Shown here piece after piece: positions 1 through 40,908 of a stretch of DNA of 40,908 nucleotides; the first letter of the stretch is position 1, and every line of letters begins with the position of its first letter. The DNA is taken from positions 1-40,908 of the IMG/VR virus record IMGVR_UViG_3300027631_003126. One strand, written 5' to 3'. This DNA is from a virus. The notes under the pieces are model-generated. The model worked only from the letters and a program-made list of their open reading frames with translations. It was not told where the DNA came from and made no database searches. Both the position numbers and the translations under genes were made by a program.

Positions 1-62
1 TCCATGTCATCGTCCATGTCATGATCTTCATCATCCATGTCTTCATCCATGTCGTCATCTTT
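1..62 (-). repeat. Low-complexity Asp/Met codon repeat
   Basis: Imperfect tandem copies of catccatgtc/catgtcgtc on the plus strand encode an Asp-Met-Asp-Asp type tail in the partial minus-strand gene. It is a coding low-complexity tract rather than a regulatory repeat. Confidence 0.5.
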
Positions 63-323
63 TTCGTTTGCGAAGTCAACAGTTTCTGATTCCTCGTCAA
101 GATTAAAGAATTTGCTATCTTCAATACCGGCTTCTCTTGCGATAACTGGTAAATATTTAGCTCTAATTGCACTAGCTACAACTCTTGCTTCATCACCTTC
201 TAAAGAAGCGAATTTTTGCATATCAGCTACGCAATTTTCCATATCTTCTTTATCTGTTTCGTGAATTTCAGCAATCTTCATAGCAGCTAATCTTGATTGA
301 GTAATTTGTTCATTTTTATCCAT
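1..323 (-). CDS. Hypothetical acidic protein, partial (runs off left edge)
   Basis: The ATG at 323 opens a frame of 107 codons with no stop before the window edge, so the C-terminus is missing. An AAGGGA-type ribosome binding site lies about 11 bases upstream. The first 80 residues look like a helical, soluble protein (start MDKNEQITQSRLAAMKIAEI). From about residue 90 the chain becomes a run of Asp/Glu/Met (DDDMDEDMDDED pattern). It lies downstream of the protease gene in the transcription direction, separated by a terminator. Acidic proteins near portal and protease genes are often scaffold or capsid-assembly components, but that is inference from position. I do not recognise the family. 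Confidence 0.75.
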   Translation of the reverse strand, partial: MDKNEQITQSRLAAMKIAEIHETDKEDMENCVADMQKFASLEGDEARVVASAIRAKYLPVIAREAGIEDSKFFNLDEESETVDFANEKDDDMDEDMDDEDHDMDDDM

Positions 324-425
324 CTGTTGCTGCTTCCCTTATAGTTTTTACCTAAAGTTTAAGGTATCTTTTTTGGTATTCTAAGATAACAATAAAATAT
401 CCTTCTATTATTGCAATTTATACAA

Positions 426-454
426 AAAACAGGGTAGAAAATCTACCCTGTTTT
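426..454 (-). terminator. Rho-independent terminator after the protease-fusion gene
   Basis: A 13-bp perfect stem (426-438 pairs with 442-454) has a 3-base AAA loop. Read on the minus strand the stem is followed by a run of T. It lies about 20 bases beyond the stop codon of the 1402-residue gene and should separate it from the acidic gene at the left edge. Confidence 0.85.
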
Positions 455-474
455 AATTTGCAATTATATAATAA

Positions 475-3400
475 TTAGTCGATCCAAGTGATGGTTACAT
501 CAAGCTTTGAAGGATCCTTTTTATTAGCAGTTACTGTAGTTCTAGACATAGTTCCACAATCACCGCAGAATGTTGAATTTTTGACCTTATTTGCATGTCT
601 ATTACCGCAAGCTGGACAAATCATACCAACAGGTAATCTAGTTTCCTTATCTCTATTAAAATCTGCAGAAGCAGCTCTTAAATATGGATCTGGATCAACT
701 GTCGCAGATAATCTGAACATACCTCTTGCAGCTGCCATTGGCATTCCAGGAGCTGGTGCAGCTGGCATACCAGGAACAGTAGGAGCAGGTGCTGTTGCAG
801 CGCCTAATCCCATATCAGGACCTAAGCCAAGATCTCCAGCTGGAGCTTCTGTTTCAGGAGCCAAAGGAGCTTCTGCTCCGCCTTCGCCTTCATTTGAGGA
901 AAGAAGTTCAATTGTTTGTGTAATCTTGTATCTAGAACCACATTCATTACACTTACAATCATCAAGAACATCGATATCAACATTTTTAGATGCACATACA
1001 GGGCAGATAGATCCCCAAGGAGCTTTTTCACCCTTGACTTCTTCTGCAGGAGCTTCATCAGCAGCCATATCATCAGCGGTCATAGCGGAGAGACCTAAAT
1101 CTCCACCACCCATAGCGCCCATGTCCATACCAGCATTTTGATCAATTGGTCCTGCAGCTGGAGATTGAGGAGCTGCGCCACCCATTCCAGCCATTTGAGC
1201 ATATCTTTCAAGAAGCTTAGAACGTAAAGACTTAGCAGCTACAACAGCATTTTCTGTCATAATTACAGGAACATCTTCACCATAAAGATCTGTCTCTCCA
1301 GTTCCTTCTGTTGGTTCTGTTGCTACTGTTAAATCTTCAGCTACATCATCAGCCTTGAATGTTTTAGTTGTTCTCGAGGAGACAGTTGCTGTAACATCAC
1401 CATTTTCAGTTACAGAAAGGTCGGTAAATGCAAATGTACCTGGATCAACTGTAAAGCCCTTGGATTGTAAAACTTCAATTGCTTTATTCTTAAATGCATC
1501 TTCAAAATTATCATCAGAAGGCTTAATGCCACCAAGATCTTCAAGGCAGCAATAGAATCTTACACTTTCAAACTTTTCTTGTGTAATGTTCATAGCAGCG
1601 GTCTTTTCAGACTTTTGTTGTGCAGTAATTGCCTTAGAGATAAGCTTTTCGGCTACAGCTGGTTCTTCAACAAGTTTCTTAGCTGCTCTGACAATTGCAG
1701 ATGTTTTAATGTTATAATTTTCAGAATAATCAGCAAACCATCCCATTAAATTTTGTGTTAAAGTTTGCTTAGCTGCAAATCTTTGTCCCCAGAATTGTCT
1801 TCTAGCTCTCGACTTCGCTCTAGCTTCTGTTACGGATGCAGTCTTAGCATGATTAATATGAGCTCTCATAACGTTCTCATCCATGCCAGCAACTTCATCA
1901 ACAATCTCATCAGGTGTTACGCCGGTATCATTAGCAGCAGTTCCCATAGAGGCAAGTGCAACCTGAAGTTCTTCTTTAGAGATTAAATTATCATCTTCAG
2001 AAACGGCACTGGAAAGAGCAGCCTTAAGTTCTTCAGATCTTGATGGAGAAGCATTCATACCATCTACAGCAGAATCTTGCATATCTGCCATAAGAAGTTC
2101 TGCAAATCTTGTAACGCCTTCTTTAGTAATTTCGCCTTCATCAACAGCGACCTTAAGAGCTTCGGCTAAATCTGCAGCAGTAATGGAACCTTGAGAAACA
2201 GCATCACCAAGTTCTTCAAGGATAGCAGTTGTAGAGGACTTTGGTCCCTTTTCTTCCTTAAAGAAATCAGATCTAGCATCTTCCTTAGATCTAATGTCTG
2301 TACCAAGAGCAGATGTCTCAACCATTTCAGGAAGTTGTGGTTCTTCAGCTAATCTGCCAGCAGAATCCATAATTTCATCAGGTGTAACCATTGCAGCAAC
2401 GACAGCCTTAGCAAGAGCCTTAACTGCAGTAATCATAACTGTTTCAGCGTCAGCAGTGCCATGAGCTCTACACTTGGACAATCTTTCTTCAAGAGTGCCA
2501 TCAAGAACGCCCTTATTAACCTTTGCTACTAATTCCGAAAGAGTTTCCTTAACTTCTTCGTCCTTAACCTTATTTGCATAAAGTCCAGCATCAGCTAATT
2601 GCTTTTCAATAACTTCAATATTTGCTTCAGATCTTGCACTATAGTAAGATCCAGCTAATTCTTCTTCTCTGATTTTATCGCCAGATGGGTTTTTTCTTGC
2701 GTACTCAGCAGCATTCGAGCCACCAAGTTCTTCATTGATAGTTTTATATTCTTTGTTAGTTCTAAGCTTCTCTAATTCAACTTCCTTAACACTTCTATCT
2801 GTAGATGTTTCAAGTAAAGCAGTCTTGACAAATTTATTCAAGTCTTTAAGTAATTCAGAAGCAACCTTAGTGCCTTGTCCAGATTCCATCATTACTAGAG
2901 CATTCTCAGTAAGTGAAGGTTCCCAATTAATTTTAACATTGTTGTGATAGCCAGAAATGGAACCATCTGTTGATAAAACAACTCTATTTCCAGACCCATC
3001 TTCAACCTTAAAATCAATGGTGACGGCGGATGCTGTTCTTTTACGTTGTTCAGACGCAATTTTAGCAAAATGATCCATTTGATTTTTTCCCTCCGCCCTA
3101 TCATATTGGGGCGCATTTGTTTTTATATTTGTATTACGTCCAGATGCAGATCTGATAACGCTGCTAGTTGCTTCTTTAATTAAATCTTCATCAACTAAAG
3201 AAGACTTGAAAGATAAAATGCCTTCAGCTAATCTTTCAAACTTCGATTTTCTAGTATTTTTCGTACTAGCAAAAACTTCTCTTCTATTATCTTTTGATGC
3301 CCACACTAACATTGCATTATCATCAGAAGCAGTTGTAATGCCTCCTCCGATTGGTTCACCCATCATTACAGCAGGTTCTAGCATTCTTCCAACATTACCA

Positions 3401-4683
3401 GCAGAAGTATAATTTAAATTAGCCATCTGTTGTGGTTGTTGCTGTTGTGGGGCTGCCTGTTGTGGTTGATTAATAGGTCTTTGTTGTGCAGATTGTCCAG
3501 TATCAACACCATCATCAATAATATCTTGCATAGTAGATTGAAGATCAGCCATAGATTTAGTGATTTTACCTACATGAGCAAGATCGATATTATCTTTTCT
3601 TGAGAACATATTCATCACAGCAACTTCTAGGAAATTAAGTGATAAGTTGATCAAATCCAAGATATTTAGGCCAGCTCTTGGGTCAATTCCTAAAGCTTGC
3701 ATAACAGCACCAACAGTAGCATTTTGTCCTGCGCCTGGTTGTGCTAAAAGTTGTCCACCTACGAGAGTTCCAGCAGTTTGGGCTAATCTAACAGCAGTAT
3801 TTACAGTATTATTAGCAATTTCTAGAGCTTGTTGATGTTCAGGAGATTCGTTTAAATGAAAAGCTACTGTAATGTTTTTGTACAGTTGATTAGCTTTCTT
3901 TTCTAATTGTCCAGCTGCTTGAAGAATTTCATCTACATCATAAATTTCTTCGATTTCACAAGATTCAAAAGCTCCATCACCTACACAAGATAGTTCAATG
4001 AATTTAATTCCATAATTTTTTTCATAGATGTGTTTGCCAGAGCTAGGGTGTTTCTTGCCCTTCCACTTTTTAAGACAATCGCAGTAATCTTTTTCAGTAT
4101 AAGCTTTATTAGAACAATTAGAACAAATACCGTGTTCAACAGAAGCTCCCATAGAAACATCATGGATAACTCCGGTTCTGATATTTCTTGCAATGTCTGG
4201 GTAAGCTTCTTCATCTACGAAATAAGTACAAAAAACGCAATTTTCTTCTTCGTCCCATTCTGCATATACAACCATACCTTTAGCTTGTTCAATGTCATCA
4301 TTCTTATGGTTTGTATAGATTGGTACGCCTTCGAAAGTTTTATAAGAGGGGATTTTTTCGCCTTTAATCTCAACTTCTTTTAATAATTCATCTTTGCCAA
4401 AGTAATCGCCATTTGCATTTACTACATCTGCATCAATAGCTCTAGCACGAACCCAAAGAAGCTTAGCACCCTTTCTAGATTGCATTTCCTTAACGATATC
4501 AAAGTCTTTATATTTTTTAAAAACATCATCAGGATTCGCATAGAGTGATTGAAGGCCAATTTTTGCAGCTTCTCTAAAATTTGTTGAAGCTGTTTTCAGA
4601 AGATGTTCTTTTACAAGTTCTCTATCATTTGCATCTAGAAAACTCTCAATTGTTATTCTTCCACCTTTGGCAAACTTAAGCAT
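475..4683 (-). CDS. Giant prohead protease fusion with zinc ribbons (1402 aa)
   Basis: The N-terminal quarter looks like a phage prohead maturation protease. Residues 76-100 carry the RAIDADVVNANGDYFG segment, His126 sits in a YTNHKNDD motif and Ser177 in VSMGAS, which fit the His and Ser positions of the herpesvirus/HK97/T4 gp21 protease fold. A cysteine cluster (C187, C190, C201, C203) interrupts this domain. After about residue 260 the chain is far longer than an ordinary protease (200-300 aa). It includes a Gln/Pro-rich linker near 400-425, a long helical middle resembling scaffold, and two C-terminal zinc ribbons (near 1225-1250, and C1356, C1359, C1373, C1376). A protease-scaffold fusion that processes the capsid interior is the likely role. 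The ATG at 4683 has GGAG upstream. The gene follows the portal gene, a common order in capsid modules. The protease assignment is fairly sure; the functions of the middle and C-terminus are unknown. Confidence 0.7.
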   Translation of the reverse strand: MLKFAKGGRITIESFLDANDRELVKEHLLKTASTNFREAAKIGLQSLYANPDDVFKKYKDFDIVKEMQSRKGAKLLWVRARAIDADVVNANGDYFGKDELLKEVEIKGEKIPSYKTFEGVPIYTNHKNDDIEQAKGMVVYAEWDEEENCVFCTYFVDEEAYPDIARNIRTGVIHDVSMGASVEHGICSNCSNKAYTEKDYCDCLKKWKGKKHPSSGKHIYEKNYGIKFIELSCVGDGAFESCEIEEIYDVDEILQAAGQLEKKANQLYKNITVAFHLNESPEHQQALEIANNTVNTAVRLAQTAGTLVGGQLLAQPGAGQNATVGAVMQALGIDPRAGLNILDLINLSLNFLEVAVMNMFSRKDNIDLAHVGKITKSMADLQSTMQDIIDDGVDTGQSAQQRPINQPQQAAPQQQQPQQMANLNYTSAGNVGRMLEPAVMMGEPIGGGITTASDDNAMLVWASKDNRREVFASTKNTRKSKFERLAEGILSFKSSLVDEDLIKEATSSVIRSASGRNTNIKTNAPQYDRAEGKNQMDHFAKIASEQRKRTASAVTIDFKVEDGSGNRVVLSTDGSISGYHNNVKINWEPSLTENALVMMESGQGTKVASELLKDLNKFVKTALLETSTDRSVKEVELEKLRTNKEYKTINEELGGSNAAEYARKNPSGDKIREEELAGSYYSARSEANIEVIEKQLADAGLYANKVKDEEVKETLSELVAKVNKGVLDGTLEERLSKCRAHGTADAETVMITAVKALAKAVVAAMVTPDEIMDSAGRLAEEPQLPEMVETSALGTDIRSKEDARSDFFKEEKGPKSSTTAILEELGDAVSQGSITAADLAEALKVAVDEGEITKEGVTRFAELLMADMQDSAVDGMNASPSRSEELKAALSSAVSEDDNLISKEELQVALASMGTAANDTGVTPDEIVDEVAGMDENVMRAHINHAKTASVTEARAKSRARRQFWGQRFAAKQTLTQNLMGWFADYSENYNIKTSAIVRAAKKLVEEPAVAEKLISKAITAQQKSEKTAAMNITQEKFESVRFYCCLEDLGGIKPSDDNFEDAFKNKAIEVLQSKGFTVDPGTFAFTDLSVTENGDVTATVSSRTTKTFKADDVAEDLTVATEPTEGTGETDLYGEDVPVIMTENAVVAAKSLRSKLLERYAQMAGMGGAAPQSPAAGPIDQNAGMDMGAMGGGDLGLSAMTADDMAADEAPAEEVKGEKAPWGSICPVCASKNVDIDVLDDCKCNECGSRYKITQTIELLSSNEGEGGAEAPLAPETEAPAGDLGLGPDMGLGAATAPAPTVPGMPAAPAPGMPMAAARGMFRLSATVDPDPYLRAASADFNRDKETRLPVGMICPACGNRHANKVKNSTFCGDCGTMSRTTVTANKKDPSKLDVTITWID

Positions 4684-4750
4684 GTAATATAATTCTCCGA
4701 TCAGAGACTAGTCTTAATTTCTGTTCTAGAATTTGCCTCTAAATTCCTGT

Positions 4751-4758
4751 TATTTATA
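4751..4758 (-). promoter_or_regulatory. Possible T4-like late promoter element (TATAAATA)
   Basis: The minus strand reads TATAAATA 68 bases upstream of the start of the protease-fusion gene. This is the T4 late promoter consensus, and this phage encodes its own sigma factors and a sliding clamp. In DNA this AT-rich the 8-mer is expected several times by chance, so support is weak. Confidence 0.2.
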
Positions 4759-4763
4759 CAGTT

Positions 4764-7205
4764 TTAAACAAATTCTTCCGTCATATTAGAGTTACCTAAT
4801 TTTTTCCTAATAGCTTGAGAAATCACGCTAATAACATCTTGAGAATGTTCTTTAAGTTCTTTGTCAGTAAATCTTAATACTGTCCATCCATTAGCAGAAA
4901 GTTCAATATCTCTTCTTTTATCTCTAGCAATTTTTTCAGGATTGTTGTGCCAAATTTCTCCATCGGCTTCAACTGCAATACCTAATTCTGGGATAGCAGC
5001 ATCTAGTTGGTAATCCATTGTAGGTCCAGCTAAATATTGTCCATAGATTGCAAAAGGAAGATTCATAGAGAGAAGCATGCTATAAAGGGATTTCTCAAGA
5101 CTTGTAAACATTTGTGCCTGAGGTCTTTCTAATTTCTTTTTAGCATATCTATGTCTAATATTTTCATCTTCAGAATTTGACCAAGATGAGAAAATTACAT
5201 TTGCTTCATAATTAACTGGGAAAGAATATTCTCCACCAAATTCAGCAACTCTAAGGCTATTTCCAAAGCCATCATATTCCTCTGGTAAAGCTCCTAAGTT
5301 TCCTCTTCCTGTCACTGGGGTAATAGATTTAAGGAAAAGTTCATGAGCTACAGATTTAAATTGAACAGAAGCTAATCTTTGGTTTGTATCTTTGAGATGT
5401 CCATTAAGTTTATCATTATAGATTTCATTAATTACTTTTGATGCTAATCTATAAGTTTCTGTTTTTGTATTTGCTGTTGGTGCTGGAGCTGGAGCTGGCG
5501 GAGGTGCTGGTGCTCCCATTGGTGGTGCTCCCATACCCATATCAGGAGCGCCCATGCCCATTCCCATTCCGGCATCAGGTTGTGCAGGAGCGCCACCAGT
5601 AAATCCTTGACCTGTTACCGGACCTGATGAAAATCCTGTTAGCATGTCAGTGTTTGCAATATTAGGATTATTTACGAAACCTGATCCCTGTTCAAATCTT
5701 AATCTTTCAATTTCCTGATCTGGGTCAAGTCCAAAAGATTCTATAAGAGTCATATTAGAAATAACTCCATTAGAATTAGCGGTAACAAGCATTTGAAGTT
5801 TGCCGGTATCGTCTCTTAATTGTAGATCATCAAATTTAATTGTAGGGTAAATAATTTCATCTTGTCCTCTTTCACCCTCGACAACAAATCCATTCCATAT
5901 TGACACTTGTTTGAAAAGTTGTTCTTCAATCCAGTGTGCAACTTCTCTTCGGAATGTTTCAAGTCTTTGTGCCATTGCGAGAAGACCAACTTGAGCATTT
6001 CCATATGTAGGACCTTCGCCATTAAGAAGAGCCTTGTTAAGCATAAGACCATCTAAAATTTCTTGGTCAATTAATTCATATTCGTTTGTTAATTGAAGAA
6101 CCTTACCAGATGCTCCATAAAATTCAAAGTCAAAAGCATGGTGTGTGACAAGAGTAAGGTTAGGGTCATTTGCGATGGATGCTAACTCTTCTTGGACATT
6201 ATCGATATCTTCTTGTGATGCTGGTCTTTGATCATTTCCAACCTTGACAATTTTAATAGGAAGGATATGTCTTTCAGCTACTAACCATTGAGATTGTCTT
6301 AATTTATCTTTATATGCTAATGTTGGGAATAATGGTCTAATCATAGGTGTGCCATAATCTTCCCAAGGGTTAGATCCATGTTTAAAGTGTTTGATAGAAA
6401 TAGGGTTTAATTTAATTGGTTCTCCCCTAAGTATCATTTTCTTTACTGAATCTGGAATTTGATCATAATATTCTTTAGGTTGTTTTTCTTGGACAATTCT
6501 GATTTCTTCTGCTGATGGTCTGTAAACATATCGCCCTTCTTGATCAATCATTCCGGGCATTTTCATTACACTATCAGGATTTAAAACAGAGAGAGATTTC
6601 CAAGTTGCGCCTTCATGTTGGCATTCTTGATTCTTATCAGCATCCCAGTTAGAGCCATGGCAGTGAGAGCATTCAATTGAGGATAAAACAAACACGTCTC
6701 CAAGCAAATGATAAACTTTAGATATTTCTGGTAGCCATTTTTGAAAGTTGAGTTTTTGAATGAGTTTTTCAAAATAATCTTTAACATATGAGGAAGAACA
6801 TTCAAGCTTCCATCCAGAGAAAGGGTAGTTGGTATAGAAATTAATACCTGCTGCAATTTTAGGTTCGTTATTTCTCCACCAGTTCGCCCACAAATACACT
6901 TCTTTTCGTGCATTTGGAATTTGGAAAGATGTAGCTGTAAGGAAAGGAGAATAAAAGTTTGGCGCAGTGGTGATATTACCAGACATCTGAGCATATTTAT
7001 TCATATTTGTAGAAGCATTTGCCCCTACAGATGATGCTGCTCTTGAAGATGCGTAAGCTCTATCTATATTAAAACCTTCAGACCCAGTGACTCTTTCTCC
7101 GGTAACTGTTTGGGCTGCAGTCTTTAATGCTGTTTGTAATGATGAAACGTTTTCTGTTGACAAATTATTGACCTCATAAGTATTTGTTAGAATAGTAAGT
7201 AACAC
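4764..7205 (-). CDS. Portal protein with C-terminal Vsr/DUF559-like nuclease domain (813 aa)
   Basis: Residues about 95-560 have the character of a large-phage portal: an aromatic-rich N-terminus (LWANWWRNNEPKIAAGINFY), a central region of the type PISIKHFKHGSNPWEDYGTP, and the helical clip/stem ending near DPDQEIERLRFEQG. The portal forms the dodecameric DNA gate of the head. A Cys/His cluster (C179, C182, about C197) is inserted in the body. A Gly/Met/Pro-rich linker near 570-600 follows. The last 120 residues look like a PD-(D/E)XK nuclease of the DUF559/Vsr group: D735, E746, D748, then W752-H753, and an RDKRRD..L...GW.VLRF segment (761 on). The start is uncertain: GTG at 7205 gives the longest frame with only a weak GAG upstream, and a TTG near 7163 is an alternative. 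Portal function is fairly sure; the nuclease activity is inferred from motifs. Confidence 0.8.
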   Translation of the reverse strand: MLLTILTNTYEVNNLSTENVSSLQTALKTAAQTVTGERVTGSEGFNIDRAYASSRAASSVGANASTNMNKYAQMSGNITTAPNFYSPFLTATSFQIPNARKEVYLWANWWRNNEPKIAAGINFYTNYPFSGWKLECSSSYVKDYFEKLIQKLNFQKWLPEISKVYHLLGDVFVLSSIECSHCHGSNWDADKNQECQHEGATWKSLSVLNPDSVMKMPGMIDQEGRYVYRPSAEEIRIVQEKQPKEYYDQIPDSVKKMILRGEPIKLNPISIKHFKHGSNPWEDYGTPMIRPLFPTLAYKDKLRQSQWLVAERHILPIKIVKVGNDQRPASQEDIDNVQEELASIANDPNLTLVTHHAFDFEFYGASGKVLQLTNEYELIDQEILDGLMLNKALLNGEGPTYGNAQVGLLAMAQRLETFRREVAHWIEEQLFKQVSIWNGFVVEGERGQDEIIYPTIKFDDLQLRDDTGKLQMLVTANSNGVISNMTLIESFGLDPDQEIERLRFEQGSGFVNNPNIANTDMLTGFSSGPVTGQGFTGGAPAQPDAGMGMGMGAPDMGMGAPPMGAPAPPPAPAPAPTANTKTETYRLASKVINEIYNDKLNGHLKDTNQRLASVQFKSVAHELFLKSITPVTGRGNLGALPEEYDGFGNSLRVAEFGGEYSFPVNYEANVIFSSWSNSEDENIRHRYAKKKLERPQAQMFTSLEKSLYSMLLSMNLPFAIYGQYLAGPTMDYQLDAAIPELGIAVEADGEIWHNNPEKIARDKRRDIELSANGWTVLRFTDKELKEHSQDVISVISQAIRKKLGNSNMTEEFV

Positions 7206-7309
7206 ATTTAACTCATGCTTATCTATCTATTTAGTACAATTTTTTTATCATTATATCCTTTTTATCAAAAATAAGGTTATAGCATAAAATTTGTATAATA
7301 TAAGTATAA

Positions 7310-8488
7310 ATGAAAATTATTCATAAAACATACAAATTTAGAATATACCCTTCAGAACAACAAAAAATTGTTATCGAAAAACACTTTGGTTGCTGTAGAT
7401 TTGTGTTTAACAAATTTTTAAATGAAAGAAAAGAAGAATATTTAAATAATGGAAATTATTTAAATTATTATAATAATGCAAAATCTTTAACTGAAATAAA
7501 AAAAGATTTACCCTGGCTGAAAGAAGTAAATAGTCAATCATTACAATCAGTTTTGAAAAATTTAGATATTGCTTATAATAGATTCTTTAAAAAAATAACC
7601 AAATTTCCAAAATTTAAAAAGAAAAATTATAATCAATCATTTCATATTCCTCAATCTGTAGAAATTAAAAATTACAAACTTTCTATACCTAAATTTAAAC
7701 AGGGAATAAAAATTAAAATAGATAGAGCAATAGAAGGGAAAATTTTAAATGCCACTCTATCAAAAAATTCAACAAATAAATACTATATTTGCATAACTTG
7801 TCAATTAGAATATCAAACATATTCGCCGACAAAATCCTCAATTGGTATTGATACAGGCATAAAAGATTTAGCAATTTTAAGTGATGGAACAAAATACGAA
7901 AATATTAAATCATTAAAAGTATCATTAAAAAAACTTAAATACGAGCAGAGACAACTTTCAAAGAAAACTAAAGGAAGTGGTCTAAGGAATAAACAAAAAA
8001 TAAAACTTGCCTTAATTCACGAGAAAGTATCTAATAGAAGAAAAGATCATTTACATAAAGTATCAACAGAAATTATCAAAAACCACGATATTATCTGTAT
8101 TGAAGACTTAAATGTTAAAGGAATGATGAAAAATCATAAATTAGCACAAGCACTTTCTGATGTTGGACTAGGAATATTTTATAGTTTACTAGAATACAAA
8201 GCATCCTGGAATAATAAAACTATTATTGTAATAGATAGATTTTTTCCAAGTAGCAAAATGTGTTCAGAATGTAATTGGATTAACCAAGAATTAACCTTGA
8301 AAGATAGAAAATGGACTTGTTTGTACTGCAGAACAGCACATGATAGAGATATTAATGCAAGTAGAAATATTCTTATTCAAGGTTTAAATATACTGTCTGG
8401 ATTAGGGACTAATTCGGACAATAAACAAAAACAAGTGGAGTCGTCTTCGATAGAAGAGGCTATGAAACTTGAAATTCAGAAAATTTAA
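7310..8488 (+). CDS. tnpB: TnpB RNA-guided nuclease, IS605 OrfB family (392 aa)
   Basis: TnpB proteins are RNA-guided DNA nucleases, ancestors of Cas12, that preserve their elements by cutting empty target sites. This copy is full length and has the split RuvC residues D181 (GIDTGIK), E265 (CIEDLNVKG) and D347 (HDRDINAS), plus the zinc ribbon C318, C321, C337, C340. The N-terminal helix-turn-helix region (YKFRIYPSEQQ) is intact. It is encoded opposite to all its neighbours. A TATAAT lies at 7294-7299, close to the ATG, but no convincing -35 is seen. The 3' end of the gene and the hairpin behind it are the expected source of its omega-RNA. No damage to catalytic residues is visible, so it should be active. 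Confidence 0.93.
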   Translation: MKIIHKTYKFRIYPSEQQKIVIEKHFGCCRFVFNKFLNERKEEYLNNGNYLNYYNNAKSLTEIKKDLPWLKEVNSQSLQSVLKNLDIAYNRFFKKITKFPKFKKKNYNQSFHIPQSVEIKNYKLSIPKFKQGIKIKIDRAIEGKILNATLSKNSTNKYYICITCQLEYQTYSPTKSSIGIDTGIKDLAILSDGTKYENIKSLKVSLKKLKYEQRQLSKKTKGSGLRNKQKIKLALIHEKVSNRRKDHLHKVSTEIIKNHDIICIEDLNVKGMMKNHKLAQALSDVGLGIFYSLLEYKASWNNKTIIVIDRFFPSSKMCSECNWINQELTLKDRKWTCLYCRTAHDRDINASRNILIQGLNILSGLGTNSDNKQKQVESSSIEEAMKLEIQKI

Positions 8489-8502
8489 ATCTGAATAGTT
8501 CA
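8474..8502 (+). ncRNA. Putative 3' end of omega-RNA for TnpB 1
   Basis: The stem 8474-8480/8490-8496 with a 9-base loop, followed by TAGTTCA, sits at the tnpB stop codon. In IS605-type elements the guide RNA scaffold is processed from this part of the tnpB transcript. The guide would then be the flanking phage DNA from about 8503. The call rests on position and analogy. Confidence 0.4.
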
Positions 8503-8506
8503 TACT

Positions 8507-8884
8507 TCAGTTTGTTGTAATATTAGAAGGAAGATCTTGAAACATGTCAGCGCCTTTGCCAACGTTATATTGAGGTATGCCCCTTATAAGCATGTCTCCT
8601 CTAATATTCTCTGTACTACCCATAGATTGAAATACAGGATCATCTTCTCTTGTAGATTCTAATTGTTCTTCTAAAGTTAAAGAATCTAAAGATATTGGTG
8701 CAACCTGAAGTAGACTTAACAATTCATTTCTTTGCTGTTCAGATAATTTTTTATAAGCATTTAAACTTATTTTCATTTGATCTAACAAGCTAATAATCTG
8801 AGGTAAAATTACTTCTTCTTCTTGCAAATTAGGGGAAGAAATAATTCCTCCCCCAATTGAACCTTGAGCTAATTTATACCACAT
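8507..8884 (-). CDS. Hypothetical virion-region protein (125 aa)
   Basis: This is a small soluble protein of unknown family, transcribed with the portal module. It starts MWYKLAQGSIGGG, a Lys-Leu-Ala-Gln then Gly-rich pattern seen in several other structural-region proteins here. Residues 30-65 are predicted helical (LLDQMKISLNAYKKLSEQQ). The ATG at 8884 directly abuts the stop of the 501-residue upstream gene (8885), which indicates translational coupling. The TnpB 1 element ends a few bases past its stop codon, so native downstream signals have probably been separated from it. Confidence 0.75.
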   Translation of the reverse strand: MWYKLAQGSIGGGIISSPNLQEEEVILPQIISLLDQMKISLNAYKKLSEQQRNELLSLLQVAPISLDSLTLEEQLESTREDDPVFQSMGSTENIRGDMLIRGIPQYNVGKGADMFQDLPSNITTN

Positions 8885-10378
8885 TTAGTCTTCTCTGAGT
8901 TCTTCTAATAAGCTATCTAATCCAAGTTCGCTTGCGAAATTCTTTAGATCATCATCAGAGAATTGGTGTCCCCATTTAGCATCTTCAGAAAGAAGTTCTT
9001 CAATTGTTTTATCAATATCTTCGTTAGTTCTTCTATCTTCTAATTCTTCTTCTCTGGTAACGTCACTCTTCTTGGCTGTTTTATTAAGATGTTGAGAGAT
9101 TGACATGTCATCTCCATCACCAGCATCTTTGAGAATTTCTTCAATGTACCACTTAGGAGCATTTTGTTTCTTCAAGAGTTCTTCAGCATATGTTTCAAAT
9201 CTCTCATCTCTTCTAGAAATAAGATTATCAGATTCATTGAGATTTTCTTCAATTGTAGCTTCTGTGTTAAATTCATTGTCTGATTCTACATCTCTCATAG
9301 AATCATTTTTATTTGTTCTTGGTAATTGATCTTCAAGAACTTTATCTGTATGTGTTTGTGCAGTTTTGGTAGATTTCTCATCGTTTCTTCTACCTAAATC
9401 TGCTGGCTTAGCTTTTCCTAAAGATTCTTCAATAGATGTAAAATCTTTTCTGTTTTCATGGACTTTAGCAGCTTCCATTCTTGCTTCGTATCCAATTTCG
9501 CCTTCAGTGATTTCATTTTCTCTATTGCCATCAGAAAGGTTTAAAAGATTCTTAGCGTTATCAGGATGTCTAAGCTTATTTAGTCTGTTTTCCATTTTAG
9601 CATGAGTATCTGCAGTGACTCTTAGCCAATCTTGATAAGCACATGTCACCGAGCCATCTTTAGCAATTCTGGAATCTATACAATTTTCTCTACACTTACT
9701 TGTTTCCATAGGTATTGCATGACCAAATTCAACTACACCCTTTGGACAGAGAAGAAATGGTTCATTGCCTTGAGTAGATAAAGATGTGTAAGCAAGTCTT
9801 GTAGATTTTGTTGGAGTGATTGCATCGAAGGCTAATTTAACAGTTTCTTTAGCTTCTTTGATATTAGCTGAAAGGATTTGATTCTTAGCAATATTAGCAA
9901 TCTTTTTCATTTCAAAGGAAGAATCTGAAATGACATATTGAATAGCATTAAGGGCTTCTAGTTGATGATGACCTGGGGAAGATTTAGTAACTTTCGAAGC
10001 AATTCTTTCCATTTGTGCAGCTTCATCATCATTCATACTTGCTAGAGAAACATAAGCATGCCTAAGAGCATTTCTGTGTTCTGATAATCTAAAAGCTGAA
10101 AGATTGTTAAATAATCCTTGTAAATGCTCTAAAGGATGTGAACCGCCCATAATCTTGATAATTTTAACTGGACCGCCTAAAGAATCAAAACGGTTAACAG
10201 TTGGATCTTGGTGATTAAAATCAGAATTTTCAAGAAGATTAAATGGATGCTCAATTTTCTTATGTAAAGCTTCAATAGAATCTTTGATAGCTTGAAGTAC
10301 ACCGCTTCCAGAAATTAAATCTTTTGCTTTTTCTGGGTCATGTGTATGATATTTTGTTTTAACTTTAAACTTAGCCAT
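8885..10378 (-). CDS. Hypothetical structural-region protein with Cys cluster (497 aa)
   Basis: I choose the ATG at 10378 (MAKFKVKTKYHT) over the TTG at 10390, because the GGGGG ribosome binding site overlaps the TTG codon and is well placed for the ATG. The N-terminal half is helical. Near the middle is a conserved-looking cluster CPKG...KCRENC...TCAYQDW (C211, C229, C233, C246), which could bind zinc or an Fe-S cluster. The C-terminal 200 residues are charged and rich in Glu, Asp and Asn, with repeated EELL-type helices. It lies in the capsid/portal operon and overlaps the end of the upstream gene. I do not recognise a family, and a minor capsid or internal head protein is only a guess from position. 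Confidence 0.75.
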   Translation of the reverse strand: MAKFKVKTKYHTHDPEKAKDLISGSGVLQAIKDSIEALHKKIEHPFNLLENSDFNHQDPTVNRFDSLGGPVKIIKIMGGSHPLEHLQGLFNNLSAFRLSEHRNALRHAYVSLASMNDDEAAQMERIASKVTKSSPGHHQLEALNAIQYVISDSSFEMKKIANIAKNQILSANIKEAKETVKLAFDAITPTKSTRLAYTSLSTQGNEPFLLCPKGVVEFGHAIPMETSKCRENCIDSRIAKDGSVTCAYQDWLRVTADTHAKMENRLNKLRHPDNAKNLLNLSDGNRENEITEGEIGYEARMEAAKVHENRKDFTSIEESLGKAKPADLGRRNDEKSTKTAQTHTDKVLEDQLPRTNKNDSMRDVESDNEFNTEATIEENLNESDNLISRRDERFETYAEELLKKQNAPKWYIEEILKDAGDGDDMSISQHLNKTAKKSDVTREEELEDRRTNEDIDKTIEELLSEDAKWGHQFSDDDLKNFASELGLDSLLEELRED

Positions 10379-11267
10379 TTTTGCCCCCAAGCCCTAATTT
10401 TTGAACTAATTCTAAATCGTAATCTCTTGCTTTAAGAGCTTTTTTGATTAATTCTAGTTCTTTCTTAGCAAGATTCTTTTCAACAGGTTCTTTACCATCA
10501 TTACCAGCAGTCTTTTTGTCTGTATCTGCTACTGACATTAGAAAAATAGCTCTGTGAATAAGATCTATAGTCGAAATTTTATTATAGTCTTGCTCTACAT
10601 CATAAATTGTATCTGCTGCAGTTCTTAAATTGACATCAGAAGAGCTTTTAGTTTTTCTTTCTTTTTTCTTATTATAGTCTTTTACAAGGTCAACAGCTTT
10701 TTCGATAGTTTCATTATTCCAATATTTTTGTTTTGATAAATATCTAACAATATCAGATTTTTCAATTCCATGGTCTAATAACTTACCAACCTTACCCATT
10801 AAAACTCTAAATGGATTGCCTCTAGTTTTTTTCTTCTTTTTAGGGGCTTGAGCAACTTTAAGATTAAATTTAACAGTTGCTTCAGTAGTATTATTTTCCA
10901 TTGGATTTTCCTTAAAACTATCTAATCTATTTAATTGGCTATATAATCTTTGAGCTAATTGTTTTGCGTTAGGATCTTTTTTGCCAGTAGCTGGATCGAC
11001 AGTTTCTCTTCTGGGGTCATTTGCTAAATCTATTGCTCTGATAATAACGCTTAATTTCTTTTTGACATTTTCATCTTGGACTTTGAGAATAAAATCTTCA
11101 TAAACAGCTTTTAATTCTTTAACAGTTTCAGGATTTGCATCAATTGTTTCTTTTAAGAGTTTATTCAATTGATTTTTTGAAACTCTACTAGAATCACCAC
11201 CACCTAAGTGAATGTTATTGATACCATTTGCTGGGTTTGAAGCTATACCTGCATTCTCAGAATACAT
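10371..11267 (-). CDS. Hypothetical structural-region protein (298 aa)
   Basis: This is a soluble, Lys-rich, largely helical protein of no recognised family. It opens with a disordered, Gly/Asn-rich stretch, then helices (residues 30-75). A basic segment FNLKVAQAPKKKKKTRG lies near 135-150, then another helical domain (DIVRYLSKQKYWNNETIEKAV) resembling a three-helix module. The stop overlaps the next gene's start region, and its own ATG abuts the stop of the 274-residue upstream gene, so the three are co-translated. Position between capsid-type genes suggests a virion or assembly role. Confidence 0.75.
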   Translation of the reverse strand: MYSENAGIASNPANGINNIHLGGGDSSRVSKNQLNKLLKETIDANPETVKELKAVYEDFILKVQDENVKKKLSVIIRAIDLANDPRRETVDPATGKKDPNAKQLAQRLYSQLNRLDSFKENPMENNTTEATVKFNLKVAQAPKKKKKTRGNPFRVLMGKVGKLLDHGIEKSDIVRYLSKQKYWNNETIEKAVDLVKDYNKKKERKTKSSSDVNLRTAADTIYDVEQDYNKISTIDLIHRAIFLMSVADTDKKTAGNDGKEPVEKNLAKKELELIKKALKARDYDLELVQKLGLGGKNG

Positions 11268-12092
11268 TTAGTCCTCTTTGTCAAAATCAAGATTAACTCT
11301 ATTATAAATTTGATTAATTGTTTGTGCACTTAATTCTGCTCTGGATTCAAATTCTTCTTTAGATTTCTTCTCTAAAGCTAACTTTGATTCTCTTCTATGA
11401 GCAGCTGTAGAAACTCTTAAAGCTTCTCTCTCATCAAGAGCCTTAAGGTCAATAGCTCCGAATGATGCATCATAAGCATATTCTGTAGAGGATCTAAGAA
11501 TATTATGTCCTCTAGAATTAACAACACTAGACTTTCTTAATTCATTAATCTTAGAAGATTCCCAAGATTGATGTTTAGATGCTCTAGCTTCTCTTTGTTG
11601 TTGTTGATCGACAACAGCTTGTTGCGAAGAAGATTCTTGGCTTTGTTTAAAAGTTTCTGCAATATCAATCATATCTGGATTGAAAATAGATGCAGATCTA
11701 GATAACATAGCTGACATATAATCTTCAGAAGAGAATGCCTTCAATCCACTAGTTAATGTTCTAGCGGTATCACCATCATCATAAGCATATGAGGATCTCT
11801 TGATTGTTTCAGCACTCAAACCAGCTGTTCTCTCAATATCAGCAACTCTTTCTTCAAAAGATACATCTCTTAATTCGTTGTAGATAGATGGTCCTTGAAT
11901 TTTTTCCCAGCTGTTATTTTTTAAACTGGCTTCTTTATTAAATCCAGTTTGTTTTGCAATTCTAGTTCTATTGTCCTGAGAATTTGCCTTTAATTCAGCA
12001 TATGGGTCATCGTTCTCTGGAGTGCCAAAGAAACTCTTTTCCAAAATTGATGGAATCTGTTCGATTTGTGAAACTTTCTTGAATTTACTCAT
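11268..12092 (-). CDS. Hypothetical helical protein (274 aa)
   Basis: The family is not recognised. The sequence is polar, Ser/Arg/Glu-rich and probably extended helices or partly disordered (for example LRKSSVVNSRGHNILRSS and the Gln run near 155). It ends with a charged helical segment (residues 220-270). The ATG at 12092 lies just downstream of a hairpin at 12126-12148, so it may begin a transcription unit or be expressed by read-through. It is followed without spacing by the 298-residue gene. A structural or assembly function is inferred only from the neighbourhood. Confidence 0.7.
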   Translation of the reverse strand: MSKFKKVSQIEQIPSILEKSFFGTPENDDPYAELKANSQDNRTRIAKQTGFNKEASLKNNSWEKIQGPSIYNELRDVSFEERVADIERTAGLSAETIKRSSYAYDDGDTARTLTSGLKAFSSEDYMSAMLSRSASIFNPDMIDIAETFKQSQESSSQQAVVDQQQQREARASKHQSWESSKINELRKSSVVNSRGHNILRSSTEYAYDASFGAIDLKALDEREALRVSTAAHRRESKLALEKKSKEEFESRAELSAQTINQIYNRVNLDFDKED

Positions 12093-12125
12093 ATTTTTTC
12101 CCTGTTAAGCCCTAAAAATACTCAA

Positions 12126-12148
12126 TCCCCCTGCTAAAAACAGGGGGA
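12126..12148 (-). terminator. Stem-loop after the acidic 302-aa gene
   Basis: An 8-bp GC-rich stem (12126-12133 with 12141-12148) and 7-base loop lies about 23 bases past the stop codon of the upstream gene. On the minus strand it is followed by ATTGAGTATTTTT, so the T run is displaced. It may be a weak terminator or an RNA-stabilising hairpin. Confidence 0.55.
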
Positions 12149-12170
12149 ATTATCTCGAAGGGTTTATAAT

Positions 12171-13079
12171 TTAGTCGTATTTCTTGGTGAATAACTCGTC
12201 AATCCACTCTTGATCGCCGTAGCCAAGTTCTTCTTTCCAATATCTCTTAAGTCTGTCATAATCAGCATTTGTAAGGGTTGCAACCTTTACAAGTCCAGTT
12301 ACAGCAGATTTCTTAATATTGTTATTAAGCTCAGATGCCATGACATTCTTGATTTCAACAACATCATTATTTTCTGTATGAGCAGAGGTTCCAAGCATAG
12401 CATCGATATATTCTTGTGGGAATCCAGCTGCTTGAGCCTTCTTGATGAAAGCACTCTTAGCTGCAGAATTAGCTTGGGAGACCTTGACAAAACTTGTTTC
12501 TTGCTTAGCAACTTTAATATTCTTATTAGCTGCATTTTGAGCTTCAACAATCTTTTCAATCTTGTTAGCTAAACGAACTCTGCGCTCATGTCTAGCTGCA
12601 AGGATAGCATCTACTAATGGCTTGTCACCAGAAGAGATTGCTGCTTCAACTGCCTCAGCAGAAAGCTGACTTGGGTGGTTGAAATGAATTTGTCTATTTG
12701 CCTTCACGTCTTTACCTCTAACGACCTTTTCATGTTCTGTTTCATTCATGGCTTCTGTGTCATCATCTTCATCTTCGTCGTCTTCAGTTTCTTCAACTTC
12801 TTCATCGACAACAGCGCCATCTTCATCATCTTCATCTTCATCTTCGTCTTCGTCATCTTCAGAGTCTTCAGCAAGAGCCTTTAACGCTGCTAAGACTGCA
12901 TCATCGCCAGTATCAGCGTTAATGTGATTCTTAAAATGCTCAACGAGTTCTTTTGGCATCTTTGGGTTTTTCTTCTTGGCTTCAACAATGTTTAAGCCTT
13001 CCCAGTTGATACCTTGATACACGAGTTCAGAGTCAAGTTCACCCTCTTGAACACGGTTTGGAAAAATTCTATCTGCCAT
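12171..13079 (-). CDS. Acidic scaffold-like protein (302 aa)
   Basis: The start is the ATG at 13079 with AAGGA nine bases upstream. The N-terminal 70 residues look folded, followed by a nearly pure Asp/Glu tract (about residues 73-113). Then come Ala/Lys-rich helices and a compact C-terminal segment ending LGYGDQEWIDELFTKKYD. Highly acidic, helical proteins of this size in head gene clusters are often scaffold or decoration proteins, but no family is recognised. It is flanked by a 93-base upstream gap and a downstream hairpin, so it appears to be its own transcription unit, which fits an abundantly made product. Confidence 0.75.
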   Translation of the reverse strand: MADRIFPNRVQEGELDSELVYQGINWEGLNIVEAKKKNPKMPKELVEHFKNHINADTGDDAVLAALKALAEDSEDDEDEDEDEDDEDGAVVDEEVEETEDDEDEDDDTEAMNETEHEKVVRGKDVKANRQIHFNHPSQLSAEAVEAAISSGDKPLVDAILAARHERRVRLANKIEKIVEAQNAANKNIKVAKQETSFVKVSQANSAAKSAFIKKAQAAGFPQEYIDAMLGTSAHTENNDVVEIKNVMASELNNNIKKSAVTGLVKVATLTNADYDRLKRYWKEELGYGDQEWIDELFTKKYD

Positions 13080-13172
13080 ATTTTTTAGTTCCTTCGAGAA
13101 GAGTACAGGAAAAAAGTTCTTTATTAAAGGTTAATTTTCCTGCTAAATTAATATACTTAATTATAGATTTTA

Positions 13173-13547
13173 TTACTTTGTTTCCTTGAAAACTTGTAAT
13201 TCTCTATCCTTATACCAAATTCTGTCACCAATTTTAATGTCATTATCCTTAAAAGCATCTTTTCTAGCTTCTACTACATAACGAACTTTGCTTGATTTTG
13301 GAGACTTCATTGTGCTATCATTTTTATTTAAATCAACAAAATCTACAATTTTTGAATTCTCATCTAAAAAAGCTAAGGATAAATCAAAACTTACATTCTG
13401 ATTCCAAAAACTGTATTTATCCGGTGTGTTAAATATAAAAATGACAGCTTCATCATCTTCAAGGGGCTCGGCAAACATCAGACCTTTTGTTCTTTTTTGG
13501 TCTGTGTCTGCAACGAATCTTACTTTAAAGACGAAATCAGGGGTCAT
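13173..13547 (-). CDS. DUF192 family protein (124 aa)
   Basis: The sequence follows the DUF192 pattern: VRFVADTDQKRTKGLMF near the N-terminus, an IFIFNTPDKYSFWNQNV segment matching the family's F-W-M-K-N region, then SLAFLDENSKIVD and a C-terminal YVVEARKDAF...IKIGDRI. Family members are small beta-rich domains (100-150 aa) of unclear biochemical role, usually secreted in bacteria. Here no signal peptide is seen, so it would be cytoplasmic or virion-associated. Its start overlaps the stop of the upstream gene by 4 bases, so the two are coupled. Confidence 0.75.
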   Translation of the reverse strand: MTPDFVFKVRFVADTDQKRTKGLMFAEPLEDDEAVIFIFNTPDKYSFWNQNVSFDLSLAFLDENSKIVDFVDLNKNDSTMKSPKSSKVRYVVEARKDAFKDNDIKIGDRIWYKDRELQVFKETK

Positions 13548-14047
13548 ATCTTTTTAAATTTAGATGAAGAAGCAGTTTTTACAGATGCAACCTTGACGGA
13601 AGCAGCATCATCGTAATTAAACTTATTCTTCTTTCTTGCCTTTCTAAATTCATTTACTGGATTATTCAAATAGTGATCTCTTAACGCAATTCTAGCTTTA
13701 TTAGTAAGAGTTACAGATCTACCATAGCCTTGTAATAATCCTGCAGTTTTTAAATAAAGGAGATCATTGTCGGAAATATCTCCAGGAACATTGCAATATT
13801 TATCACCATTTCTAGTATTTAAACCTAATCCAGCAGCGGTGGTAATAGTGTCAACATTCTTATCGATAATCTCAAGAAACTTAATGTCTCTTTCTGATAC
13901 TTTGGATGATGTTTTAGTGTTATCATGTTCAGATACACCTAATAATTGTAACTGAAGTCCTGACATACCTGAATCACTAAGACCTTTAAAATCAAAAAGT
14001 TCTTCATGTAAATCTAACTTGTGTACTGGTTTAACTGGGAATGGCAT
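13544..14047 (-). CDS. Hypothetical protein with possible winged-helix segment (167 aa)
   Basis: The family is not recognised. Residues about 95-135 (ISDNDLLYLKTAGLLQGYG...SVTLTNKARIAL) read like a winged-helix DNA-binding or protein-interaction fold. The tail is basic (RKARKKNKFN) and ends in a Val-Ala-Ser/Lys-rich stretch. The ATG at 14047 follows an AAGGAGAAATAT-type ribosome binding site. It overlaps the DUF192 gene by 4 bases and lies 10 bases after the preceding stop, so it belongs to one operon with its neighbours. Confidence 0.7.
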   Translation of the reverse strand: MPFPVKPVHKLDLHEELFDFKGLSDSGMSGLQLQLLGVSEHDNTKTSSKVSERDIKFLEIIDKNVDTITTAAGLGLNTRNGDKYCNVPGDISDNDLLYLKTAGLLQGYGRSVTLTNKARIALRDHYLNNPVNEFRKARKKNKFNYDDAASVKVASVKTASSSKFKKI

Positions 14048-14057
14048 ATATTTCTCC

Positions 14058-14501
14058 TTATCTTAATGGACCGTATTTAATTCCTGGGTTGTTGGCTTTT
14101 TCTTTTTCTATATTCTCGTCTAAAAAATCGTTTAAATCTCTTAGGCCTGGATTAGACATTGTAAAACCATCTTCATAAATAAGAGCAGGTCCCGGAGTAT
14201 CATCTGCTCCATTTAATTGCTCTTCTATAGATTCAAATCCACCATCTCCATCTGGTAATTCTTTGTAAGTAGGGATTTTGTCTCTATAGTGTTTATTTCT
14301 CAAAAAGCTTGCATGATCAAAATCGTATTCAACATCTTTCCATCTCACTAAGTGGCTGGAAAGATCATATGTACTATCACTTAAAGATGGGTAAATTTGA
14401 GCGATTTTTACATTAATTAGATCCGCAGAATTAAATAGTCCGATCTTGTCATAATAATCAGCTTTTTTAATTAGTTTTAAAATCTTTTCACTTACTTTCA
14501 T
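14058..14501 (-). CDS. Hypothetical protein with N-terminal helical repeat motif (147 aa)
   Basis: The N-terminus (LIKKADYYDKIGLFNSADL, residues 10-28) forms a helix-turn-helix pair of the form A-x-x-x-D-x-x-G-x-x-x-x-A-D. A closely similar segment begins the 226-residue protein at 28449-29129. The rest is acidic and of unknown fold. It lies between glf and the winged-helix-like gene in the virion cluster. Function unknown. Confidence 0.7.
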   Translation of the reverse strand: MKVSEKILKLIKKADYYDKIGLFNSADLINVKIAQIYPSLSDSTYDLSSHLVRWKDVEYDFDHASFLRNKHYRDKIPTYKELPDGDGGFESIEEQLNGADDTPGPALIYEDGFTMSNPGLRDLNDFLDENIEKEKANNPGIKYGPLR

Positions 14502-14525
14502 ATCTTAATTAATTGACTACAAATG

Positions 14526-15620
14526 TTAAATTATTCCTTTGATATGGTTTTCAAATGTCTTCAGAGAACTTAAAATTGTTTGATCCATATTCATATAAGC
14601 GTAATTTGCAAGTCTTCCACCAAAAATATATTTATCTTTGTCTATCATCTTTAAATAGTTTCTAAAGATTTCATTGTTTTCAGAAGAGTTAATAGGATAA
14701 TAAGGATCGTTTAATTTATTATAAGTTTCTGGAAATTCGTATGTGATAATAGATTCTTTGGTAGGCTTTGGATTAAAAAATTTATGTTCAATAATTCTAG
14801 TCCAAGGTGTATTTTGATTGGGGAAATTAACTTGAGCAATTCCTTGGTAATCTTCGTGAACTAAATGATGGGAGAATTTCAAAGATCTATATTCTAAATC
14901 TCCATGTATATATCCAAAAAATCTATCAATAGGTCCAGTGTAAACAACATGTCTAGCCATCTTGTCAAAATCATCTCTATCAGCAAAATAATCTGTATTT
15001 AACTCAAATGGGATGTCGCCTAAGATATTTTTAAATAATTCTTCATAACCATCTTTAGGAACGCCAGAATAAAGTTTTTCATGGTAATCGTCGTTGAAAT
15101 TTAATCTTATTGGCAATCTAGTAAATACAGAAGAATCTATAGTTCTTGCATCTCTTCCCCATTGCTTTTCTGTGTAGCCCTTAATTAAAAGTTCATAAAT
15201 ATGCTGACCAACAGAATCTATAGCAAGCTCTTCGAAGTTTGATGGATTTTTGTATTTATAGAAAGATTGAAATAACTTCTTTACTTCAGAAATAGATGAT
15301 ACTTCAGGATAAATTTGATATATTGTTTGAAGATTTATAGGGAATGAATAATACTTACCATTTGTGAAAGATTTAACTTTATGTCGATAGTGATTAAATT
15401 CCGCAAAACTATTAACATATTCCCAGATATTTTCATGATTGGTGTTAAAGATATGGGGTCCGTATTCATGAACGTTTATGCCATTGTAATTTTTAGAATA
15501 ACAATTTCCACCAATATGATTTCTCTTGTCAATTACTAAAACTTTTTTGCCAATATTATAAGCTTCTCTTGCGAATACAGACCCAAAAAATCCAGAGCCA
15601 ACAACTAAATAATCATACAT
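14526..15620 (-). CDS. glf: UDP-galactopyranose mutase (364 aa)
   Basis: The enzyme is a flavoprotein converting UDP-galactopyranose to UDP-galactofuranose, the donor for furanose-containing glycans. The N-terminal FAD-binding loop VVGSGFFGSVFA is followed by the acidic end of beta-2 (VIDKRNHIGGN), the family motif YGPHIFNTN, the GYTEKQWGRDA segment, and a C-terminal GGRLANYAYMNMD. Length matches bacterial enzymes (about 370-390 aa). It sits among virion genes between a hypothetical and the tail-fibre module, so it may feed glycan modification of virion proteins or of the host surface. No glycosyltransferase was recognised beside it. Confidence 0.93.
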   Translation of the reverse strand: MYDYLVVGSGFFGSVFAREAYNIGKKVLVIDKRNHIGGNCYSKNYNGINVHEYGPHIFNTNHENIWEYVNSFAEFNHYRHKVKSFTNGKYYSFPINLQTIYQIYPEVSSISEVKKLFQSFYKYKNPSNFEELAIDSVGQHIYELLIKGYTEKQWGRDARTIDSSVFTRLPIRLNFNDDYHEKLYSGVPKDGYEELFKNILGDIPFELNTDYFADRDDFDKMARHVVYTGPIDRFFGYIHGDLEYRSLKFSHHLVHEDYQGIAQVNFPNQNTPWTRIIEHKFFNPKPTKESIITYEFPETYNKLNDPYYPINSSENNEIFRNYLKMIDKDKYIFGGRLANYAYMNMDQTILSSLKTFENHIKGII

Positions 15621-15636
15621 AATAATCTTTTACAAT

Positions 15637-16605
15637 TTACCAACCAGGAGTGAAGAATGGGTCGGTAACTAAATCATGCATTGGCGTAAGCTTTTCAGTA
15701 CTATCATCGCTTTTTAGATAATTATGATAGTTAGTGTAAGGCTCTTGATGTAAATTCGCATCTAGTGATAAATTTGGATTTAATTCTTTTTTCTGGATTT
15801 TTGATTTGTCTTTTTCAATGTGGTTTTTATAAGGAGCATCATTCCCTGGAAAATCAAAAGGCAAAGCTGGAGTATTCCAAAATTCACTATACCCACTTCT
15901 ATTTTGCTTAGGTAAAACTTCTAAGTATTCATCTAAACTCAAATCTGTAGGACCTAATAGAGGAACTGGGTTAGGAAAGTGAGTTTTTCTGTAAGTTTCA
16001 AATTCAGATTGATCTTCAGAATCATCCTCAGTAACTCTATCTCTTCTATTAATAGGGTAAGCTTGAACAATTTTATCCAAATCTCTAATAGCCCAATGTA
16101 TTCTTTCTGGCTTAATTAAATCTGGTATATTGTCAATAAGATCTGATTTAAAACCTTCTTCATATTTTCTTCTAGAACTTAATAACTGTTCAATTCCAGT
16201 GACATGTTCGTTTTGAGGTTTATAATGTTCTTTGATAAAATTAACAGAGTTATTCTTTAATCTATTACTAGCATCTTGTAAGAATTTTTCATGCTTTTCA
16301 ATCTCTTCTTTAACCTTCTTCTTATATCTTTCTCTAGGGGTTAAAGTAAAAGGAGCTACATCATCTTCTGAAAATCTATGGAAAATTTCAAGGCGATTTT
16401 CAATATTTCTCTCTTCAGAAGGGTCAGGAGGATTATGAGTTCTGGCTAAAAAATGCTCAAAAGAGATATCCTCAGTAAAAGAATTAACATCCCAGCCACC
16501 AGGATTATAACCACCTTTACCAATAGGACTTCCACCAGGCGAGTAAGGAGCTGTTCCGCCACCACCTACACCACCATATTGAGCTATTTTTATAGGTTTT
16601 TCCAT
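15637..16605 (-). CDS. Hypothetical virion-region protein (322 aa)
   Basis: The family is not recognised. It begins MEKPIKIAQYGGVGGGG, a Lys-hydrophobic-Ala-Gln motif followed by a Gly/Pro-rich flexible stretch (residues 9-40). A charged helical region follows (about 95-130), then an Asp/Pro/Asn-rich low-order C-terminus. It lies 3 bases after the tail-fibre gene and 16 bases before glf, so it is co-transcribed with both. AT-rich codon use matches the rest of the genome, unlike the upstream fibre gene. A structural role is inferred from position only. Confidence 0.7.
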   Translation of the reverse strand: MEKPIKIAQYGGVGGGGTAPYSPGGSPIGKGGYNPGGWDVNSFTEDISFEHFLARTHNPPDPSEERNIENRLEIFHRFSEDDVAPFTLTPRERYKKKVKEEIEKHEKFLQDASNRLKNNSVNFIKEHYKPQNEHVTGIEQLLSSRRKYEEGFKSDLIDNIPDLIKPERIHWAIRDLDKIVQAYPINRRDRVTEDDSEDQSEFETYRKTHFPNPVPLLGPTDLSLDEYLEVLPKQNRSGYSEFWNTPALPFDFPGNDAPYKNHIEKDKSKIQKKELNPNLSLDANLHQEPYTNYHNYLKSDDSTEKLTPMHDLVTDPFFTPGW

Positions 16606-16608
16606 TTA

Positions 16609-18279
16609 TTATGTCCTTGAAGTTGGATAAGAACCAGAATCTAATGTAAACGTTTTAATGATTGTTGTATTATCACTTGCATATAAAGATAAAGTTGCAC
16701 CATTAATAACCCACTTACCAAAACCATAAGCCCTAGCAGCATTTAAGGCATCTCCAATAGTATGAGCAGTGTTAGAAGTAGGAACAGATTGAGACATGTC
16801 TATTTGGGAATATTTAAGCGTGACCGTCAGCACCGCCCCGTTAGTACCGCTTGCACCTCTGACCACAACAGTGACATCGTCAGCACCAGCGGCAAATGCG
16901 GCGTTAGGTACGTCCAATCTGTAGACCCCCGGCATATTGGTTGCGTCTACCTCCGCAAAGCCACCAGCAGTCCACGCCTGAGCGATTGTACGGGCTACTA
17001 GAGGGATGCTGACAGAGGCTGTGCGTGTCCGGTTGTAGCGAGCTGAGAGACCGGAAGTGGAGGCTGTTAGACCTGTAGCACCTAGGTAGAGTTCGATGCT
17101 TTGTGATGTGCTTCCGGGAGCGATTGTGATTGTAGATGCGTTGCGCTCGGTTGGAATATAAGCACCAGCCGTTGAGTTGCTAAAATACTCCACTGCACCA
17201 AGTGTTGGAGTAGAAGGTGCAAGCCACGTGACGTTATAAATGTCGGCAGTTGGTGCACCCGCAGATAGACCAGCATTTATTGGATAGGTGTTTAGATGAT
17301 GTGCGTAATGTGGCAGATTTGCCCATCCGGTTATTCTGGACATCGAAACATCTAACGACACAAATGCGTTTGTGACTGACCCAGTTCCAGTCGCAACATT
17401 ATTGCGTGGTGTTGTGCATTGGAACACGTTGTAAGACTCGGTGAACTGCCCGTTATTTGTGTTCATCTGTATCCCAATACGGGATTCAAAATAGCAGTTT
17501 TGTGCTGATGAAGGGAATGCAGTTGATAGATTTGATGCTGTCAATCCAGCAATACCTGTTGACCCAAAAAATGAACAGTTATAGAACTTGACACCGCCAA
17601 GATGCGCTCCGCCTGTACCACCATATAATGTGACAACAGCACTTTGAGCTGTTGATGATGCGCTATGGAATATGCAATCCCTAATAGTTGTATTACTATT
17701 CCAGGCAGTAGTAGTCGTAGTACCACCAATAACGAATGGTGTATTAAAAATGCATTGTTCAATAATTGAATTAGTGCTGTTTTGATTTATGTTAAGTACG
17801 ACTGTATTTGTACTATCAGCACTTTGTGTTGATTGATAAAAAGCACATTTAGATACAATAAATGCATTTGATCCAATTTGGACAAATTGCCCGTAATTTG
17901 GGGCACTACCAGCAACATATCCGTTTATATGAATATTGTTTAACGTCACAAATGGCTTGAGAATGTCTAATGTACGAACACCAGAAGTTGATGTTGTAGA
18001 CGTGTAGTTTGTCAAAATCACAGGCCCGGCAGTTACACCACTGAACTGTGACGCAGTCGGGTCACCACTAATCGTGATGCGCTGGCCTTCGTTTGCTGGG
18101 CTGGTAAACGCAGCTGTAAAAGAACCACGATAAATACCGGGAGCGATATAAAGCGTGTCACCTGGAGCAATACCAGTTGCACCAATAGCCTTGGTTATCG
18201 TCTGCCACGCTTGATTTATGGCAGGGCCAGTGCCAGTGTTAGAATCACTACCGTCAGTTCTGACGTAATAAGTTGCCAT
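16609..18279 (-). CDS. Tail fibre / receptor-binding beta-helix protein (556 aa)
   Basis: The N-terminus reads YYVRTDGSDSNTGTG followed by PGDTLYIAPGIYRG, which is characteristic of right-handed parallel beta-helix proteins. Ser/Thr/Asn-rich strand repeats run to about residue 370. Residues near 390-490 (YLGATGLTASTSGL, then EVDATNMPGVYRLDVPNAAF) match a widespread phage fibre module. The last 65 residues (GDALNAARAYGFGKWVING, FTLDSGSYPTSRT) match a common fibre C-terminal domain. DNA upstream of about 16810 is AT-rich like the phage, whereas the rest is clearly GC-richer, so most of the gene looks acquired. The start overlaps the preceding stop as TAATG, which implies coupling. Confidence 0.8.
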   Translation of the reverse strand: MATYYVRTDGSDSNTGTGPAINQAWQTITKAIGATGIAPGDTLYIAPGIYRGSFTAAFTSPANEGQRITISGDPTASQFSGVTAGPVILTNYTSTTSTSGVRTLDILKPFVTLNNIHINGYVAGSAPNYGQFVQIGSNAFIVSKCAFYQSTQSADSTNTVVLNINQNSTNSIIEQCIFNTPFVIGGTTTTTAWNSNTTIRDCIFHSASSTAQSAVVTLYGGTGGAHLGGVKFYNCSFFGSTGIAGLTASNLSTAFPSSAQNCYFESRIGIQMNTNNGQFTESYNVFQCTTPRNNVATGTGSVTNAFVSLDVSMSRITGWANLPHYAHHLNTYPINAGLSAGAPTADIYNVTWLAPSTPTLGAVEYFSNSTAGAYIPTERNASTITIAPGSTSQSIELYLGATGLTASTSGLSARYNRTRTASVSIPLVARTIAQAWTAGGFAEVDATNMPGVYRLDVPNAAFAAGADDVTVVVRGASGTNGAVLTVTLKYSQIDMSQSVPTSNTAHTIGDALNAARAYGFGKWVINGATLSLYASDNTTIIKTFTLDSGSYPTSRT

Positions 18280-18650
18280 TATTCAGCTGTCCCCGCCACG
18301 ATTTCCTGAGCCATCACAACAGCAAATTGATTGCTATAATTTTGTTGAAACGCAACATCCTGTGTAACCCACCAACTAAATACGCTTGTGCCGTTTTGAC
18401 CAAACGTGCCGAGAATATTCCCAGCATCGTCGGTAATGTCACCAAAAACAATCCAGTCACCGGGGACGTCAGGGTTAGGCTCTAAGCGGTAGTTTTGCAG
18501 GTTCATTTGCCCACCTTCAAACTGTTCGCATTCGTCCCCTTAAACGGCATCGTGAGGAACGCCAGCACACTAGACACCGCAGCGGAGACACCCGCTGGAA
18601 AATCTTGGTGCTTTGCGCCGAGATTTTCCGCATATACACTAGAGATATAT
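16810..18650. other. GC-richer, probably transferred tail-fibre module
   Basis: Base composition changes visibly here: runs such as gaccgtcagcaccgccccg occur, while both flanks are typical AT-rich phage DNA. The segment covers most of the fibre gene, the 75-residue gene and the 51-residue gene. The edges fall within or beside genes, which fits modular exchange of host-recognition genes. The boundary was judged by eye. Confidence 0.6.
18279..18506 (-). CDS. Hypothetical small protein of fibre module (75 aa)
   Basis: A small acidic protein with a beta-rich pattern (DWIVFGDITDDAGNILGTFG) and an aromatic centre (SVFSWWVTQDVAF). No family is recognised. It overlaps both neighbours: its ATG lies in an ATGA with the 51-residue gene's stop, and its TAA forms TAATG with the fibre gene's start. 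The tight coupling and shared GC-rich composition say it travels with the fibre gene. It could be a fibre-associated or assembly protein, which is inference. Confidence 0.75.
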   Translation of the reverse strand: MNLQNYRLEPNPDVPGDWIVFGDITDDAGNILGTFGQNGTSVFSWWVTQDVAFQQNYSNQFAVVMAQEIVAGTAE

Positions 18651-18658
18651 AATTTCAT
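18503..18658 (-). CDS. Small protein, first gene of the fibre module (51 aa)
   Basis: The ATG at 18658 starts MKLYISSVYAENLGAKHQDF and a TGA ends the frame at 18503, inside an ATGA overlap with the next gene. AAGGA lies about 11 bases upstream. Codons are GC-richer than the terminase gene before it. The hydrophobic stretch VSAAVSSVLAFLTM (residues 24-37) might be a short membrane or signal-like segment. Function is unknown; the overlap, ribosome binding site and composition support it as a real gene. Confidence 0.55.
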   Translation of the reverse strand: MKLYISSVYAENLGAKHQDFPAGVSAAVSSVLAFLTMPFKGTNANSLKVGK

Positions 18659-18679
18659 AATAAAAATAATCCTTATTTA

Positions 18680-21600
18680 TCAAATTCTTCGACCAAAAGA
18701 CATTGTCCTAGACCCTGGCAATCTTTGTATAATTTTGTTTGTTAGACATTCATAAGAAACAGCAGCAATAGCATCACAAATATCATCTTTATATCCTTGT
18801 AATGCTGAAATATAATATCTAGAACCTTTCCATTTTTTCTGAAGGAATTGAAATTGGATTTTAGCTTCTTGTACTTCGTTTAAATCAAATTCTCTCCCGG
18901 CTGCATCTTGAAATTTGCCTCCAGATAAATCATAAATATCAATTCTGTCTTCTCTTAATAATTGGGTAAGTTCTGTGTAAATTTTCCCTTTATATTCTTT
19001 ATTAAATTGTCTTTCAAGAGCATTAATTCCAGCCCCTTGCATTTTAATTAGAGATGATTGAGAATGCCATTGATCAAAAGTTACTTGTTTAAATTTAAAT
19101 CTTCTATGTAAATCAATTAAATATTCTTCAACTTCTCTTTCTGATACAGGTTGGTTTTTAATCATAGGATTCCAAAAATGAACATGATCAATTACCACTC
19201 TTCTTAAAGGTCTATTATCTGGCCCAACAGTTCCATAAATAGCTTCTGTATGTGCAACAGCTAAAGCATAATAGTCAGAAGTTCGAGCAGGATCTAAATG
19301 ACAATAATAATCTACTAAAGGTTGACCCTGTTCTCTTCTGCTTACCATTGATGAAGAATTAAAAAATCTATTAACTGAATCAGAAGTGAACATAGGATCT
19401 GAAGATGATGCTCCAAATTCAGCTCCATACTGCATTTGATGTTCAACAGGATTCTTTTTCTTTTGATCATCAAGCCAAGCCTTATCAATATTAGGATTTG
19501 TTAGCCAGGTTGGAAGACGCATAACAAGAGTAGTGGGATCTTCTTGTCTGTTCTCATGTAAATCATATAATAGTCCAATAGGTCCTTTAGGGTTAGAAAG
19601 CATCATCATCTTTCCATCTTTACCAAACGTAGCAAGAGATGGCTTCAAATCATCATATAAAGAATAGTCAACGCCAGAATCAGGATTATCCCCGGCCATA
19701 GCAGCTACTTCGTCCATGATAATACACCAACAAGTAAGACCCACAAGACCTGAAGCATTACTAGAACCACACCTTAAAACTAAAGATCCTGGAAATAAAT
19801 TAATCCCAGCTAATTCTCTTCTCTCGTTTTCTTTTCGGTCATGAGCAGTGTAGAATCTCATTTCCAATTCAGTGTCTTTTCCAATAAATGGTTGAAAATA
19901 TGGAGATGCTAAAACTGTCTGCTTAATTTTAGAGAAGATTGCTTTTTTAGCCTGTTCTTCATTACGAGCAACATTTAATAAAACTATCTCATCAAATTCC
20001 ATCAAACCATATCTAGATTGAGGATGATCCATGGAAATTAAACGATAAAGTTCATAAAGAGCCATGGCAGAAACAAGGAATGAATTGTGTGTAGGGATCA
20101 TGCTTCTACCACACAAATACATATGAGATGGATGCTCAACTTGTATACATTGCATTCCAGGATTAGGTACAGGATTACATTCTTTAATAAAAATTCTATA
20201 TTTGTCAGATTTATCTATCGTTGGCTTATTATCTAGGACCGATTGTTTTCTAGAAAGATTAAATACCTTATCTCCTGGACGAACAGAATATGTAATACGC
20301 CAACGATCAGAGGTTTTTCTTCCATATAATTTTGCATCAGATTTCTTAATTGAAGCTTTAAATCCTAATCCACAAACCAATTCATAATAATCATAAGCAA
20401 GAGTTTCATTAGTATTACAAAACTCCACTGTAAATTTCTTAGGGTCTGCATAACCATCTGTATCATTCAAGCCTCGGACTAATTCTAATCTTTGCTCAAT
20501 AGAAGCTTGTTTGTAGATTAATGGGATATGTTTGTTTTGATATAATTTTAGATCCATTATACTATAGATGAATTTATGGCCAGTTTTAACATTAGGATGT
20601 ATATAGTGTGATTTTAAGATATGTGTTGAATGTTTAATTTTATGATCACAATTAGCATCTATGTAGTCAAAAATCTCCATGTCAATTCCTGTTATTTGAT
20701 AAGAAGATCTAGATCCATCTCCTAACCAAGCTCCTAAAAGATAAGGATGAATTAAAAGATCTTGTTCTGGAAATTGAAGGGGTTTTGTAATTTCTATAGC
20801 GTGATTATACTCTACAGAGAATTTCTCATTTCTTTCAGTTTGTGAGCCTTTTTTGAGCATCTGTCTAGGTTTACCATATGTTAATGATTCATATATTTGT
20901 TGTGTGGTAAATACTTGAGGTACAGGATCTTTAGAATATTTACCTCTAGATGCGTTTTTTCTTTGAGCTTTTGTAAGAGTTACCCATTCATGATTTTCGC
21001 CAGCAATAATCCTATCACCATTACTAAAAACTAATTCATAACCTTGCTCTTCATAATCAACATCAGATTTAGCAACAACTTTAGTAGGAGTTCCATCAGG
21101 CGCAAAAACATAATCTCCTACCTTTACATCACCCATTGTAGACCATCCACCCATGGTATATAATGGTGTATTTAAGTCACATAACTTACCGCTCCGTCTC
21201 CCAAGCACTAAAACAAGCTCTTGAAACTTGTATCTTTTGGTGCATTTATCAAGAACCTGTAGTCTGAGCTTAGGATCAAACTCTTCGGAATATAGGAGAT
21301 CTTTTTCGCTTTGGAAGTTGTCGGTAATAGGCCTTTGTTCTAATTCAATTACTTGTCTTTCTGAATCAGGATTTGTAGCTTCTTCTTTAGCTGCAATGTA
21401 TCTTGTTTTTCTAGCTGATTCTGAAAAATGTGAGCATGTAAGGCAGGGTGAATTGACTACAGAAAATATGGTTCTGAAATTCTTTTGTTGATTATAATAA
21501 GATTCAAATTTAAGTTCATTTTCTTTAATATATTCCCATACACACCCTTTACATCCATCTTTATCTTCTTCAGTTACATCATTAATTTCTAGATTTGTGT

Positions 21601-21895
21601 TTCCTTCTTGTCCCATATAGAAGCATTTAAGTATGAGTCTCTGCCAGGGATATGGTTTTAAGTTACAATAATAAGGATGTTCAATAAATGTTACAATATC
21701 TACAATTTGATCAGGGTTAAATCTGTCTTTAGATGGAATGGCAGGTGGTAATGCTTCTGATCTTGTTGCAGGTAAAACTTCATCAAGAAAATCGTATCCT
21801 TGATCTTTTAAGAAGTTTGTGGCATTTGCGGCATTTTGCAAGAGTTGTGTTTTAAAATCTTGCTGGCTATTTTTATCCTTAATTGTTTTACGCAT
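18680..21895 (-). CDS. terL: Terminase large subunit with internal intein (1071 aa precursor)
   Basis: TerL powers DNA packaging with an N-terminal ATPase and cuts concatemers with a C-terminal RNase H-like nuclease. Visible elements are an adenine-binding-type segment PYPWQRLILK (residue 81 on), Walker A GRRSGK (232-237), Walker B CIIMDE (D728, E729), and nuclease aspartates D868 (HLDPA), D941 (VTFDQW) and the D1037-D1041 group. A 366-residue intein (239-604) interrupts Walker A. Removing it leaves about 705 residues. Unusually, a pair of CxxC motifs (C115, C118 and C151, C154) lies between the adenine-binding motif and Walker A. The start at 21895 overlaps the stop of the small-subunit candidate by one base. 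Confidence 0.93.
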   Translation of the reverse strand: MRKTIKDKNSQQDFKTQLLQNAANATNFLKDQGYDFLDEVLPATRSEALPPAIPSKDRFNPDQIVDIVTFIEHPYYCNLKPYPWQRLILKCFYMGQEGNTNLEINDVTEEDKDGCKGCVWEYIKENELKFESYYNQQKNFRTIFSVVNSPCLTCSHFSESARKTRYIAAKEEATNPDSERQVIELEQRPITDNFQSEKDLLYSEEFDPKLRLQVLDKCTKRYKFQELVLVLGRRSGKLCDLNTPLYTMGGWSTMGDVKVGDYVFAPDGTPTKVVAKSDVDYEEQGYELVFSNGDRIIAGENHEWVTLTKAQRKNASRGKYSKDPVPQVFTTQQIYESLTYGKPRQMLKKGSQTERNEKFSVEYNHAIEITKPLQFPEQDLLIHPYLLGAWLGDGSRSSYQITGIDMEIFDYIDANCDHKIKHSTHILKSHYIHPNVKTGHKFIYSIMDLKLYQNKHIPLIYKQASIEQRLELVRGLNDTDGYADPKKFTVEFCNTNETLAYDYYELVCGLGFKASIKKSDAKLYGRKTSDRWRITYSVRPGDKVFNLSRKQSVLDNKPTIDKSDKYRIFIKECNPVPNPGMQCIQVEHPSHMYLCGRSMIPTHNSFLVSAMALYELYRLISMDHPQSRYGLMEFDEIVLLNVARNEEQAKKAIFSKIKQTVLASPYFQPFIGKDTELEMRFYTAHDRKENERRELAGINLFPGSLVLRCGSSNASGLVGLTCWCIIMDEVAAMAGDNPDSGVDYSLYDDLKPSLATFGKDGKMMMLSNPKGPIGLLYDLHENRQEDPTTLVMRLPTWLTNPNIDKAWLDDQKKKNPVEHQMQYGAEFGASSSDPMFTSDSVNRFFNSSSMVSRREQGQPLVDYYCHLDPARTSDYYALAVAHTEAIYGTVGPDNRPLRRVVIDHVHFWNPMIKNQPVSEREVEEYLIDLHRRFKFKQVTFDQWHSQSSLIKMQGAGINALERQFNKEYKGKIYTELTQLLREDRIDIYDLSGGKFQDAAGREFDLNEVQEAKIQFQFLQKKWKGSRYYISALQGYKDDICDAIAAVSYECLTNKIIQRLPGSRTMSFGRRI
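20084..21181 (-). mobile_element. LAGLIDADG-containing intein in terL
   Basis: The in-frame segment of 366 residues begins CDLNTPLYT and ends MIPTHN before Ser605. Splicing blocks are visible: block A as above, an AGENH block B, and a block F/G ending HPSHMYLCGRSMIPTHN. Homing endonuclease blocks LLGAWLGDG and LVRGLNDTDGYAD are of the LAGLIDADG type with both acidic residues. The insertion point is the Walker A loop, a typical conserved target. The N-terminal junction is odd: the frame reads GK-L-C-D-L-N-T where the usual block A spacing would give GK-C-L-x-L-x-T. Confidence 0.9.
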
Positions 21896-22596
21896 TAATT
21901 TTCCTGTTGAAGTCTATCCCTAAGTGTTTTAATTTCCATGCTGACAATTCTCTTATCTTCTGAACATACAAGTTTTTCATGTAAGTTGATAAGAATTTCA
22001 AAGATATTTAGGGCTAAAACTCCTGCATTATCACGTTTTTCCTTAAGGTCCATGATTCTAGCAATTAATTTCTCAACCATTGCGGATCTTTTGAGTTTTA
22101 GCTCATTATTTTTGCCACAATCAATTCCTCGAACTTCATCTAATTCTGTCATAAGGGCAATAAGAGCTAATTGATGTTCACGAAAGACCCAAGGGGCAAT
22201 CATTTCTTCTCTTTGTTCATATCCTTTAAGTCCTGACACGGAAACTTTACGGAAATCACAGTGAACATCCATATGTGTTTTTACTTGTGCCCAGTTCAAT
22301 CTAGCATTAAAATGTTTCTCAAAAAATTTAATTGTAGCTTGAGGCTTCTTTCCACTCTCTAGATATACATGTTCAGCTAGTGTACGAAATGGACTTGAGC
22401 AAAGAGAGCATCGTGTTTCTGTATATTGTGGATAGTAAACGTCTATAAATGTGTCTTGTGGAAGAGGAATTACAGGCTTTTCATCAAACTTAAGTTCAGC
22501 AAAAAGTTTAAGCTTTGGTTTGACTTCTATTAGAGAATCTGTTTCTGTAAGTTCTTCTATAATAGTGAAATCGTTGTTATCGAAATTATCGTTCAT
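21895..22596 (-). CDS. Probable terminase small subunit with zinc motif (233 aa)
   Basis: It lies directly upstream of terL with a one-base overlap, the standard place for terS. I choose the ATG at 22596 (MNDNFDNNDF); the longer TTG start at 22611 lies in the T run of a terminator. Residues around 65-115 hold a cluster RCSLCSSPFRTLAEH...HMDVHC that could bind zinc, followed by a helical C-terminal half (ELDEVRGIDCGKNNELKLK). No family match is certain. The terS role is inferred from synteny and the DNA-binding-like N-terminus. Confidence 0.6.
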   Translation of the reverse strand: MNDNFDNNDFTIIEELTETDSLIEVKPKLKLFAELKFDEKPVIPLPQDTFIDVYYPQYTETRCSLCSSPFRTLAEHVYLESGKKPQATIKFFEKHFNARLNWAQVKTHMDVHCDFRKVSVSGLKGYEQREEMIAPWVFREHQLALIALMTELDEVRGIDCGKNNELKLKRSAMVEKLIARIMDLKEKRDNAGVLALNIFEILINLHEKLVCSEDKRIVSMEIKTLRDRLQQEN

Positions 22597-22609
22597 ATGT
22601 TGCTTGTAC

Positions 22610-22640
22610 AAAAAAAAAGAACCTCTGTTAGGAGGTTCTT
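22610..22640 (-). terminator. Strong rho-independent terminator before terS
   Basis: A 9-bp stem (22617-22625 with 22632-22640) and 6-base loop is followed on the minus strand by an unbroken run of T. It ends about 14 bases before the terS start codon and follows the 235-residue gene, so terS transcription must depend on read-through or antitermination. Confidence 0.88.
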
Positions 22641-22667
22641 ATACTTGTTAATATATTTCTTGGATAT

Positions 22668-23375
22668 TTAGATATTAAGAGCTTTCTTGAGTCTTTCATA
22701 TGGGCTTGTTGAATCTGCTGCATAAACAAGAAATTCATCTGCTAGTCCAAAGCTTTCATAATTGCCTTGGGTGTATTTTTCGCTATTAGATTTACCAAGA
22801 TTAAGATCAACTTCCGCTTCATGATTTTTAATAGCTACTCTGAATGTATTGTTTCCAGTGTTTGCGATTTTAGCAGTGGAATTTTGCGCAGTAAGAACAT
22901 TGCTTAATAAACACTCTTCGAACCATGGCTTTAATTCGCTATGTAATGTTTGAAGTGCATTGCTATCTTTCTTTGCATATTCGGCTAACTTCACTAATGA
23001 TTCAAAATCTTTATTAGAAGCTTTTACTATTGAATGGTCGCCTTGGCACAATCTTTTAGTAAATTCTTTAGCAGAAACATTTTTGAGGGTGTTTTCTACG
23101 GCTGGCTTGCAATCATCATACTTTGTTGGAACTACTGGGATGAATGTTGCTTTTTGAGCTTCTTTAACGTTTTCTTGATAAATAGAGGAAGCATACTTTT
23201 CTATCATATCAAGATCAAAATTTTCACTAGCTAAAATTTCAATAGCGTCCGATCTGTTATAGCCTTGTTGCTTAAGATCTGACGCTAATCTCTGAATTAA
23301 CATACCTTGACCAGAACTATGAGACTTGAGCTCATTTCTCCAGTTATAAATAAAGTCATTTTTTGTTTCGTACAC
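22668..23375 (-). CDS. Hypothetical protein (235 aa)
   Basis: It starts at a GTG (23375) with AGGAG about nine bases upstream. The N-terminal 75 residues are helical and include a UBA-like pattern (LASDLKQQGYNRSDAIEIL). The middle (residues 100-160) is also helical. No enzyme motif is seen and the family is not recognised. It is the last gene before a strong terminator and lies between a sigma-factor gene and the terminase genes. Confidence 0.7.
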   Translation of the reverse strand: MYETKNDFIYNWRNELKSHSSGQGMLIQRLASDLKQQGYNRSDAIEILASENFDLDMIEKYASSIYQENVKEAQKATFIPVVPTKYDDCKPAVENTLKNVSAKEFTKRLCQGDHSIVKASNKDFESLVKLAEYAKKDSNALQTLHSELKPWFEECLLSNVLTAQNSTAKIANTGNNTFRVAIKNHEAEVDLNLGKSNSEKYTQGNYESFGLADEFLVYAADSTSPYERLKKALNI

Positions 23376-23511
23376 TCTTATTATCTCCTGGTATTATATT
23401 TTCCATCAAGCCCCATAAAAAGAAAATAAGGGCCACGAAAATAGGCAACCCAAGAAGAAGAGCAAGAAGGAAGAAGAATACATAAGATATAATGCAAAAA
23501 ATCTTAAAGAA

Positions 23512-24063
23512 TTATACTATTTCTTCTTCCAATAATTTCTTTAATGATTCTAGGGCTCTTTCTAACCTTCTTGAAAATGATGCTTGTGTGATATTAAGTA
23601 GATGAGCAGCTTCTTCTTGGGTGTATTCTTCAAAAAAATACAATTCTATTGCTTCTTTTTGTTTATCTTTTAATTTAAACATTGCATCCCGTATTATAAT
23701 TTTGTCTAACACTCTATTAAATGGATCATATGTTTTTAGTTCTTGTATTTCTTTTTCATCAATTTCTTCTAAGTGTGTGAATTTACATTTGATGAGATTT
23801 ACAATAGCTCTGTCAATTCTTGTGGCTAGATAGTAAGAAAAGAAAGATAATTCAGGATCAAAAAGTTCTACAAGTTTCTTAAAAATAAAATATGATTCTT
23901 GAATAATATCATCTACATACCTTACAGAATTATATTTTACTGTGCATCTTCTAATGGATGTCCTAATTAAAGGTGTGTAAAATTCGTAAAGTTTATTTAA
24001 AGAACTTGAGTCATTATTTTTAGCTTTTTCTACCAGCTTATTTATTTCTTCATAATTGTCCAT
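23512..24063 (-). CDS. Sigma-70 family RNA polymerase sigma factor (183 aa)
   Basis: Region 2 is seen at about residues 45-95 (YVDDIIQESYFIFKKL, ELSFFSYYLATRIDRAIVNLI), matching core-binding and -10 recognition helices. Region 4 is near 125-178 (LKDKQKEAIELYFFEEYTQEEAAHLLN, then SRRLERALESL), the -35 helix-turn-helix. No regions 1.1 or 3 are present, so the layout is ECF/late-sigma like. It probably redirects host RNA polymerase to phage promoters. It overlaps the end of the delta-subunit gene by 14 bases, tying it to the replication operon, as T4 couples late transcription to replication. Confidence 0.88.
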   Translation of the reverse strand: MDNYEEINKLVEKAKNNDSSSLNKLYEFYTPLIRTSIRRCTVKYNSVRYVDDIIQESYFIFKKLVELFDPELSFFSYYLATRIDRAIVNLIKCKFTHLEEIDEKEIQELKTYDPFNRVLDKIIIRDAMFKLKDKQKEAIELYFFEEYTQEEAAHLLNITQASFSRRLERALESLKKLLEEEIV

Positions 24064-25099
24064 TTGTTAAGCTCTTTATATAAATTTTATCTGAGAGGGC
24101 TAAAGCTAATCTTGGGAATACAATATTTTCTTTAACGTTATTTCTTAAATCTATTATACTGTTCACTGTAGATAGATACATGTTGGTTAGTTGTTCAGTA
24201 TTGTTTTTGAATCCGCTATATGCAATTTTAACTCTTACGGGATGAGGAGTTGGTATATTGATATTTTTAATTTCTTTAAAATCTTTGCTAAAATATTTGT
24301 TTATGAAATCTTCTAATTTTATGAGTCTATCAATTTCTTGTATATTTAGATTCTTTTCTTTAAGTTCAGATATAGAGAAGTAGAAATTTAATTGTGATAA
24401 GAGAATCATTAAAGTTGCTTGATGACCATGGCTATTATTTAAATTTTCCAAGCCTTCAAGAATTTTTTTAGAATCTTTTTGGAAGCAATCGTTTATGAAT
24501 TCAAATATATTGTTATCATTAGAGAAATTACAATCATTAAAATCTTCTAACATTAATGGTCTATGAAAAGCAGATGTAAGTTTATTTATTTCATTAGTTA
24601 AGATGTAAAGATTGTAAACAATAATATCTTTCTTTACATTATTATCTTTAATTTTAATTGTTTCTGTTGGGCAATTATTTAAGAGAAAATCAAAAGCTTC
24701 ATTTGTTATCTCTACATTGGATAAGAATTTTTTAAGATTATTTTGGTCATTAGATAGGATTGGCTGAATTGTGATTATTCTTTTGTTTTTTTGGCAATTT
24801 TTAGAGAATGATGATCTTAAATCTAATGAATCGTTTGTAGCAAAAATTCCTAATGTTTTCGTAGATAAGTTTTCTATATTGTCATTAATTAGCTTTAGGA
24901 TTTCAGCTTTAGGGTTTATTATTTTAAAAGCTCTTTGATTTGAAAATATATTAAATTCAAACAAGCTCTTATGAATGGTTTTGATATCTGCATCGTTATC
25001 AAAAAATATCAGATCCTTGGAATTAACCAAAGACCTGAAATGCATATTAGATAGGAATTCATCTCCTGTATATACAAAAACGTTATCCCACTTGTTCAT
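24050..25099 (-). CDS. Probable DNA polymerase III delta (clamp-loader) subunit (349 aa)
   Basis: The start is the ATG at 25099 (MNKWDNVFVYTGDEF) with GGAG five bases upstream. An upstream in-frame extension to 25123 comes from transposon-proximal DNA and is rejected. The N-terminal VYTGDEFLSNMHF resembles the delta-subunit opening where a degenerate P-loop-like segment replaces Walker A. The length (349 aa) and helical C-terminal domain with paired helices (about 200-345) also fit HolA. Context supports it: the sliding clamp is the preceding gene, separated only by TnpB element 2, and a DnaX-type ATPase lies upstream. Sequence similarity alone is weak. Confidence 0.55.
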   Translation of the reverse strand: MNKWDNVFVYTGDEFLSNMHFRSLVNSKDLIFFDNDADIKTIHKSLFEFNIFSNQRAFKIINPKAEILKLINDNIENLSTKTLGIFATNDSLDLRSSFSKNCQKNKRIITIQPILSNDQNNLKKFLSNVEITNEAFDFLLNNCPTETIKIKDNNVKKDIIVYNLYILTNEINKLTSAFHRPLMLEDFNDCNFSNDNNIFEFINDCFQKDSKKILEGLENLNNSHGHQATLMILLSQLNFYFSISELKEKNLNIQEIDRLIKLEDFINKYFSKDFKEIKNINIPTPHPVRVKIAYSGFKNNTEQLTNMYLSTVNSIIDLRNNVKENIVFPRLALALSDKIYIKSLTNGQL

Positions 25100-25205
25100 A
25101 GGAGCTCCAGCAAGGAAACCCAATGGTCTTTAGCCGTTGGGAGGAATTGCTGATTTAATTATACCAGAAGGAATTAATAAAAACAATGTAGAATATATCA
25201 TATAT

Positions 25206-26282
25206 ATGAAAAAAACAATAAAGATAAAATTAATTACAAACGAGGAACAACATAATAGTTTACTTGCTACTATGAATATGTTTTCTGTTGTATGTAATGA
25301 TATATCTAATATTGCTTTTGAAAATAAAGAATTTAGAAAATTCTTGATACATAAACTATGTTATCACTCTTTGAAAGAAGAATATAAAGATTTTTCTTCT
25401 CAATTATTAGTAAGAGCTTTTGATGTTGTAGCTCAATCTTATACTGACAAGGGAATCAAAAGAAAATGCCCAACATCATTCAAAAAACAAAGTGCTGTTA
25501 TATATGATGATAGAGTCTTAACTTTCAAAGAAAATCTAGTTAATATATGGACAATTAATGGAAGAACTAAAATTCCAATCCATATCCATAACAAAGAAAT
25601 ATTTCAATTAAGAAAAGGTCAAACTGATTTAGTTTATCAAAATGGAAATTTCTATCTTTGTTGCGTAGTTGATATTCCAAACAAAGAAAAATTTATTCCT
25701 AAAGATGTTATTGGAGTTGATTTAGGAATTAAACAATTAGCTACAACTTCTGATAATGTATCGTTTACTGGAGAAATAGTAGAAAAGAAAAGACAAAAAT
25801 ATTCTTCTCATAGACACAGATTACAAAAGAGAAATACAAGAAATGCTAAAAGAAGAATAAAACAAATTGGCAATAAAGAAGCAAGATTTAGGAAAGATGT
25901 AAATCATTACATTAGTAAAAAGATAGTTGAGAAAGCCAAAGGCACAGAATCAGCAATTTCGTTAGAAAATCTAACTGGAATTAATGATAGAACAACGGTC
26001 AGGAAATCTCAAAAGAGTCAAAGAATGAGTTGGTCTTTTTATCAATTGAAAACATTTATAAAATATAAGTCAGAAGAACAAGGAATTACTGTAGTTGAAG
26101 TAAATCCTAAGAATACTTCTCGTACTTGTAATAAATGTAAATATTGCGATAAGAAGAATAGAAAAAATCAATCAGATTTTCAATGTTTAGAATGTGGATA
26201 TATTGAAAATGCTGATTATAATGCTTCCCTGAATATCAGGGAACTAGGGCTGCAATCAATCAGCCTATTGCTCTCTAAATAA
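25206..26282 (+). CDS. tnpB: TnpB RNA-guided nuclease, second subtype (358 aa)
   Basis: I choose the ATG at 25206 (MKKTIKIKLITNEEQ), because the longer frame starts in the left-end hairpin. RuvC residues are D172 (GVDLGIKQ), E254 (SLENLTGI) and D337 (NADYNASLN). The zinc ribbon is C308, C311 (TCNKC) and C327, C330 (CLEC). It differs clearly from TnpB 1 along most of its length, so the two elements arrived independently. Catalytic residues are intact. The omega-RNA is expected from the gene's 3' end through the hairpin at 26294-26318. Confidence 0.92.
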   Translation: MKKTIKIKLITNEEQHNSLLATMNMFSVVCNDISNIAFENKEFRKFLIHKLCYHSLKEEYKDFSSQLLVRAFDVVAQSYTDKGIKRKCPTSFKKQSAVIYDDRVLTFKENLVNIWTINGRTKIPIHIHNKEIFQLRKGQTDLVYQNGNFYLCCVVDIPNKEKFIPKDVIGVDLGIKQLATTSDNVSFTGEIVEKKRQKYSSHRHRLQKRNTRNAKRRIKQIGNKEARFRKDVNHYISKKIVEKAKGTESAISLENLTGINDRTTVRKSQKSQRMSWSFYQLKTFIKYKSEEQGITVVEVNPKNTSRTCNKCKYCDKKNRKNQSDFQCLECGYIENADYNASLNIRELGLQSISLLLSK

Positions 26283-26293
26283 GATTGTAGCAA

Positions 26294-26324
26294 ACCCAGG
26301 GGTCTTTAGCCCCTGGGTAGTTGA
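26294..26324 (+). ncRNA. Putative omega-RNA 3' hairpin of TnpB 2
   Basis: A 9-bp perfect stem with loop TCTTTAG is followed by GTAGTTGA just after the tnpB stop. By analogy with studied TnpB systems this is the terminal scaffold hairpin, and the following phage DNA (from about 26325, the end of the clamp coding sequence) would be the guide. Confidence 0.5.
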
Positions 26325-27427
26325 TTAGCTTTGACCGGAAATATCATATGATTTACATCCTTATTCTTACAAAGTATACCATAACTATTTTCATTAATTT
26401 CTTTAAATTCAAATTCTAACTTTAGATCTTGGAATAAATCAAAATACTTTAAGAAAGATCTATGGGATACAAGAGTTTCACATTTACCCTCAATTTCTTC
26501 ACAATCTAAGGAATATTTCAACATGCCAACACTATCATCAGCTGCAGAAATATGTAACTTATCATCGAGTTGTAATTTTATATATGAATCTTTAGCTATC
26601 AATGAAGAAAGCTTTAATGCATTTTGAAGTTCGCTTGATAGAATTTTAATCTTAGCAACAGTAGGTTTTTCTATCCAAACATTCAAATCTGGAAAATTAT
26701 GAGATCCTTCTAGCAGAGAAATATATATAGTATTTCCCCATGATATTTTGAAATGTTTCTTGCATGGATATATCTTAATTTTGCCATCCTGAATATTCAA
26801 AGATGATAAGAAGTCTACTGCTTCTTTAGGTATGAGAAAAACATGGCTTTTATTGCAGTTTAAGTGGCTTTCTTTGCTTGCTATAGATATTCTTCCAAGA
26901 TCACAAGATTCTGCTCTAACATGATTAAAATCCACTGTAAATTTTAAAGATGTAAGAGGGGAGTTTTGCCAATCAGAACTAACAGAAAAATATGTATTCT
27001 TGATTAATGCCATGAATAGATTAGATTCTATATCAAATTCATCATCAGCAAGAAGAGTTTGAAAAGAAGAAAAATCATCACCTTTACCACAAGGGAATGC
27101 CATCTTAGTTTTCTTGTTGCCAGCTATTAGAGTATTATCGTCTTCTTTATATACGCATTGAATTTTATCTTCTGGGAATTGATTAAAAAACTCAAGAAAT
27201 AAAGCTGCATTAATTGAAAACTTAAAATCATCACCATTATCCATCTGCTCGTGAGGAAGAATGATAGTTTGTTCACTTATCTCATTAATAGAAGTAATCT
27301 TAAGAACATTATCTTCACTATAGACTAGGAATTCAGAATCTGCTTTACCCTTAGATTTTGTATTGCAAGTTTTGAGAGCTTGTTTTAAAATTGGTAGAGT
27401 GGAAGTTCTCGAGAATGTAATTTTCAA
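26306..27427 (-). CDS. dnaN: DNA polymerase III beta sliding clamp (373 aa)
   Basis: The clamp is a ring that holds DNA polymerase on DNA. Three repeats of the clamp fold fit the 373-residue length. Recognisable pieces are MALIKNTYFSVSSDWQNSPL in the middle domain, GSHNFPDLNVWIEK, and the C-terminal HMIFPVKA, which aligns with the conserved YLIMPMRL ending of bacterial DnaN. The start is TTG at 27427, overlapping the purA stop (TGA at 27424) with AAGG upstream. The extra residues after PVKA (NQLPRG) and the stop codon come from TnpB element 2, so the native 3' end has been replaced. Confidence 0.9.
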   Translation of the reverse strand: MKITFSRTSTLPILKQALKTCNTKSKGKADSEFLVYSEDNVLKITSINEISEQTIILPHEQMDNGDDFKFSINAALFLEFFNQFPEDKIQCVYKEDDNTLIAGNKKTKMAFPCGKGDDFSSFQTLLADDEFDIESNLFMALIKNTYFSVSSDWQNSPLTSLKFTVDFNHVRAESCDLGRISIASKESHLNCNKSHVFLIPKEAVDFLSSLNIQDGKIKIYPCKKHFKISWGNTIYISLLEGSHNFPDLNVWIEKPTVAKIKILSSELQNALKLSSLIAKDSYIKLQLDDKLHISAADDSVGMLKYSLDCEEIEGKCETLVSHRSFLKYFDLFQDLKLEFEFKEINENSYGILCKNKDVNHMIFPVKANQLPRG

Positions 27428-28419
27428 TGTAGTTGGCCTTGGAATTGGATAAGTGTACCAGGAAGTACATTTCCAACTTCTTTCACAATATTAGAAACAA
27501 ATGTATCTTCATTTGCACAAGAAGTCAATATGTTATTCTTGTAATAATTCCAAGAAGAATCTACTTGACGAAGCACATCCATTTTGTTTATGATTAGTTT
27601 AGTAATACCATTCATTTGACATGCGGTAATCACTTCATCGAGGTTGAGCCAATCTATTTGTCTTGGTCGTCCTGTTGTAGCTCCGTACTCTTGACCAATC
27701 TCACGCAGCATCTCAAATCGCTCGTCGTCTTTTTGGTATCCTTTAGCTCCAACATAGGTGCTATAACACTTGATAACCCCGACAACATTCCAAACTTGCT
27801 GATAATTGAAACCATTATTTAAAACTGCTCCTACTCCTGTATTTGAAGAAGTGACAAAAGGGTAATCTCCAAAGTCAATGTCAAGCCAATATCCTTGAGC
27901 ACCTTCAGCTAAAAACTTCTTTGGTTCTGAATGAATAAGACTGTACATATCTACAAGGAAAGGCTCTAGCTCAGGTACATCTTTAGCACGAATACCTGTC
28001 CTTGCTACTTTATCTCTGTAACATGGTCCATTTCCAGTGCGAGTAGTGCCAATCTTAGTATCCTTGGAATCTTCGTCAATATGGTCTCGTGTAATAATAT
28101 GAGCGTTTTCGGCAATTTTTAATAGAGATGTATCAAAGCCGAATCCTTTAAGATATTCAATTTCTTCGAATAACTTTTGGGTATTAATAACACATCCATT
28201 ACCAATTACGCTAGGAATACCATGTAAAATGCCACAGGGTACTAGATGAGTAACAATCTTTTGATCGTTTAGGTAGATTGTATGACCTGCATTACCACCG
28301 CCATTAAAACGAAATACATAATCATAATCGCCAGAAGAGGCCATTTGATTAGCAATCTTACCCTTACCTTCGTCACCATATTGCATTCCGATAACGACAT
28401 CAACAGTTGAAGTTTCCAT
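27424..28419 (-). CDS. purA: Adenylosuccinate synthetase, short phage form (331 aa)
   Basis: The enzyme joins aspartate to IMP with GTP in AMP synthesis. The N-terminal loop GMQYGDEGKGK, GGGNAGHT, IGTTRTGNGPCYRDKVAR, EGAQGYWLDIDFGDYPFVTSSNTG and GQEYGATTGRPRQIDWLN are all family signatures. It is about 100 residues shorter than E. coli PurA (about 430) and lacks the C-terminal STGPDRTE region, resembling archaeal and phage PurZ-type enzymes. The catalytic Asp (D16, equivalent to D13 of E. coli) is kept; as I recall it is replaced in PurZ, which makes the 2-aminoadenine precursor, so ordinary PurA activity is more likely. It overlaps the clamp gene by 4 bases. Confidence 0.9.
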   Translation of the reverse strand: METSTVDVVIGMQYGDEGKGKIANQMASSGDYDYVFRFNGGGNAGHTIYLNDQKIVTHLVPCGILHGIPSVIGNGCVINTQKLFEEIEYLKGFGFDTSLLKIAENAHIITRDHIDEDSKDTKIGTTRTGNGPCYRDKVARTGIRAKDVPELEPFLVDMYSLIHSEPKKFLAEGAQGYWLDIDFGDYPFVTSSNTGVGAVLNNGFNYQQVWNVVGVIKCYSTYVGAKGYQKDDERFEMLREIGQEYGATTGRPRQIDWLNLDEVITACQMNGITKLIINKMDVLRQVDSSWNYYKNNILTSCANEDTFVSNIVKEVGNVLPGTLIQFQGQLH

Positions 28420-28448
28420 GTCTTATTATATCGGATTTAGAAAGAAAA

Positions 28449-29129
28449 TCAAGAATCTAAAAGGCTAATCTCAATTTCTTTCTTATGGGAGTTATCGTCA
28501 TATATGTCTTCTATGAACTGAACGTGAGCAGCAGGGAAATTTCTTCTTAAAATTTCATAGATTCGTTCTTTGCCTAAATATTGAGGAAGATCTGTAATGA
28601 ACCTTGTTTCTAATGGTTCTAAATACATTTCATCATCCTCTTCTAATGGAAAATAATCTATTTCTAAATTTCCTGGAGTAAATTTATCGCCATATTCATC
28701 AACTTGTTCTTTAAGTTTTCCAGATGACTCGGATTGATCTTTTAATGAATCTAAGGAAGTTGGATCTACATGAAAGAATTTTGTTACGCCATCTTCAAAA
28801 TAAAAATAAATATTAGGATAAATATCTGCAAATTGCATAAGATCTTTATTAGTTCCAGAAAGATAATTTATCAACTCACTCGGATTTGTTGGTCTTCTTT
28901 CAGGTCGAGTAGTCTTATCTGTTAAATAATTTAAAGTATCACCTTCAAATGGCTCTTCAGTTAAATGCTTGTTAATTGCAAAGTCCGAAGCAGTTTCAGG
29001 ATTTTTGTAAATGTCATAGTAGTCAAAATCTTTCTTTTCAATTGCTAGCTTTATGTATGAATCTGCTTTTTCAAAATCGCCGACCATATCAAAATAACTT
29101 GCAACTCTAATTAGATCTCTACTATTCAT
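28449..29129 (-). CDS. Hypothetical protein with N-terminal helical repeat motif (226 aa)
   Basis: The family is not recognised. Residues 4-30 (DLIRVASYFDMVGDFEKAD) resemble the N-terminus of the 147-residue protein at 14058-14501. The remainder is acidic, with a possible alpha/beta C-terminal domain (residues 175-226). It overlaps the SigH-like gene by 8 bases and precedes purA, so it is co-expressed with the replication genes. Confidence 0.7.
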   Translation of the reverse strand: MNSRDLIRVASYFDMVGDFEKADSYIKLAIEKKDFDYYDIYKNPETASDFAINKHLTEEPFEGDTLNYLTDKTTRPERRPTNPSELINYLSGTNKDLMQFADIYPNIYFYFEDGVTKFFHVDPTSLDSLKDQSESSGKLKEQVDEYGDKFTPGNLEIDYFPLEEDDEMYLEPLETRFITDLPQYLGKERIYEILRRNFPAAHVQFIEDIYDDNSHKKEIEISLLDS

Positions 29130-29853
29130 TCTTTTTATCTTTACTTTGGATGTATTCTTCTATAACAATTATTTCTTCTTTGTATAATGATCCTTCAAAT
29201 TTATAATTAGCATCTTTGTAAACTGTGTATACATCTGTGGCTTTTTTTCTTATGCGGGTAAGGGCATTATCTACACATTTAGCTGGGACATTTAAATTCT
29301 TTGAGATTTCTTTATAGGTAGAATCATAACCATATTCTTCAAAGATTTCTGTTTCTAATGGGGTGAGTTTCTTCTTTAAAATATTAGAGGCTTCATCTAG
29401 CTCTTCTTTGAGTAAGATTCCATCAATAATGTGAGTTTCTCTAGGTTCACTAAAAGGATTGTCTCTATCAGGAATAAAATCTGCTAATGTTTGTAAGTTT
29501 CCGTCATCGCCTAAAATAATAGGAGCATCAAGAGAAATACATTCATTAAGGATAGTGTTTTTCATCCTTTTAGCCGATGAAATTGCTGTAGCTAGGTGTC
29601 TCTTGCAAACTAAATTTACACAAAAGTTTTTAAATGTCGTATCTTTAGTACAGTCAAATGAATTAATTGCTTTTAAAACACCCAGCCTAAGCTCTTGTAG
29701 AACATCTTCCTTATCAGATCCTATAATGAAGAAGTGAAAAGTCAATTTCTTTAAATCTGGTTCTACCATTTTTAGAAGGATGTTAAAAGATCTATTATCA
29801 CCCTTCTTAGCTTTTTCTACTAATCTAACTATTCTAACAGTTTCTGCTGCCAT
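29122..29853 (-). CDS. SigH-like RNA polymerase sigma factor (243 aa)
   Basis: The start is the ATG at 29853, because GGAGG lies 5 bases before it and inside the longer frame that begins at GTG 29865. Region 2 (KEDVLQELRLGVLKAINSFD, TTFKNFCVNLVCKRHLATAI, SAKRMKNTILNECISLD) closely follows the Bacillus SigH pattern, including the basic -10 recognition helix. Region 4 (LTPLETEIFEEYGYDSTYKEISKNL, then DNALTRIRKKA) is at about residues 165-215. A charged C-terminal tail of about 30 residues follows. It likely directs host polymerase to a class of phage promoters. It is transcribed after the clamp-loader gene. Confidence 0.92.
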   Translation of the reverse strand: MAAETVRIVRLVEKAKKGDNRSFNILLKMVEPDLKKLTFHFFIIGSDKEDVLQELRLGVLKAINSFDCTKDTTFKNFCVNLVCKRHLATAISSAKRMKNTILNECISLDAPIILGDDGNLQTLADFIPDRDNPFSEPRETHIIDGILLKEELDEASNILKKKLTPLETEIFEEYGYDSTYKEISKNLNVPAKCVDNALTRIRKKATDVYTVYKDANYKFEGSLYKEEIIVIEEYIQSKDKKNE

Positions 29854-29879
29854 ACTTTCCTCCACGGCAGCAATCTTTA

Positions 29880-30959
29880 TTAATTAATTTTGTCGCTTTG
29901 AGCAACAATACCAATAGCTTTTAGTACTGCTGTTTTAACAACAATATCTTCCGAAACGTTTTGCCGTATTTTTAATATTACATCCCAAAAATATTCATTT
30001 AGGTTTAGTATCACATTTCCCTTCACTAGAAGATGTAAAAACTCTTTTGCATATTCGTCAGCTGAATCATCTTCTTTCAATAATTTAGCCCTAAGAACAT
30101 TCATTAAAATCTCTGACATATCTTGAAGAATTTGACTTAAATCTCTTCCTTCTAAATGACATGCTTCAACTATCCTAAAAGATTTAGCTCTATCTTTCGA
30201 CAAAATTGCATGAAGCAACTCTACAGATAGATGCTTTGGACTTTTACCTAACAATTCACGTACATTTTCATCTGTAGCGCCAATTGTAGATACTTGTTCC
30301 AAAATAGCTAAAGCTGTTCTTACACTTCCTTGTGATTCTTTTGCAATTAAATTAATGCCCTCACTATTTGATGTAATTAATTCTTTTTTTACAATATTAT
30401 CCAAAATACTGATGATATCCAGCTCCGATACCTTACGAAGATGAAAATGTTGACACCTAGTTTTAATTGCTGGAAGCACCTTATTTGAATCTGTAGTGCA
30501 AAAAAAGAACTTTACATACGCAGGTGGTTCTTCAACAATTTTTAAGAGAGAATTTTGAGCTTGAGGTGTTAACATATGACATTCATCAAAAATAAATATC
30601 TTATATTCTCCGATAGATGGCTGAATTCTAATCTTTTCAGCTACGTTTTCACGAATATTATCAATGCCATTATTAACAGCACAGTTGATTTCAATAAGAT
30701 CCCTATGAGAATCTTTCAAAATAAGTTTTGAAGATTGAGAATTAACATCTGGATTAGGATCATTCTCAGGACGGTTTTCACAGAGTAAAGACATAGAAAC
30801 AAGACGTGCAAGAGTAGTCTTCCCAGTACCCGGAGGCCCAGAAAGCAAATACGCATGGGAAGTCTTATTATTCAAAACTTGTGCACTTAAAATCTTAGTT
30901 GCAAAAGGCTGAATAACAGAATCGAAGCTGACTGGTCTATATTTATTGTAAAGGCTCAT
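29880..30959 (-). CDS. dnaX: DNA polymerase III gamma/tau-type clamp-loader ATPase (359 aa)
   Basis: It loads the sliding clamp onto primed DNA. Walker A is GPPGTGKTT (residues 41-49), Walker B IFIFDECHML (D125, E126), sensor 1 lies in FFFCTTDSNK and the arginine finger in the TRC motif (167-169). The domain order is AAA+ plus a collar-like C-terminus. It is the length of a gamma form, with no tau extension. The four-cysteine zinc module usual in bacterial DnaX is absent, since only C60 remains in that region. It overlaps the upstream 118-residue gene by 17 bases. Confidence 0.92.
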   Translation of the reverse strand: MSLYNKYRPVSFDSVIQPFATKILSAQVLNNKTSHAYLLSGPPGTGKTTLARLVSMSLLCENRPENDPNPDVNSQSSKLILKDSHRDLIEINCAVNNGIDNIRENVAEKIRIQPSIGEYKIFIFDECHMLTPQAQNSLLKIVEEPPAYVKFFFCTTDSNKVLPAIKTRCQHFHLRKVSELDIISILDNIVKKELITSNSEGINLIAKESQGSVRTALAILEQVSTIGATDENVRELLGKSPKHLSVELLHAILSKDRAKSFRIVEACHLEGRDLSQILQDMSEILMNVLRAKLLKEDDSADEYAKEFLHLLVKGNVILNLNEYFWDVILKIRQNVSEDIVVKTAVLKAIGIVAQSDKIN

Positions 30960-31299
30960 CGAAACTCACTTTAAGTAAAAAATCTGGATCTTGTTCCTCA
31001 TTCCAGTCTAAATCTCTATCATAAAATTCATACTGACAAACCCAAGGAACTAAAATGCCACTACAAATTATATCATTGAAATCTTCTTGTTCAATACTAT
31101 AAGCGAAATTTTCTTCATCTAATTTTGCAATGACCACTCCTATATCAGATTCATCCTCGCAATAAATAAAAGAAGTATCATCTGGAGAATCTTGAAATGA
31201 ATAATTAGAAATTATTTTAGATATTTTCAATGTTCTCAATAAAGATCTAGGAACTTTTAAATATGAATGTTCTGAATCCGAGTATAGCTTAAGTTTCAA
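30943..31299 (-). CDS. Hypothetical protein (118 aa)
   Basis: A small acidic protein of unknown family, predicted alpha/beta, with no motif recognised. It overlaps dnaX at its 3' end (17 bases) and the 161-residue gene at its 5' end (4 bases), so it is translationally coupled in the replication operon. Overlap on both sides supports it as a real gene. Function unknown. Confidence 0.7.
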   Translation of the reverse strand: MKLKLYSDSEHSYLKVPRSLLRTLKISKIISNYSFQDSPDDTSFIYCEDESDIGVVIAKLDEENFAYSIEQEDFNDIICSGILVPWVCQYEFYDRDLDWNEEQDPDFLLKVSFDEPLQ

Positions 31300-31781
31300 A
31301 ATTCATACTCCTGAGGTAATGGAATTTCAAGTGGGTTTTTTGAGCTTAACAACGATGGTAACATGTCGTCTGTTTCCCATTTAGCACTAATGCCATTCTT
31401 AACGAAATATTCAACTATAAATCCAAAATCTTCAATGTCAGGTCTTCTCAATTTGCCGTCATTATTAGCACCAATAGAATACAAACATCTGAAGAGCTGC
31501 CATTCTTTTTGAGGATCATTTAATTGATTCCAGTCATCTGACCAAACACTAAAGCAATAATGTTTAGGATCACCACTCTTTGTAATAATCAAATCTCTCA
31601 CCCAAGATTTATTAACTCCATCTACAGAGCAAACAGGAGCAGACCTTGGTTTAACTCCATCAATCTCACAAAAATGAATATTATCTATATCAGCATGACC
31701 AATATAAACATAATATCTCTCTATTAATTTTTCAGCCATTTTCTTAAGATCTGGCGCATCATAAAATTCTACGTTATTCAT
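31296..31781 (-). CDS. Putative phage metallopeptidase-like protein, active site lost (161 aa)
   Basis: The start is the ATG at 31781 (MNNVEFYDAPDL) with GGAAAG upstream. A longer frame begins inside a palindrome at 31797-31822 and is rejected. The layout (AEKLIERYYVYIGHADIDNI, then WNQLNDPQKEWQLFRCLYSI, then GKLRRPDIEDFGFIVEYF) resembles the putative phage metallopeptidase family, in which the segment before the PDI/HDVEDF part holds HExxH. Here it reads LFRCLYSIG, without the zinc-binding histidines, so it would not be an active peptidase. The family link is tentative. Confidence 0.45.
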   Translation of the reverse strand: MNNVEFYDAPDLKKMAEKLIERYYVYIGHADIDNIHFCEIDGVKPRSAPVCSVDGVNKSWVRDLIITKSGDPKHYCFSVWSDDWNQLNDPQKEWQLFRCLYSIGANNDGKLRRPDIEDFGFIVEYFVKNGISAKWETDDMLPSLLSSKNPLEIPLPQEYEF

Positions 31782-31796
31782 AATCTTTCCAAAGTT

Positions 31797-31822
31797 TAAA
31801 CCCATCGAAATCGACGGGTTTA
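31797..31822 (-). terminator. Palindromic stem-loop between small genes
   Basis: A near-perfect inverted repeat (31797-31808 with 31811-31822, one mismatch) lies just past the stop codon of the 111-residue gene. On the minus strand it is followed by TTTAAACTTT, a poor U tract. It could be a weak terminator or a processing hairpin. Confidence 0.45.
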
Positions 31823-31825
31823 AGG

Positions 31826-32161
31826 TTAAATACTCAGTTGTGTGACAGCTACTACTTGTCCATTCTCATCTCTGATTGCTGTAGGGCCTGTATCTACACA
31901 AAATATATCTTCTCTAAGAAAAGGAATATAATCCATTGCAATTCTGTTTACAATAAAATATGTGCCTTCTTCTGGTTCAGGAAGATTTACAAGCTTGATA
32001 AATTCAGTTTTAACAATTGGAACACCAGCTAATTTACCAATAATCATTTGTTCGGTTTCTACACGACAAGGTTTATCAGCTTTTGGTAAAGTTCCATAAC
32101 CTGAAATAGTAATATCATGTCCAATTAAGTTAACAAATTTCTTGAACTCTGGATACATCAT
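31826..32161 (-). CDS. Conserved hypothetical protein of LPEP/RDENGQ family (111 aa)
   Basis: The C-terminal half shows LPEPEEGTYFIVNRIAMDYI, then DIFCVDTGPTAIRDENGQV. I recall this pattern (LPEP-x-EG, YIV, then R-D...TGP...RDE-x-GQ) from small hypothetical proteins in actinobacteria and phages, with no established function. The start overlaps the dUTPase stop by 4 bases (ATGA), so the two genes are coupled. No membrane segment or enzyme motif is seen. Confidence 0.65.
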   Translation of the reverse strand: MMYPEFKKFVNLIGHDITISGYGTLPKADKPCRVETEQMIIGKLAGVPIVKTEFIKLVNLPEPEEGTYFIVNRIAMDYIPFLREDIFCVDTGPTAIRDENGQVVAVTQLSI

Positions 32162-32646
32162 ACTCCTGTGCTTCCAAAACCACCCTCACGGTCCTCATTA
32201 GAACTTGAAGAAAATTCCTCAACAACCTTAAGTTCGATATCAGGTAGTTTGCAGATTACAAATTGTGCGATTCTATCTCCATGCTTTACAACAAAGCCAT
32301 TTTTTGAATGATTATGCAAAATAACCTTAACTTCAAAATTTTCCATTAGTCCAAAAAAATCACAATCCACAGTTCCTGGAGAATTAAGAACTACAACAGC
32401 ATTCTTCGCAGCAAGTCCTGAACGTGACCTTACTTGAATCTCATAGCCCTTAGGGATGTTTACATTAAGGCCTGTCTTGATTAACTTTGTGTCATTTGCT
32501 GTGATTAAAATCTGCTTTTCCCATTCATCCAAACACCAAGCATGAACATCATAACCTGCAGCATTTGTCGTTGACTTTACTGGATAAATAACGCCTTCTC
32601 GAAATGCCTTAATCTCAACTACTTCTTCACTCTTCGTTTTTCTCAT
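32158..32646 (-). CDS. dut: dUTPase, trimeric type (162 aa)
   Basis: It hydrolyses dUTP to dUMP, which keeps uracil out of DNA and feeds thymidylate synthesis. All five motifs are present in order: AGYDVHA, RSRSGLA, the substrate loop NSPGTVDCDFFG (catalytic Asp within), GDRIAQFVI, and the C-terminal REGGFGSTG. Length is typical. It overlaps the upstream 104-residue gene by 20 bases and the downstream gene by 4. Confidence 0.95.
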   Translation of the reverse strand: MRKTKSEEVVEIKAFREGVIYPVKSTTNAAGYDVHAWCLDEWEKQILITANDTKLIKTGLNVNIPKGYEIQVRSRSGLAAKNAVVVLNSPGTVDCDFFGLMENFEVKVILHNHSKNGFVVKHGDRIAQFVICKLPDIELKVVEEFSSSSNEDREGGFGSTGV

Positions 32647-32941
32647 ATAAATTCTCCGGATCTATTTCGTTTACACTAGTATCAATGATTAGTTTAACAG
32701 GTTTTTCTCTAGATCGTAATGCAGTAGCGAAATTATATAACTCTCTACCTTGCAAATTAGATTTCATGCCAGTTATAGCTCTAATATCATCTAAAGAAAG
32801 TACACTGCTAAAGAATTTTTCTGTTTCTATATCTTGAAGCATTAACCAGAGTGTTTTTACTATAGAAGGCTCATCATCTGTACCTTCATCTTCTTTAATG
32901 GATGCATCAACAATTTTTAACAATCTTTCTTGTTTTGCCAT
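32627..32941 (-). CDS. Hypothetical protein (104 aa)
   Basis: The start is the ATG at 32941 (MAKQERLLKIVDAS) with GCAGG about nine bases upstream; the longer frame begins at a less likely codon. The protein is acidic and helical, with a segment VLSLDDIRAITGMKSNLQG that could form a helix-turn-helix. It is the first gene after the terminator behind the reductase and overlaps dut by 20 bases. Family and function unknown. Confidence 0.65.
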   Translation of the reverse strand: MAKQERLLKIVDASIKEDEGTDDEPSIVKTLWLMLQDIETEKFFSSVLSLDDIRAITGMKSNLQGRELYNFATALRSREKPVKLIIDTSVNEIDPENLYEKNEE

Positions 32942-32980
32942 AAGTAACAACCTGCTTTCGAAATATTCTACCCGACTAAA

Positions 32981-33008
32981 GAAAAAAGAGGGGATTTCTC
33001 CCCTCTTT
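32981..33008 (-). terminator. Rho-independent terminator after nrdA
   Basis: A 10-bp stem (32985-32994 with 32999-33008), rich in G/C at its core, has a 4-base loop and on the minus strand is followed by TTTTC. It sits 6 bases past the stop codon of the reductase C-extein gene. Confidence 0.88.
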
Positions 33009-33013
33009 AAGTA

Positions 33014-34771
33014 TTAACTACCGCATGAAAGGCAGTCCGGATTGTCAATTGAACATACTTTTCCAGCAAACTCTTCTGGATCAAATTCTACAACTGGATC
33101 TTCCTTTTGTGGTTTTGAACTTTGAGTATTTTGGATAGAAGATAAATCAACACCCAATCCCTTAAGAGCACCAGTCTTAGACTTTGTCCTTAAATAATAC
33201 ATACCAGTCTTAAGACCTTGCTTCCAACCATAGAAGTGAGCAGAAGAAAGCTTAGAGTGAGAAGGCTCAGTCATGAATAAATTAAAAGATTGTGATTGAT
33301 CAATAAAATAACCACGATCTCTAGACATATCAATTAATGTTTTGCCCTTCATTTCCCATACAGTCTTATATAGCTCTTTAATCTCAGTAGGAATTTCAGG
33401 AATATTTTGAACGGATCCACTTTCAGAAATTAATCTAAGACGAATATTGTCATTCCATAAACCTAAATTATATAGATCATCAACAAGATACTTATTAATT
33501 ACGACATATTCTCCACTCAAAGTATTTCTCTTATAGATTAATGCTGTAAATGGCTCAAACGCTTCATTATTACCAAGAATTTGCGCAGTAGAAGCAGTTG
33601 GCATAGGAGCTACTAATAAAGAATTCCTAAGACCGTTAGCTTTAATCTTTTCCTTAAGATCAGAGAAATTCCATCTACCTGACAAATCAGATTCTGTAAG
33701 ACCCCAGAGATTGTATTGTAAGATTCCTTCAGATGCTGGTGAACCTTGAAATGATGAATAAGACCCATGTTCTTTCGCAAGATCGTTAGAAGCAGTTAAA
33801 GCAGCAAAATAGATAGTTTCAAAAATATCCTTATTAAGCTTTTGTGCCTCTTCAGATTCAAAAGGAAGACCCATCATAACAAATGTATCAGCTAATCCTT
33901 GAACACCTAATCCAATTGGTCGATGACGATTATTTGAAGTAGCTGTTTCAGGAGTAGGATAATAATTAATATCAATTACCCTATTAAGATTAACAGTTGC
34001 TTGGTATGTTACATCATAAAGCTTTTGGAAATCATACTTTCTAAGCTTCTTATCCTTCTCACGAACTTTACCAGATGGAATAGATACAAATTTTGGTAAT
34101 GCAACAGATGCTAAATTACATACTGCTGTTTCATCTTTGCTCGAGCGCTCAATTATTTCTGTACACAAATTACTTGAATAAATTGTCCCAAGATTCTTTT
34201 GATTACTCTTGTAGTTACATGCATCCTTATAAAGCATGTATGGAGTACCAGTTTCAACCTGTGAATCAAGAACCTTATCCCACAATTCACGAGCCTTTAC
34301 TGTTTTCATAGCTTTGCCTTCAGATTCATATTTTTCATATAATTCTGTGAAAGCTTTATGGCTAGGAGTATCGTAAGCGTCAATCAATCCTGGAACTTCA
34401 TTAGGCGAAAACAAAGACCAATTTCCATCTTCCTCTACACGCTTCATGAATAAGTCTGGAATCCAAAGGGCCAAAAATAAATCTCTAGCTCTGAGTTCTT
34501 CCTTACCATTATTTTTACGTAAGTCTAGGAAGTCAAAAATATCTCCATGCCAAGGCTCAAGATATACAGCAATAGAACCCTTCCTACGTCCACCGCCATT
34601 ATGGGCAAAACCAAATGGGGTGAGGTAATTATGTGTATTTTCAATTTCTAAATCATAAAGTTTTCCAGAATAATTTACGTTTTCTACATTTACTCTTTTA
34701 AAGTCTAATGTATTGATATCCAAACCAAGTTCAAAAGGTTCCTCAATAAAAGGAATGTCAAAGTCTCTCAT
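33014..34771 (-). CDS. nrdA: Split intein C-part fused to class Ia ribonucleotide reductase large-subunit C-extein (585 aa)
   Basis: Residues 1-58 are a C-intein (block [21 protein letters not shown]). From Gly59 the sequence is reductase: [21 protein letters not shown], the active-site segment [16 protein letters not shown], the [12 protein letters not shown] motif, and the C-terminal pair C-S-I-D...CLSC that shuttles electrons. It must join the N-part encoded at 35658-36836 to make a full subunit of about 813 residues, which reduces ribonucleotides to deoxyribonucleotides. The ATG at 34771 has GGGAGA upstream and overlaps the endonuclease gene by 14 bases. The residue after the terminal Asn is Gly, not Cys, Ser or Thr. 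Confidence 0.93.
34598..34771 (-). mobile_element. C-terminal half of split NrdA intein
   Basis: It encodes 58 residues ending in His-Asn, with block F/G characteristics. It is separated from its N-half by an endonuclease gene. This is the arrangement described as fractured genes with split inteins in phage metagenomes (Dassa and co-workers, 2009). Confidence 0.85.
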
Positions 34772-35657
34772 TTTTCTTATTCTCCCATTTGGTTACTAAC
34801 GTATAACCAAGTTCTCTTAATTCATTTTCACGTCGAATTGTTTTTTGGTAAAGTTCACCAAAAGTTTTTTTACTAAATTGATTTATGCCATCAGGACTAT
34901 AATAATTAGGATTTCCGTGCCAATAATCACCATAAAATTCGTAAACAACTTTATTATTTAAATTAATTCCATCAACAATATATGATTTTCCATTGTGAAA
35001 TAACCAATAATTCCTATAATCTTTTGGAATATTTAAACTTTCAAGCCATCTTATTTCCATTGTTGATGTACCAATATAGCACTTCTTATTACCACAAGTT
35101 GATGCAAATTCGCTATGAGTTTCTCTAAATTTAACAAACATATCACACACTGGGCATTTTGGAATATTATTTATATTATTTTGATATAACCATATTCTAT
35201 GTCTTAATTTTGGGAAAAGAATATCTGCAAATGATGTGATTTCTTCTAAAAGCTTTTTATGTTGAATATAATCATTAGATAATAAAATTTGACTTATTCT
35301 GCCTCCAATTTGACTATTACTAATAAATATAGAATTTAATTCTTCTAATATATTAGGAATTTTTCTAATGACAAAAGATTGTTTAGAATATCCTTTTGAA
35401 AAGTTTTTATATTTAAGTGGATATCCATCAATATTTACTGGAGGTTCTTTAATTTCATGTGCAAAAAGATAACATTGTTCTTTGAAAGGTAAATCACTTA
35501 GGTTATATTTTAGAGAATAATTTTCTATTTCATTTAAAATTTCATGATAGTGACACATCATAAAAGTAAATTTTGATCTATTGCCAGAAGTATCCATACA
35601 AAAGAAGTTAATTTTTTCCCGTATTGAAAGATTTATGATACTCTGGCAATTTTTCAA
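34758..35657 (-). CDS. Vsr-like (EDxHD-type) homing endonuclease inside split intein (up to 299 aa)
   Basis: It lies between the two halves of the split intein. A zinc-finger-like part (C168, C171, C188, C193) precedes the nuclease domain, whose candidate residues are E201 (STMEIRWL), D229 (SYIVDG), D244 and H247 ([10 protein letters not shown]), ending in a GYTLVTKWE strand. This matches the family related to Vsr mismatch endonucleases (I-Bth0305I type, EDxHD) known from fractured genes. The start is unclear: a TTG at 35657 directly follows the N-intein stop in the same frame, while the first ATG is at codon 21. It probably spreads the split-intein cassette into intein-free nrdA alleles. Confidence 0.85.
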
Positions 35658-36836
35658 TTACTTTACCACCATATAGTCTGAGCTTAAATCTTTAGCATTT
35701 ACCCATTCTAAATGCAATATTCCAGCTTTGATTTTTTCTCTAATTAGATTAATATCACTATCTTCTGTTTTAACACATAAAAATGGATGTTCTTCGGTTA
35801 CTAATACATGATTTTCGCCATCAGAAAGTTTATATAAAGTTTTATCAGATGAATCAAATTCTTTAACATCAAGTACAGATTCATATCCAGAAGTAGTTAA
35901 AACTTTGTCACCATTATTTATATCACAAATATTAGTTAACCCATTTTCAGTATTAATTAATGTGTCAGGGACGAAACATTGATCAACATACCTGGCAGTC
36001 TCATTGAATACCTTAAGCATAGGAATAATTCCATTAGAATTCCCGTTTGTGCCCTTGATATAGCTACCCTTTGCACGAACCTTATGAATGTTAAGACCAA
36101 TTCCGCCAGCATTCTGAGAAATATGAGCACAATCTGATAGTGTCTTGTAAATACCTTCAATAGAATCTTCCATGTCAAGCAAGAAACAAGAAGATAACTG
36201 TGGCTTATTTGTTCCAGAATTAAACAAAGTAGGAGTAGCATGAGTAAATAGTCCTTGAGACATCATTTCATATGTCTTCTGCACCATTTCCAAATTATCA
36301 CCCCAAATACCCACACTTACTCTCATATACATTTGTTGAGGAGTTTCTGCTGGTAGCCCATTAATTTTAAGAAGATAAGCCCTTTCAAGAGTCTTATATC
36401 CAAAATAATCAATGTTAAAATCCCTATCATGAACAATCATAGCATTTAATTCTGTTGCATTTTTCTTGATTGTATTATATACAGTGTCAGAAATCATACC
36501 AGAAGCTTCGCCTGTACGAGGATTAACGTAACCATGTAAACTGTCAATTACTATAGAGAAGTCCTTAGGGACCCTCTTATATAGAGCAGTGATTGCAAGT
36601 CTGGCTGCAAGTGTTGAATAATCAGGATGAACTGGAATTAACGCTGCAGCTGTTTCTGCCGACAGCTTATCTAATACTTCTGAAGCAACACCATCATAGA
36701 TACCAGAAATTACTTTTCTAGCAACCTCATCAGAATCTACAAGTTCACTCAATCCATAAGTTTGCTTCTTAATTCTTGAAGAAATCTTGTCAAATCTTAC
36801 TGGCTCTTTACTGCCATCTCTCTTAATTACATCCAT
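35658..36836 (-). CDS. nrdA: Ribonucleotide reductase large-subunit N-extein fused to split intein N-part (392 aa)
   Basis: Residues 1-90 are an ATP-cone-type domain (MDVIKRDGSKEPVRFDKISS). The reductase barrel begins after it, with active-site C217 in QLSSCFLLDME. The extein ends at NETARYVDQ286, just before the conserved GGG(K/R)RKG loop. Residues 287-392 are an N-intein: block A CFVPDTLINTENG, block B ENHVLVTEEHPFL with the T-x-x-H pair, and an end near YMVVK. The type is the eukaryote-like class Ia enzyme. The start overlaps no gene; nrdB ends 3 bases upstream at 36839. Confidence 0.93.
   Translation of the reverse strand: MDVIKRDGSKEPVRFDKISSRIKKQTYGLSELVDSDEVARKVISGIYDGVASEVLDKLSAETAAALIPVHPDYSTLAARLAITALYKRVPKDFSIVIDSLHGYVNPRTGEASGMISDTVYNTIKKNATELNAMIVHDRDFNIDYFGYKTLERAYLLKINGLPAETPQQMYMRVSVGIWGDNLEMVQKTYEMMSQGLFTHATPTLFNSGTNKPQLSSCFLLDMEDSIEGIYKTLSDCAHISQNAGGIGLNIHKVRAKGSYIKGTNGNSNGIIPMLKVFNETARYVDQCFVPDTLINTENGLTNICDINNGDKVLTTSGYESVLDVKEFDSSDKTLYKLSDGENHVLVTEEHPFLCVKTEDSDINLIREKIKAGILHLEWVNAKDLSSDYMVVK
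35661..35978 (-). mobile_element. N-terminal half of split NrdA intein
   Basis: It encodes 106 residues from Cys287 to the stop of the N-extein gene. No endonuclease domain is inside it. Blocks A and B are intact, so the first N-S shift step should be possible. Confidence 0.87.
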
Positions 36837-36838
36837 AT

Positions 36839-37804
36839 TTAAAAATCCTCATCTGTACTAAATCCCTTGTTACCCTTGTCAAAGGTTCCGCTTTTGTTAT
36901 ATTCTGCTACACGCTTCTCGAAAAAGTTTGTCTTATTATCTAATGCAATATTTGTCATGAAGTCGAATGGGTTGTCAACGTTAAATACTTTACCAACCTT
37001 TAGATCCATAAACAACCTATCAGTAACATATTCAAGATATTGTTTCATAAGTTCAGAATTCATACCAATCAAACTCACTGGCAAGGCTTCTGTAATAAAT
37101 TCTTTTTCAATTTCAAGAGCAGATTGTAAAATTTCAATTACTCTTTCTCTGGAGAGTTTATTCTCAATGTGATTATTATAGAGATGAACAGCAAAGTCTG
37201 TATGCAAACCCTCATCACGGGAAATTAATTCATTTGAGAAAGAGAGTCCTGGCATTAATCCACGCTTCTTTAACCAGAAAATAGAACAAAATGAACCTGA
37301 GAAAAAGATGCCTTCAACAGCAGCAAACGCAATTAGACGTTCACAAAAAGATCCTGAGGAAATCCAACGTAGGGCCCATTCTGCTTTCTTTTTAACAACA
37401 GGAACAGTCTCAATAGCTCTAAAAAGATAATCTTGTTCAGCCTTGTCGGTAATATATGCATTGATCAAAAGGCTATACATTTGACTATGAATATTTTCCA
37501 TCATAATCTGAAAGCCATAGAAATGTTTTGCTTCCGGATATTGAACTTCTTTAACAAAATTCTCAGCAAGATTTTCGTTGACAATTCCATCTGATGCAGC
37601 AAAAAATGCTAATATGTGCTTAATGAAATGTTGTTCGTTAGGACTAAGTTTTGTGTCCCAGTCAGTTTTATCTGGATATAAATCTACTTCTTTTGTAGTC
37701 CAGAACGTCGCTTCCGCTTTCTCATAAAATTCAAAGATATCTTGAATCACTTCATCAGGACGGAATACAAATCGATTGTTATTTTCTTCTAATATTTTTT
37801 CCAT
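36839..37804 (-). CDS. nrdB: Class Ia ribonucleotide reductase small subunit (321 aa)
   Basis: It houses the di-iron centre and tyrosyl radical that activate the large subunit. Metal ligands and the radical residue are visible: D72, E103, H106 with Tyr110 (MENIHSQMY), E164 (EGIFFSG), E198 and H201 (RDEGLH). The C-terminus FSTDEDF is the tail that docks to the large subunit. Length and sequence are of the eukaryote-like R2 type. It precedes nrdA by 2 bases in the same operon and follows a strong terminator, so a promoter should lie between 37805 and 37865. Confidence 0.96.
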
Positions 37805-37865
37805 TTGGTTATCACCTTAAGGCCTCTCTATATTACCTCTTACTCTATATTAACGCTATAATTTC

Positions 37866-37897
37866 GACAAAAAAACCAACTATTTATAAGTTGGTTT
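37866..37897 (-). terminator. Rho-independent terminator upstream of nrdB
   Basis: A 9-bp stem (37873-37881 with 37889-37897) with a 7-base loop is followed on the minus strand by seven T. It ends the transcript of the 154-residue gene. Confidence 0.9.
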
Positions 37898-37935
37898 AGA
37901 TGTTATTAATAATAATTGTTAATTGTTAACAAATA

Positions 37936-38400
37936 TTATGTCATAAGGTTATCTGGAATGATAACTCTTAACTTTTTTACTAAATTGTGCACATCAGAAT
38001 GAAAATCATTATCTTTGATATATTTTATAACTCTTGAATAAGCTTCTCTGTAATCAATGTTTAAATCATCTCCCACAAAATAAGCTGTCTTTACTAAAAC
38101 ACAATGAACTAAATGATTTGCTTCTTCATTATTTTCAACAAACAAAATAGAATCATCTTCATCGTTTGTATCAATCTTCATTTTTGTATTTTGAAAAGCC
38201 AAGGACATTCTTAAAAGATCTCTCCATGGAGTGCTTGTTCTGATATTTTTATTCTGTAAAACGTTTGGTAATTCCTTAGGATTTAAGGTCTTCATTGCAG
38301 TGAATACAGGCTGATTTTTGCTAATAACAGCTGCTACTACTTTTTGTTTCCTATTGCGCCATAACTCGAAGTTTTGATTCATTTTAATATTATCTGACAT
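37936..38400 (-). CDS. Hypothetical protein (154 aa)
   Basis: A soluble, mostly helical protein of unknown family. Residues 5-35 are basic (FELWRNRKQKVVAAV), and the C-terminal half has paired helices (YREAYSRVIKYIKDNDFHSD). No catalytic motif is seen. It is the last gene of the recJ-spoVS transcription unit and is followed by a strong terminator. Confidence 0.7.
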   Translation of the reverse strand: MSDNIKMNQNFELWRNRKQKVVAAVISKNQPVFTAMKTLNPKELPNVLQNKNIRTSTPWRDLLRMSLAFQNTKMKIDTNDEDDSILFVENNEEANHLVHCVLVKTAYFVGDDLNIDYREAYSRVIKYIKDNDFHSDVHNLVKKLRVIIPDNLMT

Positions 38401-38413
38401 TTATTAATACCTA

Positions 38414-38779
38414 TTACAAAGCCGACTTGATGTCAATAGCAAAAATTCTAGTACAGACACCCTTGGTTCTTTTTCCATTAATTTCTGCATAGTATTCCGA
38501 TTGCCTATTTACGAGAACAGATCCATTAGTAAGAGACTCAACTTCTCTAGATGCAAGCCTGAAGGCATTCATAGTGACATTTAGAGCAGTTGGACCAACA
38601 GAGAGCATCTTCACATAATCATGCTCTTTTAGTACGTGTAAAATGCTCCTGGATAGCCCTACGGGGTCAGTAGGCCTTCTATTACCATCAGGATCATTAG
38701 GATCTCCACCTCGAACTTTCAAAATTCTTGGATCTTTTTGATTCTTATTATTTTCATTATCTACATAAATATCGTTCAT
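38414..38779 (-). CDS. SpoVS-like protein (121 aa)
   Basis: Residues about 18-118 follow SpoVS, an Alba-fold protein first known as stage V sporulation protein S: ILKVRGGDPNDP, then SRSILHVLKEHDYVKMLSVGPTALNVTMNAFRLAS, then VLVNRQSEYYAEINGKRTKG and a final ARIFAIDI-like strand. The match to the SpoVS IGAGALNQAVKA helix and its G-x-x-RTA segment is clear. SpoVS members bind nucleic acid and affect sporulation in Bacillota, and are also found in other phyla. The N-terminal 17 residues are an added polar leader. It follows the zinc-finger gene by 3 bases. Confidence 0.8.
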   Translation of the reverse strand: MNDIYVDNENNKNQKDPRILKVRGGDPNDPDGNRRPTDPVGLSRSILHVLKEHDYVKMLSVGPTALNVTMNAFRLASREVESLTNGSVLVNRQSEYYAEINGKRTKGVCTRIFAIDIKSAL

Positions 38780-38782
38780 TTT

Positions 38783-39751
38783 TTAAACTTCCAACCCTAA
38801 AAGGGACATTTTATTTTTAAGAGAATCTAAAGCTATGTTAAATTCATCAATCGTACATCTATAGATATTAGCATTAAATACAATTTTCTTTTTTCCAGAT
38901 AATGCATTGCTAATTATCTTTTCTTCTAATAAACTAAGATTCATATTAACTAAATCATTTATTTTGTTTGAGTCCTCAATTCTATCATAAGTACAATTTT
39001 CATCTCCTTCATTACTATCTTGATTATAAACACTCATTAATCTAGGTGACACTGTTTGATATCCTGGATACATTTCATTAAACTTTTGAAATAACAAGGT
39101 TGAATGTTTAGATAATAAATGCTTTTTAATTGCTTCTTTAAGTGCGTTAGTTTTACAAATTTCACAATCATCTTTGACTGTTTCACAAGTGCATTCAATA
39201 GTTCGTGGAGTTTTAAAGCTTTTGCAAAATGGACAATGAGCTAAAGTTTCTAAATCAAATCCAGAATTGTTAATATGATTCCAGAGAATATCACTATGGC
39301 TTTTTCTTAAATGTGTAGAAAGTGGAGAAACGTATTTATCACAAATTGGGCATTTACATGATGGATTTCTTTTAGCTGCATTATCTGCTTTTACTAAATT
39401 AATATAATTGTGATGCAATGCTCCAATAAAATAATTCTTAAATTCTCCACTTCCACCATATCTTGATATTTTTCTTAAATTTCTAGGCTGCCAATTAGAA
39501 AGTACATTACAAAATATTTTCATATATTCAATAGAAAAATCATCATAAGAATCATATAGATAATAATATTGATTGTACCACTCCTGAATATGTAAATTCG
39601 GTGGATAAATGACACATATTTTACTATAATACAAATCTATTGCTCTTTGATTGTTTGTCTCTAGAGCTTTCTGATATCTAATAATTGCATCTTCTAACTG
39701 TGTCTGATATTCTTTTGACTTCTTATCAATTTTAGTATTTACTAATGACAT
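38783..39751 (-). CDS. Zinc-finger protein with possible sigma region-2-like N-terminus (322 aa)
   Basis: Residues about 70-125 (DFSIEYMKIFCNVLSNWQPR, EFKNYFIGALHHNYINLVKA) resemble sigma-factor region 2: acidic helix, then F-x-x-Y-F and a helix ending near D-N-A-A-K-R. Then comes a C2H2-type finger (CPICDKYVSPLSTHLRKSH), and a second cluster (CPFC, CTC, CEICK, H...H) near 170-215. The C-terminal 60 residues are helical and could be a recognition domain. It might be a late-transcription or DNA-binding factor; the sigma link is tentative. It sits between recJ and the spoVS-like gene. Confidence 0.6.
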   Translation of the reverse strand: MSLVNTKIDKKSKEYQTQLEDAIIRYQKALETNNQRAIDLYYSKICVIYPPNLHIQEWYNQYYYLYDSYDDFSIEYMKIFCNVLSNWQPRNLRKISRYGGSGEFKNYFIGALHHNYINLVKADNAAKRNPSCKCPICDKYVSPLSTHLRKSHSDILWNHINNSGFDLETLAHCPFCKSFKTPRTIECTCETVKDDCEICKTNALKEAIKKHLLSKHSTLLFQKFNEMYPGYQTVSPRLMSVYNQDSNEGDENCTYDRIEDSNKINDLVNMNLSLLEEKIISNALSGKKKIVFNANIYRCTIDEFNIALDSLKNKMSLLGLEV

Positions 39752-39810
39752 AATTTTTTATAATTTCAAATCTTTCGATCTGTACTATTTTGCCATTTTT
39801 ATTTAAAAAG

Positions 39811-40908
39811 TCAAGCTGTTTTGGAGGTTTTAATGTCTTCTATGATAAGTGATAAGTTTTTTCGTCCATAAAAAGAGTCTTCAGATAGTGTAAATGCAAC
39901 ATCATAGAAATTGCCCTCTTCAAATGAGTCAAATAGATATCCTTTTCTCCACCCATTAGCATCAATTGTAATAGTTGAAGATTTAGTAGAAAATTTTAAT
40001 TTAAGATGTTTATCATTAGACATTGTGCTTTTTTTAACCAACTTTAAATTAGAAATAGAAAATACTGGATTTAAATTCATAGAACCAAATGGAGAAAGCT
40101 TAGTTAATTCATCATAAGTAAAGCTAGAAACATCACTAAAGTTCATTTTTGAATCAATAACTACAACCTTGTCTTCAAATGACACTCCTGGCTGACTTTT
40201 GGCATATTTATCTAAAGCCTTTTGAAGGGGAATTAAATTATCTTTATGCAATTCAAATCCTGCAGCAAAAGCATGACCACCACATACAGTAGAACCATCT
40301 GCTCTTTTCTTAAACAATGCCCAAGCTTCTTCAGATTTTAAGGCATCAAGAATATTAAAATCTCTTACAGAACGACAGGATCCCTTAGCATATCCATCTT
40401 TTTTTATTGTGCAGCATAGCGTTGGTTTATTGAATTTCTCAGCAATCTTTCCAGCTATTAATCCAATCAAACCAGCATGCCAAGATTCTGACCAAACTAC
40501 AAGAATATTCACGTTTTCCACATCATAATTATTTAAAACGAAATTTATTGCATCTTCAGTAGCTTTTTCTTGGTCAATCTGCCTTTTCTTATTTGCATGA
40601 TCTAATTGTGTTGCTAAAAAATTAGCCCTAACTTCATTCTTTTCAAGCAATAAATCTAAAGCTGTACCAGAATCTGCAAGCCTTCCAATAGCATTAATTC
40701 TTGGGCCAATTTGAAATCCGATAGTAGTGGTGTTTACTTCTTTAGCTCCAGCAACTTTTAGTAGAGCCTTGACACCTGGCTTATTTGAATTAGATAGTTT
40801 TTCACAACCTAAATGAACAAGAATCCTATTTTCATCAATCATAGGAGCAACATCAGCAACAGTACCTAATGCTACATATTCAATATTCTCATCAACCATT
40901 TTTTTAAT
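39811..40908 (-). CDS. recJ: RecJ single-strand exonuclease, C-terminal part (partial at right edge)
   Basis: RecJ degrades 5' single-stranded DNA in repair and recombination. Visible signatures are YVALGTVADVAPMIDENR, GFQIGPRINAIGRLADSG, SWHAGLIGLIAGKIAEKF, GSCRSVRDFNILDAL, and CGGHAFAAGF of the DHHA1 domain, followed by an OB-fold-like C-terminus. The frame stays open through the last base, and the conserved sequence begins where about 200 residues of DHH catalytic domain would normally precede, so the gene continues beyond the edge. The ATG at 40899 is internal, not the start. Confidence 0.92.
   Translation of the reverse strand: MKKMVDENIEYVALGTVADVAPMIDENRILVHLGCEKLSNSNKPGVKALLKVAGAKEVNTTTIGFQIGPRINAIGRLADSGTALDLLLEKNEVRANFLATQLDHANKKRQIDQEKATEDAINFVLNNYDVENVNILVVWSESWHAGLIGLIAGKIAEKFNKPTLCCTIKKDGYAKGSCRSVRDFNILDALKSEEAWALFKKRADGSTVCGGHAFAAGFELHKDNLIPLQKALDKYAKSQPGVSFEDKVVVIDSKMNFSDVSSFTYDELTKLSPFGSMNLNPVFSISNLKLVKKSTMSNDKHLKLKFSTKSSTITIDANGWRKGYLFDSFEEGNFYDVAFTLSEDSFYGRKNLSLIIEDIKTSKTA

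Follow-up and report, generated by a model that had tools for sequence, protein, structure and literature searches.

A predicted DUF559/Vsr-type nuclease domain fused to the portal protein in a lineage of tailed phages

INTRODUCTION

The portals of tailed phages are usually regarded as passive channels and pressure sensors. In established portal structures the crown faces the capsid lumen, and in other phages the conformation of the portal is known to act as a headful sensor. Injected effectors are commonly swapped between related phages. Portals with an additional enzyme domain do occur, and fusions to PBECR RNase, 2H, and InPase domains have been interpreted as injected effectors (PMC5512222). 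Cleavage of the portal during maturation is known in SPN3US (PMC10052503). In T4, endonuclease VII has been reported bound to the portal gp20 (Golz and Kemper 1999, cited in PMC10893049), and the head-completion nuclease gp4 is required for packaging (PMC7824862).

The DNA analyzed here (the window) is the stretch of 40,908 nt of the IMG/VR virus record IMGVR_UViG_3300027631_003126. It encodes a portal protein that ends in a nuclease-like domain. A preliminary description of the window pointed out this domain and suggested a captured homing nuclease now working at the packaging vertex, for instance in headful cutting or in degrading competitor DNA.

RESULTS

The portal gene and its surroundings

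The open reading frame at 4764–7205, for which the coordinates given at first are correct, lies on the minus strand and is open from a GTG at 7205. A TTG at 7163, preceded by a Shine–Dalgarno-like GAGG, matches the start in a relative that is 93% identical (L038) and is the probable true start, with the fusion gene at 4764..7163 (minus strand). Because of this match, residues 1–14 of the listed frame are probably untranslated; the numbering used below is that of the 813-residue frame as first listed.

Directly downstream (475..4683, minus strand) is a head maturation protease (PHROG 18299 and 2774) within a fusion of 1402 amino acids; more than 1100 further residues are fused to it, with two C-terminal zinc-ribbon-like CxxC pairs, and it contains at least six copies of a [KR]-h-A-[SQK] motif. 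A TnpB (IS605 OrfB) gene (7206–8502) has inserted precisely at the junction of the portal gene with its upstream neighbor; it is absent from that position in L038, a similar copy occurs in L251, and a second TnpB gene is present in the window at 25137–26282. A gene for UDP-galactopyranose mutase (14526–15620) lies within the head-gene cluster.

Residues about 76–513 (5667..6980, minus strand) have the portal fold. The protein matches PHROG 16240 (E = 2e-39) and the Pfam family Portal_Mu (1.8e-7), and with the full-length model Foldseek retrieves T4 gp20 (6uzc, 4.6e-9) and the portals of lambda, HK97, and G20c; in sequence as in fold, it is a tailed-phage portal. The last structured portal elements are crown-like helices (467–506). 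The full-length model, a monomer prediction, has only modest confidence (mean pLDDT 61), so that the position of the nuclease with respect to the crown is deduced from homology. Next comes a disordered linker rich in Gly, Met, Pro, and Ala (residues 514–580; 5466..5666, minus strand; pLDDT 25–37), seen in the sequence as initially reported, and a region that is helical in the structure models (residues 581–688; 5142..5465, minus strand). The closest annotated portal is gp14 of Bacillus phage G, about 30% identical to that of the window over the core. Phage G gp14 (648 aa) has a Gly/Pro-rich tail end and no nuclease, whereas the window portal has one.

The C-terminal nuclease domain

Residues 689–805 (4791..5141, minus strand) form a PD-(D/E)XK nuclease domain of the DUF559/Vsr superfamily according to Pfam, AlphaFold, Foldseek, and sequence matches in the PDB. 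The Pfam family DUF559 (PF04480) covers residues 701–799 (E = 1.9e-8; 34.6 bits against a cut-off of 20.6) and is matched in all 22 relatives tested (E up to 0.01). For residues 702–803, AlphaFold2 with 23 homologs predicts with high confidence the succession helix, three strands, helix, strand, helix (means over 10-residue blocks mostly 84–94, with dips to about 70). The predicted fold is a restriction-endonuclease core of the PD-(D/E)XK type, as the preliminary description required. The first Foldseek matches of this model are 3r3p (catalytic domain of I-Bth0305I, E = 6.6e-4), the DUF559 structure 3hrl (TM 0.83 by target length), and Vsr (1cw0). When the sequence profile is compared with the PDB, 3hrl (1.2e-7) comes ahead of I-Bth0305I (5.5e-6).

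All the active-site elements named in the preliminary description are found, D735 (5001..5003), E746-A-D748 (4962..4970), and W752-H753 (4947..4952), all on the minus strand, together with the RDKRRD helix and the GW.VLRF strand. No substitution of D735, E746, or H753 occurs among 67 distinct domains, of which 64 retain D748 and 63 retain W752; also invariant are E704, Q723, P739, G749, D762, R765, D766, G773, W774, and R778. The domain thus has the D...E-x-D...H active site of the DUF559/Vsr superfamily, on a predicted PD-(D/E)XK-type fold. In three portals (L164, L166, and L173) an intein starts right after the equivalent of E746; in the first two it ends just ahead of C-D-G...W-H, and in L173 it runs off the contig. 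Inteins typically sit in conserved functional motifs, and their presence in this catalytic motif is an independent sign that the site is conserved and functionally constrained.

Pairwise dN/dS values (with the saturated pair L028/L045 left out) are 0.006–0.043 for the nuclease, 0.016–0.036 for the portal core, and 0.034–0.129 for the linker and middle region. The nuclease is under purifying selection, as strong as that on the portal core; the helical middle region evolves faster than both. A chance frame or a read-through is ruled out by the Pfam match and by this selection, and the fusion architecture with its intact active site can be taken as practically certain.

Distribution in related phages

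A scan of viral contigs gave 65 loci, on contigs of up to 379 kb, and the domain is present in nearly all of those loci that extend to the portal C-terminus. Scans with a portal-core alignment reached a second, distant set (L134, L156–L173, and others) with a core about 40% identical to that of the window; inteins often enlarge the portals of this set, to as much as 2416 aa, and the same nuclease is found at their end. The inteins of the distant portals occupy several differing sites (L134, L159–L172, L207, L211, L216, L232, and L234).

Altogether there are 73 distinct portal cores. The nuclease follows in frame in 61, seven end at a contig edge, and four, of phage-G type (L067, L136, L137, and L141), have no nuclease. 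The remaining one (L044) is interrupted in the linker by one in-frame TGA (7678–7680), behind which the nuclease is intact; this TGA, on the same contig as L118, is perhaps a natural split, a read-through site, or a sequencing error. The portals of Tunturi_5 and of the 485-kb LR745208 also are without the domain. In a maximum-likelihood tree of 46 cores, the presence of the nuclease is explained by one change (support 95/92), with truncated rows and L044 counted in the nuclease group and the root assumed. The fusion is therefore present in related phages, in 61 distinct portals with core identity down to about 40%. Since dozens of contigs carry it independently, the fusion cannot stem from an assembly error or an artefactual join.

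We did not observe any DUF559 protein in the genomes without the fusion, nor another DUF559 protein above the cut-off in seven fusion-bearing relatives. None of the annotated phage records in the collection covers the whole fusion protein, and no cultured phage that carries it came to light. With the nuclease as query, a scan of the genome collection gave only two cellular DUF559-like proteins, and no provirus or clue to the host. The exchange of C-terminal domains among relatives that is expected of injected effectors is not seen; one domain type occurs in the 61 portals. From these sequence comparisons, the nuclease behaves as a vertically inherited and fixed part of the portal and not as a mobile element.

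A motif in the head modules

Between the linker and the nuclease there are two candidate processing sites, R586-L-A-S589 (5439..5450, minus strand) and R610-L-A-S613 (5367..5378, minus strand), conserved in the window clade and suggested by motif enrichment. In an unbiased scan of four-residue patterns, [KR]-h-A-[SQ] (with h hydrophobic or T) comes first in the head module of the window (475–17000; 17 vs. 1.4) and also in that of the distant relative G009 (L158 and L254; 17 vs. 2.4), while in G010 [KR]-K-A-[SQ] is preferred. The motif was first spotted in the window and its residue set was fixed before G005 was inspected; the head module of G005 (L238–L247) has 18 vs. 2.4. Twelve of the 44 motif sites in G005 fall at residues 25–50 (p = 3e-5), several of them behind a common N-terminal leader. 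A maturation-protease site or a head-targeting signal is the likeliest meaning of [KR]-h-A-[SQ].

The leader (~30–45 residues, LxxIAxxLDxxGxxxxADxI, mostly ending in [KR]-h-A-Q) is common to otherwise unrelated proteins, encoded in the window at 14058–14501 and 28449–29129 and in G005 at 61548, 61994, 76997, 120465, 151406, and 165977. It is perhaps a capsid-targeting propeptide.

DISCUSSION

DNA processing at the packaging vertex

Since its active site is preserved across the whole related lineage, the nuclease very probably serves a regular function in each virion. One domain type fixed throughout the clade would be more in keeping with a steady housekeeping role than with an effector in an arms race. 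In a jumbo-phage lineage related to, but distinct from, phage G, the ancestral portal may have gained a C-terminal DUF559 domain, or the sister lineage may have lost it, in either case in one event. If the portal is the usual dodecamer, each head would start with 12 flexibly tethered copies of the nuclease around the crown.

The most likely role for them, which we put forward tentatively and in which we infer both the cutting and its timing, is the processing of DNA at the packaging vertex. The enzyme would be conditional and restricted to certain DNA structures: DNA that is branched, mismatched, or ragged would be nicked or trimmed, allowing packaging or head completion to run to the end, with a specificity that presumably spares the genome passing alongside. 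It should be conditional since an unspecific, always-active DNase at a lumen-facing crown would endanger the genome; structure specificity, a block until maturation, or restriction to non-self DNA could provide the restraint. Self/non-self discrimination through 2-aminoadenine DNA was dropped, since the short adenylosuccinate synthetase of the window (331 aa; 27424–28419) scores 282.6 bits with PurA vs. 117 with PurZ. Processing at the vertex is preferred because it accounts for the fixation, the invariance, and the position of the domain on the portal, and because T4 offers functional precedents. Possibly, although with considerable doubt, the portal of this jumbo-phage lineage is throughout a covalently tethered second DNA-processing enzyme beside the terminase, conditional on DNA structure and active while DNA is packaged or the head completed.

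Some observations do not favor such a role. Branched DNA would be stopped outside whereas the crown of known portals faces the lumen, so that the location speaks against debranching, unless the long linker reaches outside or the DNA end is the target. In favor of the role, searches of these genomes gave no Endonuclease_7, RuvC, or RecU (Endonuclease_7, PF02945, in none of eight); the portal domain itself has an REase fold. However, six of seven window-clade genomes have a candidate for a RusA-like resolvase (three above the cut-off); a resolvase is thus not lacking in these phages, and the idea that the nuclease is their only Holliday-junction resolvase is weakened. In the window clade, the candidate protease sites, if used, would detach the nuclease from the portal, which counts against a function in packaging.

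Alternative explanations

Ranked below processing at the vertex, and rather unlikely in our estimate, is the explanation that the nuclease is cargo, built into the capsid lumen with the portal C-terminus as a delivery device. The maturation protease would cut at R-L-A-S after the linker, and the nuclease would leave the head with the DNA and degrade host, plasmid, or rival phage DNA in the next host. A lumenal position is indeed expected for a domain following the crown, the head maturation protease is encoded by the next gene, [KR]-h-A-[SQ] is enriched in the head modules of the window, G009, and G005, and most window-clade portals have two such sites, with variable flanks, between linker and nuclease. 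There are also precedents, in the portal–enzyme fusions read as injected effectors (PMC5512222) and in the portal of SPN3US that is cleaved in maturation (PMC10052503). On the other hand, the distant-clade portals keep the nuclease with no motif between portal and nuclease (if present, the motif comes after the nuclease), which means that the function does not include release as a conserved step; as a general mechanism, release by the protease is supported in the window clade but not in the distant one. Further, [KR]-h-A-[SQ] is a candidate cleavage site only, a free and active nuclease next to the packaged genome needs an off-switch that this explanation does not provide, and the portal nuclease is fixed whereas injected effectors are usually swapped among relatives.

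It is improbable that the fold is kept mainly for a structural or DNA-binding use, holding the DNA end or a head protein with catalysis secondary or absent. Cleavage activity is predicted only, and D748 is replaced in three of the 67 domains, which would agree with such a use; however, D735, E746, H753, R765, D766, and W774 are invariant in all 67. If the module served for binding only, the loss of catalytic residues at some point over such divergence would be expected.

Still less probable is a nuclease that makes or assists the headful cut terminating packaging. Its location at the packaging vertex would suit the task, as would the portal conformation serving as headful sensor in other phages. 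But the terminase large subunit (18680..21895, minus strand) has kept its own nuclease: the RNase-H-like aspartates (HxDPA, xxDxx(N/H/G)S, and (K/T)DDxxD) are conserved in the nine genomes aligned, and the loss that would go with a replaced terminase nuclease is not observed. Replacement of a dead terminase nuclease is thus ruled out and, of the earlier suggestion of headful cutting, the form in which the domain stands in for the terminase is disfavored; with these aspartates intact, it would be too simple to take the domain for the headful nuclease. Besides, the docking site of the terminase is on the portal's outer side. A LAGLIDADG intein interrupts the terminase gene at the loop that binds ATP (GRRSGK, then C), and a search of the terminase sequence against the PDB gave nothing useful.

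Origin of the domain

The large subunit of ribonucleotide reductase is encoded in the window by two genes (33014–36836), the first ending with a Hint-like intein start and the second opening with an apparent intein end. The ORF of a Vsr-like endonuclease (34758–35657) lies between the two halves, and the locus is apparently a fractured gene with a split intein. The W-H-[GN]-N-P piece common to this endonuclease and the portal domain is real, but it reflects only a distant kinship within the superfamily (BLAST E = 3e-4 in a single comparison; profile comparison E = 1.2e-6), and Pfam gives no DUF559 match in the reductase-gene endonuclease. EDxHD homing endonucleases are mobile genes of patchy distribution, located within introns or inteins or next to them; the portal nuclease does not follow this pattern, because it is portal-fused in every complete member and accounted for by one change in the tree. 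The descent from a homing nuclease suggested at first is thus unsupported, with DUF559 the best family by sequence, vertical inheritance, and no mobility seen. Judged on the sequences, a general DUF559 ancestor is the simpler source, and no homing ancestor need be assumed.

That the domain is a recently captured homing endonuclease now being lost, or the product of a faulty assembly, is most improbable: homing elements are plentiful in these genomes and there is distant structural kinship with I-Bth0305I, but the domain is clade-wide at about 40% core identity, vertically inherited, and under purifying selection, and DUF559/3hrl is the better sequence match.

Comparison with known systems

Both parts of the protein belong to known families and enzyme–portal fusions are known, while a lineage-wide fusion of a DNase-type domain to the portal is apparently undescribed: a domain of this type fixed on the portal of a lineage was not found in the openly licensed literature searched, and a survey of jumbo phages does not mention a portal–nuclease fusion. 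With a nuclease fixed on the portal throughout a lineage, either the packaging vertex itself would edit DNA or the portal would load a nuclease into the head. This bears on how genomes of very large size, in which branches and nicks build up, come to be packaged completely.

The DUF559/MTES_1575 nucleases (PF04480 and PF18741; 3hrl) have the same predicted fold and D...E-x-D...H site as the portal domain; in phage records such relatives are free-standing, helicase-linked, or unnamed, whereas in the window the nuclease is a domain of the portal. Fold and W-H motif are also like those of the Vsr mismatch endonuclease and of the EDxHD homing endonuclease I-Bth0305I. Unlike these, the portal nuclease is outside any intron, intein, or free gene and gives no sign of mobility.

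Other head-vertex proteins with C-terminal enzyme domains are the MuF polymorphic toxins (PMC5576092), but the window protein has no MuF match in Pfam and its C-terminal domain is not swapped. The PBECR, 2H, and InPase fusions (PMC5512222) likewise place an enzyme domain on a phage portal; those are diverse and sporadic effectors, whereas here one DNase-type domain is fixed lineage-wide.

In T4, gp4 (TnsA-like REase fold; PMC7824862) is likewise a PD-(D/E)XK protein, virion-associated and needed for packaging, but it is a separate protein of another REase subfamily, and the Foldseek match of the portal nuclease to TnsA is weak (E = 0.46). Endonuclease VII at gp20 similarly puts a nuclease at the packaging portal. 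It is a separate protein of unrelated fold, bound non-covalently, whereas in the portals described here the nuclease is a covalent domain with an REase fold.
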